In this document: piece after piece, positions 1 to 41,645 of the stretch | How the letters are laid out: each line of letters starts with the position of its first letter | How positions within the stretch are numbered: position 1 is the stretch's first letter | Source of the DNA: Ruminiclostridium sp. | Lineage (GTDB): Bacteria; Bacillota; Clostridia; Oscillospirales; Ruminococcaceae | Length of the DNA: 41,645 bases | Assembly (NCBI GenBank): GCA_017635095.1 | Contig: JAGBMA010000150.1 | Coordinates: forward strand, 1-41,645 | Direction: 5' to 3' | Translations under genes and position numbers: made by a program | Notes under the pieces: model-generated | What the model was told of the DNA's origin: nothing | Seen by the model: only the letters and a program-made list of their open reading frames with translations | Database searches by the model: none

Positions 1-66
1 CCCACACCCCCGATACTGCCAAAGCGGGCACGAAAGCTGTTATTGTTTTTTGTGAAAATTGCAGTC

Positions 67-95
67 TTGCAATAGTATGTGAAAAATGATATACT
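67..95 (+). promoter_or_regulatory. sigma-A promoter of the M23 hydrolase gene
   Basis: -35 TTGCAA (67-72), 17-bp spacer, -10 TATACT (90-95). Transcription would begin near 102, so a GTG at 79 cannot be the translation start. This supports the TTG at 136. Confidence 0.75.
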
Positions 96-135
96 AATAG
101 AGTATCACTCTGTTTATGGAAAGGGGGAGATGTGC

Positions 136-1926
136 TTGCAGGAAAAGGAAAAACAGACGGACGCTTCGCTTGAAGGCAAAGCCGAAAAAGCTGCAAAAAA
201 AGCAGAGCAAAAAGCCGCATACAAAGCCGCTTTTGCCGCAAAACTCGAAGATCTTGCAGTATATCTCTCCAAATTCGGAAGATACATCATTCTCATTTTC
301 GTGGGGCTCGCCGTAAGGATAGGTAAAGGTATCGCCTCACTCGCAAAGTATATCTGGAAAAGATCGGAAAATATAGTCGGCTGGCTCATGAAAAAAGTGG
401 GCTACCTGCTCGTTATCGCTATCTCACCCGTTGTCAAGATCGTTCATGCCATAAAGCAGGCAGGCTCGGATATAAAAGAGAATAAGGATTCAAAAGGTCT
501 CGGGGCTGCAGTAAAGATCGCCCTCACCCACCTCGGTGAGTTTGTTTTCGGAAATTCCGGTATCGCCGTCACCGTCTTCAATATCGCAGCGCCGGTGGTC
601 TGCGTCGTCTTCCTTTTCAGCATAGTCTCCTATGCCGCATCTCTCTCATACTGCGTAAGACTCACCGTAAACGGAAAGCTCCTCGGTTATGTCGAGAACG
701 AGCAGGTCTATTATGACGCGGACGAGATACTTAAAGACCGTATAAACTATCTCGGAAGCGATGAGAGCATCCGCCTTGAGCCCGCTTTTGCAATCGAACT
801 TGCAGGCAATTCCCCGCTCCTCACAAAATACCAGGTCGCGGATATGATACTCGAATACTCCGATATCAAGGTAGAATACGCTTACGGCTTCTACCTCAAC
901 GGCGTGTTCCAGGGCGCTGTACCGGATAACACGCCCGTAGCCGAAGCACTCGAAGGTCTTCTCGACAAGTACAGGGAAGCTCACCCAAACGCAAGTATAA
1001 GCTTCCGCGACAGCCTCGAATACTCCACCGCCGGTCTGTACCTTTCCGGCTCGATCATTGATACCGACTGGCTCGTTTCACAGCTCACCCGCGTAAAGAC
1101 CGGTGCAGGATTCTATATCGCGGAAGCCGGCGATACCATGAGCAATATCTGCGATATGACCGGACTTACCATGCATCAGCTTGAACTCATGAACCCGGAG
1201 CTCGACGGAACGCCCCTTGAGGAAGGTCAGCGTGTGAAGATAAGGGACGAAGTGCCGTTCCTGTCCGTCAACGTATCCGTTACAGAAGAGTATGATGTGG
1301 AAGTTCCCTATCAGACCGAGTACTATAATGATGATAACCTCTACAACGGCGTTACCCGCGTTACCACCTCCGGTCAGCCCGGTATCAACCACCTCACCGC
1401 GAATGTGACGTATGTAAACAATATAGAGACCGTAAGACGCATTACAAATGCAAGATCGGTAACGGCTCCCGTAACAGAGCGCATAGCCATGGGCACAAAG
1501 ATACCGCCGGAGCAGTATTCCTCCGATGACGCGGGCTACGGAAAGTTCATCTGGCCTATGGATATAGGCAAGAGCCATATCAGTGAATATACCCACTGGG
1601 ACGGCGGCTACGCGGGTCACGTCGGCATTGATATAACCGAATACTACGGCGCGCCGATCTACGCGGGCGCAAGCGGTACGGTCACACTCGCGGGCTGGAA
1701 CTACGGTTACGGAAACTGCGTGATAATCGACCACGGCAACGGATATCAGACCCTTTACGGTCACTGCAGCGAACTGCTCGTATCCGTCGGCGAAGAAGTT
1801 ATCCAGGGTCAGATGATCGCCAAGGAAGGAAGCAGCGGCTATGTTACCGGTCCTCACCTCCATTTCGAGGTCAGAAAGGGCAACGTGAAGCTCAACCCCG
1901 TTAACTATCTCGAACATCTGTATTGA
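136..1926 (+). CDS. membrane-anchored LysM-G5-M23 peptidoglycan endopeptidase
   Basis: Predicted peptidoglycan hydrolase of 596 residues acting at the cell surface. Visible in order: a lysine/alanine-rich cytoplasmic start, hydrophobic segments near residues 50-100 and a clear membrane span near 143-170, a LysM domain (about 324-372, with GDTMSNI), a G5-like domain (about 376-456), and a C-terminal M23/LytM domain with the zinc motifs HVGID (near 495) and HLHFEV (near 574-579). M23 enzymes are zinc metallo-endopeptidases that cut peptide crosslinks; LysM binds glycan. The zinc residues look intact. I chose TTG 136 because AAGGGGGAG (121-129) lies 6 nt upstream and the promoter's start point is near 102. 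The in-frame ATG at 130 abuts the binding site, and GTG 79 is upstream of the transcript. It is likely a chromosomal housekeeping cell-wall gene. Confidence 0.9.
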   Translation: MQEKEKQTDASLEGKAEKAAKKAEQKAAYKAAFAAKLEDLAVYLSKFGRYIILIFVGLAVRIGKGIASLAKYIWKRSENIVGWLMKKVGYLLVIAISPVVKIVHAIKQAGSDIKENKDSKGLGAAVKIALTHLGEFVFGNSGIAVTVFNIAAPVVCVVFLFSIVSYAASLSYCVRLTVNGKLLGYVENEQVYYDADEILKDRINYLGSDESIRLEPAFAIELAGNSPLLTKYQVADMILEYSDIKVEYAYGFYLNGVFQGAVPDNTPVAEALEGLLDKYREAHPNASISFRDSLEYSTAGLYLSGSIIDTDWLVSQLTRVKTGAGFYIAEAGDTMSNICDMTGLTMHQLELMNPELDGTPLEEGQRVKIRDEVPFLSVNVSVTEEYDVEVPYQTEYYNDDNLYNGVTRVTTSGQPGINHLTANVTYVNNIETVRRITNARSVTAPVTERIAMGTKIPPEQYSSDDAGYGKFIWPMDIGKSHISEYTHWDGGYAGHVGIDITEYYGAPIYAGASGTVTLAGWNYGYGNCVIIDHGNGYQTLYGHCSELLVSVGEEVIQGQMIAKEGSSGYVTGPHLHFEVRKGNVKLNPVNYLEHLY

Positions 1927-1958
1927 TGCGGCGCGTAACTGACTGCAGAAAAAATTGC

Positions 1959-1987
1959 TTGACAATTAATCAACGTGTTGTTATAAT
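1959..1987 (+). promoter_or_regulatory. perfect-consensus sigma-A promoter
   Basis: TTGACA (1959-1964), 17-bp spacer, TATAAT (1982-1987). The expected transcript start (about 1993-1996) is only about 10 nt before the ATG at 2004, so the mRNA would have almost no leader. Confidence 0.85.
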
Positions 1988-2003
1988 ATTGTGGGGTGAT
2001 GAT

Positions 2004-2345
2004 ATGGCAAAACAGGACACGGATTTTTATGAGAATTTTACCAAAAATGTGTATGAGACCATAAAAGGTCTGAGCGATGACCGCGGCGAATATGTCATAC
2101 ACACCTACGAGAATCTTTACGGCAAACTCAAGACCGAAGGTATCGGCGGAGGAAGTGTGCACGTCGATCTCGCGAAACTCCGCGAAGATCTGAGCCATGT
2201 CCGCGGCATAGGCGGTCAGCGCCTTGATGAGATCATGGCGGTGATAGAACGCCACCTTACCCCCGGAGAACACCGCGAGCCGGAGATCGGAAGAGCCGAC
2301 GGCGAACCGGAAGCTCCCGCAGAAACCAACGAAAAAGATAAATAA
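2004..2345 (+). CDS. small hypothetical protein, acidic C-terminal tail
   Basis: 113 residues, not recognised. The start at ATG 2004 follows GGGGTGAT (1993-2000). An in-frame extension back to 1923 would run through the promoter and is rejected. The protein has a helical, charged N-terminal part (about 1-90) with a GIGGGS and a GIGGQR turn, and a disordered-looking acidic tail rich in E, P and D. No signal peptide or membrane segment is visible. It has its own strong promoter and its own terminator, so it is a single-gene transcription unit. Such short cytosolic proteins next to wall hydrolases have no known function that I can assign. Confidence 0.7.
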   Translation: MAKQDTDFYENFTKNVYETIKGLSDDRGEYVIHTYENLYGKLKTEGIGGGSVHVDLAKLREDLSHVRGIGGQRLDEIMAVIERHLTPGEHREPEIGRADGEPEAPAETNEKDK

Positions 2346-2352
2346 ACAGACG

Positions 2353-2386
2353 GCCGGTGCTCAAAAACGCACCGGCTGTTTCTTCG
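2353..2386 (+). terminator. intrinsic terminator of the small hypothetical gene
   Basis: Perfect 8-bp stem GCCGGTGC (2353-2360) / GCACCGGC (2369-2376), an 8-nt loop, and a T-rich tract after it. Confidence 0.85.
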
Positions 2387-2420
2387 TTTGTGTGAATTAT
2401 GTGAAAAAAACGGAAAGCCC

Positions 2421-2449
2421 TTGAAATTATATTCGTTTTGTGTTATGAT
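2421..2449 (+). promoter_or_regulatory. promoter of the ABC exporter operon
   Basis: TTGAAA (2421-2426), 17-bp spacer, TATGAT (2444-2449). It lies about 90 bp upstream of the first exporter gene. Confidence 0.7.
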
Positions 2450-2538
2450 AAGCGAAACTTTTTAAAACGATTACATGACTTCTCCTGTGCTGAAGGAAAA
2501 AAACGCCAAAACAGGAAACGAAAAGCAGGTGGTTCTAT

Positions 2539-4278
2539 ATGTTCATGATACGCTGGCTGTGGAAGAACATGAAGGGCGACAGGGCTATATACTGTCTCGC
2601 CCTGTGCATGACTGTGGTCTGTCAGTCAATGTACATCATCTCCCCTTACATAACCCAACAGATAATAGATACGTTCCTCGTCGGAGAGGAAGCAGCCGAA
2701 AACCTGCGGCAGGGCGCCGACAGGCTTATTTTCATGCTCGCAATGATGTTCGGCTTCACGCTTTTGCGCTGCATTATCCAGTACAGCTCGAATATGTGCT
2801 ATGAGCACGCTTCACAGGGTATTATCTACCGTGTCAGAAAGGTGCTCTTCGACAATATCGAGAAACAGGACGCCCCGTTCTATGACCGTCACCGCACCGG
2901 CGATATAATGACCGTCGTGACGGGAGACCTGGAAATGGTACGTCACTCGATAGCGTGGATAATCAAGACCACTCTCGAATGCGTGATATTATTCTCGGCG
3001 ACAATGATATACTTCTTCACTATCGACTGGCTCATGGCGCTGTGTATGCTGGTGCTTACGCCGGTGATACTGCTCATAACAAGGGGCTTCAAAAATGTGG
3101 TGGGACCCTTCTATGTGGATCTCCGCGAGAAGCTCTCGGGAATGAACACCCGGGCGGAGGAGAATATCTCCGGAAACCGGGTCGTAAAGGCTTTCGCCCG
3201 GGAAGAGACAGAGATTGAGAAGTTTGACGGCTGCAACAAAGCCTACAACGAAGCCAACAAGAAAGCGGCTTTCACCTGGCTCAGATTCTTCCCGGGGCTG
3301 GAAATAACCGCCCAGAGCCTGAGCGTCGTCTGTCTTTTCTTCGGCGGTATGTTCGTGGCGCTCGGAAGAATGACATTCGGCGAGTATGCAGCTTTCGCCG
3401 GACTGGTATGGACGCTCTCAAACCCTATGAGAACTCTCGGCAATATCGTAAACGACTATCAGCGCTTCACAGCCTCTGCAAACAAGATAATCGAGCTCTA
3501 CTACGGAAGACCGTTCATCGTTGACCGCGAAGACGCGGAAAATATCGAGGGCAGGATCAGTGGAAGCGTGGAATTCCGCAACGTCTCGTTCTCATACGGC
3601 GAAACGGAAGTGCTGAAAAATATCAGCTTCAAAGCGGAACCCGGAGAGACTGTCGCGATAATGGGTGCGACCGGAAGCGGCAAGACCACTCTTATCGACC
3701 TGATACCGCGCATTTACGACGTGTCGGATGGGGCAGTCCTCGTTGACGGGCACGATGTCCGCATGATGAAGCTCGAACAGCTCCGCGGCGCTATCGGTAT
3801 CGCAACTCAGGACGTTCTTCTCTACTCCGATACCATTGAGGGAAATATCTGTTTCGGCAACATAGACCTGTCCGAGGAAGACGCGGTGAAGTACGCGAAG
3901 GCAGCCGACGCCCATAACTTCATAGAAAAGACCTCCGACGGCTACGATACCATCATCGGTGAGCGCGGAGTCGGTCTTTCCGGCGGCCAGAAGCAGAGGA
4001 TCTCCCTTGCGAGAGCTCTCGCGGTAAAGCCGTCTATACTGATACTCGACGACACCACTTCGGCGGTGGATCTTGAGACCGAAAAGCACATTCAGGACGC
4101 TCTGAAACAGCTCGACTTCCCCTGCACCAAGATCATAATAGCCCAGAGGATATCGACTGCAAAGAACGCGGACAGGATAATCGTGCTCAAAGACGGCACG
4201 GTCGCGGAAAGCGGCACCCACGACGAGCTTATCCGTCAGGACGGGTACTACCGCGAAGTTTATGAGCTGCAGAAGTGA
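2539..4278 (+). CDS. ABC exporter half-transporter, non-catalytic (degenerate) subunit
   Basis: 579 residues: an N-terminal type IV ABC exporter membrane domain (several spans, residues about 1-320) fused to a nucleotide-binding domain. Walker A GATGSGKTT is near 376-384 and signature LSGGQ near 480. Walker B reads LILDDTTS near 502-508, with Asp in place of the catalytic Glu, and the switch His is replaced by Gln (IIAQR). Those two changes are the known mark of the degenerate half in heterodimeric exporters such as TM287/288, LmrCD or BmrCD. The partner is the next gene, 10 bp downstream. The start has AGGTGG 6 nt upstream. Substrate (drug, lipid or peptide) cannot be read from the sequence. 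Confidence 0.92.
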   Translation: MFMIRWLWKNMKGDRAIYCLALCMTVVCQSMYIISPYITQQIIDTFLVGEEAAENLRQGADRLIFMLAMMFGFTLLRCIIQYSSNMCYEHASQGIIYRVRKVLFDNIEKQDAPFYDRHRTGDIMTVVTGDLEMVRHSIAWIIKTTLECVILFSATMIYFFTIDWLMALCMLVLTPVILLITRGFKNVVGPFYVDLREKLSGMNTRAEENISGNRVVKAFAREETEIEKFDGCNKAYNEANKKAAFTWLRFFPGLEITAQSLSVVCLFFGGMFVALGRMTFGEYAAFAGLVWTLSNPMRTLGNIVNDYQRFTASANKIIELYYGRPFIVDREDAENIEGRISGSVEFRNVSFSYGETEVLKNISFKAEPGETVAIMGATGSGKTTLIDLIPRIYDVSDGAVLVDGHDVRMMKLEQLRGAIGIATQDVLLYSDTIEGNICFGNIDLSEEDAVKYAKAADAHNFIEKTSDGYDTIIGERGVGLSGGQKQRISLARALAVKPSILILDDTTSAVDLETEKHIQDALKQLDFPCTKIIIAQRISTAKNADRIIVLKDGTVAESGTHDELIRQDGYYREVYELQK

Positions 4279-4288
4279 GGTGAGATGA

Positions 4289-6055
4289 ATGGCACGAAAT
4301 AAATTTGACATCGACGAAACGCTTGAGACACCATTCGACATAAAGCACCTCAAACGCGCGCTCGTTTATGCGGGAAAATACAAGAAAACGATCTTCCTTT
4401 CCCTTTTCATAAGCATTCTCGCCGCGGTCATCTCCCTGCTCTCGCCTATGATCGTGCAGTATGCTGTGGACAACTGCATGAAAGGCGCGGAGACGATCCC
4501 TATGCTTGCGGTATGCGCGGGCGCGCTGCTGCTCACGATAGTGGTGAGCGTATTTCTGGCGCAGAAGCGGGCGAAGATGATGACACGCGTAGGTCAGGAC
4601 ATAATCTACGACATCAGAAAAGACCTGTTCCGTCATATGCAGGAACTCCCTTTCGAGTATTATGACAGCCGTCCTCACGGCAAGATACTTGTCCGCGTGA
4701 TAAACTATGTCAACAGTGTCTCCGACCTTATGACGAACGGCATAATCAACTTTGTCCTCGAAATGATGAACCTTATCTTCATAATGATATTCATGTTCTT
4801 CGTCTGCTGGCAGCTCGCTCTTGTTGTATTATGCGGCCTCCCGATATACGGCTCGATCATAATGTTCATCAAGAACCGTCAGCGAAAGGCGTGGCAGGCT
4901 GCTTCAAACAAGAGCTCGAACCTCACCGCCTACCTGCACGAAAGCATAGTCGGCGTTCAGATCTCACAGGTCTTTACCCGCGAAAAGGTGAATGCCGAGA
5001 TCAACGACCGTCTCGCGAAGAGCTACCGCAAGGCCTGGATGAAAGCGGTAGGTTACTCGAACCTTGTATGGCCCTCGACGGATATCGTATCCACCCTAAC
5101 GCGAGCCGCGATATATCTTGTGGGACTGCTTTATATGCCGGGTCTTTCTCTCGGTACTATCCTTGCTATGGGCGACTACTCCGCCCGGTTCTGGCAGCCC
5201 CTCATGAACCTTTCAAACCTTATGAACACGTTTATAAATGCAGTCGCTTACCTTGAGCGCATTTTCGAGATGCTTGACGAACCGGTCACGGTCAAGGACA
5301 AGATCGGTGCGTCGGAGATGCCGGAGATAAAGGGCGACGTGCATTTCAAGGACGTTACGTTCTCCTACGAGGACGGCACGACTGTGCTCGAACATCTCAG
5401 CTTCGACGTGAAAGCGGGACAGAGCATTGCGCTTGTGGGACCTACCGGCGCGGGCAAGACCACCATCGTGAACCTTATCTCCCGCTTTTACAATCTTGAC
5501 AGCGGCGCCGTGCTCATAGACGACACAGATATTGCGGACGTCACGCTTCACTCGCTCCGCAGCCAGATGGGGATAATGCTTCAGGACAGCTTCATTTTCA
5601 GCGGCACGATCATGGAAAATCTGAAATACGGACGGCTTGACGCTACCGACAAAGAAGTGTATGAAGCCTGCAGGATCGTCGGCATAAACGACTACATACT
5701 CTCGCTCAAAAAAGGCTATGACACGGTAGTGAGCGAACGCGGCGCGGGACTTTCCCAGGGTCAGAAGCAGCTTATCGCGCTTGCAAGAACGATACTTTCC
5801 GACCCGAAGATACTTGTGCTTGACGAAGCTACATCGTCAATTGACGCGAAGACCGAGCGCAATCTCCAGAACGGTCTCAATCATCTCCTCAAGGGCCGCA
5901 CTTCTTTCATCATAGCTCACCGGCTTTCGACCATAAGGAACTGCGACAAGATCATGTACGTCTCAAACAAGGGCATCACAGAGGCGGGCACCCACGATGA
6001 GCTTATCGCCAAGCGCGGCGACTATTACAAGCTCTACACCGCCCAGTCTGTATAG
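4289..6055 (+). CDS. ABC exporter half-transporter, catalytic subunit
   Basis: 588 residues with the same layout as its neighbour: exporter membrane domain, then nucleotide-binding domain. Walker A GPTGAGKTT is near 383-391, signature LSQGQ near 488, canonical Walker B LVLDEATSS near 508-516 and the switch His in IIAHRLST. With the upstream gene it should form an asymmetric heterodimer in the cytoplasmic membrane with one hydrolytic site and one degenerate site. AGGTGAG (4278-4284) sits just before the ATG. The 10-bp spacing means co-transcription. The gene ends directly against the GC-rich repeat that probably terminates the operon. Confidence 0.92.
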   Translation: MARNKFDIDETLETPFDIKHLKRALVYAGKYKKTIFLSLFISILAAVISLLSPMIVQYAVDNCMKGAETIPMLAVCAGALLLTIVVSVFLAQKRAKMMTRVGQDIIYDIRKDLFRHMQELPFEYYDSRPHGKILVRVINYVNSVSDLMTNGIINFVLEMMNLIFIMIFMFFVCWQLALVVLCGLPIYGSIIMFIKNRQRKAWQAASNKSSNLTAYLHESIVGVQISQVFTREKVNAEINDRLAKSYRKAWMKAVGYSNLVWPSTDIVSTLTRAAIYLVGLLYMPGLSLGTILAMGDYSARFWQPLMNLSNLMNTFINAVAYLERIFEMLDEPVTVKDKIGASEMPEIKGDVHFKDVTFSYEDGTTVLEHLSFDVKAGQSIALVGPTGAGKTTIVNLISRFYNLDSGAVLIDDTDIADVTLHSLRSQMGIMLQDSFIFSGTIMENLKYGRLDATDKEVYEACRIVGINDYILSLKKGYDTVVSERGAGLSQGQKQLIALARTILSDPKILVLDEATSSIDAKTERNLQNGLNHLLKGRTSFIIAHRLSTIRNCDKIMYVSNKGITEAGTHDELIAKRGDYYKLYTAQSV

Positions 6056-6076
6056 TGGGGCTCCGCCCCACACCCC

Positions 6077-6275
6077 GGCGGGCTCTGCCCTGCACCCTCG
6101 GCGCGTCTGCGGACGCGCGTGTGGGGCTCTGCCCCACGCCCCGCGGGGGAGAGAGAAAACCTTTTTTTAGAAAAAAAGGCTTTTCTCTCTCCCCTCGACC
6201 CCTCTCTCTTTCCAAAAAAACTTTAATAGCTGCCGCGCTAAGTGAGACAGTTTCTGCACAACATATAAAAACAGC
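6077..6275. repeat. 199-bp GC-rich dispersed repeat, copy 1
   Basis: Aligns without gaps to 41447-41645 with about 9 mismatches in 199 positions by eye. It holds several short GC hairpins (for example GTGGGGCTCTGCCCCAC at 6121-6137) and then a long A/T palindrome. Both copies follow the stop codon of a plus-strand operon. It has no coding capacity. The second copy runs off the window end, so the full unit may be longer. Confidence 0.85.
6146..6194. terminator. long palindrome inside repeat copy 1, likely bidirectional terminator
   Basis: GGGGAGAGAGAAAACC followed by seven T (6146-6168), a 2-nt centre, then seven A and GGCTTTTCTCTCTCCCC (6171-6194). This is a near-perfect inverted repeat with one bulged C at 6180. 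It lies downstream of the ABC operon. Confidence 0.6.
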
Positions 6276-6308
6276 AGACCCGAAAGTAACGGATCTGCTG
6301 TATCTTTT
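6271..6308. terminator. bidirectional terminator between ABC operon and PBP gene
   Basis: ACAGCAGA (6271-6278) pairs with TCTGCTGT (6294-6301). A T-run follows on the plus strand (6304-6308) and the A-run before it gives a U-run on the minus strand, so it can end both converging transcripts. Confidence 0.7.
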
Positions 6309-6497
6309 TGTTGTGAAGAGACTGCCGGGAAAGTCGCGGCAGCTTCGGGTGCAGGGCTTGCCCTGCCGCGGGGGTCGGGGCGGCGTAAGCCCCGAAACCG
6401 TCTGTTAAGACGCGCGGGAGCGCCGGACTGACGGGGCGTGGGGCGGAGCTCCACACGCGAGGGAGCGCCGGACACGCTGCCCGTGTAGGGCGAAACA
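6309..6497. other. GC-rich non-coding interval downstream of the PBP gene
   Basis: Short GC palindromes, such as CAGGGCTTGCCCTG (6352-6365) and a CGGGGC/GCCCCG pair, resemble the start of the dispersed repeat but do not align to it over length. No convincing gene was seen. Confidence 0.5.
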
Positions 6498-8966
6498 TTA
6501 CTCGTAGAGCGGTATCTCGGTGTCGCCGTGGTCGATCCAGTAAGTTCCGTCGTGGTTGGAGTCGCAGCTCGGTGGGATATTGGACTGGCGATAGTAGCCG
6601 ATGTTGGTGCTTGGGCACTTCGATGTTGCACGAAGTCCGGTCTCGGCGCAGTAGTTTATTTCGATAGTGGAGCTGTCGGGGGTGAAGCTCTGTTCTACCG
6701 TCGTGTCAACGAAGTTCACCATGACATCATGCCATACGAGCGCCATTGTCCTCCAGCCGTCCTGCTTGCCGATCTCGTGGTTGTCGTCGTAAGCTATTCT
6801 GTAGCAAGCCACATATTCGGGCGTAAGTCCCGCGAAAAGCAGGTTGGACATATCGTTCGCGGTACCGGTCTTGCCGACTACCTCACAGGCTCCGAGTTTC
6901 GCGTTCTTACCTGTTCCGTATTCGTCCTGAATGACCTTGAGCATCATTCGGTTGGTTATCCAGGCGCTGTCCTCTGAGAGAGCGCGCTTGCCGTTGAGAT
7001 CCTGCTCAAGCACGACAACGCCCTTGTTGTCATAGACTGCTGAATAGTAATACGGCTTGTAGTACATTCCGCCGTTGCCCATGACCTGATATGCCGCGGT
7101 AAGCTCAGTAAGAGTTGCACCGTTGGTGAGAGCGCCCGTCGCGAGAGGCGCGTATGCAATATCATTGACGCTGTCGAGGTGGCTGAAGCCGAGATTGTTG
7201 ACGAGCTGGTTGTAGGAGTTGACAAGCCCGACCTTTTTCATCACCCTTGCGGCTATCGTGTTCATAGACTTCTGTACCGCATACCATGCCGGCCAGTATG
7301 CACCGGAGCCGAAGCCTGCTTCCTGGTAGTTATGCGGCCAGCGGACAGTCTGGTCGGACTCATTATATCCGCTTTCCGCAGCGTGTGAGCCGGTTCCCGC
7401 ATAATCTGCGTGTATCTTGCCGGAAAGATCCTGCAGCATCGTCGAGTAAGTTATAAGATTGTTCTCTATAGCAAGCGAGTAATTGCCGATAGGCTTTATT
7501 GTTGAACCAATGGCACTTACCGCCTGTGTCGCGCGGTTGAAGCAGTTGTCGCCCGGCTTCTCGCCGATCCCGCCCGCAATAGCGAGTACATTCCCTCGGT
7601 AGTCCATTATGACGAACGCACCCTGTATGAGCTTTTTGCTGTCGGCGGGCAGGGAAGCGTCATAAGCGCTGAGGCAGGTATAGGGGTTTTCAAATACCTC
7701 GCTGAGCTTCTTCTGCATATCAAGGTTCTCGTTCAGATAAGCGGTGTAGCCGCCGCTCCTGAACTCGTCCCATGCTTCGTCATAGGATATGCCGAGCTTG
7801 GCAGCAAGATCGCCGACTATCTGATCTATGGCTGCGTCAACATACCAGTCCTGTGAAACGGTATATGAGCCGTTCCACTGGTATGCAAGGGAACTGTCCT
7901 CGCCAAGTATCTCGTCCCACGGCACGTTCTGGTAGTACAGATCTTCGTCGTCCTTGCTTTCCTCGGTGATTATACCGTAATAGTCGTTGAAGCGCATATC
8001 CGTGTAGCCGTAGTATGTGCCCTTTACGGGGCGGCGGAATTTGATCTTTTCCGCTATGGCAGTCTCATATTCGTCGGTGGTGATATAGCCCTGCTCGTAC
8101 ATATGAGCAAGAGCATATTCCTGGCGGCGCTTGGATTTCCTGAGTCCGTCGTTCTCAACATTGTACGGGTTGTAGTTCGACGGTGAACGCACTATGCCCG
8201 CAAGCATGGCGCTTTCGGCTATGGTGAGATCCTTGACCTCCTTGCCGAAATAATAGTACGCCGCGGATCCTATTCCGTAAGCGGGACCACCGAAGCCTAT
8301 GCGGTTGATGTAGCTTTCAAGGATATCGTACTTCGTGTATTTGTTTTCGAGGGAAAGAGCCCTGAATATCTCGCGGAGCTTTCTTCCTATCGTTGTTTCC
8401 TTGTCTTTGGTGATGTCGCGGACAAGCTGCTGGGTAATGGTGGAACCGCCCTGGGTGCCTCCGTGGAGCAGCGCGCTGGCTGTGACCGATATCATACGCT
8501 TCCAGTCAACGCCGTTGTGCTCGAAGAAACGCTCATCTTCGACTGCAACAAAGGCATCTATGGTGTACTGCGGGATATCCTCGATATCCACCCAGATGCG
8601 GCTCGTTTCACCGCTTATCTGCTTTATGAGCACGTCTTCGCCGGTGTTGTCCTTGGCATAGATGAAGCTCGAATAAGAGAGCTCGACATTCGTAAGGTCA
8701 ACGTCAAAGCTGCTCTCGGCGAACTGCATGATATATACGGTAAGCGCGGCAGCGACGATGCAGAACGTGATCACCAGTATAAGGAGAATGCTCAGGAGCG
8801 TTGTCCCGAAAAATGACAGCACCCCGCTTATCTTCTGCCATACCGACATTTTGTGGGTGTGATAGTAGCTCTCGACAGCCTGCTCTTCCTTATTCATCTT
8901 TTCGCGGGACTTCGGCATATAGTCTTCGTCCCTTATTTTCACATATTTTATCTTTTTTCCGCCCAT
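6498..8966 (-). CDS. class A penicillin-binding protein (transglycosylase/transpeptidase)
   Basis: 822 residues: a short cytoplasmic tail, one membrane anchor (about 41-81), a GT51 glycosyltransferase domain with VEDERFFEH (near 143-150) and GGSTITQQLVRD, then a transpeptidase domain with STIK (nucleophile Ser488, Lys491), SMN (567-569) and KTG (699-701). The C-terminal end after the transpeptidase has paired cysteines (NYCAET, SKCPST, PPSCDSN). It polymerises and crosslinks peptidoglycan outside the membrane. The start at ATG 8966 has AAAAGGA 6-7 nt upstream. A longer frame to 9095 passes through the promoter and is rejected. It is a monocistronic chromosomal gene. Confidence 0.93.
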   Translation of the reverse strand: MGGKKIKYVKIRDEDYMPKSREKMNKEEQAVESYYHTHKMSVWQKISGVLSFFGTTLLSILLILVITFCIVAAALTVYIMQFAESSFDVDLTNVELSYSSFIYAKDNTGEDVLIKQISGETSRIWVDIEDIPQYTIDAFVAVEDERFFEHNGVDWKRMISVTASALLHGGTQGGSTITQQLVRDITKDKETTIGRKLREIFRALSLENKYTKYDILESYINRIGFGGPAYGIGSAAYYYFGKEVKDLTIAESAMLAGIVRSPSNYNPYNVENDGLRKSKRRQEYALAHMYEQGYITTDEYETAIAEKIKFRRPVKGTYYGYTDMRFNDYYGIITEESKDDEDLYYQNVPWDEILGEDSSLAYQWNGSYTVSQDWYVDAAIDQIVGDLAAKLGISYDEAWDEFRSGGYTAYLNENLDMQKKLSEVFENPYTCLSAYDASLPADSKKLIQGAFVIMDYRGNVLAIAGGIGEKPGDNCFNRATQAVSAIGSTIKPIGNYSLAIENNLITYSTMLQDLSGKIHADYAGTGSHAAESGYNESDQTVRWPHNYQEAGFGSGAYWPAWYAVQKSMNTIAARVMKKVGLVNSYNQLVNNLGFSHLDSVNDIAYAPLATGALTNGATLTELTAAYQVMGNGGMYYKPYYYSAVYDNKGVVVLEQDLNGKRALSEDSAWITNRMMLKVIQDEYGTGKNAKLGACEVVGKTGTANDMSNLLFAGLTPEYVACYRIAYDDNHEIGKQDGWRTMALVWHDVMVNFVDTTVEQSFTPDSSTIEINYCAETGLRATSKCPSTNIGYYRQSNIPPSCDSNHDGTYWIDHGDTEIPLYE

Positions 8967-9033
8967 AGGAGTTCCTTTTGCAGTATCATATTCCGTGCCG
9001 CAAAGTGACACTGCGGCAATTATATACTCTGAT

Positions 9034-9062
9034 ATTATATCACCTTTTTGGTGCTTTGTTAA
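9034..9062 (-). promoter_or_regulatory. promoter of the class A PBP gene
   Basis: Read on the minus strand: TTAACA (9057-9062), 17-bp spacer, TATAAT (9034-9039). This gives a leader of about 60 nt before ATG 8966. Confidence 0.8.
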
Positions 9063-9164
9063 TACTTTTTCCGAATTTTTGTGCAGTTTAGACAACTGCT
9101 GCTGTCAAAACAGGACAAAAAGCGACATTTCTTCCTCCCTGAAGCCTCTTTTATGGTATTTTCA

Positions 9165-9193
9165 TTGACAAAAACGGAAAAATGCGCTATAAT
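9165..9193 (+). promoter_or_regulatory. consensus promoter of the tmRNA gene
   Basis: TTGACA (9165-9170), 17-bp spacer, TATAAT (9188-9193). The precursor would start near 9200, shortly before the mature 5' end. Confidence 0.85.
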
Positions 9194-9213
9194 AATTTCA
9201 TATCTCGGAAAAT

Positions 9214-9566
9214 GGGGGCGTAAAGGTTTCGACGGGGGTCGTGAAGCTCGTTAAGCACGCGGAGTTCTCCTAAACTCCTTAATAATGGGTACTTTAAAAT
9301 TAAACGCAGATTCTAAAACAGAACTTGCTTTAGCTGCCTGAGTGCAGCTCGTCCTGCCGTTGAGTGCTGCGGCTTCGGTCTGGGCGTGACACAGCAGCCA
9401 ACGCCTCGGGTGAGTGCTCTGTAACCCGACGCGCTTTCAAAGAGCTGCCGGAGGTCTATCCTGTCGTTCGGAGAGGCCGAAGGGAGATAAAAAAGATCGA
9501 CTAAGCGTGTAGAAAGATGTGTGGACCGGCTTTCGGACGGGGGTTCGACTCCCCCCGCCTCCACCA
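9214..9566 (+). ncRNA. ssrA: transfer-messenger RNA (tmRNA)
   Basis: 353 nt. The 5' end GGGGGCGTAAAGGTTTCGAC and the 3' end with a T-arm (GGGGGTTCGACTCCCCC) and encoded CCA pair as a tRNA-like acceptor (GGGGGCG with CGCCTCC). The tag frame ends ...ELALAA followed by TGA (stop near 9341-9343). Reading back in frame gives GTLKLNADSKTELALAA if the resume codon is GGT, or ADSKTELALAA if it is the GCA. tmRNA rescues stalled ribosomes and tags the product for proteolysis. Pseudoknot-like complementary segments fill the middle. Confidence 0.95.
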
Positions 9567-9567
9567 G
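9555..9567 (+). repeat. left copy of 13-bp direct repeat at tmRNA 3' end (att-like)
   Basis: CCGCCTCCACCAG, the last bases of tmRNA plus one, is repeated exactly at 10421-10433. The 866 bp between the two copies hold only the HNH gene and the terminator. Duplicated tmRNA 3' ends are a usual footprint of site-specific insertion. Confidence 0.6.
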
Positions 9568-9597
9568 CAAACGCCCGTACCATAGCTTGCGAGGCAG

Positions 9598-9637
9598 AAA
9601 AAACCTCTGAACCAACAATGCGGTTCAGAGGTTTTTT
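9598..9637 (+). terminator. terminator after tmRNA
   Basis: CCTCTGAACC (9604-9613) / GGTTCAGAGG (9622-9631), flanked by A6 and T6. It lies to the right of the 13-bp repeat, so it probably belongs to the inserted HNH segment and replaces the original tmRNA terminator. Confidence 0.9.
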
Positions 9638-9668
9638 CTGTATTTTAGGCGATATACATTGGCATATA

Positions 9669-9697
9669 TTGATTTTTCTTGTTAAAAATGATATAAT
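9669..9697 (+). promoter_or_regulatory. promoter of the HNH endonuclease gene
   Basis: TTGATT (9669-9674), 17-bp spacer, TATAAT (9692-9697). Confidence 0.7.
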
Positions 9698-9725
9698 TAT
9701 GAAAACTGTTTTATTAGGTGATATT

Positions 9726-10388
9726 ATGGATTATAAATTAATTGAGTTTCATCAAAATATATCTGATGAAGAATTATTATCTGATATTATTACTACCACT
9801 AAAACATTGAACAAAGAAACTCTTACGATGCATGATTATGATAAAAACGGAAAGTATAATTCGTCAACCGTCATTAAGCATTTTGGCACATGGAATAACG
9901 CTTTATTAAAACTCAAATTACCTATTAACCAAAAATTTTGGAACAAACAAGAACTATTTAACAATTTAGAAACTGTTTGGATAAAAAAGGGAACGCAACC
10001 AAGTAGGCGTGATATGGATAATAAAGAATTATCTTATATTTCAAGTGGAGCATACTTGCGGGCTTTCGGCAAATGGAGTGCCGCATTAACAGAATTTATT
10101 GAATATGTAAACAACACATTTGAGTCAGTTAATATATTGCCACACAATTCCATTCAAAATGATATAAGCCATAATACTACCAGAGATATTAACCTAAGGC
10201 TTAGGTTTCTTGTCATGAAACGAGACAACTTCAAATGCTGTATGTGCGGACGGTCACCCGCAACAACTCCCGGACTTGAATTGCACATAGATCACATCGT
10301 TCCATGGTCAAAGGGCGGAGAGACTGTGATCGATAATTTGCAGACACTTTGCAGCGATTGTAATTTAGGGAAAAGTAATTTAACTTGA
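9726..10388 (+). CDS. HNH endonuclease with two homing-endonuclease-associated repeats
   Basis: 220 residues. Two similar N-terminal units (residues about 10-65 and 75-125, each ending FGxWxxAL) match the HNH-associated DNA-binding repeat family found in homing-type endonucleases. The C-terminal HNH domain has paired cysteines (CCMCGR ... LCSDCN), the HIDHIVP histidines and a conserved N in DNLQTLC. I infer a sequence-specific DNA nicking or cleaving enzyme, probably selfish. The start at ATG 9726 has AGGTG 5 nt upstream; in-frame codons further up lie in tmRNA or in the promoter. It is clearly AT-rich compared with its flanks and sits alone between two copies of the tmRNA end, which points to recent transfer. 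No recombinase is encoded in this small insert. Confidence 0.85.
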   Translation: MDYKLIEFHQNISDEELLSDIITTTKTLNKETLTMHDYDKNGKYNSSTVIKHFGTWNNALLKLKLPINQKFWNKQELFNNLETVWIKKGTQPSRRDMDNKELSYISSGAYLRAFGKWSAALTEFIEYVNNTFESVNILPHNSIQNDISHNTTRDINLRLRFLVMKRDNFKCCMCGRSPATTPGLELHIDHIVPWSKGGETVIDNLQTLCSDCNLGKSNLT

Positions 10389-10420
10389 ATCTATGGAACG
10401 GGCATTTGGCAAGTCACGCA

Positions 10421-10433
10421 CCGCCTCCACCAG
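10421..10433 (+). repeat. right copy of 13-bp direct repeat (tmRNA 3' end remnant)
   Basis: Exact copy of 9555-9567. The GC-rich sequence to its right is probably what originally followed ssrA. Confidence 0.6.
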
Positions 10434-10530
10434 GCGCGACGGTGACACCGAATAAAGTCTCCGCAAGATACTTCCTGCCGGAGGTTTTGTTTTACCCTGA
10501 AATCTAAAGCGTTCGGGAGAGACATTCAAA

Positions 10531-10575
10531 AAATCCCACAATCGCGCAAATCCGCATGGTTGTGGGATTTTTCTC
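10531..10575 (+). terminator. intrinsic terminator
   Basis: AAATCCCACAA (10531-10541) / TTGTGGGATTT (10560-10570), followed by T residues. Confidence 0.75.
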
Positions 10576-10739
10576 GCTTTTGTTTAGCTTTGAAAATATC
10601 TAAAAATACGCTTATTCTCAAAAAACTTGCCACGACTTGACACGCAAAAATCGTTGTTATAAAAGTAAATGCGGGACATTTCTGCCCCGCTTTTCGGAGT
10701 TCGGATACTATTTATCTCCCTTACGAGAGCTGCAAAACA

Positions 10740-10768
10740 AAAACCGTCCTCGAAACGAGAACGGTTTT
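10740..10768 (-). terminator. terminator beside the left att copy, probably the former tRNA-His terminator
   Basis: AAAACCGT-C-CTCG / CGAG-A-ACGGTTTT. On the minus strand it is followed by TTGTTTT. tRNA-His is read on the minus strand, so before the island inserted this hairpin would have lain just after the tRNA 3' end. Confidence 0.65.
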
Positions 10769-10772
10769 ATTA

Positions 10773-10797
10773 TGTGGGGTGGGAAGTGGGATTCGAA
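10773..10797 (+). repeat. left att copy of the island (25-bp tRNA-His 3' end duplicate)
   Basis: 25 bp identical to 35847-35871 (begins TGTGGGGTGGGAAG, ends GGGATTCGAA). It covers the CCA, the acceptor 3' strand and the T-arm half of tRNA-His, followed by unrelated sequence. This marks the left end of an insert of about 25.1 kb. Confidence 0.85.
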
Positions 10798-10849
10798 GCC
10801 CAGACCTTTCCCTCAACCACGGCTTTTGTGGCCTGTTTTTCGTGTGACT

Positions 10850-10865
10850 GTGTGACCGGTCACAC
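10850..10865. repeat. perfect 16-bp palindrome between att and integrase
   Basis: GTGTGACCGGTCACAC is immediately after the integrase stop codon and 53 bp inside the island. There is no U-run, so it is more likely a protein-binding site than a terminator. Confidence 0.6.
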
Positions 10866-10867
10866 GA

Positions 10868-11950
10868 TCACATCGCTGCCTTGATGTTGTCTATAACGCT
10901 GTTGAAGTGCTTGTCTATGCGTATCTGACAGTCCACTTCCTTGTTCTGCGTCGTATGTGTGTAAACGGATTTCATTATGCTCGGTGTGCTCCACCCGCCA
11001 AGCTTCTGGATATAGTCGCTTGAGATGCCCAGATCATTACAGGTAGTGGCAAATTCGTGCCTGAGCTTGTGGAATGTTACTCCCTCTATATTGTTCGCCT
11101 TCATCAGCTTGCTGAAGTTGTAGTGGAGATACTTGTAACCGTGCTTAATGATAAAATCCGTATCGCTGCTGTGCGGTATAGCCTTTATCTTTTCGTAAAG
11201 GTACTCCGGCAGCATATTTGTTCTTGTGCTTTTCTCCGTTTTTGTCTGTTCACGCACGATGTTCAGGCCGTCCTGATACATCCTTGTACGGCAGATCGTG
11301 ATAAACTTGCCGTCTTTGGAGATGTCGCGGAACTGCAGGCCTCTGACTTCGCTCATTCTCAGCGACAGCCAAGCCGCCAGAAGACACGGGAGCTCCAGCT
11401 CTGTGCCGATGACCGGAGCCAGCACCTCCTCGATCGGCGGCAGCGGCTTTTTTATCCTGCTGTCTCTGGGAATGGTCACGGTCTTCAGGTTGATCTCCAT
11501 CCCCTGCATAGTCAGTACCCTTTTCAGCAGGGCAACCGCCTCTTTGATAGACTTGCCGCAGAGCCGCTCGCGATCCTTATTGATAGCGCGCTGAACATCG
11601 ATAGGTTTCAGCTTGTTTATGGGGACGTCCTTTATCACCTGCAGCCGGGTGTCCTTTATCATACGGTAGCCCCTGAGCGTCGAGGGTGACAGTACATTGC
11701 TGTTGACCTCTATGTACTCGTCAAGGGCTTCGTTTACCGTAAGATCGCGATCCCTGTATTCGCTGACAAGGATCGCCGCGTCTGTGCCTATGAACTCACA
11801 CGCAAGGAGCTCCGATTCTGCTCTGGTCTTTGCTGTGAACGACTTTACTATACGTTTTCCGTTTTCATCTTTAACTACATGTCCGAATTCATCCTTCAGT
11901 ATTACCTGCGTCCGCCAGTTCCCGGAAGGGAGCCTTGTTGCTTTGATCAT
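10868..11950 (-). CDS. tyrosine-type integrase of the tRNA-His island
   Basis: 360 residues: an N-terminal arm-binding part (about 1-60), a SAM-like core-binding domain (about 65-155) and a catalytic domain. The catalytic residues are visible: Arg in LSLRMSEVRGL, a Lys in the TKTEKSTR segment, HKLRHEFAT (HxxR), GGW and the nucleophile Tyr in SVYTHTT. It would integrate and excise the island at tRNA-His. Position fits: the stop is about 70 bp from the left att repeat. The start at ATG 11950 follows AGAGAGGTAATA. A hairpin (11984-12027) lies in its leader. Confidence 0.93.
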   Translation of the reverse strand: MIKATRLPSGNWRTQVILKDEFGHVVKDENGKRIVKSFTAKTRAESELLACEFIGTDAAILVSEYRDRDLTVNEALDEYIEVNSNVLSPSTLRGYRMIKDTRLQVIKDVPINKLKPIDVQRAINKDRERLCGKSIKEAVALLKRVLTMQGMEINLKTVTIPRDSRIKKPLPPIEEVLAPVIGTELELPCLLAAWLSLRMSEVRGLQFRDISKDGKFITICRTRMYQDGLNIVREQTKTEKSTRTNMLPEYLYEKIKAIPHSSDTDFIIKHGYKYLHYNFSKLMKANNIEGVTFHKLRHEFATTCNDLGISSDYIQKLGGWSTPSIMKSVYTHTTQNKEVDCQIRIDKHFNSVIDNIKAAM

Positions 11951-11983
11951 TATTACCTCTCTTTCCGTAAAGCAAAAGCGGTT

Positions 11984-12027
11984 GGAAGGTTTTTCGCCGC
12001 GTCCCTGCGGTGCTTCGGAAACCTTCC
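11984..12027 (-). promoter_or_regulatory. leader hairpin upstream of the integrase
   Basis: GGAAGGTTT (11984-11992) / AAACCTTCC (12019-12027), with a GC-rich inner CCGC/GCGG pair. It lies 34 bp before the integrase start. A similar GGAAGGTTCC stem precedes the NUMOD gene at 14387-14422. Confidence 0.5.
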
Positions 12028-12089
12028 TGATAACTGAATATATGACTTACTGTAAGAATACCACTTTTTATGGCAGCTGTCAAGCTTTC

Positions 12090-12329
12090 CTACATATCAG
12101 TCCCGAAGGATATCAGCTGCTGGAGCGTCAGGTTGTTGACAAAGAGAAACCTGTCTATCCGTGACAGCGTGATATTCCGCGGGTCTGTGTCGTAATCCTT
12201 CAGTGTCCGCACGTTGCGAAGCTCCAGCGAGTCGGCCAATGCCTTGTCACTTGTCTCCGTAACATACTGCCAGTGACGTATCTGGCTCCAGATGTTCCGG
12301 TATATCGGAACTCTCCGTGGATTTTTCAC
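12090..12329 (-). CDS. small HTH-like protein (putative excision/regulatory protein)
   Basis: 79 residues starting at GTG 12329 with AGGAGG 9 nt upstream. The segment ALADSLELRNVRTLKDYDTDPRNITLSRIDRFL looks like a Cro/XRE helix-turn-helix, followed by NLTLQQLISF as in that fold. Located between the integrase and the NUMOD1 gene on the same strand, it is a candidate directionality factor or repressor of the integration module and a candidate binder of the recurring CTATTATGATAAC motif. The family assignment is by eye only. Confidence 0.6.
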   Translation of the reverse strand: MKNPRRVPIYRNIWSQIRHWQYVTETSDKALADSLELRNVRTLKDYDTDPRNITLSRIDRFLFVNNLTLQQLISFGTDM

Positions 12330-12374
12330 GGGACTTCACCTCCTTTTGCCCGGCTTGCCGGTTAATTTTTGCTG

Positions 12375-12620
12375 TCATGACAGGTCGTCGGGATGATGAC
12401 GCTCCGTCGGCAGCGGGGATCTGCCTGACTGGTCACTCGCCCAACGCCATACCGAGCCGGCTGTATGCGGCTTTTTGCCGCCGCAGCAACGGTATATCCG
12501 CGAGGCGGGAATGCCCAGAGACCTTGCGGCTGCCGCGCCGGAACACCATGTTCCGATCAGCCTGCCGTCGAGCGAGTACCTGTTGACGACCTTGCCCCTG
12601 AGGTTTTTATAGCTCCTCAT
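12375..12620 (-). CDS. stand-alone NUMOD1-domain DNA-binding protein
   Basis: 81 residues. The core VNRYSLDGRLIGTW...AAARSLGI...IYRCCGGKK...VWRW is a NUMOD1 (helix-turn-helix-like) motif, normally a DNA-binding appendage of homing endonucleases. No nuclease domain is present. The same module occurs in the gene at 13539-14372. ATG 12620 (MRSYKN) is preferred: AAAGGAG lies 11 nt upstream, while ATG 12644 has no binding site. A promoter with the recurring operator motif over its -10 lies just upstream. It may be a remnant of an HNH gene or a domesticated regulator. Confidence 0.65.
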   Translation of the reverse strand: MRSYKNLRGKVVNRYSLDGRLIGTWCSGAAAARSLGIPASRIYRCCGGKKPHTAGSVWRWASDQSGRSPLPTERHHPDDLS

Positions 12621-12656
12621 AGCTTTTTTCACTCCTTTCGACATTGGATTTCATCT

Positions 12657-12690
12657 CTATTATGATAGTGATGAGAGAAGAATAAGGCAA
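12657..12690 (-). promoter_or_regulatory. promoter with recurring operator motif over the -10
   Basis: Minus strand: TTGCCT (12685-12690), 17-bp spacer, TATCAT (12662-12667). The motif CTATTATGATAG (12657-12668, plus strand) covers the -10. Confidence 0.6.
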
Positions 12691-12700
12691 CGCGGAAAAT

Positions 12701-13384
12701 TCACGATTTGTGATCGTTCATGTGCAGATAGAGCGCCAGTTCGGCTCCGAACATAAACGGACAGTTTTTGAAGAGATCTGAATACTCCGGCTTTTCACGG
12801 TATATTCCCGGCAGCGAGTAAACGAAACTCTTAGGCTCTGTCAATATACGGCTGATCGTGAAGTCAAAATGTTCCCATTCGCCTTTTTCGGGCAGATAAA
12901 GGTCAAAAATGTGATGGCCTTCCAAAGCCATGATTATCACCCAGTACCGGTTGTCATCAAATTCCTGCGGCAGGCTGCAGGCGACCTGTATGGGTTCGCC
13001 ACTGTACGTTCGCATTTTGTTTCCGAGCAATGAAAGCCCCATTACAGTTTCAAACAGTACCCGGAAAAATTCTGCCTGTTCCCAATAAGCAAGTTCCGAC
13101 AAATGCCCGCGATCATCAAGTGAATCTGAGTCATACTGAACTCCGACAAAGTATTCGGTCCCGAACAGATTTCTGTAACCTATGTAATTGTCATAGAACG
13201 AGTCTGTGATGTCTTCTTTGAGCGTAGCTCTTCGTATATTCAAGGGAAAAGAGAAGAACTTGTTAGGTGAAACAGCCGTAACTTTTGAACAGTCGATGTT
13301 TATCGACGTGCACCACATCCCAGGCTTGCAAGGATTGGCTGCTTTAATAATAAAGGTCTTGGGATTCCATAAGTAATTAATCAT
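12701..13384 (-). CDS. hypothetical protein, unknown family
   Basis: 227 residues, not recognised. It is soluble, rich in aromatic residues, without a signal peptide or obvious motif. Charged and hydrophobic residues alternate as in a mixed alpha/beta fold (VQYDSDSLDD, YWVIIMALEGHH). The ribosome binding site before ATG 13384 is weak (GAAAGAAAA). It lies downstream of the NUMOD gene on the same strand, separated by the 40-bp repeat array, and upstream of the NUMOD1 gene. The context suggests a gene of the integration/regulation end of the island, or unrelated cargo. No function is proposed. Confidence 0.65.
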   Translation of the reverse strand: MINYLWNPKTFIIKAANPCKPGMWCTSINIDCSKVTAVSPNKFFSFPLNIRRATLKEDITDSFYDNYIGYRNLFGTEYFVGVQYDSDSLDDRGHLSELAYWEQAEFFRVLFETVMGLSLLGNKMRTYSGEPIQVACSLPQEFDDNRYWVIIMALEGHHIFDLYLPEKGEWEHFDFTISRILTEPKSFVYSLPGIYREKPEYSDLFKNCPFMFGAELALYLHMNDHKS

Positions 13385-13428
13385 AGTTTTTTTTCTTTCA
13401 ATTAATTGTTTTTTGTTACTAATGCTTG

Positions 13429-13530
13429 AAAATGCCGATTTCGGAATTCTTCACAGAAATTTCCGTGTAAAATGCCGATTTCGGAATTTTTCATAGAAAA
13501 CCCCGCGTAAAATGCCGATTTCGGAATTTT
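13429..13530. repeat. three direct repeats with a 40-bp period
   Basis: AAAATGCCGATTTCGGAATT begins at 13429, 13469 and 13509 (the last unit is partial). Each core is a small dyad (CCGATTTCGG). The first linker holds its own dyad, CACAGAAATTTCCGTG. It lies between two minus-strand genes, just after the stop of one and before the start of the next. Confidence 0.85.
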
Positions 13531-13538
13531 GTAAAAGG

Positions 13539-14372
13539 TCAATCCAAATAAAAGTCGGTCATCCACATCAGATTATCGGCACGGCAGTTCTTTCTGTTGT
13601 TGTCCTTGAACATGACGCGGGTATAACCGAACATGTTCGGAAGGAAGGCGTTGGCTACAAGACTATAGACCTGTTTCTGCATCAATTTACCATTCGTCAT
13701 TATTCTGACTGTGCCGTTCGGTCTTATCTTGTAGAACTTGCCTTCTTTTCTTGTGTTGCGCACCCTGCCGTAATTGGAGACCTCCGCGTAAGTATCCGGT
13801 ATCCTTCTGAATTCTTCATCGGGATACAGCGGCTCTACGACCGGGAGCTTGTACTTGTTCAGTGGTTCGTTATGCCATCGCCAGACCCTGTTCCCCGCGG
13901 ACGGCTTTTTTCCTTTGCAGCATCTGTATATGCCGACCGGCTTGATGCCATAGTTCTTCGCAGCAGACAATCCGGAATGCCAGGTCTTTATCAGTTGACC
14001 GTCAATACTGTACTCGTCCACGGGCTTAGCCTTGAAGCAGTCGTCGCGGTAATAGGGCTTCGCGGAAAGATTGCAGAGTTCGTCGTTGTACGAGTCGCCG
14101 TCTTTATATACAATAGTATACCTATAATCCGGCACCTCGACAAAAGCCTCGTAAATGAGCTTGCTCAAAGACTTTATTCTTGTTGAATGCTTTGAGCGAT
14201 CGTACAGCCTCACGTGCCATTCACCGTGAAAGATGTGAAAATCCAGAATATGTCCTGTTTTGATGTTTCTGACATCGCCTGCTTTTGAGATCTCATATTG
14301 GGGAAAACCCCGGATCGGTCTCCACTCGGTTCCTAAAGAGTCTATGAGTTGCTCTTTGTCGTAATCTGTCAT
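13539..14372 (-). CDS. NUMOD4/NUMOD1 protein with degenerate HNH modules
   Basis: 277 residues. An N-terminal NUMOD4 motif (EWRPIRGFPQYEISKAGDVRN) is followed by an HNH-like stretch reading IVYKDGDSYNDELCNLS, then a NUMOD1 module (VDEYSIDGQLIKTW...IYRCCKGKK...VWRW), then a second NUMOD4/HNH-like unit ending VMFKDNNRKNCRADNLMW. In active family members the HNH core reads like VNHIDGN; here both copies lack the histidines (VYKDGD, VMFKDN). I infer a DNA-binding protein that has lost nuclease activity. ATG 14372 has AAAGGAG 5 nt upstream; the longer frame to 14429 runs through the leader hairpin. Confidence 0.75.
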   Translation of the reverse strand: MTDYDKEQLIDSLGTEWRPIRGFPQYEISKAGDVRNIKTGHILDFHIFHGEWHVRLYDRSKHSTRIKSLSKLIYEAFVEVPDYRYTIVYKDGDSYNDELCNLSAKPYYRDDCFKAKPVDEYSIDGQLIKTWHSGLSAAKNYGIKPVGIYRCCKGKKPSAGNRVWRWHNEPLNKYKLPVVEPLYPDEEFRRIPDTYAEVSNYGRVRNTRKEGKFYKIRPNGTVRIMTNGKLMQKQVYSLVANAFLPNMFGYTRVMFKDNNRKNCRADNLMWMTDFYLD

Positions 14373-14386
14373 AATTACTCCTTTCT

Positions 14387-14422
14387 GGAAGGTTCCTTTA
14401 TGTGCACCTAAAGGAACCTTCC
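14387..14422 (-). promoter_or_regulatory. perfect 14-bp leader hairpin before the NUMOD gene
   Basis: GGAAGGTTCCTTTA (14387-14400) / TAAAGGAACCTTCC (14409-14422), 8-nt loop, ending a few bases before the ribosome binding site. It may control translation or stop read-through. Confidence 0.65.
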
Positions 14423-14429
14423 GCGGCAT

Positions 14430-15454
14430 ACTGCCGAAATTGGGTTGATGTTTGACAGCAGATAAGAGTCAGGAGTCGTTCACGAGATAATTATTCTTTA
14501 CTCGCTCTTTCCGCCTCAAACATATTATGATAACAAGAATGGCGATCAAGAGATTTTTTCCGCATCTGACAAAAAGTCATAGGTCTGATGCCATTCAGAC
14601 ATATTATGATAACGGAATTGGATTTTGAGAGATTTTTCCGCCTATATAAAAAAAGGCATATGGTATAACTGCGTACCGTTAGTTTTCGACGCAAATCAGG
14701 GTATGCTGATTACCCCAAACGGATAAAGTACCGTCAGTATGCGGTGCAAATTGGGGGTATTTGAAATACCTCCAAAAAAATTACATGCCGATAGTTCGTG
14801 ATACATTATCGGGGTGTCCGGATCACCCCATACAGATATAATGACTATCTTTTTTACAAATAAATTTTCAACATGATAGTTCGTGATAGTTTTTCTGGTG
14901 ACGAAGGAATGAATATCCCTGCCTCTGGTTTTATTTTACTCTTGTCGTAATCATAATTAGTGTACAGCATTATTGACGAATGGAGATTCATCATGGGGCG
15001 GTGCTGTCAGGCGCGGTATGGCGAACTGGACGAGCAAAGATCTCGCTCCTTCAATGGTACTTGCACGACAGCACGGCTTGCTTATCATGTTCTTGTGACT
15101 GTAGATCACGGGGATGAATATGGAACTTCTGAATTCGATCATTAATGTCGAAATATGCGTGGTGAGATAATTGGGGGAGATGTCTGATCGGGGACGAGCA
15201 TGATCTCGGAAACTGATGACATAACCACTTATCTGCCCAAAACTATGGAAAAGCGGTGATTTTTTTGGTACGGAACATTAAGCACGGCGGGGGCACGCAC
15301 GCTCTGAACGCACTCCCATATGGAGCGCACTTAACAACACTTACATAGGACACCGAACATCGCCGCGGTGAGCACCTATTATAACAGAACAAAAGCGCCA
15401 GATTTTCAAGGGTAAACTATGCCCGTACGCAAATATCCGACATTTTTCGACCTA
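14430..15454. other. about 1 kb repeat-rich non-coding region
   Basis: No gene with a credible start was found. Three different sequences each occur twice: (a) a unit of about 47 bp at 14516-14563 and 14595-14641 containing TATTATGATAAC and GAGATTTTTTCCGC; (b) about 31 bp beginning GTACCGT at 14673 and 14728, each followed by a hairpin; (c) GATAGTTCGTGATA at 14790 and 14875, the first followed by the stem GGGGTG/TCACCCC. The right part (14940-15440) shows nothing recognisable. Candidate roles are iteron/origin-like sites, structured RNAs or regulatory arrays. Confidence 0.6.
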
Positions 15455-15526
15455 CAAACAATTAAGCCCCGCACAGAGACACCTTATACATAAGGTGAAC
15501 TCTGATACGGGGCTGTTTGTTTTTAT
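15455..15526 (+). terminator. large two-tier hairpin with U-run
   Basis: The outer stem AGCCCCG/CGGGGCT is extended by AAACA/TGTTT. The inner stems are CAGAG/CTCTG and ACCTTAT/ATAAGGT. A T-rich tract follows. It sits just upstream of the recombinase promoter and would block transcription from the left. Confidence 0.65.
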
Positions 15527-15536
15527 TTGTACGAGC

Positions 15537-15565
15537 TTGCTATCATAATAGGTATGACATAATAT
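15537..15565 (+). promoter_or_regulatory. promoter of second recombinase with operator motif in the spacer
   Basis: TTGCTA (15537-15542), 17-bp spacer, TAATAT (15560-15565). The motif CTATCATAATAG (15540-15551) overlaps the -35 and spacer, a classic repressor position. Confidence 0.55.
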
Positions 15566-15580
15566 GTAGGAGGGAGAAAA

Positions 15581-16450
15581 ATGTCGAAACATAAATCTCT
15601 GCGCCACCAAGTTGATACGATAATTTACGGTCAGCTACGTATCGGGCAGTCAAAATACAAGGCTCGTCGCGAGGAGGGTACAAAGTACCCTAAAGGCATA
15701 TTCTCGCACATGACTTTCGAGACCTATATGCAGCAGTGTCATCAATTCGTGAAATGGCTGAAAGAAAATGAAGAGTTACCGAAAGTCAGTGCAATCGCCG
15801 ATGCTCGAAAGTATGTCGGGATTTATCTTAACGAGTTGAAGGATAACGACTATTCGGCGTTCACAGTCCACACCGCCGCGTCCGCATTAGCAAAACTGTT
15901 TGAGTGCAGAATGGAGGATTTCGGTGTAGATTTCGACAAGCGGGAACGTAAGAGAATCAAGCGCTCCCGAAAAGATCCTGACCCGGAGTACGAACGCAAG
16001 CATCAGGGTATTGTCGATTTTTACCGTGGCTGCGGACTTCGGCGCTGTGAGATGCTGCGGCTGAAGGGTGAGGATGTGTACAGGAACGAGAGCGGCGATG
16101 TTATCGTTCATGTCCGCAAAGGCAAGGGCGGCAAGGAGCGTTTCGTGATAGCCCGCGCTCAATATGCCGAACATATTCTGAAAATGGCGGGCGCTGTCCT
16201 GCCGAAAGAGAATGTTTTTCTCACGCTCCCGGGCAAGCTTCAAAATCACAGATACCGCGGTGACTTCGCCAAAGGTCTGTACTATGAGCTTGCGCGTCCT
16301 ATCGATGAAATCCCGAAAAACGAGATATACATAATGCGAAAAGAGCGCGCGGGCGAAAAATATGACCGCGCCGCCATGCTCGAGGTGAGCCGGCAGCTCG
16401 GTCATAACAGGGTCGGGGTTATTGCGGAGAGTTATTTGTATAAGGATTGA
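15581..16450 (+). CDS. second tyrosine recombinase
   Basis: 289 residues: a SAM-like core-binding domain (about 45-115) and a compact catalytic domain. Arg in CGLRRCEMLRL, Lys in KGKGGKERFV, HRYRGDF (HxxR), LGHNR and Tyr in AESYLYKD are all present, so it should be active. It is shorter than the integrase at 10868-11950, lacks its arm-binding domain, and is not next to an att site. Possible roles are inversion, resolution of dimers, or excision of a nested element. AGGAGGGAG is 5 nt before ATG 15581. The terminator for this gene lies inside the 3' part of the convergent XRE gene. Confidence 0.85.
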   Translation: MSKHKSLRHQVDTIIYGQLRIGQSKYKARREEGTKYPKGIFSHMTFETYMQQCHQFVKWLKENEELPKVSAIADARKYVGIYLNELKDNDYSAFTVHTAASALAKLFECRMEDFGVDFDKRERKRIKRSRKDPDPEYERKHQGIVDFYRGCGLRRCEMLRLKGEDVYRNESGDVIVHVRKGKGGKERFVIARAQYAEHILKMAGAVLPKENVFLTLPGKLQNHRYRGDFAKGLYYELARPIDEIPKNEIYIMRKERAGEKYDRAAMLEVSRQLGHNRVGVIAESYLYKD

Positions 16451-16468
16451 AACAAACGCAGGCTTAAA

Positions 16469-16837
16469 TCATTTCGCTAACTCCTCAACTATCTCGCCCA
16501 GCAGAGCGCAATTCTCGGGCGAGAGTTTTTTATTGTTTGCAGTGTTATGAATACGAAAAGAATTAATAAGACGACCAACGATCTCTGTCTGGGAACTGCT
16601 AAGTCCCATAACGGAGATCGTTTCACTCTTCTCCGTTGCGAGCAATTCATCTATGGATATATTGAAAATAGCGGATATCGAACGTAAAGTGTCAAGCGGC
16701 GGGGTCGATTGATTAAGTTCATACTTGCTGACAGCGGTCACAGTCAGTTCTAGCGCCTCTGCCAGACGCTTCTGTGTGTACCCGCGGCTTTTGCGTAATT
16801 CTTTCAGTTTCTCTCCAAAATCATAAGGCGTATTCAT
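16469..16837 (-). CDS. XRE-family transcriptional regulator
   Basis: 122 residues. The N-terminal Cro/C1 helix-turn-helix is clear (FGEKLKELRKSRGYTQKRLAEALELTVTAVSKYELNQSTPPLDTLRSISAIFNISIDELL, residues about 6-64), followed by a short C-terminal region of unknown role. ATG 16837 is preferred, with GAGGGGAT upstream; the longer frame to 16873 runs into the intergenic promoter region. It is divergent from the helicase-methylase-ATPase operon, with a dyad over that operon's promoter, so it is the likely repressor of that operon and of itself. Confidence 0.88.
   Translation of the reverse strand: MNTPYDFGEKLKELRKSRGYTQKRLAEALELTVTAVSKYELNQSTPPLDTLRSISAIFNISIDELLATEKSETISVMGLSSSQTEIVGRLINSFRIHNTANNKKLSPENCALLGEIVEELAK
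16493..16530 (+). terminator. terminator of the second recombinase, embedded in the convergent gene
   Basis: CTCGCCC (16493-16499) / GGGCGAG (16517-16523), followed by AGTTTTTTATT on the plus strand. It lies within the last codons of the minus-strand XRE gene. Confidence 0.6.
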
Positions 16838-16873
16838 AATTATCCCCTCATAGTGTAAATGTGCCAAAAACAC

Positions 16874-16914
16874 TTGAATTCTATTCTATATTATGGTATA
16901 ATTGTAGAATAATA
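16874..16914 (+). promoter_or_regulatory. promoter and dyad operator of the defence operon
   Basis: TTGAAT (16874-16879), 17-bp spacer, TATAAT (16897-16902). An inverted repeat CTATTCTA (16881-16888) ... TAGAATAATAG (16905-16914 region) brackets the -10, fitting control by the divergent XRE protein. Confidence 0.65.
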
Positions 16915-16976
16915 GTGGAATTAAGCAATAATTTTTAGATTATTTTTCTATAAAAGTCGTGAAACGAGGGGAAATC

Positions 16977-19900
16977 ATGGCAAAACTTGAGGAATTGACG
17001 GTCGGCAGCGTTGTAAAAGGTCTGATAAATGAGGGAAATGTGACTATCGTAGCAGTCACATGGTACGGTGATTCAGTATTACAGGTGTCGTTCAAGGACG
17101 ACAAAGAACAGCTTGCGAGCCAACTTGTATACCGCGAAGACGAGAATAACCTTGAAATACAGAAAAGCAGCCTTCCGTGGTGCTTTGACGCAGATGGAAG
17201 CGTAATGCGTCTTGCATCGGAAGCGTACAGAATAAACCTTGCACACATATTTGACCCGTATCTTGCGGTACATACGTCGTCGATCGAGCCGTTGCCGCAC
17301 CAGATATCGGCTGTTTACCAGGAAATGCTGCCAAAGCTCCCGCTTCGGTATATACTCGCGGATGACCCCGGTGCCGGCAAGACGATCATGACCGGATTGC
17401 TTATAAAAGAGCTCATCATCCGCGGCGACCTCAAACGCTGTCTTATCGTATCGCCGGGAAGTCTATCGGAGCAGTGGCAGGATGAGCTTTACAGTAAATT
17501 TCATTTGAAATTTGACATACTTACAAATGACCGCATAGAATCTGCAGTCGGCGGGAACGTGTTTGCCGAGAGCAATTTTCTTATCGCAAGGCTTGATAAG
17601 CTTGCAAGAAATGAAAGTCTGCAGGAAAAGCTCAAGATCACGGACTGGGATCTTGTGGTCATAGACGAGGCTCACAAGATGTCTGCGACTGTGTGGGGCG
17701 GAGAGATAAAATATACCGCTCGATTCAAGCTCGGCAGAATGCTGTCAGAGCTTACTCGGCATATGCTTCTGCTGACAGCGACTCCGCATAACGGAAAGAA
17801 CCAGGACTTCCAGCTGTTCCTGTCGCTTATTGATCAGGACAGGTTCGAGGGCGTTACCCGCTCAAGCAATCAGTCCATAGATACTGCGGACATTATGCGC
17901 CGTCTTGTCAAAGAAGAACTGCTGAAATTTGACGGAACACCGCTTTTCCCCGAAAGACGTGCATATACAGTAAATTACGATCTGTCCCCGCAGGAAGCTG
18001 AACTATACCGCGCCGTGACCGATTATGTACAGGAAGAGTTTAACCGTGCCGAGCGGCTTGACGAGAGCCACAGAAGCACGGTCGGCTTTGCGTTGACTAT
18101 TTTACAGAGAAGGCTCGCTTCTTCCCCGGAAGCAATATATCAATCCCTGCACCGCAGAAAAGAACGCCTTGAACACAGGCTTGCCGAGGAACGTATCGGA
18201 AGACATGATGAAGATATAGTATCAGCCACATCTCAGAACGAGTATGATGAGGACGATATGCCCTCCGAGGAAATGGAGGAAGAAGAGGAGCGCGTAGCAG
18301 ATCAGGCTTCTGCTTCCACTACAATAAAAGAGCTCGAAGCCGAGATCGCTACCCTCAGAAAACTGGAAACGCTTGCCGGCGAGGTGCGGACAAGCGGTAA
18401 GGACAAGAAATGGGAGGAGCTGTCATTACTCCTACAGGATAACGAGTGTATGTACTCGCAGGACGGACAGCGCGAGAAGCTGATCATCTTCACCGAGCAC
18501 CGCGATACACTGCGCTATCTCTCGGATAAGATACGTTCGCTGCTCGGGGACGACAACTGCGTTGTCACCATTCACGGCGGTATGACAAGAGACGAGCGCC
18601 GCAAGGTCGAAGCCCTGTTCAAGCAGGATAAGGACGTTCGCATACTTATCGCGACGGACGCGGCGGGCGAAGGTATCAACCTCCAGCGCGCGCATTTAAT
18701 GGTAAACTATGACCTACCGTGGAACCCGAACCGTCTTGAACAGCGTTTCGGACGAATCCACCGTATCGGACAGACCGAGGTCTGCCACCTGTGGAATCTC
18801 GTATCGAAGGAGACCCGCGAAGGTGCGGTATTCCAGCGGCTATTTGAAAAACTCGAAGAAGAACGCGAAGCACTGGGCGGAAAGGTATTCGACATACTCG
18901 GAAAGATCATGTTCGACAACCGTCCGCTGCGCGAACTGCTGATCGAGGCGATACGCTACGGAAACGACCCTGAGGTGCGTAAAAAGCTGCAGCAGTCAGT
19001 CGATAACTCGATAGATATTGAGAAAATACGAAAACTTATAGACGAGAACGCGCTTACCGAAGACACAATGGATGTGGGCAAGGTCATGGCGATACGCGTG
19101 GAAATGGAGCGCATCGAGGCGCACAAGCTCCAGCCGCACTTCATCGAATCGTTCTTCATCGAGGCTTTCGGACATCTCGGCGGCAAGCTATACAAGCGTG
19201 AACACGGCCGCTACGAGATCACTTATGTTCCAGGAAAGATACGCAACCGCGATATGCAGATAGGCTTCGGAGAATCTGTACTGACGAAATACGAGCGTAT
19301 ATGCTTCGATAAAGCCGACTGCAACTTCCCTGGGCTTGCTCCCGCGGCACTGATATGTCCGGGACACCCGCTTCTCGAAGCGACGAGCGACCTTATCCGT
19401 GAGCAATACCGCAGCATTATGAAACAGGGCGCGGTGTTCATCGACGAGAACGACTTCGGCACGGACGCACGCCTGTTGTTCTATATCGAGGACTGCATAC
19501 AGGACGGCGTTGTGCTCCCGAACGGCTCGAAGCGCGTCATATCCAAGAATGTGCATTTCGTTGAGCTGAAAGAGGACGGAACTGCAATAAATGCAGGCTA
19601 CGCGCCGTATCTTGATTATCGCAGCGCGAACGAAGATGAATACAAGTCGATACGCGAATTTATAGACACGCAGGACTGGCTCACCAAAAATGTCGAAGAA
19701 ACTGCAAAAAGATATGCTATTTCGGAAATAATCCCCCGGCATTTCTCGCAAGTACGTGAGCATCGACAGAAGATGTGCGATAAAATAGCGAAAGCCGTGA
19801 AATCAAGACTCACGGCTGAAATACAGTATTGGGATTTCAGGGCAGCCGACCTGAAAGAAAAGGAGAATGCCGGAAAGGTCAATGCCAAGCTGAACTCCGA

Positions 19901-20483
19901 TAATGCACACAGAAAAGCCGAGGAGCTTGAAGCAAGAATGAACCGTCGGCTTGCAGAGATAGAAAAAGAAAAAGCAGTATCTGCCGCTCCTCCAATAATA
20001 GTCGGCGGAGCGCTAGTGATGCCGAAAGGTTTGCTCCAAAAGCTCACTGCATCTGAAACGCCCAATATGTTCGGAAGCGGCGACAGAAAGGCTGTTGAGC
20101 TTGCTGCAATGAAGGCAGTCACGGATATAGAAAACTCTCTCGGTTTTATCCCGAAGGACGTGAGCGCGCAGAACGTTGGTTACGACATTGAATCCGAGAT
20201 ACCGGAGGATAAGCGCAACTGCACCGAAAGCAGTATCCGCTTCATTGAGGTCAAGGGCAGGACAAAGGGCGCCGATACCGTTACTGTCACGAAGAATGAG
20301 ATACTGACTGCACTCAACAAGCCCGAATCGTACATTCTTGCAATGGTCGAAGTGGACGGCGATTGCACAAAAACGGTATATCTGCGCTGTCCGTTCTCTG
20401 TAAAACCTGATTTTGCAACTACAGGCATTACCTACAACATTAACGAGCTTATAGGTTCATCGGAAGTATTATTGGAAAGGTAA
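16977..20483 (+). CDS. SNF2/RapA-like helicase with C-terminal DUF3883 domain
   Basis: 1168 residues. After an N-terminal beta-rich region comes an SF2 helicase core: Walker A DDPGAGKTI (Lys135), DEAH (230-233), LLLTATPHNG, and the C-terminal lobe with ATDAAGEGINL and the SNF2 signature GRIHRIGQ (592-599). Coiled acidic and lysine-rich segments follow. The end, with FIEVKGRTKG near 1089, matches DUF3883, a domain of nuclease-like fold seen in defence helicases such as DISARM DrmD and relatives. Its expected role is ATP-driven DNA translocation in a restriction-like complex. ATG 16977 is chosen because GAGGGG precedes it. First gene of a three-gene operon; next start 10 bp after the stop. Confidence 0.9.
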   Translation: MAKLEELTVGSVVKGLINEGNVTIVAVTWYGDSVLQVSFKDDKEQLASQLVYREDENNLEIQKSSLPWCFDADGSVMRLASEAYRINLAHIFDPYLAVHTSSIEPLPHQISAVYQEMLPKLPLRYILADDPGAGKTIMTGLLIKELIIRGDLKRCLIVSPGSLSEQWQDELYSKFHLKFDILTNDRIESAVGGNVFAESNFLIARLDKLARNESLQEKLKITDWDLVVIDEAHKMSATVWGGEIKYTARFKLGRMLSELTRHMLLLTATPHNGKNQDFQLFLSLIDQDRFEGVTRSSNQSIDTADIMRRLVKEELLKFDGTPLFPERRAYTVNYDLSPQEAELYRAVTDYVQEEFNRAERLDESHRSTVGFALTILQRRLASSPEAIYQSLHRRKERLEHRLAEERIGRHDEDIVSATSQNEYDEDDMPSEEMEEEEERVADQASASTTIKELEAEIATLRKLETLAGEVRTSGKDKKWEELSLLLQDNECMYSQDGQREKLIIFTEHRDTLRYLSDKIRSLLGDDNCVVTIHGGMTRDERRKVEALFKQDKDVRILIATDAAGEGINLQRAHLMVNYDLPWNPNRLEQRFGRIHRIGQTEVCHLWNLVSKETREGAVFQRLFEKLEEEREALGGKVFDILGKIMFDNRPLRELLIEAIRYGNDPEVRKKLQQSVDNSIDIEKIRKLIDENALTEDTMDVGKVMAIRVEMERIEAHKLQPHFIESFFIEAFGHLGGKLYKREHGRYEITYVPGKIRNRDMQIGFGESVLTKYERICFDKADCNFPGLAPAALICPGHPLLEATSDLIREQYRSIMKQGAVFIDENDFGTDARLLFYIEDCIQDGVVLPNGSKRVISKNVHFVELKEDGTAINAGYAPYLDYRSANEDEYKSIREFIDTQDWLTKNVEETAKRYAISEIIPRHFSQVREHRQKMCDKIAKAVKSRLTAEIQYWDFRAADLKEKENAGKVNAKLNSDNAHRKAEELEARMNRRLAEIEKEKAVSAAPPIIVGGALVMPKGLLQKLTASETPNMFGSGDRKAVELAAMKAVTDIENSLGFIPKDVSAQNVGYDIESEIPEDKRNCTESSIRFIEVKGRTKGADTVTVTKNEILTALNKPESYILAMVEVDGDCTKTVYLRCPFSVKPDFATTGITYNINELIGSSEVLLER

Positions 20484-20492
20484 AGAATAGTC

Positions 20493-23246
20493 ATGGCAAT
20501 AAAGAAACTTATAGAAGTGGCGCTGCCGCTTGAAAAGATAAACGCGGAATCCGCAAGAGAAAAGTCTATACGCCACGGTCACCCGTCCACCCTGCATCTG
20601 TGGTGGGCGAGGCGACCGCTTGCGGCTGCACGCGCTGTAATATGGTCGTCACTCGTTGATGACCCGTCATCGCACCCCGAGGAATTCCCGACCGAGGAGG
20701 AGCAGAACAAGGAGCGCGATCGGCTTTTCGGCATACTCGAACAGCTTGTGGTATGGGAAAACTCAAACAATGCCGAAGTCCTTGCAAAAGCAAAAGCCGA
20801 GATAATGAAATCAACCGGCGGGAATCCGCCTCCGCTGCTTGACCCGTTTGCGGGCGGCGGCGCGATACCGCTTGAAGCGCAGAGGTTAGGTCTCGAAGCT
20901 CACGCGCATGACCTGAACCCTGTCGCGGTCATGATAAACAAGGCTATGATCGAGATACCGCCGAGGTTCGCGGATAAGCCGCCGGTGAATCCGCGGGACA
21001 GCGCACAGCAGAGTGTAGGCGCGTGGTCAGGGACAAAGGGGCTTGCAGCCGATGTCCGCTATTACGGAGAATGGATGCGCGACGAGGCGTTCAGACGCAT
21101 AGGTCATCTGTACCCGAAGGTGAAAGTGCCGGACGATCAGGGCGGCGGCGAGGCTACCGTTATCGCATGGATATGGGCGAGAACGGTCAAGTGCCCTAAC
21201 CCGGCGTGCGGGTGTCAGATGCCGCTTTTACGATCGTTTGATCTTTCTACAAAGGCAGGCAAACAAGCACATATTGAGGCCGATGCAAATGGCGATCATT
21301 TTATTTATACAGTAAAAAGTGGCAAAAGTAAAGCAAATGGTACAGTTGATCGCTCCGGTGCGAAGTGCTTGAAATGTGGCGAGCCTGTTGAATTTGATTA
21401 TATACGAAATGAAGCTAAAGAAAGCCGAATGAAAGCAGACCTAATGGCTGTTGTTGCAGAGGGTGAAAAGGGAAGGTTATATATATCGCCTGACCATGAG
21501 CAATTATCGGTGGCACAGGTTGATGAACCTGAAAACGCACTGCAAACAAATCTCCCGGATAAAGCTTTGGGATTTAGAGTACAACTTTATGGTATGGTGC
21601 AGCATAAACAGCTTTTCACCAACCGTCAGCTCACCGCCCTCACCACATTCAGCGAGCTTGTCTCCGAGGCACAGGCAAAAGCCGAACAGGACGCGATAAA
21701 AGCGGGTCTGCCGGATGATAACATACCGATAGCCGAGGGCGGAACTGGTGCAAAGGCTTATGGTGAAGCGATAGGAGTGTATCTGGCGTTTGTTGTTGAT
21801 AAGATGACAGATTATCATTCTTCCATTTGCTCATGGCATACGAGTGGAGAAAAAATGAGAAATACTTTTGGAAGACAAGCCATTCCTATGGTGTGGGATT
21901 ACGCAGAGGGGAACCCTTTTTGCCTTTCATCAGGTAGTTTTGCAAATATGCTGGAATGGGTAGAAAAATGTATTTTACAATTCCCGCAAGCAGCATATAA
22001 TGGTGAAGTTAGACAGTTTGACGCACAAAGTGATTGTGAATTAAGGGGCATAATGGTTTCGACCGATCCGCCCTACTATGATAATATCGGGTATGCAGAC
22101 CTATCTGATTATTTTTATGTTTGGCTTCGGCAGTGTTTAAAAAATACCTATCCCAAAGTATTCAGAACTATGCTTGTTCCAAAAGCCGAAGAACTTATAG
22201 CTACTCCTTACAGGCACGAAGGCAGCGTAAAGAAAGCACAAGAATTTTTTGAGGACGGAATGTTCCATACCTGTCAACAGATATACAAATATGCGAGAGA
22301 AGATATTCCGGTAACAATATATTACGCATATAAGCAAAGCGATACGGACAGCGAAAAGAATCAGACTGCTTCAACAGGCTGGGAAACGATGTTAAGCGCG
22401 ATTATTAAAGCCGGATTTACTATCACAGGTACATTACCAATGAGAACAGAAATGGCAAATCGTTCAATTGCAAGTGGCACCAACGCTCTCGCGTCCTCAA
22501 TCGTCCTCGTCTGCCGCAAACGTCCGGAAGATGCGTCGAGCGTTACCCGCCGGAACTTCATCAACGAGCTTAAACGCGATCTTAAACCGGCTCTTCAAAA
22601 ACTCCAGAGCAGCAATATCGCGCCTGTCGATCTCGCACAGTCGGCTATCGGCCCCGGTATGGCGGTGTTCTCGAAGTATAAGTCTGTGCTCGAAGCCGAC
22701 GGAACGGAAATGACGATACGCACGGCTCTGCAGATAATCAATCAGGAGCTTGACCTTTACTTCAACGAGCAGGATACCGCGCTCGACAAGGATAGCCGCT
22801 TCTGCGTCGATCTCTACACGCAGTTTGCGTTCAACGACGTGAAATTCGGCGATGCAGACACGCTTGCAAGAGCGAAGAATACCTCTGTTGACACGCTCAA
22901 AAACACAGGTGTGGTATTTGCCGAAAAGGGCGTTGTAAGGCTGCTTGGGCGTGACGAGATAAACGAGACCAAAAATGAAAATATCCTGTGGCTGCTCACA
23001 CAGCAGATGACCCGCGAGTTTGAAAACGGCGGCATACAGAAATGCGCTGATTTTATCCTTACAGCAAGCGACGGTGCTTGTGAACAGGCAAAAGCCCTCG
23101 CGTACAGGCTGTTCACTATCGCGGACAGGAAGGGCTGGAACGCCGAGGCGTATGCGTACAACAACCTTGTGACCTCGTGGGCTGCGATAAAGGAAGCAGC
23201 GACGAGACTCGGCGGTTCGGCACAGCAGATAACATTTGATGATTGA
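20493..23246 (+). CDS. adenine-specific DNA methylase, DUF1156/Zn-ribbon family
   Basis: 917 residues. An N-terminal DUF1156 signature (EKSIRHGHPSTLHLWWARRPLAA split over residues about 20-45), a SAM-binding motif LLDPFAGGGAIPLEA (near 116), a zinc-ribbon with CPNPACGC (near 233-241) and CLKCGE (near 290), and the catalytic DPPYY (525-529). This matches the COG1743 type (PglXI of BREX type 3 is of this kind). It probably methylates adenine to mark self DNA. Base composition is mosaic: roughly 21235-21600 and 21740-22480 are AT-rich with different codon choice, while the flanks are GC-rich. The stop and the next start are about 10 bp apart, so translation is coupled. Confidence 0.9.
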   Translation: MAIKKLIEVALPLEKINAESAREKSIRHGHPSTLHLWWARRPLAAARAVIWSSLVDDPSSHPEEFPTEEEQNKERDRLFGILEQLVVWENSNNAEVLAKAKAEIMKSTGGNPPPLLDPFAGGGAIPLEAQRLGLEAHAHDLNPVAVMINKAMIEIPPRFADKPPVNPRDSAQQSVGAWSGTKGLAADVRYYGEWMRDEAFRRIGHLYPKVKVPDDQGGGEATVIAWIWARTVKCPNPACGCQMPLLRSFDLSTKAGKQAHIEADANGDHFIYTVKSGKSKANGTVDRSGAKCLKCGEPVEFDYIRNEAKESRMKADLMAVVAEGEKGRLYISPDHEQLSVAQVDEPENALQTNLPDKALGFRVQLYGMVQHKQLFTNRQLTALTTFSELVSEAQAKAEQDAIKAGLPDDNIPIAEGGTGAKAYGEAIGVYLAFVVDKMTDYHSSICSWHTSGEKMRNTFGRQAIPMVWDYAEGNPFCLSSGSFANMLEWVEKCILQFPQAAYNGEVRQFDAQSDCELRGIMVSTDPPYYDNIGYADLSDYFYVWLRQCLKNTYPKVFRTMLVPKAEELIATPYRHEGSVKKAQEFFEDGMFHTCQQIYKYAREDIPVTIYYAYKQSDTDSEKNQTASTGWETMLSAIIKAGFTITGTLPMRTEMANRSIASGTNALASSIVLVCRKRPEDASSVTRRNFINELKRDLKPALQKLQSSNIAPVDLAQSAIGPGMAVFSKYKSVLEADGTEMTIRTALQIINQELDLYFNEQDTALDKDSRFCVDLYTQFAFNDVKFGDADTLARAKNTSVDTLKNTGVVFAEKGVVRLLGRDEINETKNENILWLLTQQMTREFENGGIQKCADFILTASDGACEQAKALAYRLFTIADRKGWNAEAYAYNNLVTSWAAIKEAATRLGGSAQQITFDD

Positions 23247-23256
23247 GGTGGAAGAA

Positions 23257-26200
23257 ATGGCACAGAATCATATTATCGTTCAGGAAGCGTTCGCGAAGAT
23301 GCTTCCGTTTATGGCAGGATACATCGGTCGCGAGTTAAGCAGAAAGTACGGTGACAGCTGGTGGGACGAGGTGTGGGATACGCTTTCCGACCAGCGCGAT
23401 GATCTCCCGACCGGCGGGGATTACAGCTTTCTTGTGGATTCGCTCGATGTTGCGAACTGTCTGCGGCTTATCGACCGTAAGTGGAATGACGTATTCAGAA
23501 TTAAGCTCGCACTCGATTACAGAACGTGGAGCAAGGAGCTTATGGGTGTCCGTAACAAGGTATCACATAAGGGCTCCGAAGATTTTGACGAAAACTATAC
23601 ATGGCGCGCGTTGGACACAATCGCGCTGCTTTGTGAAGCGTTCGATGACGAAACGGCGGAAGAAATACGCACGATGCAGCGCGAACTGCGCTACGGTGCA
23701 GCGGGCGGTGCCTCCGAGATAAAAGCCGCGCCTGCTCCTGTTCAGACCGAGGTTTCTGGTATTATAAGCAAAGTGGGCTCCGGGCTTCCGAGCTGGCGCG
23801 ATATAATGCAGCCGCACCCGGATGTTGCGGAGGGTCGCTACAAGCATGCGGAGTTCGCTGCCGATCTTGCGCAGGTCGCACGCGGCGAGGGTTCGTTCGA
23901 GTACCGCGACCCGGTCGAGTTCTTCAAGCGCACATACATAACCGACGGTATGGCAGGACTGCTTGTGCAGGCACTGCAGCGTATCACCGAACAGGGCGGC
24001 GAGCCTGTTATACAGCTGAAAACCGCGTTCGGCGGCGGTAAGACGCACAGTATGCTCGCGTTGTATCATCTGCTCCGGGCGAATGTTCAGCTCGACAAGA
24101 TATCGAGTGTGAAGCCCGTACTTGACAGAGCGGGGCTGAATACGCTGAAAAAGGCGAATATTGCCGTGATCGTGGGAACTGCCGTTGACCCGACAAAATC
24201 CCGCCGTCCGCAGAATTTCCCGGGTATTACGATAAATACGATATGGGGCGAGATTGCGGCACAGCTTGCCGAGTCGAGCGGTAACCCGAAGCTGTATGAC
24301 TATGTGAAGGAAGCGGACAAGAAGGGTGTGTCGCCCGGATCAGCTGCCTTGAAGGAAATGCTCGACGCGTGCGGTCCGTGCCTTATCCTTATGGACGAGC
24401 TTGTGGCATACGCAAAGAAGTTGTACGGAGTTGACGGACTCCCGGCGGGTTCGTTCGATAACTTCATCACATTCATTCAGGAGATAACCGAGGCAGCGCG
24501 TGCAAGCAAGAACAGCCTTGTTGTGGCATCTATCCCCGAATCCGATATCGAGGTCGGCGGTGAAGCCGGAAAGATCGCGCTCGAAAGCATCGAACATACA
24601 TTTGGTCGTATGGAATCTATCTGGAAGCCTGTTGCGGCAAACGAGGGCTTTGAGGTAGTAAGGCGCAGGCTGTTCCTTGACTGTAAGGATACGGAGGCCT
24701 GTGAGAAGGTTTGTTCGGAATTCAGCAATATGTACCGCAGCAACAAGACAGATTTCCCCATCGAGGTTTCCGAGGTCGCGTACAAGGACAGAATGCTTTC
24801 GTGCTATCCGATACATCCGGAAGTATTCGACAGGCTGTACAATGACTGGTCAACGCTCGAAAAGTTCCAACGTACAAGAGGTGTACTGCGACTTATGGCG
24901 GCAGTTATTCACGAGCTGTGGATGGGTGCCGATGCGAGCCCGATGATCATGCCCGGTTCTGTGCCGCTTGCGATACAGAACGTGTCGTATGAGCTTACAA
25001 GATACCTTGACGATAACAATTGGAGCGCTATCATAGACAGTGAGATTGACGGCAAGAATTCTGCACCATACAATCTCGAAAAGAGCCAACCGCGTTTCGG
25101 TCAGACATACGCAGCACGAAGAGTGGCAAGGACTGTATTTCTCGGAAGCGCGCCGTCTGCACGCGGTCAGGCTATACGCGGACTTGAGGCATCAAGAGTG
25201 CGTCTCGGAACGATTATGCCGGGTGAAAATATACCCGTGTTCAACGATGCTCTGAATTCGTTACAGTCAACGCTGACATATCTCTACGCTAACAGCGCCG
25301 GGGATCGTTTCTGGTTCGATACGCGCCCGACGCTCCGCAAAACTGTGGAGGAACGCGCTTCTCAGTACACCGACAATGATGTGATATATGAGATAAACGA
25401 ACGGCTCAAAAAGGAGAGAACCGATTCCCGTTTCTCCGGACTTGTCAAGAGCCCGTCATCTTCTCTTGATGTTACAGATGAACAGAACGTGAAACTCGTT
25501 ATCCTTGACCCCAGGAGCACATATAAGGCAAGCGCTGGGATGAAGAGCCCGGCATTTGAAAAAACACTTGATATTATCAATAATCGTGGTACTTCACCGC
25601 GTATATATCGCAATATGATTGTTTTCGTTGCACCCGATCAGGACACAATTCAGTCGCTGAAGGACGGAGTGCGTATGTATCTTGCATGGAAGTCGGTGAG
25701 AGACGACAGCGAGGAGCTTAACCTTGATGCTACGCAGAACAAAGAAACAATAAAATGCCTCGAAAAAGCTGACGAAACCGTAAGATCTCGTATCGGTGAA
25801 ACGTATTGCTGGCTTATTTCTCCTTATATTGATATGCAGGATGATATAAAGGAAATAAAGTGGACAGCCTCGAACATCCGCGGTGGAAATGATAGTATAG
25901 CTGCAAGAGCCGCGAATAAGCTGGAACAGGACGAACTTCTTATAAAAAAGTGGGCTCCGGTGATGCTTAAAATGGAGCTTGACAATGTTTTGTGGAAAGA
26001 CAGCGACTCTATTCCCGTTAAGAAATTATGGGATTATCTGTGCACCTACTGCTATCTTCCGAGGCTGATGAACTATTCTGTGCTTGAGGAAACAATTCTC
26101 TCCGGACTTAATTCTCCAGACTATTTCGGTTATGCGGAAGGCGTATCCGGCGACAGATTTATCGGCTTGAAATTCAATCAGTTTGTTGGTTTGGTTGACA

Positions 26201-26601
26201 TATCGGGGTATCTTGTCAAGCCTGATATTGCAAGTAAGCAGCTTCTTGATGAAATGAGAAGCAGAGGCTCTGAGCCAGCTGTGCCTGAAACAACACCTCC
26301 TTCTCCTCAGGTGGTTGTAAAGCCCGATCCCGATAAACCAGTCTCGGAAACATCACCACAAATAAATAAGCAAACCCATTTCTTTATGTCTGCAAAGCTC
26401 GATAATACGAGAATAAATCGCGATGTACAGACCTTTATGCAGGAAATCATCAGTCACCTCAGCGACGAAGATGATTGTAACCTCGAAATAACATTGGAGG
26501 TATCTGCGTCAGCACAGAATGGCTTCTCGCAGCCCGTTGTCAGAACGGTATCGGAGAACTGCAAGACTCTTAAGATCAGTAACTTCGGATTTGAGGAATA
26601 A
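23257..26601 (+). CDS. Swt1-type HEPN domain fused to DUF499 P-loop ATPase
   Basis: 1114 residues. Residues about 1-140 form a HEPN domain with the RNase-type motif RNKVSH (Arg99, His104). From about 190 a DUF499 ATPase follows, with Walker A FGGGKTH (Gly259-Thr263) and Walker B LILMDEL (Asp380, Glu381). Large ATPases of this type (BrxC/PglY-like) occur with SNF2 helicases and DUF1156 methylases in restriction-like systems. The HEPN motif suggests RNA cleavage as a toxic output, or an adaptor role. ATG 23257 has GAGGTGG 5 nt upstream; the in-frame ATG at 23236 lies inside the methylase gene and lacks a site. Last gene of the operon, followed by a strong terminator. Confidence 0.88.
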   Translation: MAQNHIIVQEAFAKMLPFMAGYIGRELSRKYGDSWWDEVWDTLSDQRDDLPTGGDYSFLVDSLDVANCLRLIDRKWNDVFRIKLALDYRTWSKELMGVRNKVSHKGSEDFDENYTWRALDTIALLCEAFDDETAEEIRTMQRELRYGAAGGASEIKAAPAPVQTEVSGIISKVGSGLPSWRDIMQPHPDVAEGRYKHAEFAADLAQVARGEGSFEYRDPVEFFKRTYITDGMAGLLVQALQRITEQGGEPVIQLKTAFGGGKTHSMLALYHLLRANVQLDKISSVKPVLDRAGLNTLKKANIAVIVGTAVDPTKSRRPQNFPGITINTIWGEIAAQLAESSGNPKLYDYVKEADKKGVSPGSAALKEMLDACGPCLILMDELVAYAKKLYGVDGLPAGSFDNFITFIQEITEAARASKNSLVVASIPESDIEVGGEAGKIALESIEHTFGRMESIWKPVAANEGFEVVRRRLFLDCKDTEACEKVCSEFSNMYRSNKTDFPIEVSEVAYKDRMLSCYPIHPEVFDRLYNDWSTLEKFQRTRGVLRLMAAVIHELWMGADASPMIMPGSVPLAIQNVSYELTRYLDDNNWSAIIDSEIDGKNSAPYNLEKSQPRFGQTYAARRVARTVFLGSAPSARGQAIRGLEASRVRLGTIMPGENIPVFNDALNSLQSTLTYLYANSAGDRFWFDTRPTLRKTVEERASQYTDNDVIYEINERLKKERTDSRFSGLVKSPSSSLDVTDEQNVKLVILDPRSTYKASAGMKSPAFEKTLDIINNRGTSPRIYRNMIVFVAPDQDTIQSLKDGVRMYLAWKSVRDDSEELNLDATQNKETIKCLEKADETVRSRIGETYCWLISPYIDMQDDIKEIKWTASNIRGGNDSIAARAANKLEQDELLIKKWAPVMLKMELDNVLWKDSDSIPVKKLWDYLCTYCYLPRLMNYSVLEETILSGLNSPDYFGYAEGVSGDRFIGLKFNQFVGLVDISGYLVKPDIASKQLLDEMRSRGSEPAVPETTPPSPQVVVKPDPDKPVSETSPQINKQTHFFMSAKLDNTRINRDVQTFMQEIISHLSDEDDCNLEITLEVSASAQNGFSQPVVRTVSENCKTLKISNFGFEE

Positions 26602-26622
26602 TACTGATTGGTAATAGTATAA

Positions 26623-26658
26623 CAACGCTCTCGGCACTATCGGGAGCGTTGTTTATTT
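26623..26658 (+). terminator. terminator of the defence operon
   Basis: CAACGCTCTCG (26623-26633) / CGGGAGCGTTG (26641-26651), 7-nt loop, then TTTATTT. Confidence 0.88.
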
Positions 26659-26714
26659 GGCACAATTAATATCTGTATATGTGGTATTTTAAGCAAAATC
26701 AGCGCTGTAAACTC

Positions 26715-26743
26715 TTGATTTGTATTCTAGAGTGTGATATAAT
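26715..26743 (+). promoter_or_regulatory. promoter of the AT-rich CD-NTase block
   Basis: TTGATT (26715-26720), 17-bp spacer, TATAAT (26738-26743). This is the only clear promoter before 29.9 kb, so the four genes to 29865 may be one operon. Confidence 0.7.
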
Positions 26744-26766
26744 GATATAAAGGGAGGAGTGAAATT

Positions 26767-26994
26767 ATGTTTTACGATCAGATGTTTAATCCGAACTTTA
26801 ACAACCCCCATTATTACCAGCAAATACAGAATCAGATCTCTCAATATCAGCAAGAGCAGGATAAGGAAGTTTATAATGCAGTCAAGGGCTTCCAAGATTG
26901 GTGTGATGCTATGACTAAACTTGACCCGCAACATCAACAGAAAGCTGTGATTCTTTGTCTTGCCGAATTGGCAAATTATCAAGGGTGGAATTAA
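26767..26994 (+). CDS. small Asn/Gln-rich hypothetical protein
   Basis: 75 residues, not recognised. The first 35 residues are rich in N, Q, Y and P (FNPNFNNPHYYQQIQNQISQYQQEQ) and look disordered or coiled; the rest is helical. GGGAGGAG lies 7 nt before ATG 26767. It follows a consensus promoter. Such short Asn/Gln-rich proteins occur in Clostridial mobile elements, but no function is known to me. It is the first gene of the AT-rich block. Confidence 0.6.
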   Translation: MFYDQMFNPNFNNPHYYQQIQNQISQYQQEQDKEVYNAVKGFQDWCDAMTKLDPQHQQKAVILCLAELANYQGWN

Positions 26995-27068
26995 TTGAAG
27001 CAAGCAAAACGCCAAGTTCTCCCAATATGTGATTCCTGTGAATTATAAGCCATGAGAGGAGTATGAAA

Positions 27069-27755
27069 ATGCTTGATAATGATTTAGTTAAATCATTTGA
27101 AGAATCAGTTTTAGCTGATTCTTTAGATTTGGCATCGGATTTGGCTGAGGTTGGGTTGGATTCGATTTTGGACGATGGAGTAATAAAAGATATTCCAATC
27201 ATTTCGGCAACTATAGGTGTTTTCAAAATAGGATCTTCAATAAAAGAACGACATTACATTAAGAAACTGGTACGTTTTATTGATAGCTGTAACAAAGGTA
27301 TAGTAGATAAGGATATGAAAGAGAGAATAAAAACTAAATTTCTCGATGAAAAGAAAAGTAAAAAAGAATTAGAACATATCCTTTTAATAATTGATCGCTT
27401 TATTGAAGAAGAAAAAGCTGATATGCTTGCAAAAATTTATATTGCATATTTAGATAGCAAAATCGATTGGAGTCAATTTGTAGCATATTCAGTAGTACTT
27501 GATAGATTTCTGCCCGGAGACTACAGTTATTATAGTTCTAGTTTTAACTTTAATGTACAAAACAACTCAGAGATAGATATTCTCTTAAGGTTATCGGGAT
27601 TAGGTTTGTTAATTGAAGAAACTCGAAAAGAGGCTCGACCATTGATAAATGATCAACTTGTGCAAAAACATTTTGAAAACAACAAAGATAAACGAGTATA
27701 TGTTAAAACAGATTTCGGTAGAATTCTAACATCTATCTTGGGTGGTTTCTATTAA
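27069..27755 (+). CDS. hypothetical protein with central hydrophobic segment
   Basis: 228 residues, not recognised. A hydrophobic glycine-containing stretch (IPIISATIGVFKIGSSI, residues about 38-54) is followed by a basic helical region and a DNxx-free C-terminal half with aromatic residues. It is not a canonical signal peptide; the segment could insert in or touch the membrane. ATG 27069 is preferred, with AGGAG 7 nt upstream, because ATG 27063 is only 1 nt from the site. AT-rich, like the next two genes. Position before a nuclease-like gene and a CD-NTase makes it a candidate accessory or effector protein. Confidence 0.65.
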   Translation: MLDNDLVKSFEESVLADSLDLASDLAEVGLDSILDDGVIKDIPIISATIGVFKIGSSIKERHYIKKLVRFIDSCNKGIVDKDMKERIKTKFLDEKKSKKELEHILLIIDRFIEEEKADMLAKIYIAYLDSKIDWSQFVAYSVVLDRFLPGDYSYYSSSFNFNVQNNSEIDILLRLSGLGLLIEETRKEARPLINDQLVQKHFENNKDKRVYVKTDFGRILTSILGGFY

Positions 27756-27818
27756 TGGAGTATAAAAAAGCAATGAATAACCTAATATCGTTTTTCGTAA
27801 CGAAAGGAGACATATATA

Positions 27819-28559
27819 ATGAGTACTAGCGTTACATTAAAATCATTATTTCAAGCGTTGCAAAAAGAAATGATATCTAATGCTGAATTGAGTCGTCAAT
27901 TGGATCATCCGACGGATAAAGGAGATAATACTGAAATAAGCTGGGTTGATTGGTTTATAAAATACCTTCCTAATAGATATGAAGCTGCGAAAGCTACTAT
28001 TATAGATTGCAACAGCAAAATTAGCAATCAAATTGATGTAGTGATTTATGACAGACAATATTCCTATCTTGTGTGTAATCATAATGGCATATTGTACATC
28101 CCAGCCGAAAGTGTATATGCAGTCTTTGAAGTTAAACAAAATTTAAATAAAGCACATATGGAGTATGCTGGAGATAAAGCAGAAAGCGTTCGTAATCTTC
28201 ACAGGACATCAGCGCCAATACCACATGCTGGTGGTGAATTTCCTCCTAAAACTCCGCACCGGATAATTGCTGGTATACTTACAACCAATTCGGATTGGAA
28301 GAAACCGTTTTCAGTCCCATTTATGAATTGTATTTCAAAATATAGCGATTTACAACAGATTGACTGTGGGTGCGTTCTTAATGGTGGTGCATTTTACTAT
28401 GATTATAAAAATAGAATGTTGAAAACGAGCAGTTCGGAAGATAGTTTAGTATATTTCTTTCTTCAGTTACTTATTGATTTGCAAAAGATAGGCACTGTTC
28501 CTGCAATTGATCTAAATGAGTATATTAAAGCATTGACGATTAACGAGGAGAAAAAATAG
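27819..28559 (+). CDS. DUF6602 family, PD-(D/E)XK nuclease-like protein
   Basis: 246 residues. Conserved family features are visible: HPTDKGDNTE near residue 27, QIDVVIYDRQYS near 70, YIPAESVYAVFEVKQ near 92-106, and the LHRTSAPIPHAGGE stretch. Glu, Asp and ExK in these positions fit a PD-(D/E)XK nuclease core, so I infer a DNA-cleaving or nucleic-acid-binding role; the activity is not established to my knowledge. AAAGGAG is 9 nt before the ATG. The stop codon is 1 nt from the next start, so it is translated together with the CD-NTase, and may be its effector. Confidence 0.75.
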   Translation: MSTSVTLKSLFQALQKEMISNAELSRQLDHPTDKGDNTEISWVDWFIKYLPNRYEAAKATIIDCNSKISNQIDVVIYDRQYSYLVCNHNGILYIPAESVYAVFEVKQNLNKAHMEYAGDKAESVRNLHRTSAPIPHAGGEFPPKTPHRIIAGILTTNSDWKKPFSVPFMNCISKYSDLQQIDCGCVLNGGAFYYDYKNRMLKTSSSEDSLVYFFLQLLIDLQKIGTVPAIDLNEYIKALTINEEKK

Positions 28560-28560
28560 G

Positions 28561-29865
28561 ATGGCAGCACAGAAGGATTTTGATTTGTTTTTAAGTAACA
28601 TTGAACCTAGTGAAAGCATAATCCAATATATTAGTAATGTGCAAGAAAATCTGAGAGAATACCTTGAAACTCATAATTATTATAAAACGATCCACAACAA
28701 TACATTTCTCTCTGGGTCGTACGCGAAACATACATCTATTCGTCCATCTAAAAATGACGAAAAACGAGATGTGGATATTATAGTTGTTACAAATTATGAC
28801 GATTCCAAGGATTCTGTAGAAGTGCTTAATGAATTGTGTGATGTGCTAAAAGAATCAGAGATCTATAATACAGCTACAGTTCAACATCATTCTGTGGGAA
28901 TTGAAATGGAAAAGATTAGTATAGATGTTGTTCCTGTAATTAGTGACATCAGCGATAAAGATTTATATTATATTGGTGATTCTGAAATTGGGAATTGGAC
29001 AAATACAGACCCAAAAGGACATATGGAATGGTCAACTACAATTAATAAGAAATATAATAAAGCGTATAAACCTCTTGTTAAAATATTTAAATGGTGGCGT
29101 AGAACAAATTGTCCGAAAGGAATAAAATATCCAAAGGGGATAACTTTGGAAAAACTCATAGCAGATAATCTTGGTGATTCATCTGCTTCGACTGAAGCTT
29201 TCTTTATTGAGACGATGAATAACATTGTTTCAAATTATAAAGAATCCTACGTTAATAAAGGGCTTGTTCCTATAATTGATGACCCTTCGACCAAGATCAA
29301 AGACAACAATCTTTTAGATGAGTACCCTGCTGAAGAATTTGGCTCTTTCGTTAATAATATCCAAGACCATGTTAATTTGCTAAATAATGAAGGCACCGAT
29401 AACAATACTTGGCAAAAAATACTGGGGTCAGAGTTTCCAGCTTCATCAAATAAAAAATCCGAAAGTAATGCTCTTGCATGTTTGATCGCTAATCACAGGC
29501 AGAAGATGCCATGGTCGTTTTCGAGAGGAGGGGCAGTTTTTATAGCTCTCCAAGTTATGGGCAAAGACGGGAAATGTGTTGATTATGACAATAACGGAGA
29601 GCCGTTAAATAAGGGCTGTTCTCTTAGATTTAGGGCTATTACAGGTGTAAAACCTCCATTTATAATAAAATGGCAAATAACAAACACGGGAGAAGAAGCT
29701 AGAAAAGCAGGATGTTTGCGAGGAAATTTTGAAGATTCAGATGATGGTCCTACCGCCAAAAAAGAAGTAACTCAATATACCGGGTGCCATTCAGTTCAGT
29801 GTTTTGTAATTAAAAATCGTGTATGTGTTGCAAAAAGTAAAGACTATATTATAAATATATCTTGA
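28561..29865 (+). CDS. CD-NTase (SMODS nucleotidyltransferase) with C-terminal AGS-C sensor domain
   Basis: 434 residues. The nucleotidyltransferase core has FLSGSYAKHTS (Gly52, Ser53), the metal pair DVD (Asp70, Asp72) and the third acid SIDVVP (Asp122), all intact. The C-terminal part (about 330-434: KPPFIIKWQITNTGEEARKAG...GCHSVQCFVI) matches the AGS-C domain thought to sense ligands. Enzymes of this group make cyclic oligonucleotide signals in CBASS-type antiphage immunity and switch on a nearby effector. No Cap2/Cap3 ubiquitin-like genes and no SAVED or transmembrane effector were seen nearby; the DUF6602 gene immediately upstream is the best partner. A well-placed GAGGAG precedes the start. 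Confidence 0.88.
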   Translation: MAAQKDFDLFLSNIEPSESIIQYISNVQENLREYLETHNYYKTIHNNTFLSGSYAKHTSIRPSKNDEKRDVDIIVVTNYDDSKDSVEVLNELCDVLKESEIYNTATVQHHSVGIEMEKISIDVVPVISDISDKDLYYIGDSEIGNWTNTDPKGHMEWSTTINKKYNKAYKPLVKIFKWWRRTNCPKGIKYPKGITLEKLIADNLGDSSASTEAFFIETMNNIVSNYKESYVNKGLVPIIDDPSTKIKDNNLLDEYPAEEFGSFVNNIQDHVNLLNNEGTDNNTWQKILGSEFPASSNKKSESNALACLIANHRQKMPWSFSRGGAVFIALQVMGKDGKCVDYDNNGEPLNKGCSLRFRAITGVKPPFIIKWQITNTGEEARKAGCLRGNFEDSDDGPTAKKEVTQYTGCHSVQCFVIKNRVCVAKSKDYIINIS

Positions 29866-30066
29866 ACTTTGTTAGACGTATGTCGAACATGTCAAATTTG
29901 CTAGCTGCTATAATTAGTGTATCGCATTTATAATAGATTCATTACAGCCAACAGTTAGTTATATTTGAAAAAAGACTGTTTTGAATTTTCACCTATTCAT
30001 TGTTGTTATGAATTTAGATTTAACGGTTAGCAGTATTAATATTTTAATTAAAGGAGCAATTATTCT
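29866..30066 (+). promoter_or_regulatory. non-coding gap with possible promoter of XRE gene
   Basis: TTGAAT (29981-29986), 17-bp spacer, TGTTAT (30004-30009) is a modest promoter candidate. No terminator with a U-run was seen after the CD-NTase. Nothing else is visible. Confidence 0.4.
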
Positions 30067-30396
30067 GTGGATTCAATATCGATAGGCGCTAACATAAAGA
30101 AATATCGCACGGAAAAAGGCATTAAACAATCCGAACTAGCGGAGAAAACCGGCGTAAGCGCAAACTACATCGGAATACTCGAACGCGGTGATAAAGCCCC
30201 GTCGCTGGCCATGCTTGTGGATATTGCGAACACACTTGGTGTTACTGCTGATATGCTCTTGCACGGAGTTCTGAATTATAACTACAAGATTAAAGGCTCG
30301 CTGCTGCTCGATAGAATAAACTCACTTCCTCAAAAAGAGCAGGACAGGATATTCGCAGTCATCGAAGCTCTAATTGATCACGCAGATCAGGCATAA
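30067..30396 (+). CDS. XRE-family regulator
   Basis: 109 residues starting at GTG 30067, with AAAGGAG 9 nt upstream. A full Cro/C1 helix-turn-helix occupies residues about 6-62 (IGANIKKYRTEKGIKQSELAEKTGVSANYIGILERGDKAPSLAMLVDIANTLGVTADML), with a C-terminal helix (DRINSLPQKEQDRIFAVIEALI) of the type found in Clostridial phage and ICE regulators. GC content is higher than in the AT-rich block to its left. It may control the RloA/RloB unit, which converges on it, or the CD-NTase block. Confidence 0.85.
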   Translation: MDSISIGANIKKYRTEKGIKQSELAEKTGVSANYIGILERGDKAPSLAMLVDIANTLGVTADMLLHGVLNYNYKIKGSLLLDRINSLPQKEQDRIFAVIEALIDHADQA

Positions 30397-30402
30397 TACT
30401 AA

Positions 30403-30434
30403 AAGATGCTCCCGGTACACGCCGGGAGCATCTT
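30403..30434. terminator. bidirectional terminator
   Basis: AAGATGCTCCCGG (30403-30415) / CCGGGAGCATCTT (30422-30434), perfect 13-bp stem with 6-nt loop. A T-run follows on the minus strand (complement of 30399-30404). It ends the XRE gene and probably also the converging RloA-RloB-antitoxin operon. Confidence 0.85.
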
Positions 30435-30522
30435 CGCCTTATATGTTCATATGCAATAGCACGACAAATAATAACTATCGACTGTAACCTACTTAATCTT
30501 TTAGCAATAAGGATACTATATG

Positions 30523-30786
30523 CTATTTTCTGCGACGCTTCCTTATATTTGCCATGGCTTCAGAAAATGGTTTGGTGTTTGCTTTCTCAATATCCGACAG
30601 ACCATCTTTAATAACGGTATACAATTCAAGTTTCCCTACAAGTGACTCGTAAGTTTCGATACTCATAACAGCAAGATCACCCTTTCCGTTTTTGGTGATG
30701 AATGCCGGCTCGTTATAAGTATGACAGAATTGGGATATTTCATTGTAACCGTTCCTAAGGTCAGCGCTTGATCTTATAATTGGCAT
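30523..30786 (-). CDS. Phd/YefM-type antitoxin-like protein
   Basis: 87 residues. MPIIRSSADLRNGYNEISQFCHTYNEPAFITKNGKGDLAVMSIETYESL is a typical Phd/YefM N-terminal DNA-binding fold, followed by a helical toxin-binding tail ending in the basic run IRKRRRK. AGGAGG precedes ATG 30786. No RelE/ParE or Doc-like toxin frame is found on either side. Instead it is the third gene of the RloA-RloB operon (16 bp after RloB). It may act as operon autoregulator or as antidote to RloA/RloB; or its toxin was lost. Confidence 0.82.
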   Translation of the reverse strand: MPIIRSSADLRNGYNEISQFCHTYNEPAFITKNGKGDLAVMSIETYESLVGKLELYTVIKDGLSDIEKANTKPFSEAMANIRKRRRK

Positions 30787-30802
30787 ATCGGCTCCTCCTT
30801 AG

Positions 30803-31474
30803 CTATTTAAGATAAGGCTTCAGCAATTCTAGCAGCTTGTAAACCTGCGTCCCGGGCGAAGAATTGGCTGGCGTTTTATTTTTGTTGATGGCATTTAGCT
30901 TCTTTGCATTATCTATAGCATTATCAAGGTATGGCATCAGGATATCAAACATATCTTTGCGATTTTTCTCATATTTTCCGCAACCTATATTTGACATCCA
31001 CTCCGTCAGTTTCGGGAAGTATTCTGATCGATGCAGGTCAGCGTCAATATAATTGAAATGAAGCATAAACCATAGTTCAACGCATTGATTTGACCACAAA
31101 GCATGATATTCTGTTTCCTCATTTGTCATGGATAAGCATTTTTCGACGGTTCGGTTAATGTGATCCGGCGGAAAATCATCTGTATCAAATACGATCCAGA
31201 CATGCTTAAAAATGGTACTGCTGCCTAAAGCTCTTTTTTGCGCTTTTTTCAGCAGACTCAAAGTATTATCGCCTTCGCCGTATATTTCAAGGTATATCTT
31301 CCCTTGATACTTGCTGTTTATTCTTGTTTTTATGCTTTCAAAGTACTGAGGCTCGGTATCAGTTCCTTCAGTCACAATAAGATGATATTCCGGCTGAATA
31401 AGAATTTCTTTGCTTTTGCGGGGATTCATCCAGTGTTTACTAACATCGCTCTTTTTAGGAGGCTTTAAGCTCAC
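30803..31474 (-). CDS. RloB-like protein (AbiLii family)
   Basis: About 223 residues. LIVTEGTDTEPQYFESIK near the start, the acidic strand VWIVFDTDDFP near residue 98, and NQCVELWFMLHFNY are the conserved blocks of the RloB family, which has a Toprim-like arrangement (Glu, then DxD). It pairs with an AAA ATPase (RloA/AbiLi) in phage exclusion modules. GTG 31474 is chosen because GGAGG is 9 nt upstream; TTG 31480 would be only 3 nt from it. The start overlaps the end of the upstream RloA gene, so translation is coupled. Confidence 0.85.
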   Translation of the reverse strand: MSLKPPKKSDVSKHWMNPRKSKEILIQPEYHLIVTEGTDTEPQYFESIKTRINSKYQGKIYLEIYGEGDNTLSLLKKAQKRALGSSTIFKHVWIVFDTDDFPPDHINRTVEKCLSMTNEETEYHALWSNQCVELWFMLHFNYIDADLHRSEYFPKLTEWMSNIGCGKYEKNRKDMFDILMPYLDNAIDNAKKLNAINKNKTPANSSPGTQVYKLLELLKPYLK

Positions 31475-32673
31475 GCCCAATCGCCTCCAGTCATGTTAGA
31501 AAAGTAAGGATCTGCGCCGTAACGACCTTCAAGATATTGCTTGTCGTATGCGGCTGTATTCTTAATTCGTGTATTATCTTCCTGCCTAATGTCTGATAAT
31601 GAATATATCTTACTCTGGTGATCATCATCCTCGGCCGCAAACCATATCTCGTCTCTGCGAAAAACAGTATTCTTCATAGTGCTCATATCGTGAGATGTAA
31701 AAAGCAACTGCGCGCCGTGCTGATTTACATCAGGATTCTTAAATAGCATAATAATATAACGCAACAGTTTCGGATGCAGCTTAGCATCAAGTTCATCAAC
31801 TACTACCATTCTGCCTTGCTGCAATGCTATCATCAAGATAGGCAGAGCAACTATCATCTTCTTTGTACCGTCGGATTCATCTGAAAAAGGTAATTCAAAC
31901 ACTTCACCGTCGATAGTTCTTTTAGTAAACAACCGCTGCTGTTCCTCGTCAAAACGATATCCTGAAAGGTCAATGCCAATATGGTTTAATGCGTGAACTG
32001 TGCTTTTCTCTATACTCCCATCCGGCGAAAATACAATTTTTAATTCGGATAAAGGATTGCCGAAATTAAGAATAATACATGATTCAAACCATCCCTGCAC
32101 CTCGTTGATTACAGGAAGATCATAGTTTATTGCAAGAAATGATAGATATGGCATTTTCGGATTAACTTCACGATTGATCGTTGACTTGTTGATACTTGGT
32201 CCAAGTTCTATCTTCTGTCCGTCACGCTCAAAAACAACCCCGGTGCGTTTTCCGCCAATATTCTTCCAATAAAGAGCCTCATATACGATCTCGTCCTTAA
32301 GAGACAAATAATACTGGTATTCCCGAGTCTCTATTCTGAAGAACACACGAAATACAGTAGGTTTATCTTTTGATTCCGTATCCAGTAGGAATGGAGTTCT
32401 GCTTATGTGGTGTTGTACAATCATTCCTTCGCGATTTTTATCTAATCCTTTAATTGGCTTAACTACAAGAGATATTAAACAGCAGAAGGCTTGTAAAAGG
32501 TTCGTTTTACCTCCGCCGTTGGGACCATATAAAACACCAACAGGCAAAAGATCACTACCTTTAGTGGTAGTCAACAGTGTGTCCTGGAATTCAGGTAATG
32601 CTTCTGCCTGAAAATCGAACGTGGTTTCGTCACGATAGGACTTGAAATTTTCAAAAGAAAACTGACACAACAT
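31471..32673 (-). CDS. RloA-like AAA/ABC-type ATPase (AbiLi family)
   Basis: 400 residues. The SMC/ABC-like head has FENFKSYRD, Walker A GPNGGGKTN (Gly50-Asn58), a signature-like SDESDGTKK, Walker B MVVVDELDAKLHP, and LLFTSHD at the switch region. This is the OLD/RecF-like ATPase family whose partner is RloB; such pairs (AbiL in Lactococcus) cause abortive infection. ATG 32673 follows AAGGAGG by 9 nt. A longer frame to 32709 is excluded, because its start lies between the -35 and -10 of the gene's own promoter. Confidence 0.88.
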   Translation of the reverse strand: MLCQFSFENFKSYRDETTFDFQAEALPEFQDTLLTTTKGSDLLPVGVLYGPNGGGKTNLLQAFCCLISLVVKPIKGLDKNREGMIVQHHISRTPFLLDTESKDKPTVFRVFFRIETREYQYYLSLKDEIVYEALYWKNIGGKRTGVVFERDGQKIELGPSINKSTINREVNPKMPYLSFLAINYDLPVINEVQGWFESCIILNFGNPLSELKIVFSPDGSIEKSTVHALNHIGIDLSGYRFDEEQQRLFTKRTIDGEVFELPFSDESDGTKKMIVALPILMIALQQGRMVVVDELDAKLHPKLLRYIIMLFKNPDVNQHGAQLLFTSHDMSTMKNTVFRRDEIWFAAEDDDHQSKIYSLSDIRQEDNTRIKNTAAYDKQYLEGRYGADPYFSNMTGGDWA

Positions 32674-32697
32674 ATAAATCCGCCTCCTTCTTTGATT

Positions 32698-32726
32698 ATT
32701 ATACCCCATAAAATCAGAAATGTCAA
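32698..32726 (-). promoter_or_regulatory. perfect-consensus promoter of RloA-RloB-antitoxin operon
   Basis: Minus strand: TTGACA (32721-32726), 17-bp spacer, TATAAT (32698-32703). Confidence 0.85.
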
Positions 32727-32808
32727 GTATATATCACGCTTTCGGAAAATAATTTTCTGTGGCAGCTTATATAAAAAGAATAAAAGGAATTAATTTGTAT
32801 ATTATTGT

Positions 32809-32835
32809 AAAAAGACCGTTTTTACGGTCTTTTTT
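32809..32835. terminator. short hairpin terminator between divergent units
   Basis: GACCGT (32814-32819) / ACGGTC (32824-32829), flanked by A5 on the left and T6 on the right, so it can work in both directions. It isolates the lipoprotein gene from upstream transcription. Confidence 0.7.
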
Positions 32836-32846
32836 CATTTTTCCTC

Positions 32847-32908
32847 TTGAACTATAACTAAAAGTATGTTATAATAACTATAAGAAACAAATGTTTCTAA
32901 TAGTTATT
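32847..32908 (+). promoter_or_regulatory. promoter with dyad over the transcription start
   Basis: TTGAAC (32847-32852), 17-bp spacer, TATAAT (32870-32875). A 16-bp inverted repeat with one mismatch, AATAACTATAAGAAAC (32873-32888) / GTTTCTAATAGTTATT (32893-32908), covers the start point. It would act as an operator or as a 5' mRNA hairpin. Confidence 0.7.
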
Positions 32909-32927
32909 GACGAAGGGAGAAATCATT

Positions 32928-33866
32928 ATGAAAAAGAATAGAATATTTATAATCGCATTGTGTGCCTGCATCCTGCTCGCCGGATGCAGCGAGCCGCATC
33001 ATAACAGTAATCTGACAATGGAAGAAATTATGCTGACGGAGATAAATGATCCGCTTTGCGCTCCGGGCGGTGACAATAATATCGAAAAAGCGACGTCGGT
33101 CACGATAACAAAATCAAAGGAAACTACTGCTAAAAAAATGAATGCTGTTAAACGCTCAAAGGCGTTCATCGACGATTACACTCACAAGTATTACTACAAC
33201 ACGCTTACCGATACTCAAAAAGCGTATTACAGGTACTGTTTCAACAAGAAAAGATATTCAATAAACGGTCCGGAGCCCAATTATTCTTCCACAGATAAGG
33301 ATATTGCCTATTATGCTTTTCAAAGAGAGAATCCGCATTTGCGGCTTTATCCCACTCAGTATCAAATTGATAACGAGCTTACAAGCATGACACCCAAGAA
33401 ACGAAACAAGATTCTTAAGGTTGCAAAAGAAATTGCTGATAAAGCAAGCGAATACGACCGGACGTTTGATAAGATCAAGGTCATTCACGACGAGCTGCGT
33501 GATCTCATCAAATACGAATCCTACAAAGAAATGGAAACGGCGTTTCTTGAAGGTGAAGCCGATTGCAGCGGTTATGCAGACGCTTTCTGCGTAGTCTGCC
33601 AACTTGCGGGCATAGATTGTATCGTTGTATGGGGGACGGCGCATAATGGTGCGATGACTGCAGATCACGCCTGGAACATGGTGAAGATCGACGACGATTG
33701 GTACAATGTCGATGTGTGCTGGGACGATGTCAGACTCTTTACCCACACATATTTTCTTAGGACTGATAAAGCCTTTAGCAGTAATCACACAGTTAAAATG
33801 CCGATATCCTGTCCGAAAGCAACAAAGCGTTATCCCGTGGACCAATACGGGAACGAGGCTGCATGA
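32928..33866 (+). CDS. transglutaminase-like surface lipoprotein
   Basis: 312 residues. A lipoprotein signal peptide ends in the lipobox LLAGC (Cys20), so the mature protein is anchored outside the membrane. The C-terminal half carries a transglutaminase-like/protease fold with the triad Cys213 (EADCSGYA), His247 (DHAWNMV) and Asp262 (NVDVCWDD). Such bacterial proteins usually act as cysteine proteases or peptide cyclases/crosslinkers rather than true transglutaminases. ATG 32928 follows AAGGGAG by 8 nt. It has its own promoter and operator-like dyad. It is cargo of the island; a cell-surface change that blocks phage entry or aids adhesion is possible but unproven. Confidence 0.85.
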   Translation: MKKNRIFIIALCACILLAGCSEPHHNSNLTMEEIMLTEINDPLCAPGGDNNIEKATSVTITKSKETTAKKMNAVKRSKAFIDDYTHKYYYNTLTDTQKAYYRYCFNKKRYSINGPEPNYSSTDKDIAYYAFQRENPHLRLYPTQYQIDNELTSMTPKKRNKILKVAKEIADKASEYDRTFDKIKVIHDELRDLIKYESYKEMETAFLEGEADCSGYADAFCVVCQLAGIDCIVVWGTAHNGAMTADHAWNMVKIDDDWYNVDVCWDDVRLFTHTYFLRTDKAFSSNHTVKMPISCPKATKRYPVDQYGNEAA

Positions 33867-33883
33867 TCCTATTTTTCCTCCGA

Positions 33884-33945
33884 CGTTATCATAATAGGTG
33901 TAGCGATGATTTGACGACTGGAGTTATATCGCTATTATGATAACG
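33884..33945 (+). promoter_or_regulatory. inverted pair of the recurring operator motif, with promoter
   Basis: CGTTATCATAATAG (33884-33897) and CTATTATGATAACG (33932-33945) are perfect inverted repeats 34 bp apart. TTGACG (33911-33916), 16-bp spacer, TATTAT (33933-33938) lies between and under the right copy. Confidence 0.65.
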
Positions 33946-33962
33946 AAAGGTAGGAAGGAAAT

Positions 33963-34262
33963 ATGGAAGAACTGAAACTTACATACGGCGCTGACGTTGC
34001 TAAATTTATCGAAGCTATCTATTACGGTGAGATCAGACCTTGTGAGGAACACGGCGTTATGTCGGAAAGAATGAAGGCAGCCGAACGCGATCTCACCGAG
34101 ATAACGGAGAAGTTAATGATGGCAAGCCCGGGACTGACCGAGCTTTGGGAAGAATGGCGGGAAAAGCAGTCCGTCCTCGATAGTATCTATGCTGTCAACG
34201 AGTTTGGAAAAGGACTTGCACTGGGCATCAGGCTCATGCAGGTCGGGATGAATGGCTCATAA
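33963..34262 (+). CDS. small helical protein, DUF6809-like
   Basis: 99 residues. The pattern (KFIEAIYYGEIRPCE near residue 14, LTELWEEWREKQSVLDSIYAVNEFGKGLALGIRLM near 60-94) is like the small DUF6809 family common in Clostridia; function unknown. All-helical, no membrane segment. GTAGGAAGGAA precedes ATG 33963. It is expressed from the promoter that carries the paired operator motif, so it is tied to the same regulation as the integration end of the island, and ends at a good terminator. Confidence 0.7.
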   Translation: MEELKLTYGADVAKFIEAIYYGEIRPCEEHGVMSERMKAAERDLTEITEKLMMASPGLTELWEEWREKQSVLDSIYAVNEFGKGLALGIRLMQVGMNGS

Positions 34263-34271
34263 TAGCACGAA

Positions 34272-34305
34272 GCCCGCTGTATAACAGGTACAGTGGGCTT
34301 TTTCA
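34272..34305 (+). terminator. terminator of the DUF6809-like gene
   Basis: AGCCCGCTGTA (34272-34282) / TACAGTGGGCT (34290-34300) with one G-T pair, followed by TTTTT. Confidence 0.85.
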
Positions 34306-34343
34306 AAAACGAAAATGGCTCTTTTCAATTGCAACACAAAGGG

Positions 34344-34377
34344 ATATCGCCTTTGATGCCCCTTTCAAAGGCGATAT
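34344..34377 (-). terminator. perfect 13-bp hairpin after the 57-residue gene
   Basis: ATATCGCCTTTGA (34344-34356) / TCAAAGGCGATAT (34365-34377), 8-nt loop. The U-run is weak on either strand. It lies just downstream of the minus-strand gene ending at 34386. Confidence 0.55.
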
Positions 34378-34385
34378 TCGCAATG

Positions 34386-34559
34386 TTAATGTGTAGTTAA
34401 TGGGGTTGGCGGATCGGTTTTTTTGATGAGACAGCTTGTATTAATGTGTAATCTTCCTTCGGAAGAAAGGTTTATTGACAAAACCACATCTGAATACTGG
34501 ATTACAAGCGCCTGATTTTCTCCATCAAAATTTATCTTTATTTTGTTTAACAGCTCCAT
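34386..34559 (-). CDS. 57-residue hypothetical protein
   Basis: A short frame with a textbook AAGGAGGTG site 5 nt before ATG 34559 and its own promoter. The product begins MELLNKIKINFDGENQ and ends PPTPLTTH. It looks like a small beta-rich soluble protein (LVIQYSDVVLSINLSSEGRLHINTSCLI); no membrane span or known family. It is divergent from the HTH-like gene at 34714, with overlapping promoters and a shared dyad. That layout is common for regulator/target pairs, including small toxin-antitoxin or lysogeny-type modules. Confidence 0.65.
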   Translation of the reverse strand: MELLNKIKINFDGENQALVIQYSDVVLSINLSSEGRLHINTSCLIKKTDPPTPLTTH

Positions 34560-34585
34560 GCTAACACCTCCTTGTTTAAAAAGAC

Positions 34586-34641
34586 TTGACAGCTGATCAT
34601 CTGTATGGTATTATTATACCACACCAAATAAGAAAATGCAA
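34586..34641. promoter_or_regulatory. overlapping divergent promoters with dyad operator
   Basis: Plus: TTGACA (34586-34591), 17-bp spacer, TATTAT (34609-34614). Minus: TTGCAT (34636-34641), 17-bp spacer, TATAAT (34613-34618). The dyad TGGTATTATTATACCA (34606-34621) covers both -10 boxes, so one bound protein could shut off both genes. Confidence 0.75.
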
Positions 34642-34713
34642 TCTTATTTAGTGTTCTATTTTAGGCGCATGCTACAATATATGAGAAGAATTCTTCTTGT
34701 TTATGGAGGACTT

Positions 34714-35520
34714 ATGGCAAAAAGGACTGAAGAACACAAGGATTTAACATTGTTTAAAAATCGACTTATTGCATTGATGGAAGAAAAAGGAGAACAATAT
34801 AATTCAGGAAGAAAGCTAGCTTTGGCGCTGTATGAAGGTAGGTACTTTGATAATATTGATTACAATACTAATGATGGGAATAATGAACGAAAGCGAAACG
34901 ATATATGGCGAATTGAAAAACAGATAGAAAAACATATGAATCTTGAGACCTGTGACAAGGTTAATGGGAAGTACCTGATAATATATAGTAGTTTCTTTGG
35001 ATGCTCAACTGATTATCTTTTGGGTATTACAAAAGTCAAGAGTAATAATCCTAAAATAAGAGAAATCTGTGAATATACAGGATTATCAGAAAAAGCGGTT
35101 GTTAATCTAACCTATACTTTAGATGAAGAATTGAGCGGTGTTCCCCTTCAATATATTAATGAAGTTTGGAATGTTATTTTAGAGAGTGACCTTTTTGATA
35201 TAATACGTTGGGATTGGTTTTCCTTATGTAATCAAATAGGCAAAAGTGATAATGAAATGGCAGAAATTGAAGCTTGGGATAAAATAAAAAACGATTCAAA
35301 AAGTGATTTAATGCTTTTTCACGAAGCCAAAATAGAAACCTTAAAAAAGAATATAGGATATTATGAAGACTTTTTTTACGGCAGACTAAACAAAATTTCC
35401 AGAGAAATCTCAATGCAACTAGAAGCATCTGTTAAAGAAAGATACTCAAGCAATCAGCAGCATAAAAAAACAGTGGAAGAAAAAATAAAAATGTTGAAAT
35501 CTTTATTTGCTAATGGATGA
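34714..35520 (+). CDS. HTH-like regulatory protein
   Basis: 268 residues. The N-terminal 110 residues have the layout of an extended XRE-like regulator: FKNRLIALMEEKGEQYNSGRKLALALYEG, then YLIIYSSFFGCSTDYLLGITKVKS, where CSTDYLLG is typical of the last helix of that fold. The rest is helical, ending in a lysine-rich coiled coil. ATG 34714 has GGAGG 4 nt upstream; the earlier frame start at 34636 is the -35 box of the divergent promoter. AT-rich. It probably represses its own gene and the 57-residue gene through the shared dyad. Confidence 0.7.
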   Translation: MAKRTEEHKDLTLFKNRLIALMEEKGEQYNSGRKLALALYEGRYFDNIDYNTNDGNNERKRNDIWRIEKQIEKHMNLETCDKVNGKYLIIYSSFFGCSTDYLLGITKVKSNNPKIREICEYTGLSEKAVVNLTYTLDEELSGVPLQYINEVWNVILESDLFDIIRWDWFSLCNQIGKSDNEMAEIEAWDKIKNDSKSDLMLFHEAKIETLKKNIGYYEDFFYGRLNKISREISMQLEASVKERYSSNQQHKKTVEEKIKMLKSLFANG

Positions 35521-35539
35521 GTTCAACGTATTACTAAAT

Positions 35540-35586
35540 AGCACAACAGACACCCCACGCTCCTCGTGAGATGCCTGTTGTTTTTG
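35540..35586 (+). terminator. imperfect terminator after the HTH-like gene
   Basis: CACAACAG...CCCAC / GTGAG...CTGTTGTTTTTGTT. The stem has internal mismatches, followed by a T-run. Confidence 0.6.
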
Positions 35587-35846
35587 TTCCCGGAGCCGCC
35601 TGGTTGTCACATTTGCACAACGCCGTTTGTGCAATATAACAACATTGAAGTGACCCCAATAAGTCATAATATTACCGCTTCCGGCTCTACAATCGTGATT
35701 TTTCCATGTGACCTCGTGTGATTTTCCACTGATTTTGGGCTGTTTTTGGGCATTTTCAGCCTCATTTCCACAGTTAAAGACGCTAACAAAAGATATAAGA
35801 AAAGCCTGTTATAATGCGGCTTTGCGCTTAAAACAGGCTTTCTTTG
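35587..35846. other. right-end non-coding region of the island (att arm)
   Basis: No gene seen. It holds TTGCACAA (35613-35620)/TTGTGCAA (35627-35634) nested within a wider GGTTGT/ACAAC pair, and a run of related short sequences (GTGATTTTTCCA, GTGATTTTCCAC, CTGATTTTGGG) at about 35695-35745 that could be integrase arm sites. It ends with the hairpin AAGCCTGTT (35802-35810)/AACAGGCTT (35832-35840), which on the minus strand now serves as terminator of tRNA-His. Confidence 0.5.
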
Positions 35847-35871
35847 TGTGGGGTGGGAAGTGGGATTCGAA
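35847..35871 (+). repeat. right att copy of the island, within tRNA-His
   Basis: 25 bp identical to 10773-10797. It includes the 3' strand of the acceptor stem, the CCA and half of the T-arm of the intact tRNA gene. Confidence 0.85.
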
Positions 35872-35927
35872 CCCACGATCTTCAGTGCCACAAACTGACG
35901 CGTTAGACCAGCTACGCTATACCCACC
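35849..35927 (-). tRNA. tRNA-His (anticodon GTG), integration target of the island
   Basis: Cloverleaf on the minus strand: G-1, acceptor GTGGGTA, D-stem GCGT/ACGC, anticodon arm TCAGT-TTGTGGC-ACTGA, T-arm GTGGG-TTCGAAT-CCCAC, acceptor 3' strand TTCCCAC, discriminator C73 and encoded CCA. The G-1:C73 pair is the histidine identity element. One acceptor pair is U6-U67, a mismatch. Both att copies carry the same 3' sequence, so the mismatch predates or came with the insertion. Confidence 0.93.
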
Positions 35928-36012
35928 ATAACGGATTTGTGCTGTCGATATAATATTTTATCATAAAAAGTCGATATTGTCAATACCTAATGCAAAAAAA
36001 GTTGCAAAATAA

Positions 36013-36050
36013 ATGCCCCGCTTCACATTTTCGGGTGAAACGGGGGCTTC
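36013..36050 (-). terminator. terminator of the galactosidase operon
   Basis: Stem GCCCCGCTTCAC / GTGAAACGGGGGC with a G-T pair and one bulge. On the minus strand a T-rich stretch (ATTTATTTTG) follows. Confidence 0.75.
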
Positions 36051-36052
36051 GT

Positions 36053-37693
36053 TCATATTCTGTAAGTTTTTATGACATTCCTTCCGTCGATCTCTACCGA
36101 CAGAATGAGCTTGTTGCCGCTGAGTTCTGCGGCGAGCACAGTTGCCTCACGGAGCAGGAGCATATACTCGTACATCTTTTTCTGTTCGGCGCCGTATTCT
36201 CCCATATCATCGGAAGTGAAGAGAACTCCGCCGCAAAGCGCGTTTATCTCTGCAAGCGACTTTCTCTGTTCGTCCGTCATGGTGGTGTCGGTAGCGCGGA
36301 GCATATAAACATCGGGATCGTTTATGAATGCGCGGCCGTTGAGCTGGCGGCGGAAGACCGAGTTGAGAATGCAGTACTTCGTGCTCGGACGCTCGCGGTG
36401 GAGCACTTGCATATACGATTTGCCGTCCCACTCCGGGGTGACATCTGTCCCGATGCGGCAGTATTCCACCTTGCCGAACGCGGAAGCGAGCGGGACTCCG
36501 CAGCCGAGTATTTTAGCGGTCCCGGCGCATTCCCGCAGGAAGTCCATGGCATCTGCCATTATCATGCCGCGGGTCTTGTTCGGACGGGGAAGAATGCAGG
36601 CGGCATAGAGAAAATCGAGTTTCAGAAGTCCGAATCCCCATACCTCGGTCACGGTGCGGAAGATTTCACGGAGATAGTCCCTGAGGTCATCGTTGTATAT
36701 GTCGAGGGCGTAGGAACCGCTCCAGTTGCTTCCGGCGCGGACGGGAGCCCCGCTCTCATCTCTGAGCAGCCACTCCTTGTGGTCACGGAACATATCCGAG
36801 TTTTCCTCACATACGAAAGGTGCGAGCCAAAGACCGGGTGTCATTCCGGCTTCCGTGATCGTCCGTGTGAGCGGCTCAAGACCGTTGGGGAACTTCGACA
36901 TATCTATGCTGAGCCAGTCTCCGACTGCGGTCTGATAACCGTCGTCGATCTGGAAGATATCGGACTTTCCGCCGCTGCTGCGGAGCCCGTCGAGGTCGTT
37001 AAGAATGCACTTTTCGTTTATATCCTGATAATGCCTGTACCAGCTCGTATATCCCGACACCGGCTTTTCCCTTGTGGGGGCGATGCCGAGCCATGCAAAA
37101 TACCCGTCGAAGACCTCTGTTTCTGTGCCTGTGCCGAGGTAAAGGGAGATCCCGTCGAATCTTCCGTTTATGTGCAGTCCCCGGCAGTCCTTTTCAACGG
37201 TGACTGTCTTTTTGGCAGTGTTTACCTTGATTATGGAAAAACCGCTGTTCTCATTGAGGGAGCCGATGAAGTCGAAAATGCCGTCGTCATGTTTCACATA
37301 GCCGTAGGAAAATCCGTGTATGCAGCCCCTTGTGCGGCTGTATCTGACGAAGGTGTAGTCTCCGTAAGCGGAGAATGCATACTTGTCCGAAACGAGGTCG
37401 GGTATATGGTCTATGCCCCTCACTCTGCCGTGTATGTCCTGCTCATAGCTGTCTGTCCATGACTGATAGCCGTTGAGAAAGACGCGGTCGCTTTCCGCGA
37501 AGCCGTAGGAGAACTCGGCCGATAACTTCACTATCTCTATCTCGCTTTTCGAGCTGACCGAAGCGCTGAAAGTCTCCGGGTTCCGCTTAATTTCGAGGGA
37601 GATGCGGCTGTTGCCGGTACTCTCCGATGTTGTGACTGCATAACCCTTGCCGCCGGTGCGGTATGCGAATCTTACGTTTACAAGCTCAAACAT
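36053..37693 (-). CDS. alpha-galactosidase, GH36 family
   Basis: 546 residues. An N-terminal beta-sandwich domain precedes a TIM barrel with FQIDDGYQ, LLKLDFLYA (nucleophile Asp360) and RIGTDVTPEWDG (acid/base Asp417), all GH36/clan D hallmarks. No signal peptide, so it works in the cytoplasm on imported alpha-galactosides (melibiose, raffinose type). It is shorter than the usual 700-residue GH36 enzymes. GGAGG precedes ATG 37693. The start is 1 nt after the stop of the symporter gene, so uptake and hydrolysis are made together. Confidence 0.9.
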   Translation of the reverse strand: MFELVNVRFAYRTGGKGYAVTTSESTGNSRISLEIKRNPETFSASVSSKSEIEIVKLSAEFSYGFAESDRVFLNGYQSWTDSYEQDIHGRVRGIDHIPDLVSDKYAFSAYGDYTFVRYSRTRGCIHGFSYGYVKHDDGIFDFIGSLNENSGFSIIKVNTAKKTVTVEKDCRGLHINGRFDGISLYLGTGTETEVFDGYFAWLGIAPTREKPVSGYTSWYRHYQDINEKCILNDLDGLRSSGGKSDIFQIDDGYQTAVGDWLSIDMSKFPNGLEPLTRTITEAGMTPGLWLAPFVCEENSDMFRDHKEWLLRDESGAPVRAGSNWSGSYALDIYNDDLRDYLREIFRTVTEVWGFGLLKLDFLYAACILPRPNKTRGMIMADAMDFLRECAGTAKILGCGVPLASAFGKVEYCRIGTDVTPEWDGKSYMQVLHRERPSTKYCILNSVFRRQLNGRAFINDPDVYMLRATDTTMTDEQRKSLAEINALCGGVLFTSDDMGEYGAEQKKMYEYMLLLREATVLAAELSGNKLILSVEIDGRNVIKTYRI

Positions 37694-37694
37694 A

Positions 37695-39182
37695 TTATTC
37701 CTCCGTTTTTTCTGCAGCGTCGGCCGCCGGTTCGTTTACGGTTATTTTTGCAAGAACTTTCTTTTCATCGTAGCGGAAGAACACGAATCCTCCGAGAAGA
37801 CAGAGTACAGTCGCCGCTGCGGCAGCTACACGGTATCCGAGACCATATCCCGCCTCGCCGGGAGCAAGTGTGTTGTTTATTGTCGCAAATCCGGTGAACA
37901 TTATCATTGCAAGTGCCTGACCGAGCTTCATGGCGAATGTGCGGGCTGCATAGAACATACCCTGCCTGCTCTCTCCGGTGTCAAGTTTGTCGGCTTCGGA
38001 GATATCCGCAACCACTGCCTGCGGGAGAATACCGAGGATAGCCATAGGTACAGCCGCGAGAACCGCAACGATTATACCGCTTACAAGTCCGGGTATCGGG
38101 AGAAGCCCGGAGAACGTCGTGAACAGGAAAGTTACCGCGAAGAACATGAACGCGAAGGAGATAAGCTTCTTCTTGCCCATTTTCTTTGCAAAGATATTGA
38201 CCGGCGCGTAGCATACCAGCGACATAGCGGTCATAAGCGCGAACAGCGGGAACGTCCATGTTTCCTCAAGACCCATGAGAGCGGTGATGAAGAACGAGAG
38301 ACCGGTCTGGAAAAGTGTGAGTCCGAGCCAGTAAAGAATGTCGGAAGCCACGAATGTGCGGAAATCCTTGTTTTTGAACGTAGCCGCAAGGGATTTGAAC
38401 GCGGGCGTGTTTGAGGGAGTGGTGTCTGCATACTTGTTCTCATCTATGAGGAACGAGGGGATAAGCATACAGATTATCGCGAATACTGCGAGGATAAGTA
38501 TGGTGATGCGGTAAGCGTCGGCGTAGTTGGTGTAGATCTTATCGCCGTTCTCGATGACTTCCTCAACAGTTTTTCCGAGGCGCTGAGCCACCTCTTCATC
38601 GCTGAGGGAATTGAGGAAGAATGAAGCGATATTCGGAACGAGATAAGCAATAGCGTTGCCTATAAAGAAGGTAACAGAGATGAAGGTCGAGAGATTTATG
38701 CGGGTGCGCTGGGTGCGGCCGAGTTCGGGAATGAGCGCGTTGTACGGCGTGCAGTACAGGGTCATGCACAGATAGAACAGCATGGAGCAGACGAAGAGAA
38801 CAACGCCGTTCACGGGGCTCTCACCTGCCACAGGCGACCAGAACATGAGCACGGTAACGATGCCGAAGGGTATGGCAGCCACACGCATGAAGGGGATACG
38901 TCTGCCGAGGCGGTGCCTGAACGAGTCGGACTTACCTGCGACGAGCGGGTCGGTTATCGCGTCGAACAGACGTCCGGACGCGGTTATAAGTCCGATTATC
39001 GTGAGAAATCCGAGGAATTTGCCGTCCCAGAGGAACGCGGTCTGGCCTTTCATTATCTCAGCCTGCGTCGGCTGGTAGAAGAAAACGAGCCAGTTCGATA
39101 CTATGCCGGACAGGATAGACCAGCCGAGCTGACCTATCGCGAAGATCCACAGCACTTTGTTGGTTGCAATCTTTTTTTCCAT
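37695..39182 (-). CDS. GPH-family sugar:cation symporter (MelB-like)
   Basis: 495 residues with about 12 hydrophobic spans and a short acidic C-terminal tail. SGRLFDAITDPLVAGKSDSFRHRLGRRIPFM is the classic GPH motif between the second and third spans, and the order of spans matches MelB. It likely brings alpha-galactosides in with Na+ or H+. AAGGAGG is 8 nt before ATG 39182. It sits between the TetR gene and the galactosidase in one operon. Confidence 0.9.
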   Translation of the reverse strand: MEKKIATNKVLWIFAIGQLGWSILSGIVSNWLVFFYQPTQAEIMKGQTAFLWDGKFLGFLTIIGLITASGRLFDAITDPLVAGKSDSFRHRLGRRIPFMRVAAIPFGIVTVLMFWSPVAGESPVNGVVLFVCSMLFYLCMTLYCTPYNALIPELGRTQRTRINLSTFISVTFFIGNAIAYLVPNIASFFLNSLSDEEVAQRLGKTVEEVIENGDKIYTNYADAYRITILILAVFAIICMLIPSFLIDENKYADTTPSNTPAFKSLAATFKNKDFRTFVASDILYWLGLTLFQTGLSFFITALMGLEETWTFPLFALMTAMSLVCYAPVNIFAKKMGKKKLISFAFMFFAVTFLFTTFSGLLPIPGLVSGIIVAVLAAVPMAILGILPQAVVADISEADKLDTGESRQGMFYAARTFAMKLGQALAMIMFTGFATINNTLAPGEAGYGLGYRVAAAAATVLCLLGGFVFFRYDEKKVLAKITVNEPAADAAEKTEE

Positions 39183-39195
39183 GTAAAGATCCTCC

Positions 39196-39852
39196 TTATG
39201 CTTTCAGGTATGATACGGCGCAGTCTATGAGCATACCGAGCTCATTCTCCGCGTCAGAAAAGTCGTCCGACGGAAGTATCTCGCCATCGATGAATTTTTT
39301 GCACATCTCTGTGAGTGCGTGTGCGTAAGTCATATAGAACAGTCTGAAATCCGCGATGGCGTGCATGGTACCGTCGCTTATGCCCTGCCTGTATGCACGT
39401 TCGACGATGGGGTAGAAGTCTATGATCGACGCTTCGTAATCGTGCAGGTCTTCACTCGGCACATTCTCATGGATTATAAACCTGTCGAACTCGCCGAGGA
39501 GCCTTACGAACCCCTTGTGCGCTGTGAACAGCACCACAAACATTCTGAGCAGATCCTGAAGCTGTTTCAGACCGGACTGAGCGAGGAAGGCTTCCGAATC
39601 GAAAAGCCCGCCGAACAGGTTCCTCAGGTCATACCATAAAAATGTCATAGCTTCAATGGCGATACCGGTCTTTGTGCCGAAGTAGCGGTAGAGGGTCGCG
39701 ACGCCGACTCCGCTCAGATCCGCGATATCCGTCATTTTCACGTTTTCTATGCCGCGTTCGAGAAATAGCTCCGCGCACACGGCAACTGCTCTTTCCATAC
39801 GCTTGTCTTTGAGCTTTTCGGGAGAAAACTCGGAAGAAATTTCGATACCCAC
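39196..39852 (-). CDS. TetR-family regulator of the galactoside operon
   Basis: 218 residues. The N-terminal TetR helix-turn-helix is clear (RAVAVCAELFLERGIENVKMTDIADLSGVGVATLYRYFGTKTGI split at residues about 20-63), with a helical ligand-binding remainder. The start is taken as GTG 39852, since GGAGG is 8 nt upstream; the longer frame to 39909 lies inside the operator. First gene of the operon with the symporter and galactosidase. It should repress its own operon and the divergent gene by binding the 19-bp inverted repeat. Confidence 0.88.
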   Translation of the reverse strand: MGIEISSEFSPEKLKDKRMERAVAVCAELFLERGIENVKMTDIADLSGVGVATLYRYFGTKTGIAIEAMTFLWYDLRNLFGGLFDSEAFLAQSGLKQLQDLLRMFVVLFTAHKGFVRLLGEFDRFIIHENVPSEDLHDYEASIIDFYPIVERAYRQGISDGTMHAIADFRLFYMTYAHALTEMCKKFIDGEILPSDDFSDAENELGMLIDCAVSYLKA

Positions 39853-39947
39853 TTGACAAACCTCCAAAAATGTGATAGACTGTATATCAAGTGATAGACA
39901 CACTATCATCTGATATACAGTCTATCACATTTATCCGGATTTGTCAA
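39853..39947. promoter_or_regulatory. mirror-image divergent promoters with TetR operator
   Basis: TGTGATAGACTGTATATCA (39871-39889) and its exact reverse complement (39911-39929). Plus promoter: TTGACA (39853-39858), 17 bp, TAGACT (39876-39881). Minus promoter: TTGACA (39942-39947), 17 bp, TAGACT (39919-39924). Each -10 is inside one operator arm. A second nested pair, GTGATAG/CTATCA, lies in the centre. Confidence 0.85.
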
Positions 39948-39983
39948 TAGTTTTGAAAAAAATACTTTTACGGAGGGATCGTT

Positions 39984-41432
39984 ATGGAAAGGTCAAAAGT
40001 GATCTTCGGGAATGAGATGTCGGATCATGCCTACAGAAAGGCTGTCGGCACAAAGGAAAAGTTTATAAGAAAGTACGGCGACGATTCGCATAAGGAATAC
40101 CATTTAAGTGCAGTCCCCGCACCGGCTATCGGCGATATCCTCGGAACCGAACAGCTCGTTATCACTCCCGAAACGGGGGTCGAGTTCGGCAGGAAGAGCC
40201 TTATCGTAGGCAATATCAGAATGGGTTTCGGCCACTACCGCATCTCTATGGCGATAGCGTCAGCTGCAAGAGCTATGGGGTATGATCCGTACTGGTTCGA
40301 CCTCAACTCTTTCGGCAATACCACCTGCGGCAAGATAATATCCGGTCAGAACGATCTGTATTCCCTCGGGTCGAGGCTGTCACAGCAGATACCGCTGTTC
40401 AACAAGCTTGTCTGGGAGCCGATAAACAGCGAGGGCTTCCGCAAGCTCACATACAACTGCACCGACCAGAAGACTTCCGAGCTCATGGTTCCGGTGTTCC
40501 GCGACCTGCCGAAAGACATACCCTACGTTGCGACCCATGTATGGCCTGCGCAGGCTGCCATACACGCGGGGCTGACAAATGTTGTCAACGCGATACCGGA
40601 CAACTGGCCGATGGCGCTGCATCTTGCGGAGGGCGCGATACACACTGTCCAGACCCCGTCCGCGTATCTTGGGTACCGCTCGCTCCGCGGAATGGACAAG
40701 AAGCGCCAGCTGAAGCCCATGCCGAAAAAGGCTATTGCATATACCGGTCATTATATTGACCACGAGCTTGTGCGCGGTATAGAAGAGGACTGCCGTATGC
40801 GCAGGGAGCGCGCGAAGGACGGAAAGCGCCGCTGGCTCATGTCGGTAGGCGGTGCCGGCGCTCAGAAGGAGATCTTTGTTGCAATAATAAAGAAGCTGCT
40901 TCCCGACATAGCGAAAGGCGATGCGGTGCTGTTCGTAAATGTGGGCGATCACCGCAATGTCTGGGACGCTCTCATCAGCGAGATCCCGCAGATGCGCAGC
41001 CTTGTGGTCGAGCATTTCGACGATTTCGATGAGACGAAAAAGTTCACCGAATACGCGTACAACAGCGAAGTAAAGGGGATCCACGCGTTCTGTCATTCCG
41101 ACATTTTTGCTGCAGTTTACTCCACGAATCTGCTCATGCGCTGTTCCGACGTTCTCATCACGAAGCCGAGCGAGCTTGCATTCTACCCGATACCGAAGCT
41201 TATGATAAAGCGTGTCGGCGGTCATGAAGCGTGGGGAGCTGTCCGTGCGGCCGAGGTCGGAGACGGGACATACGAGGTGACTACTCCCGCAGAGACCTGC
41301 GCCATGATAGATCTCATTCAGCGCAACGGCGACATTATTGACATGATGTGCCGCAACATTCTTGCCGCCAACAAGATCGGCATTTACAAGGGTGCCTACC
41401 GCGTAGTCAAGCTTGCAGCCCGCCGCCGCTGA
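39984..41432 (+). CDS. GT-B-fold glycosyltransferase-like protein of unknown role
   Basis: 482 residues. VGNIRMGFGHYRISMAIASAARAMGYDPYWFDL resembles the N-terminal glycine/histidine loop of GT28-type enzymes (MGDG synthase/MurG-like), and SDVLITKPSELAFYPIPKLMIKRVGGHEAWGA resembles their donor-binding C-terminal segment. No membrane span or signal. GGAGG is 6 nt before ATG 39984. It is divergent from, and co-regulated with, the TetR/symporter/galactosidase operon, which suggests a role with galactose or galactoside-derived donors, perhaps glycolipid synthesis. The exact reaction cannot be assigned. Confidence 0.6.
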   Translation: MERSKVIFGNEMSDHAYRKAVGTKEKFIRKYGDDSHKEYHLSAVPAPAIGDILGTEQLVITPETGVEFGRKSLIVGNIRMGFGHYRISMAIASAARAMGYDPYWFDLNSFGNTTCGKIISGQNDLYSLGSRLSQQIPLFNKLVWEPINSEGFRKLTYNCTDQKTSELMVPVFRDLPKDIPYVATHVWPAQAAIHAGLTNVVNAIPDNWPMALHLAEGAIHTVQTPSAYLGYRSLRGMDKKRQLKPMPKKAIAYTGHYIDHELVRGIEEDCRMRRERAKDGKRRWLMSVGGAGAQKEIFVAIIKKLLPDIAKGDAVLFVNVGDHRNVWDALISEIPQMRSLVVEHFDDFDETKKFTEYAYNSEVKGIHAFCHSDIFAAVYSTNLLMRCSDVLITKPSELAFYPIPKLMIKRVGGHEAWGAVRAAEVGDGTYEVTTPAETCAMIDLIQRNGDIIDMMCRNILAANKIGIYKGAYRVVKLAARRR

Positions 41433-41446
41433 GTACGCCCTACGCT

Positions 41447-41645
41447 GGCGGGCTCCGCTCTGCACCCTCAGCGCGTCTGCGGACGCGCGTGTGGGGCTCT
41501 GCCCCACACCCCGCGGGGGAGAGAGAAAACCTTTTTTTGTAAAAAAAGGCTTTTCTCTCTCCCCTCGACCCCTCTCTCTTTCCAAAAAAACTTTAGTAGC
41601 TGCCGCGCTGAGTGAGACAGTATCTGCACAACATATAAAAACAGC
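41447..41645. repeat. 199-bp GC-rich dispersed repeat, copy 2 (runs to the window end)
   Basis: Gapless match to 6077-6275 with about 9 mismatches. It again sits 15 bp after the stop of a plus-strand operon. The long A/T palindrome is at 41516-41564. Confidence 0.85.
41516..41564. terminator. long palindrome inside repeat copy 2, likely terminator
   Basis: Same inverted repeat as at 6146-6194; only the 2-nt centre (GT instead of AG) differs. Confidence 0.6.

What the first reader, a model, noticed from the sequence alone, without database searches (positions are those of the whole stretch)
16977..26601. Helicase, Zn-ribbon methylase and HEPN-ATPase operon: BREX-type-3-like parts without PglZ
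One promoter drives a SNF2 helicase with DUF3883, a DUF1156 adenine methylase and a Swt1-HEPN/DUF499 ATPase, tightly spaced or coupled. From established families, BREX type 3 pairs a SNF2 helicase and a COG1743 methylase with a large P-loop ATPase, and DISARM uses a DrmD-like helicase with a methylase. Here PglZ, BrxA/B/F and DrmA/B/C are all absent, and the ATPase has gained an intact RNase-type HEPN motif (RNKVSH, 99-104). It may be a minimal self/non-self system whose output is RNA cleavage instead of phosphatase-dependent exclusion. Related cassettes may already be known as predicted defence loci; the three-gene form with HEPN looks little described.
Basis: partly seen in the sequence, partly recalled or inferred. 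Interest (0 to 1): 0.82.

Follow-up and report, generated by a model that had tools for sequence, protein, structure and literature searches.

The report
Known Hma defence operon with HEPN
This stretch of bacterial DNA carries an intact three-gene anti-virus operon (a helicase-nuclease, a DNA methylase, and an ATPase fused to a likely RNA-cutting domain) of a kind already named and catalogued in print, so it is a good example of a known system and not a new one.

Summary
The genes match PADLOC's Hma system end to end: HmaA 1639.9 bits, HmaB 1176.5, HmaC 1072. HmaC's extra N-terminus is Pfam HEPN_Swt1, 83 bits, cut-off 27.5. The architecture is in print: HEPN-DUF499 with a SNF2-DUF3883 helicase (2013, PMC3710099), Hma (2021, PMC8565338) and 'Type-1 BREX-related' (2026, PMC12839542), where 1370 of 2446 taxa carry the HEPN form and a suicide-effector role is already proposed. 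PglZ, BrxB and MZB gave no match in the host genome.

Added here: HEPN keeps its catalytic R in 84 of 84 and H in 83 of 84 distinct sequences, window included. The helicase's DNase residues are kept in all 38 of 40 rows that reach them. So RNA cleavage would be added to DNA cleavage, not swapped for it. HEPN is old in the family, not a recent gain.

Oddest thing seen, outside the window: four related operons carry a second, apparently dead methylase between HmaB and HmaC.

The parts
16977..20483 (+). HmaA: SNF2 helicase with C-terminal NOV_C/DUF3883 nuclease domain (in-frame GTG at 16959)
   Evidence: PADLOC HmaA 1639.9 bits; Pfam SNF2, Helicase_C, NOV_C
20094..20381 (+). NOV_C/DUF3883 domain, PD-(D/E)xK-type residues D (VGYDIE) and ExK (IEVKGR)
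   Evidence: Pfam 68.8 bits, cut-off 22.1; residues kept in all 38 of 40 rows that reach the domain
20493..23246 (+). HmaB: DUF1156 amino-methyltransferase (DPFAGGG, DPPYYD)
   Evidence: PADLOC HmaB 1176.5 bits; DUF1156 109 bits; motifs
21192..21377 (+). Cysteine ribbon in the insert between methylase motifs I and IV (C234, C239, C292, C295)
   Evidence: C234, C239 and C295 in 38, C292 in 47 of 47 aligned rows; zinc binding inferred
23236..26601 (+). HmaC: HEPN_Swt1-DUF499 AAA+ ATPase (TTG 23236; alternative ATG 23239 or 23257)
   Evidence: PADLOC HmaC 1072 bits over residues 184-1121; DUF499 113.9 bits
23290..23640 (+). HEPN_Swt1 domain
   Evidence: Pfam 83 bits, cut-off 27.5; the genome search gives the same coordinates; all-helical model, pLDDT 94.5
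23551..23568 (+). HEPN Rx4H motif RNKVSH
   Evidence: R in 84 of 84, H in 83 of 84 distinct sequences
16469..16837 (-). Divergent Cro/C1-type HTH gene, possible regulator (inferred; not a conserved Hma part)
   Evidence: HTH_3 58.2 bits; no match at E 1e-4 among frames of 60+ aa of the loci then held, many of which do not reach upstream of HmaA
16874..16902 (+). Promoter-like site upstream of HmaA (consensus match only)
   Evidence: 10 of 12 matches

Best explanation
It is an intact Hma (Type-1 BREX-related) operon in the HEPN-fused form. Most likely working: HmaB methylates a DNA motif, probably at an amino group (N6-adenine by its DPPY motif), and so marks self DNA. HmaC, a BrxC-like AAA+ ATPase, assembles with HmaA on unmarked DNA. 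The HmaA helicase-nuclease then translocates on and cuts foreign DNA. The HEPN domain of HmaC is held silent until engagement of foreign DNA or ATP turnover releases it, when it cleaves RNA as a second, cell-sacrificing output. Shown here: gene content and order, domains, and intact key residues of the helicase, DNase, methylase, ATPase and HEPN centres. Inferred, and largely as proposed in PMC12839542: complex formation, trigger, HEPN activity and phage defence.
For: End-to-end PADLOC matches. Pfam domains. Motifs. DNase residues kept in all 38 of 40 helicase rows that reach them. HEPN R 84 of 84 and H 83 of 84, against a median column identity of 0.50. Gene order A-B-C in 41 of 41 loci with all three hits. 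Patchy presence, 0 of 24 other congeners, and a neighbourhood of CBASS-like and AbiL-like genes. The same model is in print.
Against: No experiment here. Foldseek found no significant solved match for the HEPN model (0 of 102 at E <= 0.001; a HEPN protein, 4nqf, is only rank 29), and no solved relative of HmaC was found by sequence. One relative, L042, has lost the HEPN histidine. PADLOC's paper calls HmaB an m5C methylase, against its DPPY motif. Some members lack HEPN altogether (13 of 115 family rows on the tree), so HEPN is not needed in every member.
Confidence: 0.7

Rival explanations
1. A new minimal BREX-3-like system whose output is RNA cleavage instead of any DNA output.
For: PglZ, BrxB and MZB gave no match in the genome. 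HmaA resembles DrmD and BrxH helicases (411.6 and 342.6 bits). The HEPN motif is intact.
Against: End-to-end match to a named system, described in 2013, 2021 and 2026. An apparently intact DNase domain is also present.
Confidence: 0.03
2. HEPN is the main protective output and the helicase-nuclease mostly scans for unmarked DNA or licenses it: a methylation-gated RNase abortive system.
For: Near-invariant HEPN catalytic residues. HEPN in 15 of the 16 strong HmaC matches of the phylum sample whose N-terminus can be read.
Against: The DNase residues are equally conserved, also in the two HEPN-less rows that reach them, L065 and L068. Some family members lack HEPN.
Confidence: 0.2
3. The HEPN domain is not an active RNase here but a dimerisation or RNA-sensing part of the ATPase.
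For: No assay; no significant solved structural match; L042 without the histidine. PMC3710099 infers RNA binding for the inactive eukaryotic Swt1 HEPN (passage).
Against: R, N and H are conserved far above the domain's median; the bacterial Ava_2192 type is listed as active in PMC3710099.
Confidence: 0.07

Closest known systems
Hma (PADLOC; PMC8565338), alias Type-1 BREX-related system (PMC12839542), HEPN-fused form (Ava_2192 type, PMC3710099)
   Same: All three genes, their order, all named domains, the N-terminal HEPN fusion and the C-terminal DUF3883 nuclease on the helicase.
   Different: Nothing of substance found; this copy is compact, with no gene inserted between A, B and C, as in a minority of relatives (11 of 41 without a gap over 400 bp).
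BREX type 3 (BrxC, BrxX-type methylase, BrxHII, PglZ)
   Same: Homologous helicase, methylase and ATPase according to PMC12839542; HmaA matches BrxH models.
   Different: No PglZ and no BrxB found in the genome; the BrxC model only at E 3.6e-05; BrxA search inconclusive.
DISARM
   Same: HmaA is similar to DrmD (411.6 bits).
   Different: Below NCBI's DrmD cut-off (369.3 against 610); no MZB domain found in the genome.
Anti-phage set of DUF499, DUF1156 and phospholipase D proteins (NF042962, NF042963, NF042964)
   Same: Homologous ATPase, methylase and helicase parts.
   Different: Far under all three cut-offs (183/1200, 128.2/1000, 162.6/1100 bits).

Membership tests
Hma (PADLOC) | HmaA, HmaB and HmaC encoded together | tested here: met
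   Best models at 1639.9, 1176.5 and 1072 bits, near full length; adjacent, same strand
Type-1 BREX-related (BR) | DUF499 ATPase, DUF1156 N6-methylase, SNF2 helicase, no further core gene | tested here: met
   no gene between the three. DUF3780 (Type 2) was not searched by itself
Type-1 BREX-related (BR) | C-terminal active PD-(D/E)xK nuclease on the helicase | tested here: met
   NOV_C 68.8 bits; D and ExK present. Activity itself not tested
Type-1 BREX-related (BR) | HEPN at the N-terminus of the ATPase (in 1370 of 2446 taxa) | tested here: met
   HEPN_Swt1 83 bits, same frame as DUF499
Type-1 BREX-related (BR) | N-terminal TUDOR on the helicase, C-terminal RRM on the ATPase | not tested
   No Pfam match reported for either; no structure made of those parts
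BREX type 3 | PglZ | tested here: not met
   0 matches in the own genome, controls ring in 2 of 14
BREX type 3 | BrxA and BrxB | tested here: inconclusive
   BrxB 0 matches, controls ring in 3 of 14; BrxA 0 matches but no control rang
DISARM | DrmB (MZB domain) and DrmD over cut-off | tested here: not met
   MZB 0 matches, controls ring in 8 of 14; DrmD 369.3 against 610
DUF499/DUF1156/phospholipase D anti-phage set (NF042962-NF042964) | Scores over the curated cut-offs | tested here: not met
   183/1200, 128.2/1000, 162.6/1100 bits
Hma as a phage defence system | Protection against phage | not testable with these tools
   Bench work; PMC12839542 cites a Halomonas study for the helicase (passage), which is not held

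The most novel reading that the evidence does not exclude
In the HEPN-fused Hma systems, unmethylated DNA licenses two obligate outputs at once, DNA cutting by HmaA and RNA cutting by HmaC, so that a restriction-modification system has a built-in, methylation-gated RNase arm and not merely a backup. In some sister operons a catalytically dead second methylase (HmaB2) may serve as the target-reading subunit of that switch.
Probability: 0.25. Interest if true: 0.55.

Novelty: already known. Interest (0 to 1): 0.2.

Why it matters
The system is catalogued and widespread, so this copy adds an instance. It matters as a test bed: no paper seen here reports a test of the HEPN arm of Hma (searches: open-licence library only), and a compact operon with both nuclease centres apparently intact lets single-residue mutants say whether DNA or RNA cleavage protects. 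The HmaB2 variant seen in relatives, if confirmed, would be a new part of a known system.

Tried and rejected
Rejected: BREX type 3 and DISARM membership. Rejected: HEPN as a substitute for a lost DNase; both are intact together (38 of 40 rows reach the nuclease; of these 36 are HEPN-bearing, window included, and 2 are not, L065 and L068). Rejected: HEPN as a recent gain in this genome.

Rows dropped before counts: the first tree held L084 as HEPN-less, but its frame starts at the contig edge, so one search left it out; L155, L156 and L162 were left out there for the same reason. L108 is not in the HEPN counts or trees because its HEPN lies in a separate frame. L017 is cut by its contig and L027 is a fragment; neither is in the trees. 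Limits: the trees are quick ones without bootstrap and with long branches (L081, L086 and others), and the 80 loci were kept by rank against a query that holds HEPN (of 541 relatives found there), so they favour HEPN-bearing rows.

Led nowhere: Foldseek of the confident HEPN model (no significant match); sequence search of solved structures; a second copy of the tmRNA 3' end as island boundary (only the tmRNA itself); a conserved HTH partner; Hma in the phage records (no match); the unknown gene at 27063 (86 plasmid records, none covering 80%; the 8 rows listed are hypothetical proteins).

Full report
Observation. Three long reading frames lie head to tail on the + strand at 16959/16977-20483, 20493-23246 and 23236-26601, with 9 bp between the first two and an overlap between the last two if the TTG or the first ATG starts the third. 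Pfam gives SNF2, Helicase_C and NOV_C (DUF3883) on the first, DUF1156 on the second, and HEPN_Swt1 (83 bits, cut-off 27.5) plus DUF499 on the third. Key motifs of helicase, DNase, methylase, ATPase and HEPN are present. The single-promoter claim rests on one consensus match among 43 in the region.

What it is. PADLOC's models give HmaA 1639.9 bits over residues 7-1169, HmaB 1176.5 bits over 3-915 and HmaC 1072 bits over 184-1121: end-to-end matches to one named system. The HmaC model begins after the HEPN domain, so a PADLOC hit alone does not show the fusion.

What was already in print. (a) PMC3710099 (2013; passages seen) lists Ava_2192: HEPN of the Swt1 family fused to a DUF499 AAA+ ATPase, in operon with restriction-modification parts in which the SNF2 helicase is fused to DUF3883, marked active. 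(b) PMC7641849 (2020; passages) describes the COG1743, DUF499 and SWI2/SNF2-nuclease operon. (c) PMC8565338 (2021; passages) names Hma: 1638 instances, 26 phyla. (d) PMC12839542 (2026; abstract and outline, section 29, one part of the reference list, and passages; [quoted passage not shown] Relatives on plasmids often bear the annotation 'Swt1 family HEPN domain-containing protein' (139 records match, 51 with 80% coverage). A study of the nuclease on the Snf2 helicase in Halomonas (PMC11232893) is known to me only by its title in that reference list and its citation; the paper is not held. No paper seen tests the HEPN arm; the searches were made, over an open-licence library only.

Absent parts. 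PglZ, BrxB and MZB gave no match in the window's genome while control genomes rang. BrxA gave none either, but its controls were silent. The assembly is in 236 contigs and 98.29% complete, so a missed gene is possible. BrxF, DrmA and DrmC were not searched genome-wide.

Relatives. In 398 genomes of the window's phylum, 73 match the HmaC model at E <= 0.001; 17 places besides the window reach 800 bits. L017 is cut by its contig; of the other 16, HEPN is present in 15 and absent in L001. The 11 weaker DUF499 proteins used as outgroup (L019-L026, L028-L030) carry no match to this HEPN profile. In the window's own genus 0 of 24 other genomes, some incomplete, carry HmaC, and a methylase search in the class found 3 of 391 genomes, the window's own included: a patchy pattern that suggests transfer. 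The window's phylum is probably Bacillota: two same-phylum loci (L015, L004) are identical over the HmaC core to named Bacillota records (L034, L052). The host is not otherwise named.

HEPN. Eighty-seven HEPN sequences from HmaC proteins, window included (84 distinct), keep the arginine in 84 of 84, the asparagine in 80 and the histidine in 83; the exception is L042 (RNKIAP). The median column identity is 0.50. The AlphaFold2 model is all-helical and confident (pLDDT 94.5, pTM 0.88), but Foldseek finds no significant solved match (0 of 102 at E <= 0.001; the HEPN protein 4nqf is rank 29 at E 4.7), so solved structures do not independently confirm the fold. A similar HEPN (51% identical over residues 6-158) heads a different protein in a same-order genome (L113), which fits a transferable module.

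DNase and HEPN together. Of 40 aligned helicases 38 reach the NOV_C domain and all 38 keep the aspartate and the ExK; 36 of the 38 are HEPN-bearing.

History of HEPN. On a quick maximum-likelihood tree of the HmaC core, HEPN left out (126 rows: 102 with HEPN, 13 without, 11 outgroup), the state needs 4 changes, at least 3 of them forced by starred branches. HEPN is thus old in this family, with few changes. Such counts cannot tell gain from loss, and the tree has long branches and no bootstrap.

Methylase. HmaB has DPFAGGG (117) before DPPYYD (525). In 47 aligned rows the D of DPPY is kept in 46 and PPY in 47; C234, C239 and C295 in 38 each, C292 in 47. DPPY is the amino-methyltransferase type (N6-adenine or N4-cytosine; family knowledge, recalled), which agrees with PADLOC's model name but not with the 'm5c' wording of the 2021 paper.

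Surroundings. Upstream is a divergent Cro/C1-type HTH gene, with no match at E 1e-4 in the relatives' frames. Downstream are an unknown gene, a NucC-like nuclease and an SMODS/AGS_C cyclase (CBASS-like), then an AbiL-like pair. Further upstream lie integrase-like genes, HNH-type endonuclease genes and the tmRNA gene. This reads as a defence island.

A variant outside the window. Gene order is A-B-C in 41 of 41 relatives in which all three were hit on one locus. In 11 of the 41 no gap exceeds 400 bp; some other gaps are split frames of HmaA or HmaB (L041, L055, L085), and several hold other defence genes: of 10 frames tested, HEC-01 models in L033 (two), PtuA and PtuB of Septu in L036, PDC-S19 in L044, Old in L088 and a partial TmtA match in L104, while one (L041) was the rest of HmaA and two were HmaB-like. 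In L035, L037 and L049 the insert between HmaB and HmaC is a second HmaB-like protein of 742-773 residues, 37-43% identical to the window's HmaB, with the first D of DPPY replaced by E, motif I altered in its glycines (DPFSGFG, DPFCGFG, DPFAGGA) and about the last 150 residues missing. A fourth, with T for D, lies between HmaB and HmaC on a viral-collection contig (L117 and L146 are the same contig). In one search, 119 frames hit HmaB or HmaB2; motif IV was located in 92, and 6 of these did not begin with D: these four operons (one counted twice) and L068 (Y, otherwise ordinary). I take HmaB2 for a dead methylase partner, perhaps a target-reading subunit. That is inference; six related search words in PMC12839542 showed no mention of it, and no wider literature search was made for it.

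Verdict. Interest in the finding itself is low. The open, testable part is which of the two nuclease arms protects the cell.

Noticed in passing
L035:7746-9995, L037:7507-9732, L049:7678-9996, L117:5977-8313 (same contig as L146): A second HmaB-like protein (HmaB2) sits between HmaB and HmaC in four related operons; in all four the first residue of the catalytic DPPY is replaced (E, E, E, T). In the first three motif I is altered and the C-terminal part is missing. Likely a dead methylase partner.
   Followed up: partly
27063-29865 +: CBASS-like set directly downstream: an unknown 230-aa protein, a NucC-like endonuclease (322.6 bits) and an SMODS/AGS_C cyclase. The unknown protein has no Pfam match over cut-off and only partial matches to plasmid proteins, the listed ones hypothetical.
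   Followed up: partly
30803-32709 -: AbiL-like pair: an AAA_21 ATPase (AbiLi 268.4 bits) and a RloB-like protein (AbiLii 93.2 bits) on the minus strand.
   Followed up: no
9214-16450: tmRNA gene followed by an HNH gene, a tyrosine integrase (10871-11950), a NUMOD4/HNH homing-endonuclease-like gene (13542-14429) and a second, weaker integrase-like gene (15581-16450): probable island at the tmRNA, but no second copy of the tmRNA end was found in the window.
   Followed up: partly
L057:6175-13498: HmaA and HmaC lie next to each other with no HmaB match anywhere in the 23.5-kb locus: a possible methylase-less Hma, or the methylase lies elsewhere.
   Followed up: no
L113:223-1950 -: HEPN_Swt1 51% identical to the window's, fused to a different C-terminal part without a Pfam match: the HEPN module is shared between protein families.
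   Followed up: partly
L033, L036, L044, L088, L104 (gaps between Hma genes): Other defence genes inside Hma operons: HEC-01, Septu PtuA/PtuB, PDC-S19, Old and a TmtA-like match (10 frames tested).
   Followed up: partly
L042:6581-7030: HmaC of a Bathycorpusculum MAG has RNKIAP in place of the HEPN Rx4H motif, the only loss of the histidine in 84 distinct sequences.
   Followed up: no
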